This document shows, piece after piece, positions 1 to 64,000 of a stretch of 64,000 bases of DNA. Below the pieces are notes generated by a model. The model saw nothing but the letters and a program-made list of their open reading frames with translations. It was not told the origin of the DNA and did no database searches. Numbering within the stretch: the first letter of the stretch is position 1; each line of letters begins with the position of its first letter. Position numbers and translations under genes: made by a program. The DNA is from Anagrus nilaparvatae (taxonomy: Eukaryota > Arthropoda > Insecta > Hymenoptera > Mymaridae), in the NCBI GenBank assembly GCA_022575985.1, contig JAKSXM010000017.1, forward strand, positions 99,124 to 163,123. The letters run 5' to 3'.

Positions 1-599
1 AGATTGGTTTTTGCTTAATTTTATTTATTTTCAATTAATCAATTTTAAAATTAAAAAAATATATGAAATATTTTAGCAACAAGGTCGTTATTCGCTATTC
101 AAGATATCAAGCTCTCGTTGAATCTAAAAGTTGCCCCTGGTTATGAATATAAATTAATAAATTTAAATCGCAAAAACCACGCGTGGCTTAAAGTTAGATG
201 AAAAAAAATATGGAAAACGTGTTATGTCTAAAATCAGCCTAAATGAAAAAAGAACATTTGCCGGTTTTTTTGTTTATTAATAAAATTTTATTAATAATGT
301 GAGTAAGATAGGTTTTTTGGATTCCTGTATACGAATCCGGGGTCCCAAGTCACTGCGAAAAGTTGAACACCATTAAAACAGCAAGAAGTATCTTTTTTTT
401 GCAATAATTTTGAAGTAAAGCTAAAATGATCAAAAAAATTCAATTTTGGTCTCTCATAAAGGAACCTTTGTTGTAGGTAAAAATTTGGTTTTCGGATGTT
501 TTTTGCATATTTGCATGTTTTGTGATCCCCAGAAGCTAAAAAACCGATTTTTACGTTAAGTGTGTGTTATTTTATCATCCAGAGGACTAAAACTACCCC

Positions 600-845
600 T
601 GAATTTTTCACCTAATTTTAGCCCCCTGGGATTTCGGCCCCTTGGAATTTTGACCCATCATTTTGGCTATTTTTTTTATTCTGGGGGTTTTTCCCCCCAG
701 GACCCCCGGTGGTGTAGTTTATAGTGGGTGTAATCAAGTGGATTTTGGCTATTTTTTTATTGCGGGTGTCTAATTTATGCCAGGGGGCGAAAATTCTAGG
801 GAGCTGAAATCTCAGGGGGGCAGAATCCTAGGGGGTCAAGACTCT
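600..845. repeat. Small foldback of C-rich/G-rich units
   Basis: The left half repeats a short unit of the form CCCCCTGGGATTTC / GCCCCTTGGAATTTT. The right half carries the same unit in inverted orientation (AAAATTCTAGGGAGCTG, AATCCTAGGGGGTCAAG). The two halves flank a spacer of about 130 bp. It looks like the foldback elements elsewhere in the window, whose arms are made of tandem units. No coding capacity is seen. Confidence 0.5.
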
Positions 846-3800
846 GTCCATTATTTTAAGGATTGATTTGACATCTGTAATTCGGCATTTCCAACAAGTT
901 TGGATCCTAGATTCAGATTCAGCGACACAAAAAACCTGTGTAGGATCTTTATCCTACACAGTGCCTGATATCAGACCAATTAGACCTCTGCCTTAACTGG
1001 CATCTAAATCTACGTTAAAAATTTAAAATTAATTTTTTGAATACTCAGGGTGATTACACACAACAAATACAGAATACTAAAAATATTTTTAGAGTCATTT
1101 TGTATCTTTCCTCCCACTACCCTCCCACATATCCTCTATTCCTAACCTATATTATTTAATAAAATAAATTTATCCAACAAAAAATATTATATGTAGAGCT
1201 TTTTTGTTGCAAAAACTTTACATATCACGGTCTGCATTTAAATTTTTATTTTGAAACGACAATTACTTAATCCTCTGAATTCATTCTATCAAAAATCATT
1301 TATACAACAACTGGCTTTTATATAAAATTTTTATCCATTGATGACAAAATGATGAAGATTTATTTTGTACTACTATTTGATTTTATATTTTATTTTATTG
1401 ATTGAGTAGAACCTGTAAATACTACAATAAAAAGTGTACATTTATTCTATGTACATTTTAACTACAAAAAACTTGACAGATAGAGAGTTAGGGATAAACC
1501 AAAAAAAAAATTTTAGCATTGAAATAATAAATTTTACTTTTTTTATTTTTAATTTAGTTTTTGTTTTCATATACAACAAATTTGTGTACAGTTGAATGAA
1601 TTTTTATATAAATACACAAGTGTGTATGTATGTTTATAAACATTAGTAAATAACTTTCGCTTTTAAATTTCTCTGTATTAAATTATATAATATTTGATAG
1701 ACTATTAATTGAGGTATATTTGTGTTTGTGTTTGGTTAAAATAAAAAAAAAACTACTAAAAATAAGAATAGAAACTTGCTTTTATTTACTTGCGAGCGTG
1801 TTTTATACCCTAGAGAATTTATACATAAAGAGAGTAGTTGTTGCAAAGGTTTGGGAAACTTTATGAAGATGAAGCAAATAGCTAGGAGCATGTGGGTGGA
1901 GAATAATAAAAAGTTACTTTAATGATACTTGTATTTATAAACACATTTTTTAACTTTATGTGAATTGGATAAATCAATTGAATAAATTTTAATAAATTTT
2001 AATCAAATTACAAAATTATAAACTTTTTTTGTGATATAATATTTTTGTGCTTAAATTGACGTTAAATTAGATTTTTTTAAAAGTTAATATGGATATGTTT
2101 TTATACATCATAAATCTTTTTTTTTTTGTAGGGTGTAAAGAATGAATTTAACAAATTTGGTCACGTGCAGAATAAACTGTTTCGAATTTTTTTATGTATT
2201 AGTTTTTTTTTGTTTTGGTAATTATCACTATTGTTTTTGTGGCTAAAATTTAATTAAAAAAGTTAATTGAATAAATATTTGGTTTATAAAAATAATTTTT
2301 TTTGATTAGCATTGTTTAATTAACAATAATTAAGTGATTTCTGTTATAATATTTTTGTATACATTTTTTTAAATTATTGTTGAGTCATTCCATATAAGAA
2401 GCCATACAATTGAAATCTCTCAAATTGTTAGCCCTCGAGGTGCAAATCTGTTCAAAATAGACCCAGATTATGTTTTTTGTTCTTAGTTTCTGATATATAG
2501 TCTCGTCCGCATAGTAAAATTTTTCCCTAAATACGAATTTAAAATTAGTTTTTTTTTTCTTTTTTTTTTCTTAAATTCTAAGATTAATTAAACCTTATGT
2601 AAGGCTTAATAAATAAAGGTATTAATGACAATTATTATACAATTGATTATTTTTAGTAGTTTCATAAATTAAGATTTTTATATTCAGACTTGTCACAAAA
2701 ATTCAAAAACTTTGAGCACCAAAACAACTTAGAAAACAACTTTTATAAAGTTCTACTAAAATTTTTCTCCAAATAGGGCGTTTTGAAAAATTTTTTAAAA
2801 AACAATCAAACCAACTAACGCATATTGAAATTGGTTTAAAAAAAATATTTGATAAAATCATAAACAGAAATTGAATACAACAATATAAATAAAATTTCAA
2901 TACGTATAATATGATGAAAATTCAGTAAAGAAGCTTACGATTATATAATAAATGATATTTCAAATAAATAAATATAAAAGGCAAAGTTTGCATATAATTA
3001 TTCTGTATGGATGATCAGATTGTTTTTGATGTGATTAACAGAAGGAATTTTTAAAAGTGCCTTTAAGAATGAAAAAGCGACAAGGGAGAATTTAGAATCC
3101 GTTTTAATTTAATGCAAGGGTAGTAATAGTAGTGATGTAAAAATAAATAAAGAAAAATATATATCAGCGTGACCAAAATAACACACTTTTCTAACTTGTA
3201 TGTGACAAAAAATCATTGTTATTATGTATAAAAGTATAGATTTTTTTCCAAAGTAAAATACATGGAAACTGAATCCCAGAGAAAGATAGGGAAAGTCATT
3301 GTAATGCAGAGAGCCAATTTTCTGGGCGGCTTGGCGCGACTCGATGCGATCCACCGTACGATTATCATAACAACCGAGGATATTATTTCTATATATAGTG
3401 GGTGAGCGAGATGTCGTGTGATTTTACTAGTGCTGTATATATACTACTGCGAAGTAGCAGTCGAAATTCAAAATGGATTTTCTCAGACTAAGAGTTTTTG
3501 AACTATATAATATGTATTTGAGAGAAAAAGAGATAAAATTATATATTAGCCTGGTTATTATTTTTTAATTTTTTATGCAAAATGTAATTATCAGTAAAAA
3601 CCATGTAAGTCACACGAGATTTCATAAAAAGGTGTTTTTGTGAATGCGATTTAATTTAGTAAATGATTTCTTCTGGAATAAAATCGTCGCTAGAGTTGAA
3701 AACCAAAAATTCCTTTTTTTTAATATGAAAATCTTCTTTGCGAAAAACTAAAAAAAAATCGCATTTTTTACAATAATGTCCAAACTAATATGTTTGAAAG

Positions 3801-4804
3801 ACATATATATTGTAAAAAGACAAAACGAAAAGAGAGTATAGAAATTCATGTGGTACGGTATAGTGTGCATATAGGGGATGAATCCTATAGAACTCACTTC
3901 GACTGATGCAATTTTAATGGAAAGCTGCGGCTGCCTGATATGATTGATTGTTCGATGAACAAAATTCTGATTTTCTTTTATAGAATAATAAAATATATAG
4001 GAATTGTAATATATAAAAAAAATTTATTTTATTTCTTTAATACTTTACTGCATTATAAATGTCACTATTTTGTTTATAAATTTTATTTATTAAAATATGT
4101 AAAAATATAGAATGGAAATTTTATGAAAATAAAAATTTATAAAAAATTGTTCTTATTTCACAATTTTTTTCGACATACTTTATACTGATTGAAATTATTC
4201 TTCTTTTTATTCTTTTTCTCGAAAAAATGTTTTGTTAACCAAATTTATTGTGGTATTTATTTATTAAGCCTGGAAAAACCTATTCTTTAAAATTTGGCAA
4301 GGGATGTATGCACCTACTGTGCCAATTGCTATAAATTTTTGAAGTTTTTGAAGCGAAGGGCAAAAAGTATGGTTCCCAAAATGCAGCTACCACCGGAATT
4401 CTAGTTATGGCAGGCGAATTTTTTTTTACATTTAAGCGATTGCAAATGGCTTAAAACGTAAAGAATATTTAAAAAATTATTTTTACTCACTTAAATGCAA
4501 TGCAAGCACCACAGTATGATGAAGAAAAAAATTTTTTTTTTAAACTTCTTTAAGTTTCATGTTACTTGCAACCATTTATAAAAGAATAGTATATTAAATA
4601 TCAAGGGTGCAAAAATTTTAGCACTAATGTGAATACTAGCACGAGTGCTCGGCGAACCCGGGCACGAATGATATACGTTCAGTCGTTCACACTAGTGTAT
4701 AAAGTTTTCGCCCATAGTGGTTACAATATTTTTTGCCTACCTAGGCGTACAATGAGTGCAGGAAATTCCGTGACAAGTGTTACACACGAGTTTAACGCCT
4801 GGTA

Positions 4805-5250
4805 GGGCAAAAATAGCTATTTTTTCCCGTGATTTGAAACATAGTTTTACATACAACGGGAAAAAAGCCCTCTCCCTATGGTAGAAAATAGGGTTTTGCG
4901 CTAGATATGAAAACAAAATTTTCTTTCTCGCAGGTAGAAGACACTTTTTTCATCCCACGACTTGATCGAAAAAAATTCATTTTCTCCCAGCTGAGAAAGA
5001 AAAATTTTATTTTGACCATGGGAGCAACAAAAGAATGTCCCAGATCGCCAGAATGCCCAATGCCTTGGCTTCGCCTCTGATGGTAATTTAAGTGCGATCT
5101 GGGCCATTTATTTTTTTTTGCTATCTTGGTAAAAATTTACTATTGCATATAATGGGCAAAAAAGCCGCCTCCCTAGGGCCGAAAATAGGCTTTTTTTCTC
5201 AGTATATTTAAAACTATGTTTTAAATCACGGGAAAAAATATGGGGTTCGA
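4805..5250. repeat. Foldback element, arms about 100 bp
   Basis: The left arm (about 4815-4905, with TTTTTTCCCGTGATTTGAAAC) and the right arm (about 5155-5245, with GTTTTAAATCACGGGAAAAAA) are inverted copies. Both also share the piece around CCCTATGG / CCCTAGGG. The loop carries a hairpin module at 5035-5112 that recurs elsewhere in the window. Confidence 0.55.
5035..5112. repeat. Hairpin module (GATCGC ... GCGATC), copy 1
   Basis: A 70-80 bp palindromic module begins AAGAATGTCCCAGATCGCC and ends GCGATCTGGGCCATT, with GGCTTCGCCTCTGATGGTAATTT in the middle. Closely similar modules lie at 6295-6364 and 35893-35975, and half-copies at about 22697 and 60205. Confidence 0.5.
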
Positions 5251-6294
5251 CTTTTGCATGCCGGATTTTTTTTATCTGCAATTTTTTTCTTTCATCCCAG
5301 GAAAAAAAATTATGCAAAATATTGCATATTTTTTTAAAAAATTTGTATGCATGATTTTGTGAATTATGTTATGATACGAGACTTTTTACGATTTTGTCTC
5401 ATTTTTTAATGTTCCAAAACAAATTGTGATCAATTATTCAAAAAAAAAAAAAATAATCCATTTAGATCTTTCAAAGAAAAATTATTTTGAAAAAAACAAT
5501 TTTATGAAGCTTTTACGGTAATACTCAATTAAAAAAATATATATCTGCTCGCAGTGATTGGACTGTTTTGATAAATTTAAAAAAAAAAAAAAGTTTTAAA
5601 AAAATTTCTATTTTAAACAAAGTATGCTAAAAAAAATTTTTTAATTTTAAATATTTTACAAATAATTTAGCAAATAGTAATAAAATTAAGAAAAGCATTT
5701 TAATACTAAATTTAATGGATAATCTAAATTAGACATTACTTTGGTCTAATTCTTAAATATAGACTAGTCATTGAATAAGTTAATTGTTTAGCGGGTAATA
5801 GAAAACACGTCGTCACATCTCTCTTAATAATACTGGTAAATATTAAACGGAAAATTTAAATACACCTACATATATATTTATAAGTCTGAACTTTGAAGAA
5901 TATAGGTAATATGTTTAAAGATATTATTAAAGCAATTAAAACCAGTTTATTTATGTATATTAGACCTCGATTTATTTTAGCTAGTCTTAATTAATAAAAT
6001 TTTAATATTTTTAGATTTTTATTCAATTTTGAGAATTAGAATGGGATTAGTGCATGATTGAATCTACCGAATTTCAATCTACAGAGTGTTTGAGAGGTCT
6101 TACAATAAAGAACAAAAATCCGTTTGCCGCTTGTGGCTAGCGAAATTATTTCTGATTGATTGCAAATGACTTATATAAAGAAAATTAAATAAAATTTCTT
6201 TTTTTGAATAGTAACCACGAAAGTACGATTTCCTGGCCGTTTTGCGAAATTTCTTGCTACTGCCGTAGAAAAATTTTATACGGCGCTTGTCCAT

Positions 6295-6364
6295 AAATAA
6301 AGAATGCCCCAAATTGCAGTTTATTGTAATAAATCGTAATTTACGCACGATTTGGGCCATTCTT
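6295..6364. repeat. Hairpin module, copy 2
   Basis: AAGAATGCCCCAAATTGCAG at the left and GCACGATTTGGGCCATTCTT at the right form an inverted repeat. It matches the modules at 5035-5112 and 35893-35975. The central AAATTACC/GGCGAAG part seen in the other copies is less clear here. Confidence 0.45.
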
Positions 6365-6505
6365 TCCTGTAAATATACTATTTTATTTTTTTATATATGC
6401 TTTTTACCGCTGTACCATAAATTCCTTTTTCCGAAAAAAATGTCAAAAATTAAAAGTTAGACTAAAATTTGAAATTTTGCACATAGGCTCTTTTTGACCA
6501 AGGGT

Positions 6506-6889
6506 ATTTTAAGGTAAGGGGCCACAGAACTAAAAAAATTTTAAAGTCAGTTTTTTGATTTATAACCAAATTTATTGATTAAATTAAAAAAAAAATGAGT
6601 TTCATGCCCTCCGCAATAAAAAAAACACATCAAACCAGTCTAAAAAAAATTTTAAATTTTATCATCCCTTCGAGAATTTTCGGAAATTCGGAAATTTAGA
6701 ATTTTTTTCAAATTTCAAAAAAATCTCAAAGGGGTGGTAATATTTAAAATTTTTTTTAGACTGGTTTGATGTGTTTTATTTTATTGCGGAGGGCATGAGA
6801 CTCATTTTTTTTTAATTCAATCAATAAATTTTATTAAAAATCAAAAAAACTGATTAAAAATTTTTTTTGGTTTGTGTCCCCTTAAAACT
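6506..6889. repeat. Foldback element, arms about 160 bp
   Basis: The arms (about 6506-6665 and 6735-6889) are near-perfect inverted copies. The left arm has GAGTTTCATGCCCTCCGC and AAACACATCAAACCAGTC; the right arm has GACTGGTTTGATGTGTTT and GCGGAGGGCATGAGACTC. The loop is about 70 bp. No open reading frame of note. It is probably a non-autonomous TIR element; I did not identify a target duplication. Confidence 0.7.
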
Positions 6890-9800
6890 AATTTTTTAGG
6901 CATTAAAACCAATAGTTTTTTGAAATTCCAATGATAATTTAGAAACAAAAAGGGCAAAGTACTATCTTCTATTTACTCCTTTGCATATTATAAGGGGGGT
7001 AATTTTGGGGACACACATATGCCGCCGTATACCTGCACTTTCTGAAAATTATCACCAGATAAAAATCTTGATAAAAATCTCAAACTTAAATCTGGGAGTC
7101 GAAATTCAGTAGAATTTTATCCTTAAAATTTTTAAAGTTAAAATAATGTTTGGACAAAACGGCGAATTGGTGTATAATTCTATAACAAAACCTTTTATTG
7201 CATGTACTAAGAGGTTGTACCAAGAGGTTCATTAAATGGTACAATTTATTCAAATTTAATATTTCTGAATTTAGTTAGTAAATGAGCTTAAAACATAAGA
7301 ATGAAATAAATTTTAAGTAAAAAAAATTGAAATAAAATTGAAATTTTTAAAAATCCAAAAAAAGCCGAGGTCTAATCTACAATACTCATATTCTTTGCAT
7401 TTAGGTTATAATAATTGGAAGTCTCCCAATGATGTGTCTGTTAAATTTTAGTTTTTAGTTTAGTTAGATCAAAAGCACTTTTTAAATAAATAATATTTTA
7501 TTTATACATTAAAAGTATATTAAAATAATTAAATGAAAAATATAATATTAAAATAAAGCTTTAACCAATTAAACTGACATTAAATCGTATTAAATGACAT
7601 TTTTATAAAAAAAACTCAAATTTATAATTTAATTTCTCTCTATGTCTTGTTCTTGAGACTTTTGTACGGAAGTATAAATTTTTATGTACAAAAAAAAAGG
7701 GTTACAACTGTGTATCTTCTTTTATTTTTTGGCAAGTGAGGGTGTGATAATTCCTAGAAACGATTAGAAATATATAAAGACACCGTATTTATTGTCAGAT
7801 GTTTTAATTTTATTTTTTTTTGTGTTAAATTCTTGATATATAATAATCGTTTTTTTATATATTTTAACCGTTTCAAAGATCAAAAGAAATTTACAAAAAG
7901 TTTTTTTTTGGTTACAAACGATAGAGAAAATACAAAACATTTTATTCATTAAGATGCAGAAACGATTTATTATTTTAAGAATTTTTTACAATAAAAAAAT
8001 TATTAAGAAATTTTAATTAAGCTTAAAATTTATTTAACGCTTTTTCGAATAAAAAAATTTGCAATAATTATATAATAAATTAAGTTAAATAAATAAAAAG
8101 TTTTTTTTAAAATAACAAAAAATTAAATAAAAATTTAAATCCAAAATAAATAAAAAAATACGTTTTATATAAAAATTAATGTTAAACTCATTTGTTGACA
8201 AATTTAAATATCCAAAATTTAATTTGCATAAAGTAAATCTCTCATCATGGCTATATCAAACTTTGACAGTAAAAACATATATGATCATAATATCTTTACT
8301 CTTTAAGCCAAAGTATGTGTGTATAAAAAAAATTGTAACAAAAAAAAAAAAATTAAATGAATCTCGGTTAAATCTTCTTTAGTTAAACCAAAATAAAAAC
8401 AGTTAAAAAAGCATGGATATATTCGTTTATAAGTTTTTTGTTTACTTTGGGTATATGGGTAATTCCATATAAATTTTAAGGGTAATTTATGTTTATTTTT
8501 TGGATCATAGTCATTTTTGTAAATGGCTGTTCTTAAGCAAGGGGTAAAAGTTCAATTTTTTAAATTTACCCTGTTTCTGCATTTTGTTTTCTTTTTATCA
8601 AACGAAAGTTATGAACATCGCTTAATTTAAAATTATGAAAATTTTCGTTTAAGACTAACTGTAAAGAAAAGCATGCTTTTGGAGTATCTGACTAAACAAA
8701 TAAAGCCCTCTATGTCAGCGTTCCGTATATTTAAATCTCGAAAGATCAATCTTGGTTTCAATCAAGGTTTTAATTAATGAGTATCCTAGGCACCCCAGGT
8801 AGATCCTTCTTTTTTCAGAAAATAAAACCAGTTCGTCCTAGAATAAGACAGGATCTGGACAAAGTTAGGGGTTCTTAATTTTGGCCAGTTTTTCGCAAAA
8901 AAAAAGACTAGAATTATGACCCTGCAGAATAGTCTAAATTTTTAGATTAGGTCAAAACATGCTGAGTTTACATTTGACATTTTTCGGAATCTGTGTATCT
9001 ATGTCGGGGTATTGAAGTCCCGCAGTTTTTCAAAATTATCTTTAAATAAAAATCGAAAATTCTCAATTTTTTATTGTAAATTTAAACAAAAATTGTGAAT
9101 TATAAGTAAGAAACTACCTAAAGATATTATAAGGTTACCTCCAAACTTAAGGAACCGAAAATTTATAGCATTCATGATCTCCCAGAACGGTCTTAACAAT
9201 TATATCATCGTGATACAACCTATTTTACAACAAATAAATTAAAAAATTTCTCTATTATTTTCAACAAAAAAAAGTCTAAAAACTTGGTCCATATTTTACT
9301 TCAGAACTTCGTACCTTCAACAAAAAATGATCTTCGGTGTATTTGATAAAGAAAAAACAACGATGGCCTGTTGCGTCGGGTCGAAAAGAAGTAATTGTTA
9401 ATGCATGGAATGAAAAATTTTTTTAACTATTCTTTTAAAAAGTGATCTAATTTTCATCAAGCAATCATAATTTTTTTCTTCTTATAAAATACCTTGTGTC
9501 AAAAAATGGGAAAAAAAAGAAAATCTTAAAATAGTACAATCTAATAAGTAAATTATTTAGTTTAATTTCATTTCTTCAAAATTAGATTCTACTCTAATTT
9601 GTTATTTATTCAAAATAGTTTATCTGAAAAGCTCTATATACACATATGCATTATATTTAGATGACGAAACTTTTAGTCATTTCACACATTGTGTACAAAG
9701 TGTAAACTTCAACGCGTAAATTAACTAATTTCCGGCTCTTTCCATTCACGTCTTATCAAAATAAAGTTTTTCTTAAAAAAAAAAAAAAGAAAAACTTATT

Positions 9801-10905
9801 AAGTCCAGTGAAGCTTATACGTGTTAATTTTATATTCGCGCATGCGTATTTATATTCACACATAATTTAATACACATCAAAAGATTTAGTAAAGAGTTTT
9901 AAAAATTATTGGATATAATTGTCGTATTTAGTCGCGTGGCACATTTCTCTCTTTTTTTATCTTCAGAAAAATTCCTATAATAAGTCTTGCTTTAAAGAGC
10001 TTTTTTAAAGAAAAACATCTGCATTAACACTGGATAATTTAAGTCGGGATTTTTTTTTTAAATCACACATTTTTTGCATTTATACGTAAAAAGAAATATC
10101 AAAGTTAGTGATTGCTTTGAGAGAAAAAAAAGGATTGAAATCTCTTAAAAAAGGGGATGTTTTTTAAATAATCTTTGAAATAAGGAAATGAGCTTGAAAG
10201 ATTTGGGTATAAAGAAATTGACGTATTTCTTTTGTACACTTTTTAATTAATGATTTTTAAAATAAACCAACTGTAAAATAGAATTACATTTACAAATAAA
10301 TATTCTTACAATTCAATTATTTAAAAAATATTTTTTTTAATTAATAGCTAGCTTCAATTAAATTGTTAAACAAAATTAAATTTATAGATTTTTTTATGCT
10401 TTTAAATTTTCGGGCGTTACCCTCAATTTTTTTATTTTACAGAGAATAGCGTCGATTGATATACACCACGGGAATTACATTGTTAACGTACGAACAATAT
10501 TTTCAATGTATTTTTAAAGCTTGCAAGCTTTAATAAACATTATTTATATAAATATCCTGTTATTTGATATTTATTTTAGTAATTAGAGTTTATTAATTTT
10601 TACTGTCAAACTGAATGATAATTTTTTTTAAATTAAAATCTACTTAGATGCTAATTGGGTTAATTTAAAAAATAAAATGTTTGTAAATTTACTTTATTTA
10701 ATTTTTTTAAGGATTGTAGATATTTTAATAATTAAAATTTAATTAAAATTTTTATACAAATTAGAAGAAAATAAAAAATTTTAAAAAGCAGCCTCAACTT
10801 AAAATAAATTTTACCTTTAATTAAAAATACTGTTTACAAATAAATTTATAATAATTATTTGTTTATAAATAATAAAAATAATAAAAATAATAAAATAATA
10901 ATTAC

Positions 10906-11818
10906 CTTCATTAAAACCACCATCTCTCAGTCTCCGTCGATGTGAATGTCTGCTTGAAATTAATCTACCGCCGGTAAACTTATTAGGATCTAAAATATTT
11001 TCAACAGAAAAAGCAAGTCCTCTTTTGTTAGTTTGCACATTTCCTGCAGTTGTTGTCGTTGTTGAAGTTATATTTCCAGTTGCAACAGAGCAACTTCTTC
11101 CAGGATTCCCAATAATATTTGGATTTAAGCCCACGTGGTAAAATCCACCTGGAGTAGTTGCTATTAATCCAGGAGTTGGACCATTTGATAGGCACGAAAA
11201 TGCATGAATTCTTTGAGCATTTAATGGATGAGCAAACTGTTCTAATGTTTCAGGACACCTCGAAGATGCTGTTAAATCAACTGGGCTACTTGGATTGCTT
11301 TGTTCATCAGGGTTTTGACAAACATCAACTTCAACGTCTACATCAATTTCTTCATCTTCTTGTTTAAATTTACCATTAACTTTTTCATTAGCAATATTAG
11401 CATCTTCTTCCTCTTCTTCCTCATCATCTTCATTTTCTTCTCTTCTAACACTAGTAGAATTTTCTGATCTTTTCATATCTTCTTCTTCAATATCTTCATC
11501 TTCTTCATCAACATCATCTGAATTTTTTTCAGATTTTATTTGTTTAACATCTTCATCCTCATCCAAACTAATTGTATTTATATTTGATTCTTGTAATCTT
11601 CTGTGTAAATGTTCGTACCTAGCAAAAGCTCCTGTTGTTGCTGATCTTACTTGAAGTAAAACACGTGATTGTAATCTATCCGTATGATTATTATTATGTG
11701 ATCTTATTGATATACTATCAATATTATTTTCAACATTCGAATCTTCTATTCTTAATACTGTACCTAATGGTGACATTTTTACTGATGATTTTATTTCTTG
11801 TTGCATTCTTTTCCACAT
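10906..11818 (-). CDS. slou: N-terminal coding exon of an NK1/slouch-type homeobox gene
   Basis: This is the first coding exon of a probable NK1-class homeodomain transcription factor, which would act in the nucleus in muscle and neural patterning. The 304 encoded residues have a low-complexity N-terminal half with two acidic tracts (about residues 86-115 and 127-139) and a Thr-rich stretch near 252-257. The motif GLAFSVENILDPNKFTGG at 267-284 resembles the short conserved motif N-terminal of the homeodomain in NK1/NKX1 proteins. An Arg-rich end follows. The reading frame meets a strong donor (AATGAAG then GTAATT) after one base of codon 305; the reading beyond it into Phe/Ile-rich sequence is intronic. 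The ATG at 11818 is followed by a second at codon 5 with A at -3, which may be the better start. The homeodomain exon lies outside the window, so the gene is partial. Class is inferred from one motif; other NK-type genes are possible. Confidence 0.62.
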
Positions 11819-14631
11819 AACAAGATAAATTCAATAATAGTTTTATTTTATTTTTTTAGATCATTTAACAACGTGGATAATCATTTTCATATCCACGTGT
11901 TTGTTTGATCATTTAATTTTTAACAAATAATTTAGTCACTTTTTAATTTTCACATTTTAATAATCACTCTTTATTTACACCATAGGTTTTTTTATTAAAC
12001 ACAAATCACAAAAAAAAACAACATAAAAAAACAATATTTATTTGTATTTATTTAAATGTTTAAAATTAAATAAATACATGATTTTTTAATTAATTAATCT
12101 TTAGATAAACATTTAAAGAGATAAAAACGATACGCAGTCACTAGTATCCCGTATACGTATGTCGGCATTTTAGTTAAACAAGTATAATTTCATATAATAG
12201 TAGTAACAGACACACATACACATAGACGATTTTAAATGTAGAAAAATAAAATGAAAAAAAGGCTTTTTTTGTTAGAGAAAAAAAAGGAAGATAATGTAAA
12301 TATACAAGATAGAGTAAGAGAGAAAATGTTTGTTACGCCTTAAATGTGGGTGGAGCTTAAAGCTTTTTGTGGGTTAAAGCTTTTATATATTAGCCAATCA
12401 GAATACAATATGAATTGCGCAGATGTAAATATATATATATAGTGTATGAAGCTTTTATTTAACTTTTAAATGTATGTATGTGTGAAAATATCTAAGAATT
12501 GTAGATGATAAAGGAAGAAAGTAGGATAAGGGATTAATTTTTTCTGTGTGATAAAAATGTATGGATATTAGGAATGTTAAAAAAGGATAGTAAATATTTA
12601 TTGCATAAAAGGAAGGGATATGATATCATGCGCTTTTATATAACACGCAGCCCTTACTATAAATTTAGAGACATATTTAACGATCGTAGACGGTATCTGA
12701 CTGGGTACAAAGTGGTTTGTCTTTGAATTAAACGGCACTTGCCAGTACTACTACTACTAAAAATACTTGTATCCTATTATAAGATCATAGTTGGGCAATC
12801 TAGGTGAATGATTTTATAAATACATGTATGTACTAACACATAGACGTATTTATAAAACTTGTGTATCTCTAAGTTGCCGCCTACTTGTAGTATAATATAT
12901 TCGGGTGGTTGGAGGTGTAACAGTCAATTTAGTCAAAAAAATAAAGAGAAGGGTTGTAACTAACTTTATAACTTGTATATATGATGATAACCATGATGAT
13001 TATATATATATTGCAGTTATTTAAGAGTATATTAGAACTCATGCTAGATGTTAACCAAGGGAAAAGCTTAAGATTATTATGAATGGTAATTGTAGTTGAA
13101 GATTTATGTATGTATATTTTATATTTAGCTATTTTCATAAAAATATCGTTATTTTTAGGGTATTTCATTATATTTTTAAGTATACTAGAGAAAATCTCTT
13201 AACTAGATAAATTATGTGTACATAAATATTATATTTTGTAAAATAGATTATATATATATATATATATATATAACTGAGGTTATTTGCCTAGCCATACTAA
13301 TATAAATGTATATATAGGCACACAAAGATATTGTTTACTCGGCCATTTAGATAATTGCTAGGTTATATCAAAATTTGAATATATATACCAATCGAAACAA
13401 AGTTTATTAAATATATATATATTTTGGTAAATGTGAAAGTATTGGTGAGGGTATTATATATACATATATTAATTAAATATACATTTATAGAGAATGAAAA
13501 TCAAAGAGAGAGAGAGTGAGAGAGAGAGAATTTGCGTAATGGAACATTAGCAACTCTGACGATTTACTGCATATGTATCGACGATTTTACGGTTCAAAAG
13601 ATTCTGATAGCTGAAATGGTATATTCAAATTTTGAGTAATTTGCAGATTTAATGTGAATATATTTATACAGATACTTGTTATATTTGTAGGTATATTAAA
13701 CTGGATGCTATTTCAAAAATTTTCTATTTTTATTAACAGTTCTCAAAATTTTCTCATTGAACAGAAAATTATTTTTGACAATTTTGGTTAATGTGCGACC
13801 ATTTAAAAAATTTTTTTTAGCCCAAAAAGGTTCAAAAAATGTTTAAAAATGCTTTTGTTTGCTGAAATATCAAATTCAATGAAGTATTTTTTATTTTCGC
13901 ATTTTACAAGCAAACGAGAAAAAATTTCGACAAAAATAAACGGCAGCATTAGCCAGGAAAATTTTAGATTCTAAAAACAGTTGACGAGAAAAAAATTTGT
14001 TTTAGCTCAATGTACATGATACGTTCGGTATAAAGGAGCTAATGGCATGATTCAAAAACTGAAAACTATTCAAAAGCTTTCAGAAATTTTATTTTTTGTT
14101 GATAAAAAGGCCAAATTTTTAACAACTCGCGTCCAGCCTAATATACATGAATGTATATGCATATTAGTTTATTTTGGAAAATTGGGTGTGTATGTATGCA
14201 TATATAATACATATTTGATTATGGAAATTTAATGCAATATTATACATGTATGTGTTTATTTAAAATTAAATTCTACATTTTAATAAAACAATTGATCTAA
14301 AAAAAAATTTTTTTTTGATTACAATATTTTTAATTTTTTGCTATTATTAACAAATGAAAATTTATGAATTTTATTTGTTAATTGAAAAAACTATGTTTCT
14401 TTAAATTTTTATTTAATATTTAGAAGATAGTATGGTTTTTAACATTGATGAAAGATATTGTAATTCAAATAGTTAACCGTTTTCTTGGTGGATACTTTGT
14501 TTATACAAAGTAACTATCCGAAAATGTTTCGAAGTATAACTAACAAGAAAAGTATAAAGGATTTATTAAGTTTATTTGCCTCTGAATTTCAGGACAGGTC
14601 GTGGCAGTTGAAAAAGCACCCCTCGTACTTT
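11819..14631. other. Upstream region of the slouch-like gene, no gene seen
   Basis: This should contain the 5' UTR and promoter of the minus-strand gene at 10906-11818. A CCAAT-like box beside a TATATATTA stretch lies at about 12385-12400, but no start site can be set. Simple repeats include a TA tract at 13249-13272 and a GA-rich tract at about 13502-13529. No coding exon with usable splice sites was found. Confidence 0.4.
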
Positions 14632-14790
14632 CAGTTTACCTGAATGGGCCTCCTGGGCCTAGAAATTAGAGGCCCTAGCAGGGTTTTGAACTATAAGATA
14701 GGATTTTTTAGGCTTATTTTTATCTTATAGCATAGAAACCTGATAGGGTGTATTCTTTCTAGGATCAGGAGGCCCATTCAGGTAAATGCA
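14632..14790. repeat. Short inverted-repeat element
   Basis: The left arm TTTACCTGAATGGGCCTCCT (14635 on) and the right arm AGGAGGCCCATTCAGGTAAA (to about 14787) are nearly perfect inverted copies about 85-90 bp apart. It is less AT-rich than its surroundings. Probably a small foldback or MITE remnant. Confidence 0.6.
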
Positions 14791-15638
14791 AATCGGGTTC
14801 CCAAACAGTTGACACTTTCCTTGTAATAATTTATTTGATCAAATAATTCAAATCCAGTCATCTTGTAATATGCAATTCGCGACTACCTATTTTTATTTTT
14901 TGATAAAGACTGAAAGTTGTTGAAAAAGTGTCCCCAGCTAATGTACAAAGAACTTTTATAAATTTAAAATTAAGCGAATAAAAGTTTTATAACGTAGAAA
15001 ACGAGTAAAAACGTGCTTCTATTTTAATACATTAGCAAGTCCACTATATGTTAACTTTTTCCCACTAATGAGGTAATTGTTACAACTATCGTGCTATAAT
15101 TCGTGACCTTCTAGATAAAATCCTTTCTTGCTTATAAACGTATACATAAATACACATTATATTAATATAAGAGCGAGGAAAACTTTGTATTCTCTCGAGT
15201 AGCGTTATGACAATTTTCACAGCTATTGTACCTTTTATATGAATACTCGACTTTTCTTTATATTATGTTATCTTTTAATTTTGATTTCAGTTTTATAACG
15301 CTAAGTTATTTGTTCTCATTTTATTGTTATTTCTTTTTCATTTTCACGTATTTTCTTAACGATTCCTCTTTAAAAATTTATTTTAGCGCTATTAACTCTC
15401 CTTTTTTAATTATTTAATATTTTAAATATTATTTTATGATTTTTTTTAGACGTATTTGTGTGGGTTCAAGCGTATGTCTATGAAAATGAATCGTAATCTA
15501 AGATAAAAAAATATTACTGTAAATTCAGTTGCCAATATTAATTTTTTATTCAGGCAAAAAATTTGTGAATATAATTTTTTGGTTCTCTGAAATTTTTGAG
15601 TTGTATCTTTCGAATCCTCACTTCCAAATTATCATATT

Positions 15639-16064
15639 CACTGTAAAAAGTAACTTTCTTAGATTTACAAAAAAAATAGAATTTATTCGAAAAATTAGTG
15701 AATTTTCAAAAAATTTTGTAAATATTCGATAAAAATCGTAAATTTACTAAATTTAGTATATTATCGAAAAATTCGAGAATTCTCGATTATTTTTTGTGAT
15801 TTTACGAAAAAAGTTGTAAATTCACAACTATTTTTCGCAAATTTACAACTATTTTTTGTAAATTTTCGAAAAATAATGTAAATTATCAATTTTTCTTGCG
15901 AATTCATAAAAAAAATCGATAATACTCGAATTTTTTGTTAATATACTAAATTTAGTAAATATACGATTTTTTTTTGAATATTTACAAATTTTTTCGAAAA
16001 TTTACTAATTTTTCGAAAATGTTCTAATTTTTTTGTTAATATAAGAAAGTTACTTTTTACAGTG
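15639..16064. mobile_element. MITE family 1, copy 1 (426 bp, self-complementary)
   Basis: Terminal inverted repeats CACTGTAAAAAGTAACTTTC and GAAAGTTACTTTTTACAGTG enclose a sequence that is an imperfect palindrome over nearly its whole length (TTTACTAAATTTAGTATATT mirrored by TAATATACTAAATTTAGTAAA). The same element recurs at 24112-24530 with high identity. No coding capacity. I could not find a convincing target duplication, so the superfamily stays open. Confidence 0.8.
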
Positions 16065-16368
16065 TTGCTTTTACGTTACTAATTGTAAATTATAGCTAAA
16101 AAAGTTTAAATAGTATATTTTTATCCTAGGGTGAATTCTGGGGCATTATTTTTTTAGGTCCAAGGGCACCCGTAATTGTCAGTATCAAGAACACGCGTAT
16201 TTTTGAATCACGCCACGGTCGGAAAATAATTTGGGTTTAGGAACTTAGAATAATCCGAGGTTAGGGACTTGATTTGGTTTTACAAGTTACTTTCAGAAGC
16301 TAGAATGTTTGTAATAGATAGTTGATAAACAGAAACATGTTTTAACAAGTAAGTTGTTTGTGTACTTA

Positions 16369-17619
16369 TAGTGGAAGCAAATTAGCATTGAATAGTGATG
16401 TAAAAGGGAAGTGCAATTTTTTTTTTTTTTCGTGTTTAATATACATATGTAAGAAGGAATCTGATTTCTTATGTGTCCCGGAGGGTAACTTTGCCAGATA
16501 TATGGCAAAAACTACTTTTTTGCTAAATTTTAAGAAGTTTGCTATATAATTGGAAATTCGAATTCAGTGAGTCAAAATATGTATAATAAAATCAGGAACT
16601 TATCAAAATTTTGAATTGTTTTAGCTACAGGATATTTAACATTTAGATTGTTATAAAATTTTGCAATAAATTGTTAATAACAAATAATTGACCACGAATT
16701 TTGCAAAACGGACCTCGGATTCGTGTTTAGGGGGTCAAAAAACATAAATTCCAGCCATTTTTTCGCATGGAGCTTTTATGGCATTAAATAGCATGCCTGA
16801 CGACAGGACCCAAAAAAACGTTATATTTGAGGTTAGGCCAAATTTTAAGAAAAATATTATGGCTAAATAAAAGTAAAAGTTAAATTTTGTATAAAATACG
16901 TAAGAAACAGCACAATAAATTCCGCAAATTACACCAAATACGGCAAAAATTTTAAAAATTTAAAAATTAATAGGGAATTTTTCATTCTTGCTCCTAAAAC
17001 GGGCATTTTAATTGAGCTAACGAATACTTACGCGTACTGAGATTAAAGTACATAAAAAAAGGCAACTTTAAAAAAAAAAAAATTTACCCTAGCATGTTTT
17101 TGCATAAAATGGCGCTAATTTCAAAATTGCTCAATTTTTGCGGAAAAATTTGATTTTTGGCCAAAAAAAAAAAATTTTTTTCACAAAAATTTAACCTCAT
17201 AGTCCCGTCATTAAAATACATATTTCCTGAGATTTTCATAAAAATCTGATTATTTTTGCCCAAGTTATTAAAAAAAAATAAAAAATTGGACAAAATTGGA
17301 TTTTTGGAGGTTAGGATATATTTTAATAGTAACCTCAACCCAATTAGTTCCATTCTCTGTCTAATTACGAAAATTTTTCCATTTTTTTTTTTTTTTTAAT
17401 GACCATTTTAACCAGAGATATGACAAAATCCGATAGCAAACTTCTTAAAATTTAGCAAAAAAGTAGTTTTTGCCATATATCTGGCAAAGTTACCCTCCGG
17501 GACACATAAGAAATCAGATTCCTTCTTACATATGTATATTAAACATGAAAAAAAAAAAAAATTGCACTTCCCTTTTACATCACTATTCAGTGATTTTTAT
17601 GTCTAATTCGCTTCCACTA
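16369..17619. mobile_element. Non-autonomous TIR element, about 180-bp TIRs, TA-flanked
   Basis: The arms 16371-16545 and about 17435-17617 are near-identical inverted repeats (tips GTGGAAGC and GCTTCCAC, inner part AACTTCTTAAAATTTAGC and its complement). TA lies outside both tips, as expected of a Tc1/mariner-type insertion. The roughly 890-bp interior has no recognisable transposase. The same short peptide can be read from both arms, but that is only a by-product of the inverted repeat. Confidence 0.72.
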
Positions 17620-19278
17620 TTATACAAACCCGGTGTAAGTTTTTTGGGGGATTATTTGTTATTCTTCAGATAGTTATATACGTGCAATATGGGCAATTAT
17701 TTATTTTTCTTTATTTTTATGACCAAGGATTGTGGTTTTGTAGTTGTCGAGAAATAAATGCTTTCTGACAACTGACAAGAAAGCTTTTTTTCAAACATGT
17801 GCACTAACGATGAAGACATTTAAAAAATAGTAGGAAGGAAATAAAAAATTTCAAGAAAATATAAAATCAAAACCCAAACCTGCCAATAAAAAAAAAATTA
17901 TTTTTTTAATTTTTTTGCTCCAGTGAAATTACCTAGATCAGCTATACATACACATATATTTATTTTAATTTAATACCTTCACACAGATATATAAAATCTA
18001 TAAAATTTCCATATATAGAGTAATTAGTGATTCCATTTGGTTTCGATCAGTTTATTTGCAACAAACCGTATCCATCAGTTATAACGATTATTCAATGTTT
18101 CTCTTTGCCAGAGTATTTATCGAATAATTGATATACAATATTGTTATATAATTGTTTTAATATTACTAAAAATAATTTTTAATTAAATATTTTTTTAATA
18201 GCTAATTAAAAATAAATTACATAATATTTTATAATTATATTAGAAGAAAAAATATTTTACTGAAAATTTATTTTGTGACAGGTGAGTACAAGCTTAAATC
18301 AATTATCTAGGTAACCAATGCCCTTGTTATCGGATACTTTATCTAATAGTTTACTGTAAACATTATTGTTTATGTATATATAAATACAAGTACAATTATT
18401 GGGCGCTTGTATAGGCAATAACTATATAGGGTTCTCGGTATATATATATAAGGCAGCAAGTAGAGAAAATCGAGATTCGGCCAGCCGTGACTCCCTATTT
18501 TGACTGTTCACTTATATATTATATTCGATCCCTGTATTAGCCACACGTTCAATGAATTTTGTCGATTATGCACAATTTCTTACGCACGAGTAATAAAAAT
18601 AAAACCCCTTCATTATATGGCGTATTATTTTTTTTAGTTATTTTTTTTTAAATAAGACATTTGTCACACACGTATATTTTCTATTATATATTATATTCTC
18701 ATTTTCTAATGTACAAGTATATAAATTGAGTTTAAGATTTATATTAAAGAGAGAAAAAGAAGTGAGAAATAAGGGTCGGGAAAATCGACGTCGATTATCC
18801 GGTTAAATTATAACGTACGTACCGGAACGAAATGATTTGCAAGCTTTGCACGTTTATATATATATATAGCTGGTTTCTCTAAGAGTAAGAGAGTTTATTA
18901 TACAATTACATTTATATGTAGAGAAATATATCCTTTTTAAGACACATCTGTTTTATGTGTAATCGAGCGTCTTTTATTTTAAGATATATACCCGTTTTAT
19001 CATTTTTTTTTCAAATTTATATAAATATATATCTATGTATAGGATCATGAAATAAGTATTATACTAAAAATCTGCTCATTTTGCCAAAAGTGTCAAAAAT
19101 TGTAGCAAAATGAGATTCTAAAATTTCAGCTCCTTATATTGAGTATTTCTAAAGACCTAGTGCCTCCAATTAAATGAGGTTATGTAAGGAGCAATTTTTT
19201 TAAAATCTTATTTAATTTATTGAATCCTTCCAAATTTCCGAATAATACATATGAATAATTTAACCCAATCTGGGCCCA
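17620..19278. other. Gene-free unique sequence
   Basis: No gene or clear transposon seen. A moderately GC-richer patch at about 18400-18560 has a TATATATATAAGGCAGC stretch followed by GATTCGGCCAGCCGTGACTCC. It reads like a promoter or a conserved regulatory block, but no exon follows it on either strand. Confidence 0.3.
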
Positions 19279-19790
19279 AATTGAAATGAAGGGTCGCAGA
19301 AATCGGTCCAAACTATTTTTTTCTAAAAGCACAACTAAAAATATGTACTCTCAGCCAATTTTATTTTTCTAGGTCAAATCATTGACAGACATTTTTGAGT
19401 TTTTGGCCTTCTTTGGTAAATTTACTCAAAATATTATTTTTTTTGCTACCAATTGGTTATTTTACGATAGAGAATTTTCGGCAGAGTTTAATTCCGGTGT
19501 TGAAGATTTGATTTGGATTGTACGTGTGCAAAAAATGAGGTTTTTCTTCACTACGCCTTTGGGCCAAAATAAAAAAACGTGTTTCTACTTATACAAAAAA
19601 TTATATTTTTTAAATTACTAATTTTTCAAAATTTTGAATTTACCAAAGTATAGGCCAAAAACACAAAAATGGCTGCCAAAAATCAATTATTAGACCTAGA
19701 CAGCTAAAATTAACTGCGAGTACTTATTTTTAGTTGTACTATCGGAAAAAAAGTTTGGACCATTTTATGCCACTTTTCAGTCCAATTTGA
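19279..19790. repeat. Foldback element, family with GGCCAAAA...CACAAAAATGG arms
   Basis: The left arm (about 19279-19440) and the right arm (about 19625-19790) are inverted copies. Shared pieces are GGTCCAAACTWTTTTTT, CACAACTAAAAATA and TTTGGTAAATT. The arm sequence GGCCAAAAACACAAAAATGG is also found in the arms at 35697-35870 and 37375-37560, so the two belong to one family. No coding capacity. Confidence 0.65.
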
Positions 19791-20645
19791 GGTAAAAACC
19801 CCTAGATTTGTAAATAAAAAATCAGCTGTGAATTAAATTTTCAATTTTGGTTAATACGTACAGCAACAAAAAATTTATAACTTGTTATATTTAGGGGTAC
19901 AAGAGGCGCCTCATTAATAATCAGAACACCTTCAATGGCGTCTACTAATTGGAAAAAATAGCTCTGAATAAACGCTTTAAAACTGTAAAGGTGCATGTTT
20001 CCAATATGGTTTGTTTAATCGAACTTTTACTAGCGCATACATTATCTGTGCTCCCAGTGTGCTACCCCTTGTTAACTACGCATACCTTCCGGTAACTTAA
20101 AATGACTCAGTGATAGCTTGAATGTTATTGCATAAAAATTGATTAACTTAGTCATAAAAAAATCTACGAATATTAAAAATTTTTAACTTGGCTCAGTTTT
20201 ACAAAAAATTTCAAAGTTCCAGAATCAGCTACAAAGTCTGAACCATTAAATAATTGGCATTTGAAAATAATCACAATTATAAAGCTTATTTCGTACTTGA
20301 AAAAAAAACTTATTAAAACTAAATATTTTCCTTTATTTTATTCCATTTTATTTATTCACCCTTCGTGTAACCTTTCTGACAGATAAAAAAAAAGTAGGAA
20401 TTTATTCATTTTTTTTAATGATTTTTTTTTATCCAGTTATTTCATATTCATCAATTTCCAATAAAGATGTATGAGGAATCTCCAACGTGTATAAACTTTA
20501 TAAAGTCGCAGGTGTATATAGAAATCGTAAACAATGACATAAAGTTATATATATATATAATATACCCTTGTTCAAAAACGAAACAAGTCAACCTTGTTGG
20601 ATCATCTTCACGCTTGTCTGGTTGGGTAGCAATCGGCCACCACGA

Positions 20646-20659
20646 TAATTGGCCAATTA
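20646..20659. promoter_or_regulatory. Palindromic pair of homeodomain-type sites
   Basis: TAATTGGCCAATTA is a perfect 14-bp palindrome made of two back-to-back TAATTG cores, the usual binding core of Antp/NK-class homeodomains. A CAAGTG NK2-type core lies some 10 bp on (CACCAAGTGAT). The surrounding 20460-20690 is less AT-rich than its neighbours and not obviously repetitive. A role as a cis-regulatory element of the nearby homeobox gene is inference. Confidence 0.3.
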
Positions 20660-21433
20660 AAATGCTCACCAAGTGATATATTCTATTTCTATATATATAA
20701 ACTATTGTGTTTAATATACATAGAAAACTATTTACCTGTCGTCCGATAATTATAATGGTTATATTTATAATAGTTTACTTCACTTTATATACGCGGTGTT
20801 CGTATTGATGAATTGTTTTCTATTAAATATACTCAAACTACGTATATACAAGAATTTTCTATTCAGATTTATTAAGACAATAGATGTTGAAATACAATTG
20901 AAATGTACAGTTTTTTATCAAATTTTTTTTTGTCACTTTAAAAAAAAAATAAAAATTACACGCAAAAAAAAATAATATGGTTGAGTTAACAATTATAGAT
21001 TTTATTTAGTTTTTTTAATCCTAACCTAAAAATAAAATTTTTCAAAAGGGGTGATAATTATTATCAAAGGATATTGATGGGAAGGAGGTTTAATAATAGG
21101 CAAGGATGTTAATGAGCATCCGATGATAATTATAAATGTAAGGGTTGATAAAGGATAATGTAGAAGAGTTAATAATAGACGAAAGTTGGGATACAGGAAA
21201 TAGAAATAAGTAGCTGTGATAAGATAAAATAATAAAATAATATGATAATTATTTCTCCTTGAGTGGCCTAATCTGCGTAGTTCAATGGAACTTAAAAAGT
21301 CTATCCGCGTGATTCTCTGCTAAGGACGTTTAAGTTCTTATTCACATTTTAATTACGGGTAGGGTGGGTGATTCATGATTTCTTGACTTGCTTCAAATAC
21401 TGGAAAAAATTTGGTTACGTCTGCCAATTTTAA

Positions 21434-21705
21434 TATGGAACATGGGTATTTAAAAAAGTTAGGTTCGGCAGGGGGCTGAAAAAGTGACGTTTTTAGGGGG
21501 GGTGAAATGGACTTAGAATATTTTCGATTTAGGGACTTAGAATAATTTGAAACGGGAGTCAGGGCCTAATCAGGCCCTGATAAGAACAAGACTTTAGAAT
21601 ACTTAAGTTTATGGACTTAGGATAATTTATATTTCGGTTTTTGGATTTATTACTGTTCATGTTCCATGCTCGTTGGTTGTACAGTTACACAAAACGATTA
21701 TAAAT
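21434..21705 (+). mobile_element. HINE-like repeat family, copy 1
   Basis: One end has TATGGAACATG. The other has CATGTTCCATGCTCGTTGG followed by a hairpin (TTGTACAGTTACACAA) and CGATTATAA. Inside are AAAAAGTGACGTTTTTAGG, a G run, GGACTTAGAATA and the palindrome GGGCCTAATCAGGCCC. The same modules recur in copies at 32.2, 33.0, 36.3, 38.8, 55.9 and 60.3 kb. Inverted subterminal repeats, a 3' hairpin and G-rich or tandem internal sequence fit Helentron-associated non-autonomous elements, though the class is inferred. Confidence 0.6.
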
Positions 21706-21726
21706 TTTTTTTTAAATTTTATATTT

Positions 21727-22650
21727 TTTAGGTCGCTGATTACGAAAATCGGGGTTTTTTCTATGAGACATTGGGGCTTGACTCTTAAATTGGCCAAAAC
21801 TTGCCCTAAAAAGGGCATTTTTGCTACATTCACTCAAGCCCTCTAAAATTTGGTATACGGGGGTTTTTTGGGTTGCTGATCACGAATATTAAGGTATTTT
21901 TTATGCAAAATGAGACCTTCACCCTTAAAATGACCCAAACTAGCCCTAAAAAGAGCGTTTTTGCTAAATTCTCTCTAGCCCTCTAAAATTTGGTATACAG
22001 AGGTTATTTGGGTCACTGATCACGAATATTAAGGTATTTTTTAATGCAAAATTAGACCTTCGCCCTTAAATTTGCCCAATTTAGCCCTAAAGAGGGCATT
22101 TTTGCTTCATTCACTCTAGCCCCTCTTGTGATTTTTTGTTAATTTTTCAAAAATCCTGTTATGTTTTTAGATAAAAATTAATGAATTATTTATTTACGAT
22201 ATTAATAATCTAACAATAAGTTTAAACCTTTTCAGGGGTAGTTTTGGCTAATTTAAGGGTGAAGGTCTAATTTTTTATAAAAATTGAGGTATTTTAGTGA
22301 CCCGAAAACCCCCGTATACCAAACTTCAAAGGCCTATAGAGTGAATACTGCGAAAATCCCCTTTTTGGGGCAGTTTTGGCCAATTTAAGGGTGAAGGTAT
22401 AATTTTGTATAAAAAATACCTTAATATTCGTGACCAGCGACCCCCGTAAACCAAATTTCAAAGGCTTAGAGTGAATATAGCAAAAATGCCCTTTTTAGGA
22501 CAAGTTTTGGACAATTTAAGGGATAAGCCCCAATTTCTCATAGAAAAGACTCCGATTTTCGTGTTTAGCGACCCAAAAAACCTATAGTAGACCAAATCTG
22601 ATGGTGGTCAGAAACAATACAACCCCCCCCCCCGTATTTTGACTGGAGTA
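21727..22650. mobile_element. Foldback element, arms of 140-bp tandem units (copy 1)
   Basis: The left arm holds three direct units of 140 bp (starting near 21731, 21871 and 22011; each has GGTCGCTGATCACGAATATT-like and CACCCTTAAATTGGCCAAAA-like blocks). The right arm carries the inverted copies (GTGACCAGCGACCCCCGTA, TTAGCGACCCAAAAAACC). The right tip ends CGTATTTTGACTGGAGTA, identical to the tip of the element at 26293-27087. The left tip is missing, and the element starts about 20 bp after HINE-like copy 1, so it is probably truncated there. Confidence 0.65.
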
Positions 22651-24111
22651 TAAAGACACAATAATAACAAAACTTTTTTTCTTCAATTAAAATGTAACGC
22701 CGTATGGCCAGAAAAATAAAGAATTACTCAGATCGTATGTACAAATCACCAACCAAGGTGAAGCTGTGGAAATTATTTTTTTAGCATTAGAATTTCTTTT
22801 GACTTATCTTTGTAAGTAATGAGGAACTGGATCTTTTCCTGGAATAGTAAACACGCATTCTGGTCACTAACAAAAAAATAATTTTTTTAGCCCTTAAGTT
22901 TTATGTCATTTGAAGTATTTTAAACGAAAAAGAAAAATTTGACTAGCCATAAACTTTTTTTTTTAGATAGAGTATAGACAAAGTTTTTTTTTTGGAGTTT
23001 AAGCTCAGGAAATTTTTGATTTACTTTGTACCTACAGATTTTTTGTAAGGGATTTCAGGCTTTATTCGAAATTTGATCTGGCCCGATATGGAGAAAAAAT
23101 CTGGACTTTCGGATCGGGTATCACCTAAAAAGAAATTTATTTAGATTTTTTTTAATTTTAGGTTTTTCAACCTCCTTGGCTCCTGCAATTTTTAAGATAA
23201 GGCCTATGGCAATATTATATTCCTGTAATTTCCAGAAAATTCTATAAACCTAAGGTATTAATTAATTTTTTCATATTATAAATGTCCAAAATAATGTAGA
23301 AATTTGAGCTTATGTCATACCTAATAAATATTGATACTGAATATTATTTTTAAGTATATTTTATTATTGTATATATATATTATAATCAAGTGTCACAATA
23401 TAATGAGAATAAGAACCAGGGTGAAAATCTGCTAACTATTACGGTATCAAGTATCGTCAATCTTCTAACCATAGAGATAATATAACAATATTTTGTATAT
23501 TATATTATTCTCTCTTGAAAACAACGCCCTAAGGATATGATTATATGTACTTCTCGATTATTATGCATGTATGTGTGTACAAGTTTACACGTAAATATAC
23601 ATTTTTCAACATCATGTCATATATACAACCAATACATACACCAAAACATGTATATATTTATATGAAGATGAACTATATATATCGTTTACGCGTTATTATT
23701 ACAGCGATACGACACGTTTTGGTGTCAAAAGTCCTTGGGCTCTACAAATGATATCGCTTCCATACTATTGTATATGATGTAACAACTGTCTCGAATGCAA
23801 TATATATTTTATATACCATAAATGTTGGTAATTTTTCTTTTTTGTTTTTTTAATGGCTATTTGGGAGTATTTTATAATAATTAAATTTTTGATAGCTTTT
23901 TTTTTGTAAAGCGTTTTATAAAAGTTTTGAAATATGAGCCTTTTTAATGGTAATTTTGTTTAATATAAATTGGCATTATAAATTAATGCTTAAATTTGTT
24001 TTTGTAAAATTTTTAACTATGAGTGTTTTTTAAATACTAGATACAAATTCAGGACTTGAATTTATAAATTTCAAAAATTTATTCTTGGTATTTATAAAAT
24101 ATACTATAAAA
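22651..24111. other. Gene-free, mixed repeats and unique DNA
   Basis: It begins with a half-copy of the hairpin module (TGGCCAGAAAAATAAAGAAT near 22704). The rest is AT-rich with no exon that I can support on either strand. The part from 23390 to 23830 looks unique. Confidence 0.3.
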
Positions 24112-24530
24112 AGTAACTTTCTTAGATTTACAAAAAAAATAGAATTTTTTCGAAAAATTAGTGAATTTTCAAAAATTTTTGTAAATATTCGATAAAAATC
24201 GTAAATTTACTAAATTTAGTATATTATCGAAAAATTCGAGAATTTTCGATTTTTTTTTTGTGATTTTACGAAAAAAGTTGTAAATTCACAACTATTTTTC
24301 ATAAATTTACAACTATTTCTTGAAAATTTTCGAAAAAAAAATTGTAAATTATCAATTTTTCTTGCGAATTCACAAAAAAAAATCGAGAATACTCAAATTT
24401 TTGGTTAATATACTAAATTTAGTAATTATACGATTTTTATCGAATATTTACACATTTTTTCGAAAATTTACTAATTTTTCGAAAATGTTCTAATTTTTTT
24501 GTTAATCTAAGAAAGTTACTTTTTACAGTG
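24112..24530. mobile_element. MITE family 1, copy 2
   Basis: This is a nearly full-length copy of the element at 15639-16064. The left tip has diverged to TACTATAAAAAGTAACTTTC; the right tip keeps GAAAGTTACTTTTTACAGTG. The internal palindromic blocks are retained in the same order. Confidence 0.8.
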
Positions 24531-25299
24531 TACTTTCATTTGAAGTTTAATCGACTTCAGTCATGCAGGGCAAATGCAGCCCGCTTAACTATTCAGCAAC
24601 CAATAGGATTACGCATAAAGGCTTCATATTGGCGATATCTCTTTTTTTTATAAAGGGATATTTTGGATATTATGTGTGTTTGCGGGTAACTTTTTCAACA
24701 AAAGTGCCTCAGATGCTCAGGGTCCGCAACGGGAGTCGGGAGTCATGACTCCCATTTTGGGAGTCAAAATTTTTTTTTTTTGGTCAGAATCGACTCGAAT
24801 TGGCTTAAAAAGGGTTTATAAAGGTTCCAATCATCACGACTCCCAACGACTCCCAACGACTCCCAAAAATTAGTAAAAAATTTTTTTTGTTAAAATCGCT
24901 CTAATTTGACTAATTCTTACGTTTTAAGAGTAATTTTAAAAAATTTTTAAATTTTTATTCATATTCAGTGTCAAATTGATGATTTTGGCAATTGACAGTT
25001 GTCACCTACTTGTTTTTAAAATATAGTCACACTGTATACAAAAAAAAATATGGGAAACGTGTAAATTTATATTTTTTAGTTATTTAATTTGAACGAAAAT
25101 ACGAGCAAAAATAGTCACGATAAATTTTTAGTATTTTTGTAGCTGTCGAGTAGCTGTCAATTATGTCATAATAAACTATTAACAATTTTGAGTAAATTTT
25201 TATAGAAAAAGGAAAATCTTATAACGATCCTGAATTATTTTTGGGCCCAATTTTTGGGTACCGCAAAGTCAAAATTTTGTTTTAAATTTATAATTATTC

Positions 25300-25445
25300 A
25301 AATCATTTTGCAAGGTATAAAAGAATTCACACAGGTGAAAAGTCTTACAAATGTTAAGAATGTGGAAAATTTTAATGTTAAGAATGTGGAAAATTTTTAG
25401 CTTACTTTTCGCAGCTTTAAAATCATGAATTTAATCATTTAAAAA
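25300..25445 (+). pseudogene. C2H2 zinc-finger remnant inside the hAT-like element
   Basis: The plus strand reads HFARYKRIHTGEKSYKC, then a stop codon, then ECGKF. This is the typical end of one C2H2 finger, the HTGEK linker and the start of the next. A short duplication (TGTTAAGAATGTGGAAAATTTT twice) and stop codons break it. It lies just inside the left TIR. C2H2 arrays bind DNA; this piece cannot. Confidence 0.7.
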
Positions 25446-26144
25446 ATAAAATTATCAGTATTCATTTAATGAAACAGTATCAATTCCGAACTTTTGGAGA
25501 CCTTGGCTGCTTGGCTTTTCTATTATAGCGTATAACATTACTGCGACTAACTATAAAAGTCCTCCTTTATTTTTATTTAAAAAAATTATTTAATTTTATT
25601 AAAATTTGCTCTAAATATATTGATTAATATTAGTAATGTAAGATTGTTTTATTGTTTGGGTTGTTCAGGATTTTAAAAAAATCATTTACTATGTCAATTA
25701 TCTACTATTAGTTTTATTAATAAAATTTAATGCTTTTATTAGAACAAAAAATTTTATGCAGTTAAATATACAGAAATAATGATGATATTTTTTCACAAAA
25801 AATTTATTTTTATTTCTAAATTATTACGTATACATGTTTAAACTATTATTGATATTATTATTTTGAATGCTAAAAATTTAGATACCTATAACTTTTAATA
25901 AGTTAAATTAATTTTAATTAGTTAAGTTAAGGGATAATTATTTATCTGATCCTTGTCAATGAACAAAAACTCAAAAAATCTAATAATTAAAAATAAAATC
26001 TAAAAATATATAAATTACTCTTATACATATTTTATTATATACTATATTTATTAACCAGAATCGAATATATATTTAAAAAATTTTCATAAAAATTTAACTA
26101 TTTTATGAAAAACGTCGGATGATAAAAATATAATGTATTTTTTT

Positions 26145-27600
26145 TTATCTTTGACTTAAGGCTTGAAATTGAGAAGCCGGAATATGCAAAAAATACTTAT
26201 TGATTTCAACATAGCCATGTATATGAGATTTAGCAAGATTTAAATGTTTTGTTTGTAAATTAACAGTGTACCATTGGCATAAGACGCCCAAGTACTCCAG
26301 TCAAAATACGTGGGGGGGTTGTATTTTCACTGAGATTTGCTTTACTATAGGTTTTATGGGTCGCTGAACACGAAAATTGGGGTCATTTCGTAAAGAAATG
26401 GGGGCTTCACCCTTAAATTTGCAAAAACTACCCCCAAAAAGGGGTTTTTTTTACATATTCGCACTTTGAGCGCTCAGATTTGCACCATACGGGTTTTTTG
26501 AGTCGCTGATAAAGAATTTCGACTTATGTTTCATAAATAATTAAAATTTTACCTCTAAATTGGCTAAAACTACCCTCGAAAAGGGGGTATTTTTGATATT
26601 TTCGTACTTTTAGCATCCAGGATATGCCCATATAGGTTTTTTGGGTCACTAATCAAGAATTTCGACTTCTTTTTCATAATTAATTAATATTTTACCACAA
26701 AAAAGGAGTCCGAATTCTTTAATAACGACCCAAAAAACCTATATGGGCATATTCTGGACGCTCAAAGTGCGAAAATAACAAAAACATCCTTTTTAGGGGT
26801 AGTTTTAGCTATTTAAAGGGTGAAATATTGATTATTTATGAAAAAGAAGTCGAAATTCTTTATCAGCGACCCAAAAAACCCGTATGGTGCAAATCTGAGC
26901 GCTCAAAGTGCGAATATGTAAAATAAAACCCCTTTTGGGGGTAGTTTTTGCAAATTTAAGGGTGAAGCCCCCATTTCTTTACGAAATGACCCCGATTTTC
27001 GTGTTCAGCGACCCAAACAACCTATAGTAAAGTAAATCTCGTGTTCGCCAGTGAAAATACAACCAAACCCGTATTTTGACTGGAGTAAAGTTTCTTTTAT
27101 CAACATTAGTATCTACATGACTTCCTTTAAACTGTACATTTTTCCATGTTGTTCGCCCTAATTCATCACCAAATTTAATAGAAAACTGTAAAATTTGCCC
27201 TATGAGGCAGTTATTTTCTGTTTCTTCATTATTTTTTTTAAATAAGCACCAATCTCCAACATAAAGTTTTCTGTTTTCTTGCACGTCTTTAATTTCATTA
27301 AAAGGTCTAAACTTATACTTCTTATTTTTTTCGTTACTCTGAAATCTCTTCAAACGATCAGTGCTAACTTTTTTGACTTCTTCTCTAAGCATCCATACTA
27401 AAGAAGACTTCCAATATAAATCTCTTTTTCCTGATTTACTTCTTATAAATAAATAAGGGCAATTTTGACACAAGCCATTCTTTTTTAATTTTTCTTTTAC
27501 ACTCTCCGGAACTGGACGTAAATTAAAGCTATTTTCTAGACCTTCAAGAGTCAGAGTTTCTTCTTCAATATTTTCAAAAGTAGCTTTAATAACATAAGCA
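26145..27600 (-). pseudogene. Interrupted reading frame of unknown family in the hAT-like element
   Basis: Minus-strand coding sequence runs from about 27600 to 27088 and continues, after a 795-bp insertion, from 26292 to a stop at 26145. The first part has a CxxC (LCQNCPYLF), a basic segment and LYVGDWCLFKK ... LIGQILQF. The second part contains GVLCQWY in frame once one 3-bp target copy is discounted. I recall similar VGDWC/GVLCxWY proteins from transposon-associated genes of aphids and cnidarians but cannot name the family. The frame has no credible start because the TIR cuts it off at the 5' side. Confidence 0.55.
26293..27087. mobile_element. Foldback element nested in the hAT-like ORF (copy 2)
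   Basis: Tips TACTCCAGTCAAAATACG and CGTATTTTGACTGGAGTA are perfect inverted repeats. AAG flanks both sides (26290-26292, 27088-27090), consistent with a 3-bp target duplication. The arms contain about 142-bp tandem units of the same family as at 21727-22650. The insertion splits a reading frame that matches up again across it, which independently supports the boundaries. Confidence 0.78.
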
Positions 27601-28282
27601 GTTTAAATTGAAACAATTTATCATGGAAATTTTTGTATAATTAACATTGGGCTTAACATCTTTTTTTATATACGACTGTTAGTTACATTTGACAAAATTA
27701 TAAATTTAAAACAAAATTTTGACTTTGCGGTACCCAAAAATTGGGCCCAAAAATAATTCAGGATCGTTATAAGATTTTCCTTTTTCTATAAAAATTTACT
27801 CAAAATTGTTAATAGTTTATTATGACATAATTGACAGCTACTCGACAGCTACAAAAATACTAAAAATTTATCGTGACTATTTTCGCTCGTATTTTCGTTC
27901 AAATTAAATAACTAAAAAATATAAATTTACACGTTTCCCATATTTTTTTTTGTATACAGTGTGACTATATTTTAAAAACAAGTAGGTGACAACTGTCAAT
28001 TGCCAAAATCATCAATTTGACACTGAATATGAATAAAAATTTAAAAATTTTTTAAAATTACTCTTAAAACGTAAGAATTAGTCAAATTAGAGCGATTTTA
28101 ACAAAAAAAATTTTTTACTAATTTTTGGGAGTCGTTGGGAGTCGTTGGGAGTCGTGATGATTGGAACCTTTATAAACCCTTTTTAAGCCAATTCGAGTCG
28201 ATTCTGGCCAAAAAAAAAAATTTTGACTCCCAAAATGGGAGTCATGACTCCCGACTCCCGTTGCGGACCCTGAGCTCAGATG

Positions 28283-31200
28283 TGCCTCAGTGCCTTAAGT
28301 TAACAAAAAACCGAAAAATTAAAATTCGAAAAAATGAGATTTTAAGTATTTAAAAGGTTGAGCACTTGATTGGAAAAATCGAAAAAAATTATTTTTTATC
28401 GAGTAATACCTATTTAAAAAAATTTAGGGAATGATGATTTTTTTAAATTGAGAAAAACCGTTTTTTAGACTTTTTTGGGATGTGGTTTAGAAGGTTTTTG
28501 AGGATCCCAAAGTGGTCGTAGAGGTCAAAAAAAATTTTTGATATAATGTCCAAAGTTTATGTTACAATTCTACCAATTTTTACGATTTGTTGATGTGCTG
28601 GAGAAATAATATAAAGTTTAAAACGAGATTTTTTAAATTTTCCACTCGGGTTGTAATAAGCTATTTTCGGGTCTGCCACTACTTATAATAGCTACGGGCT
28701 TGGGGACCAAATCACTATACGTATCCGGGAATAGCCTTTGTTTTTTGAGTTTTTAAGTACTTTATAGGTTGATATCCCTCAAAAACTATTTACTGACAAA
28801 AAGCACATGGGGAAACATAACTTTTAAGATCATTTAGAAGAATAACAAAACCCCGCTTTTTGAGAATTTCATATTTAAAAGCTCCTTTTAGTTTTTACAA
28901 TTTTCCGGCTTTGCTTGAGGTTTTTTTGAAAAACTCATGGCAGATTCGGATTCAGCGGGAAATTTTACATTTCTCCTGTGTAGTTAAAAATAATTTTTTA
29001 GTAGTATTTAGAGCGGTGAAAAATTAAAATCGAAAAATTTTTTCAGATTTTTGCAGAAAATTTGAACAAAAAAAAAATCGAAAAACAGCTGCCATTTCGA
29101 AACCATTGAACCTAAGATTCTTAAAAATTGAAATGGTATCATACTTTCACACGCTAAACCCAGTACAATCAGTTTTTTAAGATCCCAGACTTCAAGGTAC
29201 CTTTTATGTTAAATACACTAAGAATTACCTATATTATTTTCATGTGCTCATGAGCACCACTGCAGTGGTAATATTTAAAGGTGATTAAATAATCTAATCG
29301 CTTTTGATAATCTTAATTATTAAATCTAAAATCCAAGCAACTTTTCAAAATAACGGCCAGGCTAAAACACTCTTGAACAGTTCTAGCATTCAAAACCTGC
29401 TTACACAAAATCAAAAATAGAAATTTCGAATATCAAAATGGTGGTATCAAATATTGATCAAGAATTCATAAAATAATTGAACAGATTATATAAAAATCAA
29501 TAATAAATAACCGTGCTACTTCAAGCGAAGAAAACGCCAACGTGGTTTTTCCGCTATTAGCATCATACATTAAATGCAAATATAATTGATCCGTATCGTT
29601 AAAAAAAGAAAGTCCATAACTTATTCTATGATATAATAAATATAGACATTTAGATATAATCTTGTGATTCAAGTGTAAAAAATAAAAATAAAACTTTAAG
29701 CTGTGCTTTATGGCCCATCAAATTAAAAGATTCCCTTATATTCTCAAGTGTGATCCCTTTAAATATAAAAAAAAGGAGAATTTTTTATCTTTCCGTAACT
29801 TGACCTTTTATAAATTCGTTATGCCAATTAAAATGCATATAATCTTTAAAAAAAATCATTTTTTTAGGTTATGTATAATATTTTATTTTTGTAATATAAT
29901 AACACTTATAAAATATGTGTTAGTTAACGAGCGAAATATAACGCGAATTTTCTTTATTATTCCCCTATCATCCTGTACATATTTATTTTTAAAAAGATAA
30001 TATACATCTAATGATACGTTAATAATGAGAGAATTAAATGTTCGCAGATGGCGTGGTTTTTAGTTTTCCAAAAGTCTTCTTAATTTTTTTTTTTCTCTTT
30101 ATCTTTAGGGAATTCTATAAAAGTTAAACGAGCTTCAATCGCATGGGAGTATTTATATATATATGCATTTTAGACCCTATATTATATGGAAGAACAGCTG
30201 AGGCGACATGATCGTTTGATAATAATATATATCTTTAGTTGTTTCTTATCTACCTATATTTATACATATTAAATTCAGATGTCTTCAAGATTTATGTGAT
30301 TTAGCTGAGGCGTATCATATTATAACAACTGAGTTTTATAATTGAATGTTTTTTGACAATTTGGGCAGATTCTGACCAGAATTTCTGGGACCTTTTTCGG
30401 ACACTAAATGACATTTATGGAAAATTCTGATTTTATTAAGTCTATATTTCCAGGTAAATTTTTAAAAATTTCTGAAAGACATACTATACTATAAAAAACT
30501 TACATAAAATATGAAATATACCATAAAATTTTGTTAGAAATCTGACAATAAAATCAAAATTTTATGAAATTTTCATTCCGTGAAAGAAAATGGGGTCCAA
30601 AAAATCTGTCCAGGATCTACCCAGGTCAGAAATTCTGTTTCTTTTAATTTTTAAGGCTTCTTTTTTATTAAGCTGTTGCAGATTAAATTATACCAAAAAC
30701 TGTGTTGAGTGCAGAGGATGACGACCAATTTAACAAAGAATGATTCAGGTGTATTTAAGGGTGACCAAAAATATAATTACTAGAGTCATAAATAATTTGT
30801 TTAAAACTCAAGTATCTAAATTTAGAGCTTTATTATAAAATTAAAATTTATTAAAAAGGATTTTTTATGCATTCAAGTATCATTCAAAAATTTTAATAAA
30901 AATATAAATGAATACGATTTTAGGCAAAAACTACTGAAGCACATACACCAACAAAATTATAATTATAATTAAATATTGATTAAAATAATTAAAAAAATTT
31001 ACTAATTTAATAATTATAGATAATAGTTAGTGGTAATAAATTAAATGCATTAAAGAGAGAATACAATTTCGCAGGTGTTTATATATGGTATATGAGTTTT
31101 AAACATCGAAATATATATGAAATAATGCTTCATGAAGCACGTAAATTTAATTTCTACGACTAATGATATTATGGTACAATTTTCTCAACTGGAAATTTTG

Positions 31201-32220
31201 TGATGACGTGCAAGAATTAACCTTGCTAACTAAATCCTAAATCTGTCAAAACTTTTAATTTATTGTTATTATTATTTATTTTTAATTTTGTGATAATTGT
31301 TATCAATGGTATTTTTTGTTTTTATATCATGATTAAAATTTTTAATATTTTTCAATAAATCAAGTTAAATAACTGTAAAGTTTTTTACGTGAATTTTTTT
31401 AACTACATCCAATAACTTATGACATTTGTTAAAAAAACAAAGAATTAAGATTAAAAGAATTTTATGTACGTTCCATTCTGCCACGTTTTTCACGCCCAGT
31501 CTAGCGATTCTCTTATTTAAACTTAAATATAAATAATAAGCTATTTAAAAATAATATTTTTATATTACATGCAACCCGAAAAAAAAGCAAACATTTCTAT
31601 ATTACGATGACTTATAAACCGGCTGTTTTGCATTTATTGCTTTTAAAATACGTCAAGTTAAATTTTAAAATCTGTTAGTTATAATTAAGAAAGTGAGAAT
31701 ATTTTGTCGGGGCTTTCAAGATATATTTAAAATATATATAATTTTAAAAGTTTTTAATAAACATGTATAATTGTAACTTTTCATTTGACTAATTTTATTA
31801 AAATTCCAAGTTAAGTATAAAAATTATTATGATTTTGCTTGAAATATTATGTTTTATTTAAAATTTATAATTTTAAACTTTTCATCTTTTATTTAACTTT
31901 TTTTAACTTACTGACAAATTATTTATGCTTTTAGGTATTTAAATATTTTAAATTAACGTTATTTTACTTTAATTACAATTATTATTATTATTGAAAATTA
32001 ATTTAAGTATATTTTTACAGTTAAAAATATTATTCTCTTGAACCTGATGAAAAATATCAATCAAATAAATGCTTTTTTATCTTGAAAAGTTTTTGTAAGC
32101 ACTTAATTTTATCAGTGGGATGACAATAATAACATATCATTAGAACAGAAAATATTTAGGATTAAATGAAACGTGTGTTACCTCCTATTGAAATTAAGAT
32201 AATGAGTAGAAGTAAAAAAA
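28283..32220. other. Gene-free stretch
   Basis: No supportable exon. The part 28650-28990 shares phrases (CTATACGTATCCGGGAATAGCC, GATTCAGCGGGAAA) with 300-960 and 56215-56280, so it belongs to a dispersed repeat. A short minus-strand open frame near 29466-29672 reads plausibly but has no splice context or recognised domain. From 30000 to 32200 the sequence is AT-rich and mostly unique. Confidence 0.3.
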
Positions 32221-32226
32221 ACTTAT

Positions 32227-32960
32227 AACTTGTTTGTGTGTTTACACAACCAACGAACATGAAACATGTTCACTTAGAACAATTTTAACATATACTCCTT
32301 AATTATTTATTGTTTTTTTTTTTTTATTTAAGCTTTTAGAACTTACATTATATAGAAGTTATTAAGCTAACAGATTAAATTAATAAAGTATTTGAACAGA
32401 ATAAAATAAATTTACATTTTCTGGAATTAATACAAAAAGACATTAATTTTTATTAGATTTTAATATTTCACCTTTTAAATATATCTATATTATTTTCTTC
32501 TAGAAAATAATCAGGTGATATACTTGATCGCTGTTGAGTTTGGGTTTGTTAAAAGGTTGTCTATATCTAAGGGGAGGAACAGTTTCAGTTTTTTGAGATT
32601 TTTAATTAACTTGTTTCGGTTTCGATTGTAATGAGGACATTGCCAAACTACATGATTAAGATCTTGTAATGAGTTAAACTCACAATCACGATAAGGAGTA
32701 TTAACTACATTGATTTTGTAAAGTGAATAGTTAAGACTATATAATATTTTAATACTTACAATCTCCTAAAGTGTTCTAAGTTCTTGATCTTATCAGGGCC
32801 TGATCAAGCCCTGACTCCCACTTCAAATTATTCTAAGTCCCTGAATAAAAAATTTTCTTAGTCCATTTGACCCCTCTCATAAAAACGTCATTTTTTCACT
32901 ACCCCCCCCCCCTTACTGCAAGGGAATTTTCCAGACACCCCTCCCTAAGAAGATGTTGCA
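32227..32960 (-). mobile_element. HINE-like repeat family, copy 2 (with nested retroelement piece)
   Basis: The left end has TTGTGTGTTTACACAACCAA and ACATGAAACATGTTCAC. The remaining modules (GGGCCTGATCAAGCCCTGAC, TTCTAAGTCCCTGAATAA, C run) reappear only at 32770-32960. Between them lies a non-LTR retrotransposon fragment. Another copy of the same family follows directly. Confidence 0.55.
32511..32742 (-). pseudogene. 3' end of a jockey/I-type non-LTR retrotransposon
   Basis: The minus strand encodes about 75 residues ending at a stop at 32511. It has the C-terminal pattern of reverse-transcriptase polyproteins: SLYKINVVNTPYRDC, then LNHVVWQCPHYNRNR, i.e. a C ... H ... C cluster with WxCPxY. 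No upstream RT domain is present, as expected of a severe 5' truncation. Clade assignment (jockey or I) is tentative. Confidence 0.62.
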
Positions 32961-32984
32961 TTTTAATACCCAAAAGACTATAAA

Positions 32985-33398
32985 AAAAACTTATAACCGG
33001 TTTGTGTAAACACAACCTAAATGCATGGAACATGTTTACTTCCAAATGAGGACTAGATATAATACAAATGTTACTCACTCTGTTACAATACAATTTTCTA
33101 TTGTTGTAATTTGTAATTATCACCTTACTAGTTGCTAAGATTCTAAACCCAAACTATTTTGATTCCCTAAACCTGAATTATTATAAGTCCATAAACCTGT
33201 ATTATCCTAAGTCCTTAAGCCCAGATTTTTCAAAGTCTTTTAAAAGTATTTTATTTATTTATATATACTTCTCTAATTATTCTAAGTCTTATTTGACCCC
33301 CCCCCCCCCTTAAAAAGGACAAATTTGACCCCCCCCCCCCTTAATTTTCAAGTTCTAAAGTACCCCCTCCTTATAAACATGTTCCATGTTAATAGCTG
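32985..33398 (-). mobile_element. HINE-like repeat family, copy 3 (both ends present)
   Basis: One end is TTATAACCGGTTTGTGTA with the hairpin and GCATGGAACATGTTTAC. The other is TATAAACATGTTCCATGTTAA. Inside are repeated GACTTAGGATAAT-like phrases and two long C runs (33298-33310, 33331-33340). Minus-strand reading matches copies 6 and 7 from end to end, so this is the best guide to the full element (about 410 bp). Confidence 0.65.
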
Positions 33399-33399
33399 A

Positions 33400-35696
33400 T
33401 ATAAAGAAAAGAGTCAATATTTTATAGGTATATAATAAGTACAAGAGGTTCGAGTACTAGAATCATTGAACACAAAACAGTAAAAAAAATCTTAGGGAAA
33501 CTGACCTAAAGGAAATATGAAAGTCTTAGATTAAACAAGTAAAAAAGCGATTGTATTGGGCTTCGTGACCAAAAATATAATACCAATCAAGCAAGCGGTT
33601 TTTGAAATGAAATTTTTTAGTAAAACCTAAGCTAAATTTTCTATCATAATTTCCCTAAACTCTGAATGCTAAAAATAATATTTATGTTAAAGGATATGTA
33701 AAATTTCCTACTAAAATCAATTTTAACATTAGTTTTTTGGAACAATCTCGAGGAAAATCGGAAAAATGGAAAAATTAACAGGAAATTTAAATGCAAATTT
33801 CTCAAAAAGCTGCACTTTTTTTTCTTATATTGTTTGTAAAATTTTTGTTTTTCCATGAAACTTTTTATAGTAAACAGTTTTTGAGCGATATTTTCTTTTT
33901 AAATAAATGAAAACTAAAAAAAGTAATTTTCCATTTTTATGCTTTATTTTTCACAAAATGAAATTCCGACCTGATTTCCAGATTCCGCGACCCAAAGTTA
34001 ATTGTTATTCTCGCAAAAAACTAGAAAATACGCCTTTGCTGGCTACTGACAGGGAAATTCGAATTACAAAACATACACAAAAACTGCACATACTCACACA
34101 CATAAAAAAATACATGTTTAAGAAAATAAATAAATGTTATGTTATTATCTTTAAAAGCCAGACACTATTAAGTGACAGTAACAAATTAATATGTCAAAAT
34201 TTTTAAAGAATCAAATTAACATATTTTTCTAAACATAAAATTAAAATATATTCCAAAAAATTAAATGTCTAAGTTAGTTTAAGAAAAATCAAAATTATTT
34301 TATCTAATATGTTAGACATGCAAACTTTTTTTTTTAATTTTCTTAATATTTTTCATTAAATTTTTAAACTTTACAAAACAAGCATAAAATACAAGTATAT
34401 ATATATATATATATCAAAATCTTTTTAGATGGATATATAATTTGTCAGAAAATCACCCAATTAGCCTTACGGTTATGCGACCCAACAGATTTATCCAATT
34501 AGTTTTGCTTATATATAAATATATATAACATAAATACACGCCTGGGGCACCCTAATACATTTTCAACGCATTGAACTAACTATATATATATTTTTTTTGT
34601 TTCTTTGTATTTTATTGTTTTTTTTGACGATTGACGAGGATCTTTTTAAGTTGCATTAATTTTTTTAACTATTTATTTGTTACTGATATTTAATTTTAAT
34701 AACACTAAATTGTTTAAATAATTTATTTAGTGTTAAAATTTTAAATGCTCAGAGTGTAAAAATTTAAGTAAGAGAGCAATTTGTCTCTTTAATGAGATGT
34801 CACACTGTCCATGAAAACTTTATTTTACTCTGTCTTCTTATACAATATATATTCAAGTATAAAAACTTACTGTATCACCCACACATTTATTTGAATTCAA
34901 AAAAAACAAAGCTAAAGAATTTTAACTCAAAGTGTGCGGTCCTTTTACTTATGGTTTACTATCTTTTCTTTCTTCTAATTTCTGACATTCATTTTTACAT
35001 CCATGACGATACGTCTTTGTCAATTCTACATTGAAAAGTTTGGCTGTTTTTTTGCTTAAATGTACAAACAATACTTTATTATTGGTTCTCTAGTGATTTT
35101 ATTTTTATCTAAGAATTTAACTGTTATACACGATTAAGATAAATAGAGATAAGGGGATGTGTACTCTAGATTCTATCAAATTTATTGATGAGGTTATCAA
35201 TTTGTCGTTAATTTCTTTTATGTCTTACAAATAAGGGTGAATTTGTATTTTCTATTTGTAAACATGTAAGGTTTTATCAAAATAATATCTTAGGGAGTTT
35301 TATTAATGTTTTATTAAATACTTATAAATGGTCCAGAATTTCTAAGAAACGCATGTTTTGACACAAAACTTTAATTCTATAATTCAGTTTGACAAAAAAT
35401 TAAATTGCACATAAATTTTTTATTTATGTTCTGAATTCCTCATGAAAATGGCTATTTATTATGCAAAATAAATAAATAACTTTGGCTGAATTAAATCAAA
35501 ATTTGCTTATTCTTGCTGTCAAATGCTTATTTTACATTGAAAATTATTTTAATTACTTCTTGGAAATTTATCGTAGTCAAACACGAAAATTGCTGGCGAA
35601 AATCGAGAATTAGATTCAAAAGCTAAGAATTGGTATAGGAGGACTTATTTTCACCTATTTCCGCCACCTTTTAGGCGCACTCGAGCCCAGTTGGCG
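33400..35696. other. Gene-free stretch
   Basis: AT-rich sequence with a TA tract at 34398-34414 and no supportable exon. Short open frames at 33644-33856 and 33907-34206 have Lys/Phe/Ile-rich composition typical of chance frames. Confidence 0.3.
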
Positions 35697-35892
35697 CAGA
35701 AGCGAGTGTGTTAGTACTACCAAAAATAGGCCACCAGTCCAATTTTTAGCCTGTTAGAGTGAAATCCTGGCAGCCATTTTTGTGTTTTGGCCTCTCATAA
35801 AAAAAGTAAGAAAAATAATAGATAATTTTTCTTATTGTCTCTGTAAAAAACTTACATTAATATAAATTGTATTTTACGACCCATGGCCAGAA

Positions 35893-35975
35893 AAATAAAG
35901 AATGGCCCAAATCGCACATAAATTACCTTCCAAGGCGAAGCCGAGGATGGTAAACTGCGATTTGGGGCATTCTTT
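35893..35975. repeat. Hairpin module, copy 3
   Basis: GGCCAGAAAAATAAAGAATG precedes GGCCCAAATCGCAC; AAACTGCGATTTGGGGCATT closes the palindrome. The centre has TTCCAAGGCGAAGCCGAGGA. This copy best shows the full ends of the family seen at 5035-5112 and 6295-6364. Confidence 0.5.
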
Positions 35976-36280
35976 TTTTATGGCCTAGGGTCGTATACGA
36001 TTTTTCTGTGTCAGTGGCGAGAAAACATGACTTTGCCGGACGAGCAGCGGCCGGGAAATACGTGCTTTCTGGCCACTGACCAGAAAAAATTTTTTCCTTT
36101 TAGGTACAGATAGGAAATTTTTCGTAGAATCCGATTTTGGGGTCAAAAAACTTTTTTGAGATGCGCATGTGCGAGAAAACGCTAAAATAAGCTGTTTTTT
36201 TTTTCAAATTTGAATTTATCAAAATCTTTTAACTAGGCTTAAATTTTTTCATGAACTTTATATTTTAATTTAAAAAATTT

Positions 36281-37365
36281 ATAACCGATTTGTGTAACTA
36301 CACAACCAACGAGCATGGAACATGTTCACTCATAACCGTAATAAATCCAAAAACCGAAATTATTATTATTATTCAGTTTATTTGCCATGACAAAATTAGA
36401 AGAACTAGCAGATAACTTATCAGCAGAAGGAGAAGAAGTTAGGAAAGTTGGATTATGCAAAGAGTTTTGGTCATATTGCCGGTAAAATTTCAACATTTTA
36501 GACCAGTATGGGATAACGTAAGTGCAGCTATCAAAAATTTAAGTACTTGATTTGATAGGCTCAGATTACAAGAAGATAGATTAATAGTTAACCAGTAAAA
36601 TCTTTGCCTCAAAATTCTTTTTTTGAAAAACATGTAAACAAAACAGCAAATATAAATAGTAAGAGTTTTGAATGTTATAAGTGTGGCAAAAAGGGTCATG
36701 TAATATCCGAATGCCGTGGAAAACCAAGTGAAAAATATTTTGAATATATTAAAAATAAATTTGGCTGTAAAATTTGCAATGAAAAGAGTTGCCTTGCGAA
36801 GGACTGTCCAGAAAAGAATATAGAATGTCAAAGTAGGGCTAGAAATTCTACAGATAAACGCACACTTATCACAGTAGACTTGTCAGCAGCAAGCTGTAGT
36901 AAGTTTTCAAGAGAAAACTATAAAAGTTTTTGGATACAAGATTCAGGTGCGACTCAACATATGAGTTGTGTAAAAAAGTGGTTTACGAATTATAAAGAGT
37001 TGGAGCAACCTAAAATGGTATTGATAGGAAATGGCTCAGAAATAGAAGGTATAGGAGTAGGTGATATAAATCTTGAAGCTTTTGACAATAAGAGTTGGAG
37101 AAAAATAGTTTTAAAAAATATCTTGTATGTCCCAAATAAGAAATGTAACTTATTTTCTGAGCTAACAGTATTAAAGAAGGATTATCATAAGTATGCTGAT
37201 TTTGAAAAATCAATTCTTATGGATTGCGACGATAATATAGCAACAGTTGCAGTAAATGAAAAAAATTTATTTAGACTTCACTTTCGTCAGGAAGAATCAG
37301 GCTTCAAGGTTCAAAATATAAATTTAATCATGTTCCATGTTCGTTGGTTGTGAGTTAACAAACAT
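36281..37365 (+). mobile_element. HINE-like repeat family, copy 4 (ends flank a copia fragment)
   Basis: The left end ATAACCGATTTGTGTAACTA, hairpin and GAGCATGGAACATGTTCAC lie at 36281-36333. CATGTTCCATGTTCGTTGG lies at 37330-37348. Everything between about 36380 and 37325 is retrotransposon-derived instead of the usual G-rich core. Either the copia piece inserted into this element, or two partial copies flank it. Confidence 0.5.
36380..37353 (+). pseudogene. Copia-type LTR retrotransposon, gag-protease fragment
   Basis: An open frame from about 36604 to 37353 begins after a decayed gag part (TKLEELADNL, then LPVKFQHFRPVWDNVSAAIK in another frame, with stops). It carries a CCHC zinc knuckle (CYKCGKKGHVISEC), a second Cys-rich segment (CKICNEKSCLAKDC) and the copia protease region with the active-site motif QDSGATQHMS. 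It then runs through the post-protease segment (LYVPNKKCNLFS) and stops where the flanking repeat begins. Integrase, reverse transcriptase and LTRs are absent, so it cannot move by itself. Confidence 0.82.
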
Positions 37366-37560
37366 TATTTTCATGTTAATGTGAATTTTTTACAGAAAAA
37401 ATTAGAAAAATTATCTCTCATTTTTCTTACTTTTTTTATAAGAGGCCAAAACACAAAACTGGATGCCGAAAATCGAGATTTTGCTTTAGGAGGCTAAAAA
37501 TTTGGCTGGTGACCTATTTTTGGAAGTAATTTCAGGAAATAATACTTTGGAGCAGTTTTG

Positions 37561-38770
37561 AAGACCCAACTATCAGTTTCACTCTCAATTCATTTAAATT
37601 TACCCAAATATGAATTATTAAATAATATTACAATTAAAAGTAAGATAACTTTGATTTCTCAAAGTTAAATAAAAACTATGTAATAAATAAACTAAGAATT
37701 TAAGTATCAAGGATGAATAAAAAAAAAAAAAACATAAAAAAGAAAATACTGTAAAGTAAAAGTAAAAGAAAACATAAACTGATCGACATTTGTATTTATC
37801 GACTTTTATGTATCCATCTTACTCTTTAAAAGTCGAAAATAAAATAAAAATGTCTTTAGTTATATAAAGTGACTTTAATCGAGGGTGAGAGCTTCAAGAG
37901 GTCCATCGATTAAGTAGGAGCTTTTTAAAAATAAAAAGATTTCTAGAGACAGAATTCTCAAATACACACACTTACACATTCAATACAAAAGTATAAGGTT
38001 GTTTTTTTAGTTCAGAGGGTGGGATTACTTTCTGAGTCGATCCTAATTGAATGGTCCTTATATTCTTCTTGCTTTCTCTTTTAGGATCATGTGCTATCAG
38101 GATTTACCTTTAGAGCTTCCCACTTTACTCTCAATCTCACGTTGCTACGCGATTTAACATCCCTAATATGAACAAAAAGGATATAAATTTATATATACGT
38201 TAGAAAATAAGATCTTTTAATGCTAAAAGGTATCAACTAAAATCATTATGTGATTCAATTAACGGCTTCAGGCTCTTTTACTTGAATTTTTAAGGATAAA
38301 AACGTTTTTTTTTTTTTATCGTTATAATGTATTTTTTTTTTTTAATCTCCATTTTTAATTATACGAAAGAATAAAATGAAACTTTTATTTTAACACAGAT
38401 GCACAAGCCTTTTTTTTTTTAGTAAAAGTAAGTTTTTTATAAAGAATTTTTTTCTTCTTCTTGTATCCTTTTTTTTGTTTAATAAAGATATCGTTTGCAT
38501 AAGAAATATCGCATAAATTTAATTGAAGATAAAATAAGTAATCAAATTATAAAACTTTAATTACAAAAAGTATTATTTTAAATAAAAGAAAATTAAAATT
38601 TTTTAGTTTTTTTGCAGATATTGTAAAAATAAATTCAGATTTTAATTATATTGTAAAAACAGATTTGTAAAAAAAAAATTGTTTTCTTTTCAGTGGCCAG
38701 AAGGCACTTAAATATCCATTTTTGAAGAAAAAAAAATTCTACACGATTACACAGTTGCACAAAAAAAAAA
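37561..38770. other. Gene-free stretch with one weak exon candidate
   Basis: Mostly AT-rich. At 38105-38160 the minus strand has a pyrimidine-rich acceptor (CCTTTTTGTTCATATTAG), about 55 coding-like bases and a GTAAAT donor. It does not join in frame to the candidate exon at 39936-40005, so I do not annotate it as a gene. Confidence 0.25.
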
Positions 38771-38774
38771 AAAT

Positions 38775-39127
38775 TATAACCAGTTTGTGTAACTACACAA
38801 CCAATGAGGATGGAACATGTTCACTCATAACAGTAATAAATTCAAAAACCGAAATTACAATAAATCCTAGTTAATTACAAGTATTCTAAGTTGTTGTTGT
38901 TATCAGGGCCTGATCAGGTCCTGACTCCCACTTCAAATTATTCTAAGACCCTAAATCGAAAATATTCTAAGTCCATTTCACCCCCCCCCCCTAAAAAACG
39001 TCAATTTTTCACCCCCCCCCCCCCCCAAAGGTCAATTTTTGACCCCCCCCCCTAAAAGCGTCACTTTTTCACCCCCCCCCCTGCCGAGCCAAACTTTTTC
39101 AAATACCCCATCCAATGATCATGTTCA
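38775..39127 (-). mobile_element. HINE-like repeat family, copy 5
   Basis: It has TTATAACCAGTTTGTGTAAC, the hairpin, GAGGATGGAACATGTTCAC, the palindrome GGGCCTGATCAGGTCC and four C runs separated by CTAAAAAACGTCAATTTTTCA-like phrases, which form an irregular 25-30 bp tandem repeat. The far end fades into ATGATCATGTTCATTT near 39127. Confidence 0.62.
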
Positions 39128-39132
39128 TTTCT

Positions 39133-39935
39133 GATGTTCTAAAAATGAATTTTAAGTCAGAGTTTATCCATCATCCATAGTTTTTGTCCCAGCTAGCCTA
39201 GTTACCCTTTAAAGTCCACCAGAGGAAGGTTAAGTAATCGCTTTGAGAATAACTAGGGTAGCTAGGACAAAAACTAAGGGTTATAGGTAAATTATGACTT
39301 GAAATTCGTTTTTAGAACATCAAAATACGTAACTAAGGTACTTTAATTTATAACTTTTGCAAAAAGTAAAATATTCACCCTCTGGGGCAGTTTAAAGGGT
39401 TATTGGGGTAGCTGGGGCAAAAACTAAGGGTGATAGGGAAATTCTGACTTGAAATTCGTTTATAGAACATCAAAATATGTAAAAAAGGTACTTTTATTTT
39501 TAACTTTTGGACATAGTAAAATATTTGCTTCTTAGGGCGGTTTAGAGGGTGGTTGGGGGTAGCTGGGGCAAAATATGAGGGTGTAGGCTAAATCCTGACT
39601 TCAAATTCGGTTTAAGGGCATCAAAATACGTAACTAAAGTTCTTTTATTTTTAACTTTTGGACATAGTAAAATATTTGATTTTTGAGGCGGTTTAGAGGG
39701 TGGCTAAGGGTAGCTGGGGCAAAATCTGAGAGTGTGATCTAAACTCTGACTTCAGATTCGGTTTTAGGACATCAAAATACGTAACTAGTGTACTTTTATT
39801 TTTAACTTTTGGACATAGTAAAATATTTGCTTTTTGGGGAGGTTTAGAGGATGGCTGGGGGTAGATGGGGCAAAATCTGAGGGTGTAGTCTAAAATCTGA
39901 CTTCAGATTCATTTTTAGGACATCGAAAAACTTAC
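39133..39935. repeat. Tandem array of about 150-bp units with one inverted unit
   Basis: ACATAGTAAAATATTTG recurs at about 39511, 39662 and 39812, giving a 150-151 bp period; a diverged earlier unit sits 149 bp upstream. Each unit has GGTTTAGAGGGTGG, GGGGTAGCTGGGGCAAAA, CTGACTTCAAATTCG and CATCAAAATACGTAACT. The first part (39133-39215) is one unit in inverted orientation. The array ends exactly at the donor of the candidate exon at 39936. A lone diverged unit may lie at 46245-46340. Confidence 0.75.
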
Positions 39936-40005
39936 CTGTAGGTAGGTCTAGTTCAGAACTTACAGGATCAGAACTTTTTTTTTGTGCAGCTGTGTTATTG
40001 GCCAT
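39936..40005 (-). CDS. Candidate first coding exon, unknown gene
   Basis: ATG at 40005 opens a frame beginning MANNTAAQKKSSDPVSSEL and ending DLPTG. A consensus donor (CTACAG then GTAAGT) follows after one base of codon 24. The composition (Ala, Ser, Asp, Pro, Thr) differs sharply from the Lys/Phe/Ile-rich chance frames of this window. Downstream exons would lie to the left, but none joins convincingly. The intron begins directly with a 150-bp tandem array. No domain can be recognised from 23 residues; it could also be part of a transposon. Confidence 0.38.
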
Positions 40006-40591
40006 AAAAAAAATGAATATATTTGCTTGAGCAAATGTAAGTACCAATAATTTAGCAGCTTTTTTAATTAAATATCATGAAAAAAAATGTCAACAATTAA
40101 ATAAATTAATCATACAAAAAATATGAAAATATATAGAAATACTACTAAAACCATAAATTTGATATGTTTATTTAATCCAGTGCACAACAACCTGACCCTA
40201 ATAAGTACTGAAAAATTTTTAATTTACAAAACAAAATAAAAATATAATCAAAAAACATTCATTTATTTGTTGTTTTCTACGATTATTATTCCATTAAATT
40301 AATTAATCAAAAATTTATATACACAGACACTAAATCATTTTATATATTTACTTAAAATTTTTAAAACATACAAGGGTATAAATATTTCATCAAATTCTCA
40401 AATACAATCTGCTACCACATAATATTCTATGCGGTTAAAATTAAAGAAAAATTTCTCCCCTAAAATCAAATAAATAAAAGTTATGTGTACCTAAATTTTC
40501 TAAAAGAGCTATTAAATTAATGTAGTCATTTCGAATATTGAGATTAAACAAAGGGTAAAAATTTTTTACGACCCTTCTCTGTATTATTTTA

Positions 40592-41338
40592 AAAAAATTT
40601 TTATTATTAGTTGGGTACACACACTTACTTTTATTACGTATTTATTTGTACTTATATTTCAATATAAATGCTCAGTTTGCTCGTGTACAAATATGTGATT
40701 ATTTACATTCTTATAAACTTTGTGATAATAAATTTAATGTTAAAATTAAGTACTTTTTTGCACATTTATCAAAAAAGTTATTAATTTTATACTACTGATT
40801 ATATTTTTTGCAGTTATGTGTTATCGTTTTTGAGTTTGATGTATGTGAATAAAGATAAATGAATATATTAAGAAAAAATTATTTTATAAATTTTGAAAGA
40901 ATTTTAAGTTTGAAAAATCGAACTAATTATTTTTATTTTATATTTTAAACGCTCTAAAGAGTCCTAAGAAATATTTTTTTTTTGGTATACTGTAAATAAA
41001 ATTATTTATTTACTTTGAGTTTTTCAAAAATTCTGAAAGAATCTCAAAAAGCCAATTATTCTTTAAATTTAATTTTTTTCAAAATGTAAAATATTTCTTT
41101 TTTTGATACACATTCTAAGCCTAGTTTATTTTGTTAAAAGTGCAATAAAAAAAAAATTATTCAAATATCCTGCAGGTGAAATATTAAACCTATAGGTTTA
41201 ATTTAGTCATGAGTTTATTGCAAACAAATAAATATATCATTGACTTTAGTTTTAAAAAACTATTTTTAATTTCATAAAATTAATTATACAAAATATTTCC
41301 AAACAAGTATTTCTAACTTATATAAATTATAAATTTTT
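40592..41338. repeat. 3' flank of gene A, duplicated at 47273-48006
   Basis: TATTACGTATTTATTTGTAC, TCAATATAAATGCTCAGTTT, GCTCGTGTACAAATATGTGA and TATCCTGCAGGTGAAATATT occur in the same order in both places. The duplication that produced genes A and B therefore includes about 700 bp of downstream flank. Indels and substitutions show it is not very recent. Confidence 0.7.
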
Positions 41339-42126
41339 TTATTCTTTGTAACTGCATAACTCAGATACATTCTTAAGATTTTCAATTTCATTTCTGAGTA
41401 ATGGAATGATATTACTATTAAGAAAATTTTTAATACTTAAGTAACCATAAACAGATGCCTTCATGTTTCTTACAAATATTGCAATGTCAAATAATCCTAA
41501 TACAACTTTTTTCTTATCTTGTGCTGCACCTCTCAATGCCTAAATTATAAAAACAGTGCAAAAAATTTTTATTTTCTTTATTAATTTAATTAATTTCATT
41601 AAATACTAACGTCAATTATATAGTCATTTAATTTGTTTAATTCATCACGAGCTTTTATTTCACAAACAATTTTTTTGGCTTTTTCAGTTACTTTTGGAAT
41701 TGATGATTGACATAATTTTTGAAAATCAGTAATTGCAAATTTAACTTGTTTACTAAAACCTTTAACCGAATTTTTACCTAATTTTTTTAATGAACGCCTC
41801 GAAATATAATATTTTTTTAAACAATCACATGCTGTAGTACTGACTTCACAAGTTTTTTTATATTCTTCTTGGAAATTAAAAATCTGAAAAAAATTAATTC
41901 GTAATTTTATTTTTATAAAAGTTAAATTCTCAATTTTTACTTACTTCTTCGGTCAGAAGTTTGATTTCAATGAGATAATTATTTGTATTATTTTCAAACA
42001 AATTTGGACCTGCATTAACACACTAAAAAATATATAAAATTTAATATTTAATAACAATATTTTAAACAAAATTCTTACCACTGCACAAAAAATAATAGTT
42101 AAAAAAAACGTAAATTTAACGTTCAT
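41339..42126 (-). CDS. Gene A: small secreted C-x6-C-x-C family protein
   Basis: Exons: 42079-42126, 41945-42022, 41611-41883, 41339-41539 (48, 78, 273, 201 nt). All three introns (56, 61, 71 bp) have GT/AG ends and are in phase 0. The 199-residue product starts with a hydrophobic signal peptide (MNVKFTFFLTIIFCAV), probably cut near the exon 1/2 junction (CVNAG). Exon 3 carries TCEVSTTACDC and, 36 residues on, another Cys (QKLC). Exon 4 has LRNEIENLK ... ELC. The mature part is Lys-rich and looks helical. I recognise no known family, so function is unknown; export is the only prediction. Gene B is a close paralogue. A TATATAAT stretch lies about 105 bp upstream of the ATG. Confidence 0.82.
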
Positions 42127-42147
42127 GGCTATAAATAAATTGAGCTT

Positions 42148-42595
42148 CAAAATAATGAAAATTAAAAAGAAAATTTAATAAAATGCAAATTATTTATGGA
42201 TTTTTCGTGAAATTCAAGAAAAATAATTATATAAATATAAATTTTTAATAGTTTTTTTTACGAATAATTTGTGTGTACATTTTACATGAAAAATAAATAA
42301 AATAAATAAATAAATAATTTTTTTATAGTTTTTACACCGAAACTTTAAAAAATTAAATTAATTAACTTTGATTATTGATTTATTTTGAGATAAATTTTAA
42401 TCACCAAAACTTATTAACATTGAACTTATTTACTGACTGCTTATTTATTAAAAAAAATCAAGCTTCCTAAAGTACCTTACTGTTAAATAGAAAATTTGTC
42501 TCTAAGCCCGGATTATTTTAAGTCCTTAAATCAAAATTATTCTGAGTCTATTTTCCCATCCCCCTCGATTTCTAGCCCTGCTGGGATACTACGTA
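42148..42595 (-). repeat. Upstream region of gene A, inverted copy at 58480-58930
   Basis: The minus strand from 42595 to 42148 (CCAGCAGGGCTAGAAATCG, GGTACTTTAGGAAGCTTGA, AAATAAGCAGTCAGTAAAT, TGCAAATTATTTATGGATTT) matches the plus strand at 58480-58930 in order. The part far from the gene shares phrases (AGAATAATTTTGATTTAAGG) with the HINE-like family, so the segment probably includes a decayed element. Confidence 0.65.
42227..42234 (-). promoter_or_regulatory. Possible TATA box of gene A
   Basis: TATATAAT on the minus strand lies 101-108 nt before the ATG. Candidate TATA elements sit at a similar distance in genes B and E, which supports all three weakly. Confidence 0.35.
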
Positions 42596-42894
42596 AACCC
42601 CTTATATGTTAAAATATTAAGTATAAAATCTTTTGCTTTTGTCATTTAGTCTCAGGTTGTTATGATTGCTGCCCGTTACTTTTTTTTGTTGGTTCCTGTA
42701 GATATTTTCTTTTTTGGGAATCCAGAGATTTTCAAAAAAAAACATATACCATATTCGTGTTCAAGGACCCACCTTGATGGTACATTTGGGTTCCTTAGAC
42801 CATGTAAAGTGACGAAAAAGTGAGAAGCAAAAAAATTTTTTACTTACCTCATAATTTTTTTTGAGTTTTACGTCTTAGAAAAGCTCAAATTTTT

Positions 42895-43130
42895 TTTTTG
42901 CGTAGGAAGTTGGGAAATGCGTTAAGCATACTGTTTAGCATCCAAACTGAGAGTTATTTGGGACTCAGCTTACCTTGCCTTTACCTACTAAAACTCCACT
43001 CCCTTCCTACCTTATGCGAGCCTATCCCGGGAACGTTTTCACATTATACTTCAAAACAGGTTCAAGGCTATTTAGTTCTATTCGTGAACTCCATCATTTG
43101 ACTTGAATCCAGTGACTCGCCAGTCTGGTT
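42895..43130 (-). other. R1-type 3' UTR-like sequence
   Basis: A G+C-richer block whose minus strand has GTGGAGTTTTAGTAGGTAAA and GAGTCCCAAATAACTC, the kind of sequence found 3' of ORF2 in R1-clade retrotransposons. It may be the 3' UTR of the element that starts at 43418 or a separate fragment; AT-rich DNA and a tetranucleotide repeat lie between them. Confidence 0.35.
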
Positions 43131-43255
43131 GAGGACTCATTCCTTCTTATTACAGTTTCATCTTTATGTGCTGTCATCTTCAATAAAATATATATTAGCT
43201 ACAAAAATATGTCATTTCCCAGTATCGTCAAAAGGAAGCTCAATAAATAAATTCA

Positions 43256-43312
43256 TAATAAATAAATAAATAAATAAATAAATAGATAAATAAAAAATAA
43301 ATAAATATTACC
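43256..43312. repeat. AAAT tetranucleotide microsatellite
   Basis: About twelve AAAT units (AATAAATAAATAAATAAATA) with a few interruptions. On the minus strand it lies shortly after the R1-like coding end. Several R1-clade elements end in or target simple repeats, so it could be the element's tail or target. Confidence 0.7.
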
Positions 43313-43417
43313 CTACCATCTACGATTGATTGCGATATCATGAGTGAGTGCAGGAATGATTGTATGTTAGTGCAACCATACCTGCAGTCATCTGCTTTAC
43401 CGCAATACGTCTCAATA

Positions 43418-46060
43418 TTAGCCTATACCTTGAGTATCAGGTTTTTTGGTGCGGAGAATGTACTCCTTATGCTGGCTAATCTCGGTCCATACTTCTTCAC
43501 TTTGGAGCATCAGGCTATTTGCAGGAGTGATTTGTCAGATTTTAGTTTCTAGTTGAAACTTTTTGACAGCCCATCTTTCGCATTCGAAGAATGTGTGTTA
43601 CTGCGTATCTTATTTTTCAGGACATTATGTATATACAGCGTTATTCATCTTCTGGATTTGTAAAAGGTGGAGCAAAAAAGCCCACGTCGACTTAAAAATT
43701 AGATCAAAAAATAATTGATGCCCCTGTGCCCTCTAGTTATCCAAGTTGATATCTCTCCTATCAACTTTTTGGTCCATTTGCTCTCAGAGTAGTCGGTCCA
43801 ACGGTCCTGCCACTTGATCAGGCTGATCTGGCCTGAAATAGCTTTTGCGCGGTCAAAGCCTTCCTTCTCTTTGTTCAGATAGATATTCTGTCTTTCAAAA
43901 GCCAGCAGATCTATCGGGATTACCCCGGCGATGACTAGAGATGCCTCCAACGACACTGTGCGATAGGCACAGGAGATTCGCAAGGCTCTTTGTCTCTGAA
44001 CACTCGTCAGCTTAGATGAATAAGTGACCTTCTCCACGCAGTCAGCCCATACTTCTGCACCATATAGGAGCATAGAGTGAGTGACTGCGTAAGAAGCTTT
44101 CGCTTTTCAGTTTTAGGTCTATACGTGTTACGCATCAGCCTGCTTAACGCATTAGTGATATTGCCAACCTTCTCTGTGATTCCCAGTACCTGTGCTATGA
44201 AGATCAACTTCGTGTCCAATATCACTCCCGAGTACTTTAACATACATTTCATTTCTATCCTATTCTCCTCTATACATATTGGGATGATGGTATCAATATA
44301 TTTACGGGTGAATAGGACAATCTCGATCTTCGCCATCACAAGCTTTAGGCCGTAGTCATTCATCCAATAATTGACTCCATACATTGCCTGGTTCAGTTTA
44401 TTCCCGGCAATTTTTACATCTTTTGCCGTGATTACTAGAATCAGATTGTCCACGTATCCGACAGTAAAAGTATCTTCGGGCCTTGGGTATCTAAGCACCT
44501 GGTTGTACATAATGTTCCATAGATCTGATCCGAGGACTAATCCTTGAACTGCTCCTGAAGTTACTCTCCACAATCTTGTTCCTTGCGCAATCTCGTAGAT
44601 TGTTTCTCGATCGCTCAGATAACTGCTGATGATTCTTCTCAGATTTTTGGCACCTGGTAGTTCCTTAGCCCCTCCAAAAAATCACACCATCTTGCTGAGT
44701 TGAAGGTATTTTTCACATCAAGGATCACTAGTAAAGTGATTTTTCTTAAATAGTGATAGCCTTTCTGTGCATTCTCAATGGCCTGTACGATACTGCTTAT
44801 GGCATCGATAGTTGACTTCCCTCGGCAAAACCCGTATTGTCGGGGAGAAAGATCTCCTGCAGTTTCTACAGTCCTCAATATCCTTGTTTGCAAAATCTCC
44901 TCATAGTTTTTTCCGGCTGTGTCCAGTAATTCAAGAGGACACTAAAAATTTGTTAGTCTGGGGTCCCCTTTGCCCTTACTGATAAGGACCAATCTGACTT
45001 TCTTCCAGTTTGCTGAAGATACCCGCTCGTACAAAAATATTGTAGATATACAGGATAAGTTGTGGACACTCGTGCGCGGCTATCTTCAGAATCTCAGTAG
45101 GTATTCTATCAGGTCCTGGTGCCTTTCCATTTTCCAGCGAATCTACTGCAGTTAGAAGCTCTTCTACGGTGAAAATCAGGGAAAACCTCCTCGTCATCTT
45201 CTTCTAAGTCATTTTCTTTCTCCCTCTCTGTGTGGGTTATACTTCTATACGTCTAAACTCCTCTTGGTTCATAACGCCACTTGCGGAAAGAGCACCAATT
45301 TTCTTGGTGACTATTTTGTAACCAAGGCCCCATGGGTCATTGTCTACCTCATTACGCAAAGCCATCTCGCATGCTTTCTTGCTTCTCCTAACAGCAAGTG
45401 TCAGGCTTTTCTTTACCTACTTATGCTCTGCCATCAATTCACCAGCGCCCGTTCTGGTTCCTGCACGTGTGGCTCTCATTTTCGTCGTTAAGCTTTCAAT
45501 CCTTAGGCGGGCTATTTCTGCGTTCCACCAGTAGGCTGTTGATCTTCCTTCATGGGTTCTTTTTTTCGGCATGGCTTTGTTACATTCTATTTCAAGCAGC
45601 GTCATGATTTCCGTAAGTAGTATCTCGTCAATATTTCCTGGCCTTATTACCTTTCCCAGGATAGCAGTCTCTCCTTCTCTAAGAATTTTTACCAATATTT
45701 CGCGGTTTAGTCGCTTAGTGTTCCATCCACAACATTTCTTTGCTTCGTCTCTTCGTCTCTGTCGCTGCTCGTCATGCACCTCAAAAGAAATATATTGATG
45801 GTCACTCGCTGATAAGTCCTCCAGAAATTGGAAATTTATAATCCTAGCAGCTAAATCTTTTGTTGCGAGAGATATACCCGGGATGGTCTGTCTATACCCA
45901 GGTCTTTTGAATGTTATGTAGTGTTACCTACATTTTGCACAACTTAGTTGAGCCTGGCAGCCAGATCGAGTATATCCTCTTCTCTTTTATCCATTTCGGG
46001 CATACTCCACTCTACAGATCTCGCGCTGAAATCGTCTGCTATGTGAATTTCACCAATTAT
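43418..46060 (-). pseudogene. R1-clade non-LTR retrotransposon, 5'-truncated and decayed
   Basis: Minus strand, in order: the end of the endonuclease (ADDFSARSVEWSMPE near 46030), linker (STAYWWNAEIARLR), the N-terminal RT region (ENGKAPGPDRIPTEILK; QYGFCRGKSTIDAI; VILDVKNTFNSA), then RT with GAVQGLVLGSDLWN and GYVDNLILV. Next come the R1-type thumb region (LLYGAEVWAD; QRQRALRISCAYRTVS; AGVIPIDLLAFERQ), a Cys-His end (THSFECERW) and a C-terminal tail ending at 43418. The catalytic box is YVDN instead of YADD and there are several frameshifts and stops, so it is dead. It sits between paralogues A and B and is more GC-rich than the host DNA. Confidence 0.87.
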
Positions 46061-47028
46061 TTACTGAATATCCTAAATTCCTTTTAGTTCAATTCTTAAC
46101 TAAAACCTTTCTGCAATAATTCAAGTGGTATTGTTTGATATTGTTATTGCTTTTATTTAAATAAAAGCTGATAATTTCTTGAATAAATAATGTCTTTAAG
46201 ATGTAAATATTACATTTAAACATTCTAAATTAAAAAAATTAAAAATTGTCTTCTTAGCTACCCTCTAAGCCACCCACAGCCAATCAAAGTGAAATTATCT
46301 ATCTAGACGTACATTTTAGTATCTAATAGTGAAATATTTTACCTCAGAGATAAATTTTGCAAGGAAAGAATGGTTTGGTACTGTATTTTATACGATTATA
46401 TAAGAACAAAATTTTAAAATAAAGTGAAATTGAAAAATACCTAAAAAATACGGTTTTTTACCTGAAAAAAAACGGCTATAGCGATGATTTTCATTTTTAC
46501 GGCATCAAACTTGGAAAAATATTTCAAGTTGATCCCATTTTTAACATTTTCAGTAACTCGCACTTCGATTTAAAATTATTTCAAGCCCACCGTGACCGAT
46601 CATGTCCCTTACTACATATATACTGTCCCTTACTACAACTTTTACAACAAATATTTAAACTTAGAAAATTTCTAACAGGTTCAAATAGTACTATAAACTG
46701 AATTTAAAGGCGTATTCTTTAGTAATTTTCCTGCACAATCCAAATTTACTATTTATTTTAACATTTAACTATGCTTTATATAAGAAAAATTCATTTTTTC
46801 CTTTTTTAAGGTCCCAATTTTCAGGAAACTATTTTTTTTTACTGATAAATTGTTCCGTATTTCAAGGAATACTTTAGACAAATACTCTCAAATTCTTGAA
46901 ATTATTTCTTAAATTATTCAATAAAATTTTTTTTAATCCTAAATTTTTGATACTGAATTTTTAAATAACTTTAGCAACATTTTACAAGTACAACCGGGAG
47001 ACTTTGGCGAAGAACCCAGTCGTTGACT
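46061..47028. other. Gene-free spacer between retroelement fragments
   Basis: AT-rich; no exon seen. A diverged unit of the 150-bp repeat (AGCTACCCTCTAAGCCACCC) occurs near 46257. Confidence 0.3.
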
Positions 47029-47275
47029 TTGTCCCAGATTCTTACTGGGTAAACACACTTTAAACCCCCTTGCGCTTCTTTGTCCCAAACCGGAACTCCC
47101 TATTCAGGTATAACTTCAGTTTAGGGCGCGCAGCCTAGGCAACTGACCGCTGCCTTCCCTCCTTACAAGACCGGGAGCGCTCTCTACGATAGAATGAATC
47201 TCTTCTTGTTTCGACAACAGGGTGGCCCTCATGTACTCTGCTACTTTATTCCAGTTTTCAGGACTTCGTAATGTA
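47029..47275 (-). pseudogene. Second R1-like 3' fragment
   Basis: The minus strand reads WNKVAEYMRATLLSKQEEI and ends RLRALN at a stop at 47116. This resembles the C-terminal tail of R1-clade ORF2, and it is followed by a GC-rich 3' UTR-like part (TAAAGTGTGTTTACCCAG). It ends where the 3' flank of gene B begins at 47273. It is independent of the larger element at 43418-46060 because the same C-terminal tail occurs in both. Confidence 0.42.
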
Positions 47276-48006
47276 TTATTTTTATTGGGGATACACTTAA
47301 TTTTATTACGTATTTATTAGAACTTATATTTCAATATAAATGCTCAGTTTGCTCGTGTACAAATATGTGATTATCTACATTCTTACAAACTTTGTGATAA
47401 TAAATTTCCTGTAAAATTAAGTACTTTGTATAAAAACTGCATGCTTATGAATTTCTATATTTATATTAAAAAGCAAATTTATCAAAAAAGTTATTAATTT
47501 TGTACTGATTATATTTTTTGCAGCTATGTGTTATCGTTTTTGAGTTTGATGAATGTGAATAAAGATAAATAAATATACCAAGAAAAAATTATTTTATAAA
47601 TATTGAAAGAAATTGATATTTATGTTTGAAAAATCGAGCTAATTTTTTTTTATTTTATTTTTTGAACTCTCTAAAGAATCCTAAGAAATATTTTTGGTAT
47701 ACTATAATAAAAATGATGTTCTTTTTTGGTGACATATTCTAAGCCAAGTTTATTTTGTTACAAGTGAAATTAAAAAAAAAATTATTTAAATATCCTGCAG
47801 GTGAAATATTAAACCTAGATTTAATTTAGTCAAGATATCTCCTCTATGAATTTTTTGCAAATAAATAAATACATCATTGACTTTAGATTTAAAAAAATAT
47901 TTTTAATATCATAAAATTAATTATACAAAATATTTCCAAACAAATATTTCTAACTTATCTAAATAATAATTTTTTTGTTTAACGAGTAAATTTTTTTCGA
48001 GATTTT
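47273..48006. repeat. 3' flank of gene B, duplicate of 40592-41338
   Basis: Ordered matches to the flank of gene A, with a roughly 50-bp insertion near 47430. The left edge of the match abuts the R1-like fragment and marks the limit of the duplication. Confidence 0.7.
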
Positions 48007-48890
48007 TTATTTCTTGTATCTGCATATCTCAGCTTCATTTTTAAGATTTTCAAATTCATTTTTGAGTAATGGAATGATATTATCATCAAGATATTTTTTA
48101 ATGCTAAATGAATCAGAAACAGATGCCTTCATATTGCTTACAAATATTGCAATGTCAAATAATCCTAATACAATTTTTTTCTTATCTTGTGCTGCCCCTT
48201 TCAATGCCTAAATTATAAAAAAAGGATAAAAAATATTTATTTTGTTTATTAATTTAATTAATTTAATTACTAACCGCAATTATATAATCATTTAATTTTT
48301 TTAATTCATCACGAGCTTTCAAATCACAAACAAATTTTGTGGCTTTTTCAGTTACTTTTGGAATTGATGATTGACATAATTTTTGAAAATCAATAATTGC
48401 ATGTTTAACTTTTTTACTGAAACCTTTGATCGTATTTTTACCTAATTTACTTAATGAATGTATCGAAATGTAACATTTTTTTAAACAATCACATGCTGCG
48501 GCACTGATTTCACAAGTTTTTTTATATTCTTCTTGGAAATTAAAAATCTGAAATAAATTAATTTTAATTTTTAATAAAAATAATTGATTTTTGAGCTAAC
48601 AATTTTTTATTTATGCGATGAATTTTCCAAATTTCGAAAACTTTCGGTCTTCATTATCAAGACTAAAAATTTTATTTTTATAAAAATTATATTTTCATTG
48701 TTTACTTACCTCTTCAATCAGAAGTTTGATTTCATTAAGAGAACTTTTTTTATTCTTTTCGAAAAAATTCGAACCTGCATTTACACACTAAAAATATATA
48801 AAATTTAATATTTAATAACAATATTTTAAACAAAATTCTTACCACTGCACAAAAAATAATAGTTAAAAAAAATGTAAATTTAACTTTCAT
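48007..48890 (-). CDS. Gene B: small secreted C-x6-C-x-C family protein
   Basis: Exons: 48843-48890, 48710-48787, 48275-48547, 48007-48207 (48, 78, 273, 201 nt, the same lengths as gene A). Introns are 55, 162 and 67 bp, phase 0; intron 2 carries an insertion of about 100 bp compared with A. The 199-residue product has the signal peptide MKVKFTFFLTIIFCAV, exon-2 start CVNAGSNFF, TCEISAAACDC in exon 3, a Cys 36 residues on, and LKNEFENLK ... EIC in exon 4. It is clearly the closest paralogue of A. The frame is open upstream of the chosen ATG, but starting there keeps the signal peptide at the N-terminus and matches A. Function unknown. Confidence 0.82.
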
Positions 48891-49005
48891 GGCTATAAAC
48901 AAATTGAGCTTCAATATAATCACTTTTGGTGATTTTTTTCTTTCTAAGAATGCCACTGGAGAATATACTGTATTTAAAATACAACTCAAGGCTTGTTAAA
49001 CATCA

Positions 49006-49014
49006 GCTTATATC
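49006..49014 (-). promoter_or_regulatory. Possible TATA box of gene B
   Basis: GATATAAGC on the minus strand lies 116-124 nt before the ATG of gene B, close to the distance seen for gene E. Confidence 0.3.
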
Positions 49015-49120
49015 ATGTAGATAAACTCTTATAAGAAAATAATTAATTGCTAAAATTATTTATAAGAATGTAAGTTCAATATAATTTTGAAGAACATAGA
49101 AATACTATCAACTGCAATAA

Positions 49121-49633
49121 TCTCTATATATTATAAAGTTATAAACGCTGCCGCCGCTGCCGCTGACGTCGCCGCTTTCGCCTGAGCCCTTTGGGCCAAT
49201 GTGGTCTTTTTGGGCCAAAATGGTCCTTTTGGACCAATGTGGTCCTTTTGGGCCAAAATGAACCTTTTGGGCCAATGTGGTCCTTTTGGGCCAAAATGGA
49301 CCTTTTGGGCCAATGTGGTCCTTTTGGGCCAATGTGGACGTTTTGGGCCAGTGTGGTCCTTTTGGGCTAATGTGGTTCTTTTGGGTCACAGTGGTCCTTT
49401 TGGGCCAATGTGATCCTTTTGGGCCATTGCGGTTTTTTCTATATTTAACAGAGTAAAACTTTAAACTTTAATAAAGTTGTATTACGATACCAAATCTACA
49501 ACCACTGTCAAGAATCAGTTGTTTCAAAAAGAATAAGGTACGCCTTGCAAGTGATTAAAAATATACTATCGCAATACTTCAATCACTCTGCGGGGGTTGG
49601 CACGCGTAGCGCGCAGGGGGCGGAGCCCCCTAG
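49121..49633 (+). mobile_element. Non-autonomous Helitron (513 bp)
   Basis: The 5' end is TCTCTATATATTATAAAG and the 3' end is a perfect hairpin GGGGGC-GGA-GCCCCC followed at once by TAG, so the terminus reads CTAG. The base before is A and the base after is T, the usual Helitron A/T target. There is no TIR and no target duplication. The interior has a GC-rich trinucleotide part (GCTGCCGCCGCTGCCGCTGA) and a 19-bp minisatellite. No Rep/helicase coding, so it needs an autonomous partner. Confidence 0.75.
49190..49430 (+). repeat. 19-bp minisatellite inside the Helitron
   Basis: About 12-13 units alternating between GGGCCAATGTGGTCCTTTT and GGGCCAAAATGGACCTTTT. Frames through it give Lys-Gly-Pro-like repeated peptides in more than one phase, which is a by-product and not a gene. 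Confidence 0.85.
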
Positions 49634-50018
49634 TTATTAATAAATTTAATTTAATTATAGCTGATTTAAAATTCAATTACATTTTTTGGTGAATTATAAT
49701 GATTGAATAGTAATTGCAGGTGTAGGGTTTCAAGTCTGAAAACTTCGAACTATATTTTATGCAGTAATTTGAAATATAGTTTAACCCCCCCCCCCTCCAC
49801 TTACTTTAAAAAAGTATATATTCTATGGAATAGGGAAATTGTTTTCTGATATTTCATATTCCCTTGTGGATCATACTTCAAATACAACCTACGATAGAAA
49901 TCATATCCAACAATTTGACAATATAAAAAAAAAAATAAAGAACTGTAGGTCAAACTTCTCTAAGCAAGCTATAACTATAAGCAGGTTATAACCTTCAGAA
50001 TTTTGCACACAAAAAAAA

Positions 50019-50882
50019 CTAATAAATGTATATCTGCAATTATTTTAAAAGTGCTACTTAATTCGAGCCTGGAATCGTAATTCTTTTTTTTGAGGGCACA
50101 TCGGATCGACCCTTGTTTTCGTGAAGTTTGAACCCTCAGGAAGTCAAAAAAAGTCGTGAACAAGGATTCCGTGATAGGTGCCAAACAGATTTTTTCACTT
50201 TTGTGTCAAAAACCGTGTTTTTCGTATCTGAGCTACCCCAAATTGAAAAAAGCCTGTTTCTGAACTTTAAATATGCATTACTCACTTGATTTTCATCGTA
50301 AAATATTAATTTTTTTTTTTAATCGATTAATTTTTCGCTGGCAATTCATTTCTTTAAGAATTTCTTTAAGCCTTTGAAAACTGTAAGTAGCAAGTTAGTT
50401 TACTTAACACAGTTTTTGACCTAAAAATTAAAATTTGGTCAATAAAAATGATTTTTTTCTTAAAGAAATGCATGGCCAGGGAAAAATTAATTGATTTAAA
50501 AAAAAAAAATTATTATTTTACGACCAAAATCAAGCGAGTAATGCATGCTTAAAGTTCAGAAACAGGCTTATTTCAATAAAATTTCAATCTTTTTTAAGAC
50601 GAATTTGAGCAAAATCTAAAATTGACGATAACTTGGCTAATTTTCATCGTAAAAAGATAAGTTTTTTTTTTCTGGAGTGGTTTTTCCCTGGCAATCATAT
50701 TTTCTTATCTATTTTTTAAAATTTTATTTACCTAAAAAGTTATTTTGAAAATTTGTGATAGCTCAGATACGAAAAACACGGTTTATGACATAAAAATGAT
50801 AAAATCTTTTCGGCAAAAAAAAATTACGATTACAGGCTCAAATTAAGTAGCACTTTTAAAATAATTGCTCATATATACTTAC
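50019..50882. mobile_element. Foldback element, arms over 300 bp, beside a dead exon 1
   Basis: The left arm (AATTATTTTAAAAGTGCTAC near 50038, AACCGTGTTTTTCGTATCTG near 50210) is mirrored by the right arm (CAGATACGAAAAACACGGTT near 50763, GTAGCACTTTTAAAATAATT to about 50870). Arms run roughly 50019-50400 and 50470-50880 with a short loop. The right end lies within a few bases of the donor of the remnant exon at 50883-50936, so the element probably replaced or separated the rest of that gene copy. Confidence 0.65.
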
Positions 50883-50936
50883 CAAAGTACAACTACAAAA
50901 AATAATGACAAAAGATAAAACAAAAATTAAATTCAC
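50883..50936 (-). pseudogene. Remnant exon 1 of the secreted family
   Basis: Eighteen codons of signal-peptide character (NLIFVLSFVIIFCSCTL) end at a GTAAGT donor, resembling exon 1 of gene C. The first codon is GTG instead of ATG, and no in-frame ATG precedes it. No exon 2 follows; a foldback element does. Its upstream flank matches that of the remnant at 51553-51603 (TTTCTTGGTATTACAG, AACAAGAA, AAAATATTTCGCAATC). Confidence 0.6.
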
Positions 50937-51552
50937 GCTGATTAAATTTACTAGCGAAGATCTCAAGTATTTCTTGGTATTACAGCAAGACCAAAAGAGG
51001 AAAATTTTAAATTTAGGAGTTTGTAGTTATATACTAAAATTTGAATAAAATAAATGAAAAATAACAAGAATATCAAAATATTTCGCAATCCGTCTGCAAA
51101 ATATTTTGATAACAAGCCACAGAGGAAATTAAAAATTCATATATTTATTTACGTAAATCTGATAAATAACTGAGAAATGCATTAGTTTACCTTACTTGGT
51201 TTTTTTTTCAGAAGTTTTCTGCTTACTGAGCAAAAATGAGATATTTCCAAAACAAATAATCCTATACCCAAAGATTATGCTAACCAAATTCAAAATCAGA
51301 AAATATTTTCAATATAAATGGATTTTTTTTTTTAATGTTTCAATTTTTTCACAAGGTTATATTAAAAAAGAGAACATTATTTTGCATACTCATTATTACA
51401 AGAATAATAATAGTTCTTGTAAAAAGTTCCATTATTTTCTATGTAATTATATTCCAAAATTATAATCTATATAAATCTTATTCAGAAAAATTAAAAACAG
51501 AAATAAAAATAGAAATTCAGGCTAGTGTAAATGAAAATAATAATGTACAAAC

Positions 51553-51603
51553 CACTGCTACACAAAAAATAATAATTAAAGACGTTAAAAAAATTATACT
51601 CAT
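51553..51603 (-). pseudogene. Second remnant exon 1 of the secreted family
   Basis: ATG plus 16 codons (MSIIFLTSLIIIFCVAV) end at GTTTGT, a weak donor compared with GTAAGA in the intact genes. No family exon 2, 3 or 4 is visible in the 900 bp that follow on this strand. The upstream region is a duplicate of that at 50937-51130. It could be a rarely used exon, but decay is more likely. Confidence 0.55.
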
Positions 51604-52503
51604 ATTAATTTAATTAACTTTGAGGATCTCTTATTTATTTCTTGGTATTACAGTGAGGCTAAAAGAGAATTTTTTATTTTAACATTTATGAGTATGTTGT
51701 AGTTACTCATCAAATTTTTGATAAAAGAAATCAAAAATAACAAGAACGCCAAAATATTTCGCAATCAACAGTAGCAGAAAGTGTTGATAAGTAGACCCGA
51801 GATGAAATTAAAAGATGCTTATACAATTTATAACTAATTTTATTTATAAGAGGAGACTACCAAACAGGGTTGCTTAAATTTTGTGGCAAATTTGGTAGCC
51901 ACGATTGAGGTTTATACTGTAAAGTGTCCCAAATTCAGTATTTTTTCCTTGTTAATATAATGTGTAAATGAAAAAAAAAACTTTTATTTTGAATGTTCAG
52001 TTAAAAAATGTGAAATGTAAATAATGTCACTCCAGTCCAAGATTTATCTTTGTAGACTTTAAAAGCTCCAAGTATTACGCCTAAAAATTAAATTACTGAT
52101 AAGTGACGGATATTTTCATAATTTTTATCTCAACTAGCTGTCTTCTAAATTACCATGAAACTATTATATTTTATAAAATTTTATTAAAAATTGTTAAAAA
52201 TTCTCTAAGCTACATAAACCAATAAACATTATGTTTATGATTATGGCTATCAAAATTCGTTTATTTCTATATCTTTATAAATCTAATTTGAAGGTCGTTT
52301 ACTGAACTTTTGATAAAATATAAAATTATTTTGTAAATAAAATCATATGAACATTTTTAATTAATTGTATATAAAAAATAGAATTTTTAGATATTTTAAA
52401 ATTCACAAATTGAAAAAATAAAGCAAATAATTGTTAGATCAGAAATCAAATATTTTTATTTCGTGATTGATTAATAATAAATAAGTAATAATTACAAAAG
52501 AAT
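51604..52503. other. Intergenic spacer between remnants and gene C
   Basis: Contains the duplicated upstream flank (to about 51850) and AT-rich DNA. The minus-strand AAATAAAAATA at about 52451-52462 is the likely poly(A) signal of gene C. Confidence 0.35.
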
Positions 52504-53795
52504 TTAATTAACCATTTTTTTAGTCATGGTTTTTCTAATTCTTAAATAATTTGAAAAATTTTCAATTGGTGTTTTATTTTTAATACATAAATTAATTTCA
52601 TTTTTTAATTTTACTAAATTATTTTCTAAAGATTTAATTGATATATTTGATAAATAATCTAAAATGTCAAAATCATCAAGAAAAATATCAATTATATTTT
52701 TTAATGAACCTAATTTTGTTAAAAAACCTAACGCTATTGATTTTTTTTTATTTGAAAGAATTTTTCTCATTGCCTGAAAATGAAAAAGAGTTTTTATTAA
52801 ATAAAAATAAAAATTTGATTTTTAATTGAAATTTACCATTAGTAAAATTTCTAAATCTTTTTTTAATTTTCTTCTACTTAATTGATGGCAGATATTTTTA
52901 ACGTAACTGCAACTGCTTTTTAAAGTTTTGTAAATTACTTTAATGTTATGAATTCCATATTTAATTTTTGAAGTCGCATCGTTGAGTACTTCACGACTTA
53001 AAGTGTTTAAAAATCCTAAAAAAATATGCGATTTTTTTCTACATTCACAAACCGTAGGGTTAATTACGCAGTGATCATGACAATTTTCATCAAACGTAAA
53101 GTACTGTAAATAAAATTAAATTGAATGTTAATTAAATCCCAGCTTAATTATTATTTTTAATTTACTTACATCTTGTAAAATATTTCTAAAAGCTAAGAAA
53201 CTGTTTCCTTCTATATCTTTGTTAGGTCTTTTTGATTTTGATCGCGGACTTGCTTTAATGCTCTGAAAAATTAAATTTTTAATAAGTGCCAAGGAAATGA
53301 GGTATAACATGGAGCTATTTCACCTGTAGTAAATGAATGTGTTAACACAAAAGTCAACTTTTATCACCGAAATCAAAAGATAAAATGAAATAGCTAAAGG
53401 AAAAACAGTACAAAAACAGTTGGGTTGGATCGTTTTTACCCGATAAGTTTTAAAGGGCTGCAGGTTCTAATTTTTAATAAGAAACGCTGGTTTTACGATA
53501 TGAAAAAACAAAAAAACAAAAAAAATATTCCCGATAATTAACGAAAAATTTTCGTAAATTCGGATATATACCCCACTACACCCTATGATAAACATTGCAT
53601 AAAAGACGTTAGTAATATATTTTTTGAATATCAACTTTGTTTCTAGGACCCATCCAATGTCTGTGAGTAAAAAGTAAATAATTGTTTTGGCTAATGATGA
53701 AAAATATAGAACGTGAGAAACATATTTTTGACGAAACTAATTCTTACCACTGCACAAAAGATAACACTCAAACTCAGAATAAAAATTATATTCAT
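52504..53795 (-). CDS. Gene C: small secreted C-x6-C-x-C family protein
   Basis: Exons: 53748-53795, 53170-53262, 52837-53103, 52504-52773 (48, 93, 267, 270 nt). Introns are 485, 66 and 63 bp, all GT/AG and phase 0. The 225-residue product has the signal peptide MNIIFILSLSVIFCAV, a basic exon-2 segment (SPRSKSKRPNKD), HCVINPTVCEC in exon 3 and the next Cys 43 residues on (KSSC), with extra Cys nearby. Exon 4 has KKKSIALGFLTKLGSL and LKNEINLC. It is closest to gene E (shared exon 3 and exon 4 blocks) and forms a subfamily with it. Lys-rich, probably helical; function unknown. An AATAAA lies about 45 bp after the stop. Confidence 0.82.
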
Positions 53796-54700
53796 TTTTT
53801 TTAGGTGCAAATTATTCAAAAATTTAAAAAAAACACTAATTCCCGTTTAGCTTTAATCTGTCTAAACTAAAAAAACTTCTGATGAATTAAATTTTTAGTA
53901 AAAAAAAAACTGTAAAATTAAATAAATATTATGTTTAAAACTGTAGATAATGAAAAAAGTAATCAAAAATTTAAGATTTTGGTTATAATTTTTTAAAAAT
54001 ATAAATAAATTCTAAGATTTCTTTCATAGTATTTATTAAATCTAATTTTTAATTTTATCATTTTATACTATTTTGAAATTTTATAATTATATTATTTTTC
54101 TAATTGCTAGAAGAATATGAAATATTTTTATTATTACTTCAGGGAATTCCAATTTCATACGACTAAATTTTTGGTTTTTATTATTAATGAAAATCTCGCA
54201 ATTAAAAAATGGAATAAACTGAATGGATAAGACAACTTGCAATTTGTATTTTCTTCGGGCGAACGACTTACCTTTGTGCCCAAATTTTGAAACTTATCTT
54301 CGTACTCTCAGTACAAGGTTCATGTTTACAGGATTGATAATTTGTAATACCACTCAATTTTTTCTATATTTCAAAAAATAAGTAGATAAGATAGACCAGA
54401 AAAAAATTTATTTCGTAGTAATAATTGTACTACTCTTTTATTATCTTAATGATAAGAATACATTTCAGTGGCGTAATTTTATTGTCAGTATCATAGCATT
54501 CGAGATTATTCATTTGAACTTAAGTGGTGAAATTGTATACTTAATAAAACCAGTGTTAAAATTGAATTTCTTTAACTGTTTCCAATTTCATACCAGCTTT
54601 ACTTTAGTACACTAGCAGGAGATAAACTAATTACAAATTAAATAAATTTATAAAAGTAATTGTTTCTTTAATTCAATTAAGTATTTACAAATTTTATTTT
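53796..54700. other. Intergenic spacer between genes C and D
   Basis: AT-rich; no exon or repeat recognised. It holds the promoter of C on the minus strand, where no clear TATA box stands out, and the 3' end of D. An AATAAA on the minus strand at 54693-54698 directly follows the stop of D. Confidence 0.35.
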
Positions 54701-55671
54701 TTAAATGCCCCGTGTTTTAATAGGCCATAGTTTAATATTATTTAAATCAAACGTTGGAATTTTTTGTTTTGTGTAATTCTTAGCAAATTTCACAGCATCT
54801 GTTGCTTTTTGTTTTGAATAATCCTTAGTAAATTTTAAAGCATTCATTGTAGCTCGAGCAATTTTTCTTAGTTTACCGAATTTGGGTTTTGAATTTTCAA
54901 TGCATTTTTCAATTTTAATCTTTGTTCTTTCAAACTCGTTTCTTAAAATTTGTATGAAATTATTTGAAATATATCCTGGAATGTCAATTATTTCAGATAA
55001 CGAAGTTACTAAGTTTAACAGTTGACCTAAGTTATCAAACGTGTTAACAACGATTGCTTGTCCATTTTGTCTAAACATTGATTTTGATTTCTGAAAAAAG
55101 TAATAATTTCATTACTTTCTATGGTTCTGGTTTGATTGTTTGAAAAACTTACATTGACTAAATTTTTCGCTAAACTTTTGACTTGTTTTAAATTTCTAGG
55201 GCATTTCATTTTCAAATAATTGTAACAATTTTTGATATTTCTACATTGTTCTTTTAACTGATCTGCTACTTTGGTAGCTTTTGAAGAAATAATACTCGCT
55301 AAATCAGTGCCAATGTTTTTTAGAGAATTTCTAGCTTTGAATGATTTATTCAAACAATCACAAGTTTCTGGATATTTTTTGCAGGTCTCTATTTGCTTAT
55401 TATAAAGTTCAAAAATCTGAAATTTTTTAGTTATAAATAAAATTTGTAATTTCTTACATTAAATTAATTTTCTTACATCTTTGAATAACTCTTTTGATTC
55501 ATCAAAAACATTTATTCTAGAATTTTCTTCGTATTTAATTGGCCTGCCTTCAGTCCTCTAAGAATAAAAATTATTTCACTTCGTAACAATCACACAATAA
55601 AATAAATTTCTTGAATTACTCACCAGAAAAAAAAATATGAGGCTTATAAACAAATATAAAATTAAAATCAT
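54701..55671 (-). CDS. Gene D: small secreted C-x6-C-x-C family protein, longest member
   Basis: Exons: 55624-55671, 55477-55557, 55153-55416, 54701-55090 (48, 81, 264, 390 nt). Introns are 66, 60 and 62 bp, phase 0. The 260-residue product starts MILILYLFISLIFFFL, continues RTEGRPIKYEE, and has TCKKYPETCDC with the next Cys 36 residues on (EQC) as in A and B. Exon 4 keeps LRNEFERTK ... EKC. It then adds a unique C-terminal tail with an internal duplication (ALKFTKDYSKQKATD followed by AVKFAKNYTKQKIPT), ending in LWPIKTRGI. No family outside the window is recognised. Confidence 0.82.
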
Positions 55672-55875
55672 TTCTTAAATTATACAACCAAAACGTACGT
55701 CTCTGTAATCAGAATTGTGGTATCTCAGCTTTTAAAAACTTTGTAAAAATAAGTAATAATAACAATTGTAATAAATTTTATTTAAGATTTAATAAAAATT
55801 AAGTAAATAAAGATAATAAAACAAAAAAATCATAAATCGAAACTCTAGATTTTGTGTTGGCATTACTTACACTAT

Positions 55876-56200
55876 TAACATGGAACATGTTTATAGGGAG
55901 GGGTACTCTTGATACCTAAAAATCAAGGGGGGAGTCAAATATGTCCGATTCAAGGGGGGGGGGTCAAATGGGACTTAAAATAATTTCAATTTAGGGACTT
56001 AGAAAATATCTGGGGTTAGGGACTTAGAATAAAACAGGTTTGTGGACTTCGAATAATATAGATTTAGGGACCCAGAATAATACGCTTTTAGAGAATCAGA
56101 ATGGGTTAGATTTAGAATCTTAATATCTAGTAAAGGTGATAATTACAAATTATAAAAATAAAAAATTGTATTGTAATGGTCTGGAGGTGAGTTTTTTCGA
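55876..56200 (+). mobile_element. HINE-like repeat family, copy 6
   Basis: TTAACATGGAACATGTTTAT, AGGGAGGGGTAC, G runs with GTCAAATATGTCC, then a series of GGGACTTAGAATAA-like phrases (period about 25-30 bp), TAGAATCTTAATATCTAGTAA and TGATAATTACAAATT. It matches copy 3 in reverse but lacks the hairpin end. It lies between genes D and E. Confidence 0.6.
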
Positions 56201-56505
56201 TAAGTTTACGAATGCTACTACTTAGGTTAGGTTTGGTTCCGGGGGCTAAATCATTCTACTTATCCGGAAGTAGCCTTGGTTTCTTTTCAAGATTAACACA
56301 TTATTTGTTAGTCCATAAAATTATTTTGTAAACAAAATTATATCAAAATTTTTAATTATCTGTACATAAAAAAAAGTAAATGATTTTTTAAGATTCATAA
56401 AAATTTTTTATTGATTTCTTTATTGATTATTAAAAATATTAAGTAATTAATTACTGGTCAGTAAATTCAATTTATTTTATAACAAAAGAATTTAATAAAT
56501 TATTT

Positions 56506-57900
56506 TTATTTCGCTGATTTTCTAATTCTTGAGTAATCTGAAAAATTTTCAATTGGCATTTTATTTTTAATACATAAATTAATTTCAGTTTTTAAATTTA
56601 TTAAATTATTTTCTAACGATTTAATTGATACATTTGATAAATAACTTAATAAATCAAAATTATCAAGACAAATATCAAGTAATATATTTAATGAACCTAA
56701 TTTTGTTAAAAAACCTAATGCTATTGATTTTTTTTTATTTAAAAGAATATTTTTTATATCCTAAAAATAAAAAAAGAAGTATAAATAAACGATTAAAAAA
56801 AATTAAATTTGAAAATATTAAAAATTACCAATAATACAGTTTCTAACTGTTTTTTTAATTTAATCATTGTTAAATCTGTATTTTTAAGTTTACCGCAACT
56901 ATTTTTAAAATTTTGATAAAATTTTTCAATATTATCAATTCCATCTTCAAGTTTTGAAGTTGCGTCGTTTAGTAATTCTTGACTCAAAGTATTTAAAAGT
57001 CCTAAAAAAACATTTGATTTATTTCTACATTCACAAATTGTAGGATTAACAACGCAGTGATCATGAATATTTTCGTCAAATTTAAAGTACTGCAAAAAAA
57101 AAATTAAATTTAATGTAGATTGATTATCAGCTTAATTATTAGTTTAATTTGATTTTAATTATTATATAAAATTTACTTACTTCTTCTAAAACATCTCTAA
57201 AAGCCCAAAAACTATTTGTAACTTCATTTATTTTGGATTTTTCTGAACCTGCTCTAGTGATCTGAAAAAAAGTAAGCTTTATTCATTTCAAAATAATTTT
57301 TCCTAATATTATTACCTTTCTCTAAAATTAATTCCAAAAATTAGTTCTCTTATTTAAAGCCAATTTCGAAGCTAATTTATTTTTTTTTAAGTTTTACTAT
57401 TTGGAGTGCCAATTTCGTACAAAAAATTTTATTAGAATTGAAATGAGTTTTTGATGTTTGATAAAAAGAGGCTCAAGGTGTCAAATTCACAATAATTAAG
57501 GAAAGCCTTCGTAATTGATTTAATAGAGATTAAACTAATCCCTAGTACCATCGAGATAATTATAGTACCTGTAGAGAGCACTCCTATCTCAGTGCGTGTT
57601 AAAATATTTGCAGATGATGAGTACCCAGCAAATCTAGGCGCGAGTGATCATGTTAAAAATTTAATTTTTTCGCTTATTAAGTCGACGATATTTTTTGCCC
57701 ACTTAGGTGCACAAAGAGTCTAAAATAAGTGCAGAAAATACCAATTTTACGTATGAATTTTACATCAGTGAAAAATTCAAAGTTCATGTTGAGTTTACAA
57801 ATTACGTGTTAAAAATTAAAGTATTAAAAAAAAATTAAAATTGTATCCTCACCAATATATTTGATGTTATAAACAAAAATAAAATTTTTATAAAATTCAT
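56506..57900 (-). CDS. Gene E: small secreted C-x6-C-x-C family protein
   Basis: Exons: 57853-57900, 57181-57261, 56829-57089, 56506-56760 (48, 81, 261, 255 nt). Introns are 591, 91 and 68 bp, phase 0. The 214-residue product begins MNFIKILFLFITSNIL, then ITRAGSEKSK; cleavage is likely near TRA. Exon 3 starts YFKFDENIHDHC, almost as in gene C, and has HCVVNPTICEC with the next Cys 43 residues on. Exon 4 repeats KKKSIALGFLTKLGSL and TEINLC. A TATATATAAG box lies about 110 bp upstream of the ATG and an AATAAA about 30 bp after the stop. Function unknown. Confidence 0.83.
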
Positions 57901-58008
57901 AATTTATTGAATTTTTGTCAATTTTTTAAAATATTAAAGTAACGATAACTTTAAATTCTTTACACTACTTAATTTTACAATAAAATAATTAAATAAAATA
58001 AAATAATT

Positions 58009-58018
58009 CTTATATATA
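58009..58018 (-). promoter_or_regulatory. Likely TATA box of gene E
   Basis: TATATATAAG on the minus strand, 109-118 nt before the ATG. It is the best-formed TATA element of the family and would place transcription start around 57980-57990. Confidence 0.45.
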
Positions 58019-58246
58019 GGCTTAAAATTAATGCGTTAAGGAGGCTCTGTAGTGTACTCGCTAGTCAATTGAAAAGCTATTAAAAATTTTTATTAATGTT
58101 TATTTTTCTTAATTTATGAGAAATATGACTATGAAAAATCTTATTTTAATTAATATTAATAAAATAACAAATATTCTCTTCATTTACGAATTAGCGATGA
58201 CAAAAAGTTTACTTTGTATTAGGAATTAACGTGAGTAAAGCAACAT

Positions 58247-58462
58247 CTAGAAAGTCAATGTTAATTTTGTTATTACATTCATATTCATATCTAATGACAT
58301 GAATTTGGTGCTTTGAATGTAATTTGAATTTGTTGCCATACAATGGTCCATGTTATAAACATGGAGCATCAACACTTGATGCTGATATAGCCGGGAATCG
58401 AACCGCGAACCTTCAGGTCCGAAGTCCAACGCCCGAACCACAGAGCTACCGAGACTCTATAA
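58247..58462 (-). mobile_element. tRNA-derived SINE-like element
   Basis: The minus strand begins GAGTCTCGGTAGCTCTGTGG, with a Pol III A box (TAGCTCTGTGG), and has a B box GGTTCGATTCC about 35 bp on. The anticodon-arm region GGACTTCGGACCTGAA resembles tRNA-Arg with a TCG anticodon but carries a mismatch. The T arm is imperfect, and the acceptor ends cannot pair, so it is not a working tRNA. An unrelated AT-rich tail of about 130 bp follows, as in SINEs. Confidence 0.55.
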
Positions 58463-58479
58463 GGGGAGTATAAAGTAAC

Positions 58480-58930
58480 CCAGCAGGGCTGGAAATCGAG
58501 AGGGATTGGAAAATAGAATCAGAATAATTTTGATTTAAGGGCTTGTTTCGAGACTTATTTTCAATTTAACAATAAGGTACTTTAGGAAGCTTGAATTTTT
58601 CAAATAAATAAGCAGTCAGTAATTAAGTTCAATGTTTCTAGTTTTTTGAGTACATATATTTAAACTCGTTATTAGTTTTGGTGGTTATCTCAAAATAAAA
58701 GAATAATAAAAATTTATTTTACATTTTAAAGTTTTGTGTAAAAACTATGAAAAATTTATTTATATATTTATTTTATTTATTTTTCGTGTAAAATCTATAC
58801 ACACAAATTATTCCTAAAAATACGATTAAAAATTAATATTTTATATAATTAGTTTTTTGAATTTCACGAAAAATCTATAAATAATTTGCATTTTATTAAA
58901 TTGTGTTTTTAATTTTCATGAAACATGTAT
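58480..58930 (+). repeat. Inverted orphan copy of gene A's upstream region
   Basis: It matches 42595 back to 42148 in reverse orientation and stops about 20 bp short of where the ATG would be. No signal-peptide exon follows on the plus strand. This is a truncated, inverted duplicate of the family's 5' flank and marks the right edge of the cluster. Confidence 0.65.
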
Positions 58931-60262
58931 AAAAGAATTAACGATCAATAATATTTATTTTTTAATTTCGTGGAAAAAATACAAAATTTGATTTATCTGT
59001 AATTCTTGGCATTTTTTTTAAAATTTGTATTTAGTAAAAAAAATTATTAATCTTATTCTTTGATTTTCATGAGAAAACTGTTAAAAAATTTTATATTTGG
59101 TTTATCACATTTTTCATTACATTCATAAAATATGACCTTTAAAATTTTATTCTTATATTACAAGAAAATACGCAAATACTATTTTCTTTTATATTTTTCT
59201 ATTCTCTACCTTATTGTAAAACGGTAGTCAACCTTCTTCTTCGTGATCATTAGCTAAAATAAGAAAAACTATATTTCTCTATTAGCCCACTTTTGCATTT
59301 TTTCTACGTATTTTATAAAATGTTAATACACATGGAGATTGCTTTCATATTTTCAAGTTCTGATCCCAAAAACCTAACTCGAATATCAAAAAAATGCATT
59401 TTCAGTTGCTCGTGGAATGTTTAATAAGAAGCTTTCTTAATTGTCCTCAAATTGATAGAGCATATTTTTTTGATATTGCTGCTTTTTTTAATTGTCATCC
59501 CGAAAAATTAGTTCTATACTACCATTTAAAAGATTTTCACGGTTTATTTGAAGGTTTTCTCTATAGGGTAATTCCTTGGATAAATAGCACAAAAAACACA
59601 GAATTTGAGGTCCCAAAAATTTATTTTTTTTCTCGATAAAACAACTTTAAAATATATGATTTCCCAAATCTGAAAGATTTCTGTAAATTATTAAGTTTTT
59701 TAACTGCACTCCTCAGCTACCATTTTTGTGAGATTCATAAAAAAGCTCTAGAAAACGGTAAAGAAAAACAAAATAGATTTTCGATGTGATATTTGATGAT
59801 TAACTCGAATTTTTATTCATATGTTTCCCTTTCTGTGTCGATTCGCGGGAAAATTTATATTTGTGCCCAACTTAAAGTGAAGTAAGCTGAAAAGTTTCTC
59901 ACTAAAAAAAAAGTTTTTTTCTATAAATATTCAAAATTATCATATATTTCACTGGAAAAAAATTCCCGAGGGTAATTTTTGTTATAAGCGCGTAATACCG
60001 ATTTTCGCAATTTTTCCACTTTTTTCAATTTTGATTTGTTAGTTATTTTGATGATTTCCTGCTTAATCACGCGACCAAATAAAAATTTGATCAAAAATTT
60101 GAATGCGGCGGAAAATTTGATATTTTTTTTCAAAAATACTTGTCTTCTTGCCAATGACGAAAAAAAACTATGTTTCGCCCTCTCGGACGAAAAAAAATAA
60201 TGTACTAGGCCATTCTTTATTTTTGCGTTCTAGGATATAAAAATATACTATTTATTGATTTT
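58931..60262. other. Gene-free stretch at the right edge of the cluster
   Basis: AT-rich. A plus-strand open frame at 59394-59639 and a minus-strand one at 59921-60154 have no recognised domain or splice context. Near 60150-60230 there is a half-copy of the hairpin module (GGCCATTCTTTATTTTTGCG). Confidence 0.3.
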
Positions 60263-62545
60263 AACATGGAACATGTTTATAGGGAGGGGGTACTTCAAAA
60301 CTGGAAAATTAGGGGGGGGGGGTCAAATATGTCCTTTTTAAGGGGGGGTCAAATTTGTCCTTTTTAAGGGGGGGGGGGGGGTCAAATTTGTCATTTTTAA
60401 GGGGGGGGGGGGGGGTCAAATGGGACTTAGAATATTTTCGATTTAGGGACCTTTGGTGCAGAAGTACTTAGGGAGCATTGGTGCAGAAGTACCTAGGGAC
60501 CTATGGTGAAGAAGCCCCTAAAGACCTTTGGTACAGAAGTACATAGAGAGCATTGGTGCAGGAGTCCCTAAAGACCTTTGGTGCAGAAGTACCTATGGTG
60601 CAGAAGTCCCTAAAGACCTTTGGTGCAGAAGTACTTAGGGAGCATTGCTGCAGAAGTCCCTAAAGACCTTTGGTGCAAAAGCACCTAAAGACCTTTGGTG
60701 CAGAAGTACTTAGGGAGCATTGCTGCAGAAGTCCCTAAAGACCTTTGGAGCAGAAGTACTTAGGAAGCATTGCTGCAGAAGTCCCTAAAGACCTTTGGTG
60801 CAGAAGCCCCTAAAGACCTTTGGTACAGAAGTACTTAGAGAGCATTGGTGCAGGAGTCGCTAAAGACCTTTGGTGCAGAAGTACCTAGGGACCTATGGTG
60901 CAGAAGTCTCTAAAGACCTTTGGTGCAGAAGTACTAAGGAAGCATTGGTGTAGAAGTACCTAGGGACCTATGGTGCAGAAGTCCCTAAAGACCTTTGGTG
61001 CAGAAGTACTTAGGGAGCATTGGTGCAGAAGTCCCTAAAGACCTTTGGTGCAGAAGTACCTAAAAACTTTTGGTGCAGAAGTACTTAGGAAGCATTGGTG
61101 TAGAAGTACCTAGGGACCTATGGTGCAGAAGTCCCTAAAGACCTTTGGTGCAGAAGTACCTAGGGTGCAGAAGTCTCTAAAGACCTTTGGTGCAGAAGTA
61201 CTTAGGAAGCATTGGTGTAGAAGTACCTAGGGACCTATGGTGAAGAAGCCCCTAAAGACCTTTGGTACAGAAGTACTTAGAGAGCATTGGTGCAGGAGTC
61301 GCTAAAGACCTTTGGTGCAGAAGTACTTAGGGAGCATTGATGCAGAAGTCCCTAAAGACCTTTGGAGCAGAAGTACTTAGGAAGCATTGGTGTAGAAGTA
61401 CCTAGGGACCTATGGTGAAGAAGCCCCTAAAGACCTTTGGTACAGAAGTACTTAGAGAGCATTGGTGCAGGAGTCGCTAAAGACCTTTGGTGCAGAAGTA
61501 CCTAGGGACCTATGGTGCAGAAGTCTCTAAAGACCTTTGGTGCAGAAGTACTAAGGAAGCATTGGTGTAGAAGTACCTAGGGACCTATGGTGCAGAAGTC
61601 CCTAAAGACCTTTGGTGCAGAAGTACTTAGGGAGCATTGGTGCAGAAGTCCCTAAAGACCTTTGGTGCAGAAGTACCTAAAAACTTTTGGTGCAGAAGTA
61701 CTTAGGAAGCATTGGTGTAGAAGTACCTAGGGACCTATGGTGCAGAAGTCCCTAAAGACCTTTGGTGCAGAAGTACCTAGGGTGCAGAAGTCTCTAAAGA
61801 CCTTTGGTGCAGAAGTACTTAGGAAGCATTGGTGTAGAAGTACCTAGGGAACTATGGTGCAGAAGTCCCTAAAGACCTTTGGTGCAGAAGTACTTAGGGA
61901 GCATTGCTGCAGAAGTCCCTAAAGACCTTTGGTGCAGAAGTACTTAGGGAGCATTGCTGCAGAAGTCCCTAAAGACCTTTGGTGCAGAAGTACCTAAAGA
62001 CCTTTGGTGCAGAAGTACCTAAAAACCTTTGGTGCAGAAGTACTTAGGAAGCATTGTTGTAGAAGTACCTAGGGACCTATGGTGCAGAAGTCCCTAAAGA
62101 CCTTTAGTGCAGAAGTACTTAGGGAGCATTGGTGCAGAAGTCCCTAAAGACCTTTGGGGCAGAAGTACCTAGGGTGCAGAAGTCTCTAAAGACCTTTGGT
62201 GTAGAAGTACCTAGGGAGCATTGGTTCAGAAGTACCTAGGGACCTATGGTACAGAAGTCCCTAAAGACCTTTGGGGCAGAAGTACCTAGGGTGCAGAAGT
62301 CTCTAAAGACCTTTGGTGCAGAAGTACCTAGGGAGCATTGGTTCAGAAGTACCTAGGGACCTATGGTGCAGAAGTACTTAGGGACCATTGGTGCAGAAGT
62401 CTCTAAAGAACTTTAGTGCAGAAATACTTGGATATAAATATTGATATTATGAACAGAATAGATACTTTATTATCAGTGTTAGTTATTAGTGAACATGTTC
62501 CATGCTCGTTGGTTGTGTAGTTACACAAACCGGTCATAAGTTATT
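60263..62545 (+). mobile_element. HINE-like repeat family, copy 7, enlarged by a minisatellite
   Basis: The left end is TTAACATGGAACATGTTTAT and GGGAGGGGG, followed by four G-run units (GTCAAATTTGTCCTTTTTAA). The right end is GAACATGTTCCATGCTCGTT, the hairpin TTGTGTAGTTACACAA and ACCGGTCATAAG. In the place of the usual GGGACTTAGAATAA series stands a 2-kb tandem array (60447-62430). Both ends agree with the other copies, so the array grew inside the element. Confidence 0.68.
60447..62430 (+). repeat. 2-kb minisatellite, about 25-bp unit in 50-bp pairs
   Basis: The basic unit is TTTGGTGCAGAAGTACCTA plus about six bases (AAGACC or GGGAGC), roughly 75-80 units. Units mostly alternate (CTTTGGTGCAGAAGTACTTA / GCATTGGTGCAGAAGTCCCT), giving a 50-bp pair. 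A block of about 400 bp starting near 60838 recurs almost unchanged 617 bp further on (GCAGGAGTCGC at 60850 and 61467), a sign of unequal exchange. The repeat unit has the spacing of the GGGACTTAG phrases in the parent element. No spacers of unique sequence. Confidence 0.92.
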
Positions 62546-62879
62546 TGTGTACCTTTTTAACTATTTATAGACATTTCGTTGAAAAATAATCTCTAAACTT
62601 AAAAAAAAACTTAATTTTTATTAATAACGATATTATTAATTAAAAATAATATCAATGAAAACCTCAAGAAATTTGTCAACAAGTTCTCTTTTATCATAAT
62701 AAAGATAATATCAGAATGTATACGCCTGGTAAAAATATTTTTACTTTCAATTAGTTTGAAAATAAAAAAGTAAATTTTTTTTTCTTATGATTTTAGTGTT
62801 AAAATCATTCATTATTTAGAGTAAAATAGTAATTAAAAAGATGATTTAAATACAAAAAAGTTAACTGATGAAAAATTAA

Positions 62880-64000
62880 AAATGAAGGATTTATTTATAA
62901 AAAAAGTCTGAATCGCACAATTAAAAACTAAATTAGAAGCTACAAAAAGAGAATTAAAAAATCGAAATGCCTAAAATGATGTTTCAAAAAGAGAATTAAA
63001 AAATCAAAATGCGCAAATTGATCGTTTAATTAAAGAAAAAACAATCTCATTCAAAAAAAACTTTCAAAATGTAGATGCGTTTTTGGATTTTAACGATTGC
63101 CTTGAACTACTGGCCCGAAATATGGTTATTATAGTTGATATAGACTAAGTTTACAGGCGCTGCAGTTTAGGTAAAGTTAGTTAAGATAAGTCAGTTTATT
63201 AACTTAACTTCGCTTTAAACTAACTGCGTTTACATGGACGGCGAAGTTAGCTGAAAATGCCTATGACGTTAAACCTATCGTTCTCATACAAATTTACTGA
63301 AAAAAAAGATAAATACAAAAAAAAAAAATAATTTAGTTGGCTCTAATTTAAAAATACAAAATTTTGGATATTTTATATAAAAATACATAGCATGATTTTT
63401 CTTATAATAAATTTTTTACCCATCTTGTTTATTTATACACTTAATTTTGAGGTTAATTGTCAGATCATGCATAAGAAATTTATTTAAAGAGAAATTAATA
63501 TAAATCATGCTATGTATTTTTATATAAAATATCCAAAATTTTGTATTTTTAAAATTAGAACCAACTAAAGAATTTTTTTTTTTTGTATTTATCTTTCTTT
63601 CAGTAAATTTTTATGAGAACGATAGGTTTAACGTCATAGGCATTATTAGCTAACTTCGCCGTCCGTGTAAACGCAGTTAGTTTAAGACAAAGTTAAGTTA
63701 ATAAACTGATTTATCTTAACTAACTTTACCTAAACTGCAGCGCCTGTAAACTTAGTCATTGTTAATTATAGTTGCGCAACACACATATAATATCCAGAAG
63801 AATTAAAAGATATCGCTAAAATGATATACTACTTCACTTCAGTCACGGGATATAATTGTTTTAAAGAAAAAGGTTTGAGGATTTCCGCGATTTCTACATG
63901 CTGCGAGTGGAATGCAAAATACTGCATTGAACCTGGATTACTAGATAGTGTAATTACTGAGCTTCATTCGGTAACAAAAGGTTTTCCTCAAGAAGATATT
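62880..64000 (+). pseudogene. P-element/THAP-type transposase remnant, cut by window end
   Basis: The plus strand encodes a Lys/Glu-rich coiled-coil-like part (LKTKLEATKRELKNRNA, then RELKNQNAQIDRLIKEK), with a stop between. After a 0.6-kb insertion it continues PEELKDIAKMIYYFTSVTGY ... LRISAISTCCEWNAKYC. The order coiled coil then a segment rich in Y/F/W around 'LR-x-S ... EW' is that of P-element-like (THAP9-type) transposases. Stops, a frameshift and the MITE show it is dead. The catalytic part would lie beyond the right edge. Family assignment is from pattern only. Confidence 0.5.
63143..63757. mobile_element. MITE family 2 (about 615 bp), inside the transposase remnant
   Basis: Tips GACTAAGTTTACAGGCGCTG and CAGCGCCTGTAAACTTAGTC are perfect inverted repeats. 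The arms stay complementary for over 250 bp (TAACTTCGCCGTCCGTGTAA; ATAGCATGATTT and its complement). ATTATAGTTG occurs on both sides (63128-63137 and 63765-63774), which suggests a 9-10 bp target duplication, although 5-7 bases lie between it and the tips. No coding capacity. Confidence 0.78.

Follow-up and report, generated by a model that had tools for sequence, protein, structure and literature searches.

The window (the whole stretch of 64,000 nucleotides that was analysed) carries on its minus strand five four-exon genes, which we call A (42126-41339), B (48890-48007), D (53795-52504), E (55671-54701) and F (57900-56506). The gene models were built manually under the guidance of homology, their junctions being predicted ones, and were checked by script. 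Their exons are as follows:

42079..42126, minus strand: gene A exon 1, 48 nt, predicted signal peptide start and core
41945..42022, minus strand: gene A exon 2
41611..41883, minus strand: gene A exon 3, with C-x6-C-D-C
41339..41539, minus strand: gene A exon 4 and stop
48843..48890, minus strand: gene B exon 1, 48 nt
48710..48787, minus strand: gene B exon 2
48275..48547, minus strand: gene B exon 3, with C-x6-C-D-C
48007..48207, minus strand: gene B exon 4 and stop
53748..53795, minus strand: gene D exon 1, 48 nt
53170..53262, minus strand: gene D exon 2
52837..53103, minus strand: gene D exon 3, with C-x6-C-E-C
52504..52773, minus strand: gene D exon 4 and stop
55624..55671, minus strand: gene E exon 1, 48 nt
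55477..55557, minus strand: gene E exon 2
55153..55416, minus strand: gene E exon 3, with C-x6-C-D-C
54701..55090, minus strand: gene E exon 4 and stop, encoding the longest C-terminus among the window five
57853..57900, minus strand: gene F exon 1, 48 nt
57181..57261, minus strand: gene F exon 2
56829..57089, minus strand: gene F exon 3, with C-x6-C-E-C
56506..56760, minus strand: gene F exon 4 and stop

Exon 1 is 48 nt long in all five and all 15 introns are GT/AG and phase 0, as an earlier note made from the sequence alone had reported and as the script reproduced; every exon length is divisible by three. The translations of A, B, D, E and F are 199, 199, 225, 260 and 214 aa long, respectively, and have no internal stops; each holds one copy of C-x6-C-[DE]-C, always in exon 3. 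The exon lengths are conserved in a way that exceeds chance. For example, A and B have identical exon lengths (48/78/273/201) and introns that are all unequal (56/55, 61/162 and 71/67), and the exons of D and F (48/48, 93/81, 267/261 and 270/255) differ by multiples of three, whereas their introns (485/591, 66/91 and 63/68) do not.

The end of the window is also the end of its 163-kb contig. Five further members lie on contigs C254, C220 and C289, which gives a family of ten genes or more, arranged in two clusters separated by about 446 kb. The ten four-exon models have no internal stops, and their introns are GT/AG and phase 0 in 30 of 30 cases. Two features that the earlier note had taken as fixed hold throughout the window but not beyond it: the cysteine motif, there called invariant, is missing in four of the ten genes (four of the five outside), and exon 1 is 45 nt in two of the ten (two of the five outside). 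The family comprises two subfamilies that are homologous by profile (hhalign probability 96.6, E 5.7e-10, 185 columns), and coding-nucleotide identities of 96% for E/E2 and 88% for A/B indicate that these pairs are recent duplications. The N-termini of all ten proteins are hydrophobic (mean Kyte-Doolittle value 1.8-2.6 over residues 2-17). These data demonstrate a family with signal-type N-termini that is expanding by tandem duplication, and the proposal of a tandem, fast-diverging family of this type is upheld over ten genes. What exon 1 codes for is probably the beginning of the signal and its hydrophobic core, rather than the complete signal peptide claimed earlier; cleavage, judged by eye, probably falls a few codons into exon 2.

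Weak genome matches on C342, C62, C290, C1 and C195 (E 0.02 to 6) were excluded from the count. Two of them (L020 and L024) gave tblastn E values of 0.002 against a few chosen loci, which carry little meaning because the database searched was too small. Spurious matches are frequent in AT-rich DNA. Stretches resembling exon 1, near 51603-51558 and 50934, were considered as lost members and rejected, such matches being at the background level found elsewhere in the window.

Nei-Gojobori counts for the four close paralogue pairs gave pN/pS values of 0.61 for A/B (p 0.051), 0.61 for D/F (p 0.003), 0.27 for E/E2 (p 0.0002) and 1.40 for H/I (p 0.36), and the ratio is significantly below 1 for D/F, E/E2, G/H and G/I. 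Divergence is concentrated in the later exons: exon 1 is the same in H and I, whose third exons are 85.9% identical, and in the haplotype pair exons 1 and 2 are identical for all five genes, with 21 codon differences, 14 of them replacing, in exons 3-4 of A, D and E. The site counts predict a replacing share of about 80% without selection, and 14 of 21 falls below this. Positive selection has no support in these comparisons, since the H/I ratio has a p value of 0.36, the remaining close pairs lie below 1 and the haplotype replacing share is under the expected one. The exons of A and B are 88% identical, compared with 100, 84, 90 and 92% for their introns and 3' flank; being no better kept than these, they point to a constraint so weak that some copies could drift. 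Coding constraint is real but weak, and of the fast divergence noted earlier the weak constraint stands, whereas pN/pS does not demonstrate positive selection. The members could instead be copies that are decaying or have lost function, or frames left open by chance in AT-rich DNA, a reading that would suit the A/B comparison, the H/I ratio indistinguishable from 1, the frequency of spurious matches in such DNA and a frameshift in one F allele (below). We consider it extremely improbable given ten four-exon models without an internal stop, conserved exon lengths, four pairs with pN/pS significantly below 1 and an exon-3 homologue from outside this genome (P0001, below).

From residue 21 onwards K+R exceeds D+E in all ten proteins (closest in F, 27 v 25, and widest in J, 47 v 21). 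All ten contain several cysteines, the mature proteins carrying 6-9; six genes have the C-x6-C-x-C spacing and four are spaced otherwise. Structure prediction, which the earlier note had suggested, was performed with AlphaFold on the exon 3 and exon 4 alignments separately (E first, with A, B, D and F), and these single-exon models are helical but of low confidence (pLDDT 69.8 and 56.4). We infer that the mature proteins, about 180-240 aa long and basic, are extracellular and mostly helical, and they are probably disulphide-linked.

No Pfam family scored above its cut-off for any of the ten proteins; the best matches below it, ENTH for G (E 0.0039, 17.7 bits against a cut-off of 24) and Tektin for E (E 0.0069, 15.6 bits against 34.3), were taken as chance helix matches. 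Profiles were built from the five whole window proteins (A1), from exon 3 (A2) and from G, H, I and J (A4) and run against 5.8 billion proteins. A1 gave 6828 candidates, none of which scored at E 10, and A2 gave 246, of which none scored; A4 gave 5273 candidates and one match, P0001, an external homologue of exon 3 that is 68% identical to gene I across 103 aa. Its existence means that the family is probably not limited to this genome, and the term "lineage-specific" used previously is to that extent doubtful. Against the PDB, A1 found ten distinct sequences (best E 0.049), mostly sc-apCC entries, which we take to be designed coiled coils, and A4 found one unrelated protein (E 0.077); neither set contains a relative, and both were read as reflecting composition only. 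The 91 and 248 pattern-matching stretches in IMG/VR included no relative by tblastn at E 1e-3, so a polydnavirus-borne or other viral origin finds no relative on those viral contigs. The family is apparently of insect origin. The statement that it matches no known domain is borne out at the Pfam cut-offs and in the PDB, and as far as the searches reach the family is undescribed, though familiar in kind; that reach is limited because no more than 5 and 4 sequences went into the profiles.

This limit bears on the idea that the proteins belong to a known family of secreted helical proteins (odorant-binding proteins (OBPs), chemosensory proteins (CSPs), the 27-kDa haemolymph glycoprotein and others) but have diverged too far for profile recognition. 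OBPs and CSPs are secreted, helical, rich enough in cysteine to have several and often arranged in tandem clusters, and the present genes resemble them in their signal-type N-termini, helical models, several cysteines in all ten proteins and tandem arrangement. They differ in greater protein length, in cysteine spacing and in leaving the Pfam profiles unmatched: neither PF01395 (odorant-binding proteins) nor OS-D is among the Pfam matches of the ten proteins listed to E 10, a listing from which HMMER filters discard most matches above about 0.1. OBPs have six cysteines with C2-x3-C3 spacing, a pattern that none of the ten proteins shows; C-x3-C occurs only in B (63, 67), D (55, 59) and H (98, 102), where the rest of the pattern is missing and the pair is not conserved. 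The CSP signature is four cysteines in C-x6-8-C-x(about 18)-C-x2-C; the six CxC-type genes fit its first spacing and fail the remainder. With spacings unlike both rules, and above-cut-off Pfam matches in none of the ten, descent from such a family seems very doubtful.

A role within the insect itself, as haemolymph or immune-effector proteins (basic, cysteine-linked defence or transport proteins), would agree with the excess of K+R and with the signal-type N-termini. This role is nevertheless distinctly unlikely, as the listed Pfam matches of the ten proteins include neither OBPs nor CSPs nor any antimicrobial or haemolymph family, and peptide antibiotics tend to be shorter than the mature length of about 180-240 aa estimated here. 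Another candidate role is reproductive, in seminal fluid or in secretions of the egg or ovary; secreted proteins of that kind are likewise short, tandem, orphan and fast-changing. Their expected sequence signs equal those of effectors, and the present data do not separate the two, although we judge a reproductive role somewhat unlikely. Both reproductive and haemolymph proteins would show sequence signs identical to those of effectors.

Our preferred guess is that the proteins would act outside the animal's own cells, as secreted effectors on a fast-changing partner, and, if the animal is parasitic, perhaps in venom, teratocytes or saliva, as the earlier note proposed. Two arthropod-like COI sequences, C18 and C146, were recovered, and their identities to Drosophila and Apis COI place neither of them. 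The reading as a whole (a tandem secreted family with a chimeric gene F, extracellular helical products and this guessed effector role) has in our estimation an even chance of being right. Orphan secreted families, many without described relatives, are one source of host-manipulating and reproductive proteins. The ectatotoxin family of the green-head ant, a tandem venom family of Hymenoptera, is described as clustered loci, some pseudogenised, with high replacing variation, two or three exons, and a signal on a first exon that is more conserved than later ones and also holds the propeptide and the first part of the mature peptide (PMC12465672). By that description of gene organisation the present family is alike in clustering, predicted first-exon signal, conserved first exon, possibly pseudogenised loci and high replacing variation, and unlike in having four exons and a first exon of 45-48 nt whose end falls within the signal. 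The account of the venom proteins (VIDs) of the parasitoid Asobara japonica describes a duplicated, functionally specialised gene family (PMC12822402); ours shares the duplication, but VIDs are defined there by DUF4803, and PF16061 is not among the listed Pfam matches of any of the ten proteins.

Gene F joins the two subfamilies through its 5' module:

57601..58039, minus strand: gene F 5' module (139 nt upstream, exon 1 and the first 252 nt of intron 1)

This module is 80% identical to gene G, of the other subfamily, over 447 aligned positions, and has no match to gene D at E 1e-4. The F-G match stops within intron 1; the F-D match begins in exon 2 and extends beyond the stop; D and G do not match each other at E 1e-4. 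Exon 1 of F is 92% identical to that of G and 52% to that of D. These alignments demonstrate at the sequence level that F is a chimera whose 5' end (upstream region, exon 1 and start of intron 1) is G-like and whose body is D-like, and recombination in or near intron 1 probably created the junction. The ectatotoxin paper (PMC12465672) does not decide whether exons are shuffled, whereas one 5' swap is seen here. Because intron 1 is in phase 0, exon 1 may be a portable cassette, through which a body could acquire another gene's promoter and signal with its frame unchanged. An extended form of the effector proposal would have the 45-48 nt exon and its promoter exchanged between subfamilies by intron 1 recombination, so that a single step moves bodies of helical secreted effectors from one expression programme to another (for example, between venom gland and larval secretion); this form we think rather unlikely. 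Its ten genes, with evident paralogue pairs, a chimera and two haplotypes, make the family a small and tractable case for testing change of expression site, and expression of F like G and unlike D would directly show promoter-exon swapping. The frameshifted F allele lies on C254; the shift sits in an A-rich run and may reflect misassembly.

The five secreted-type genes that the earlier note had described as a minus-strand tandem cluster were rebuilt from the raw sequence, and both their coordinates and their description proved correct:

42126-41339, minus strand: gene A, four exons, 199 amino acids
48890-48007, minus strand: gene B, four exons, 199 amino acids
53795-52504, minus strand: gene D, four exons, 225 amino acids
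55671-54701, minus strand: gene E, four exons, 260 amino acids
57900-56506, minus strand: gene F, four exons, 214 amino acids

None of the five proteins has an internal stop, exon 1 is 48 nt in each gene, all 15 introns have GT/AG ends and lie in phase 0, and each exon 3 holds the gene's single copy of C-x6-C-[DE]-C (the CxC motif).

These genes belong to a larger family in the source genome, whose 393 contigs total 488.7 Mb. The window forms the final 64 kb of contig C166 (163,123 bases), and a 4.28 Mb contig, C254, has counterparts of all five genes that are 98.3-99.9% identical; we read C254 as the other haplotype. Next in line after the five on C254 are E2 (almost a duplicate of E) and G, while H and I (contig C220) and J (contig C289) also have matches on C254, those of H and I some 446 kb away from the first cluster. 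The family is real and comprises ten or more genes, arranged in two clusters; ten is a lower bound because the genome search works on single exons and scores top candidates only. Half of the ten proteins (A, D, E, G and J) were searched against the same genome and gave no further convincing member.

All ten genes have four exons, their 30 introns without exception have GT/AG ends and lie in phase 0, and signal-type N-termini occur throughout. Two features that held for the original five do not extend to the whole family: exon 1 measures 45 nt in H and I and 48 nt in the other eight, and the CxC motif is present in six (A, B, D, E, E2 and F) and absent from G, H, I and J, which have a common Cys-Leu-Ala stretch among other cysteines. 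These are two subfamilies, and comparison of a profile of A, B, D, E and F with one of J, G, I and H aligned 185 columns (probability 96.6, E 5.7e-10), a score raised partly by the shared signal region, although the alignment extends through exon 4. Judged by eye, exon 1 ends within the signal peptide, and the cleavage site is likely encoded by exon 2.

Are these reading frames coding? A and B have equal exon lengths and three unequal introns; the exon lengths of D and F differ only by multiples of three and their intron lengths do not; between E and E2 the exons agree in length and one intron clearly does not (60 vs 73); and in H and I exons 1-3 are of the same length and the introns are very unequal, the last exon of H extending to a later stop. 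The pN/pS values of paralogue pairs are 0.61 for A/B (p 0.051), 0.61 for D/F (p 0.003), 0.27 for E/E2 (p 0.0002), 0.52 for G/I and 0.49 for G/H (p below 1e-7), and 1.40 for H/I (p 0.36). From these length patterns and ratios, the frames are coding and weakly constrained, and pN/pS of these six pairs gives no demonstration of positive selection. The A/B exons are 88% identical and the introns 100, 84 and 90% (3' flank 92%), which argues against strong constraint.

The family shows fast divergence together with recent duplication. Coding nucleotide identity is 88% for A/B and 96% for E/E2, and H and I have identical first exons and third exons 85.9% identical. Between haplotypes, exons 1 and 2 of all five window genes are identical; in exons 3-4 of A, B, D and E, 21 codons differ, and 14 of these changes are replacing (replacing/silent 6/2 in A, 5/1 in D, 3/4 in E, none in B), and since about 80% of sites are replacing this gives no sign of positive selection. 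F was excluded from the count because its C254 copy has a frameshift in exon 4, genuine unless an A-rich run has been misassembled; F in the window is intact. Exon-1-like stretches without further exons occur at 51603-51558 and 50934-50881 (minus strand); their matches do not exceed background, and they are possibly due to chance.

Gene F is a chimera. It is 80% identical to G over 447 aligned positions, a stretch that takes in 139 nt of upstream sequence, all of exon 1 and 252 nt at the start of intron 1, with no other match at E 1e-4. Its match to D starts inside exon 2 and ends past the stop (83% over 48 positions, followed by 77% over 857), with none upstream of exon 2, and D and G do not match each other at E 1e-4. 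In exon 1, F is 92% identical to G and 52% to D. These alignments show one 5' swap in the family, and the simplest account would be that a G-like and a D-like gene recombined in or near intron 1. We consider the shared promoter-signal cassette the family's most interesting feature.

The earlier note had recognized no known domain, and likewise no Pfam family exceeds its cut-off for any of the ten proteins (the strongest matches below cut-off were ENTH, at E 0.0039 in G, and Tektin, at E 0.0069 in E). The lowest E in PDB profile searches was 0.049, IMG/VR yielded no relative, and among 5.8 billion predicted proteins two of three query sets found none. The one external homologue, from those proteins, is P0001 (120 amino acids, on a 1,030-base ENA contig, E 4.5e-35), which corresponds to an exon-3 reading and is 68% identical to I across 103 amino acids; its ends resemble the flanking splice signals read through, and its source is either another organism or a gene copy missing from this assembly. 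We take the collections searched to be mainly prokaryotic and metagenomic, so absence there says little about insects. The title and abstract matches listed included no published description of such a family; it is of a familiar kind, with no description found in the literature and database searches made.

AlphaFold models of exon 3 (pLDDT 69.8, pTM 0.32) and exon 4 (pLDDT 56.4, pTM 0.28) of E are both helical and support mostly helical proteins, and nothing beyond that. We infer that the proteins are extracellular, helical and disulphide-linked. That they are candidate effectors acting on another organism is a guess, and reproductive and immune roles are both live alternatives.

Other features of the window are as follows:

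10820-11830, minus strand: 337-codon open frame with an acidic stretch
36592-37350, plus strand: open frame with zinc knuckle and Pol_BBD domains (Pfam)
44010-44941, perhaps 43702-45923, minus strand: broken reverse transcriptase between A and B, two open frames matching PF00078
49190-49426: 19-base unit repeated 12.5 times, with open frames that arise from repetition only
60444-62427: 25-base unit repeated about 81 times, GC above surroundings

The sole Pfam match of the 337-codon frame, Nop14, is far under cut-off (19.4 vs 34.9 bits); the end of the frame, we presume, resembles an NK-type homeobox gene. The Pol_BBD frame is presumably copia-like, and open frames adjoining the reverse transcriptase have no Pfam match. 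About 210 nt 5' of A (42363-42155, minus strand) are 89% identical to an opposite-orientation copy beyond F (58711-58919, plus strand); the upstream stretch of B has no comparable match, and a repeat may have inserted in the 5' flank of A.

A COI query of the genome hit 19 places. Two places on contig C18 and one on C62 (74 Mb) have the same score, 207.2 bits; provided that C62 carries a recent nuclear copy, this links C18 to the main genome. C146 has a different, arthropod-like COI. Against approximate reference sequences, C18 is 68.9% identical to Drosophila and 67.5% to Apis, and C146 74.9% and 72.2%; these values place neither sequence. The view that the animal is an insect comes from the earlier note and from these COI likenesses. 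On C244 and C264 COI is split over about 2-3 kb, a feature we take to be fungus-like. With two arthropod-like COI sequences (C18, with its copy on C62, and C146) and the split one, the sample may contain more than one organism.
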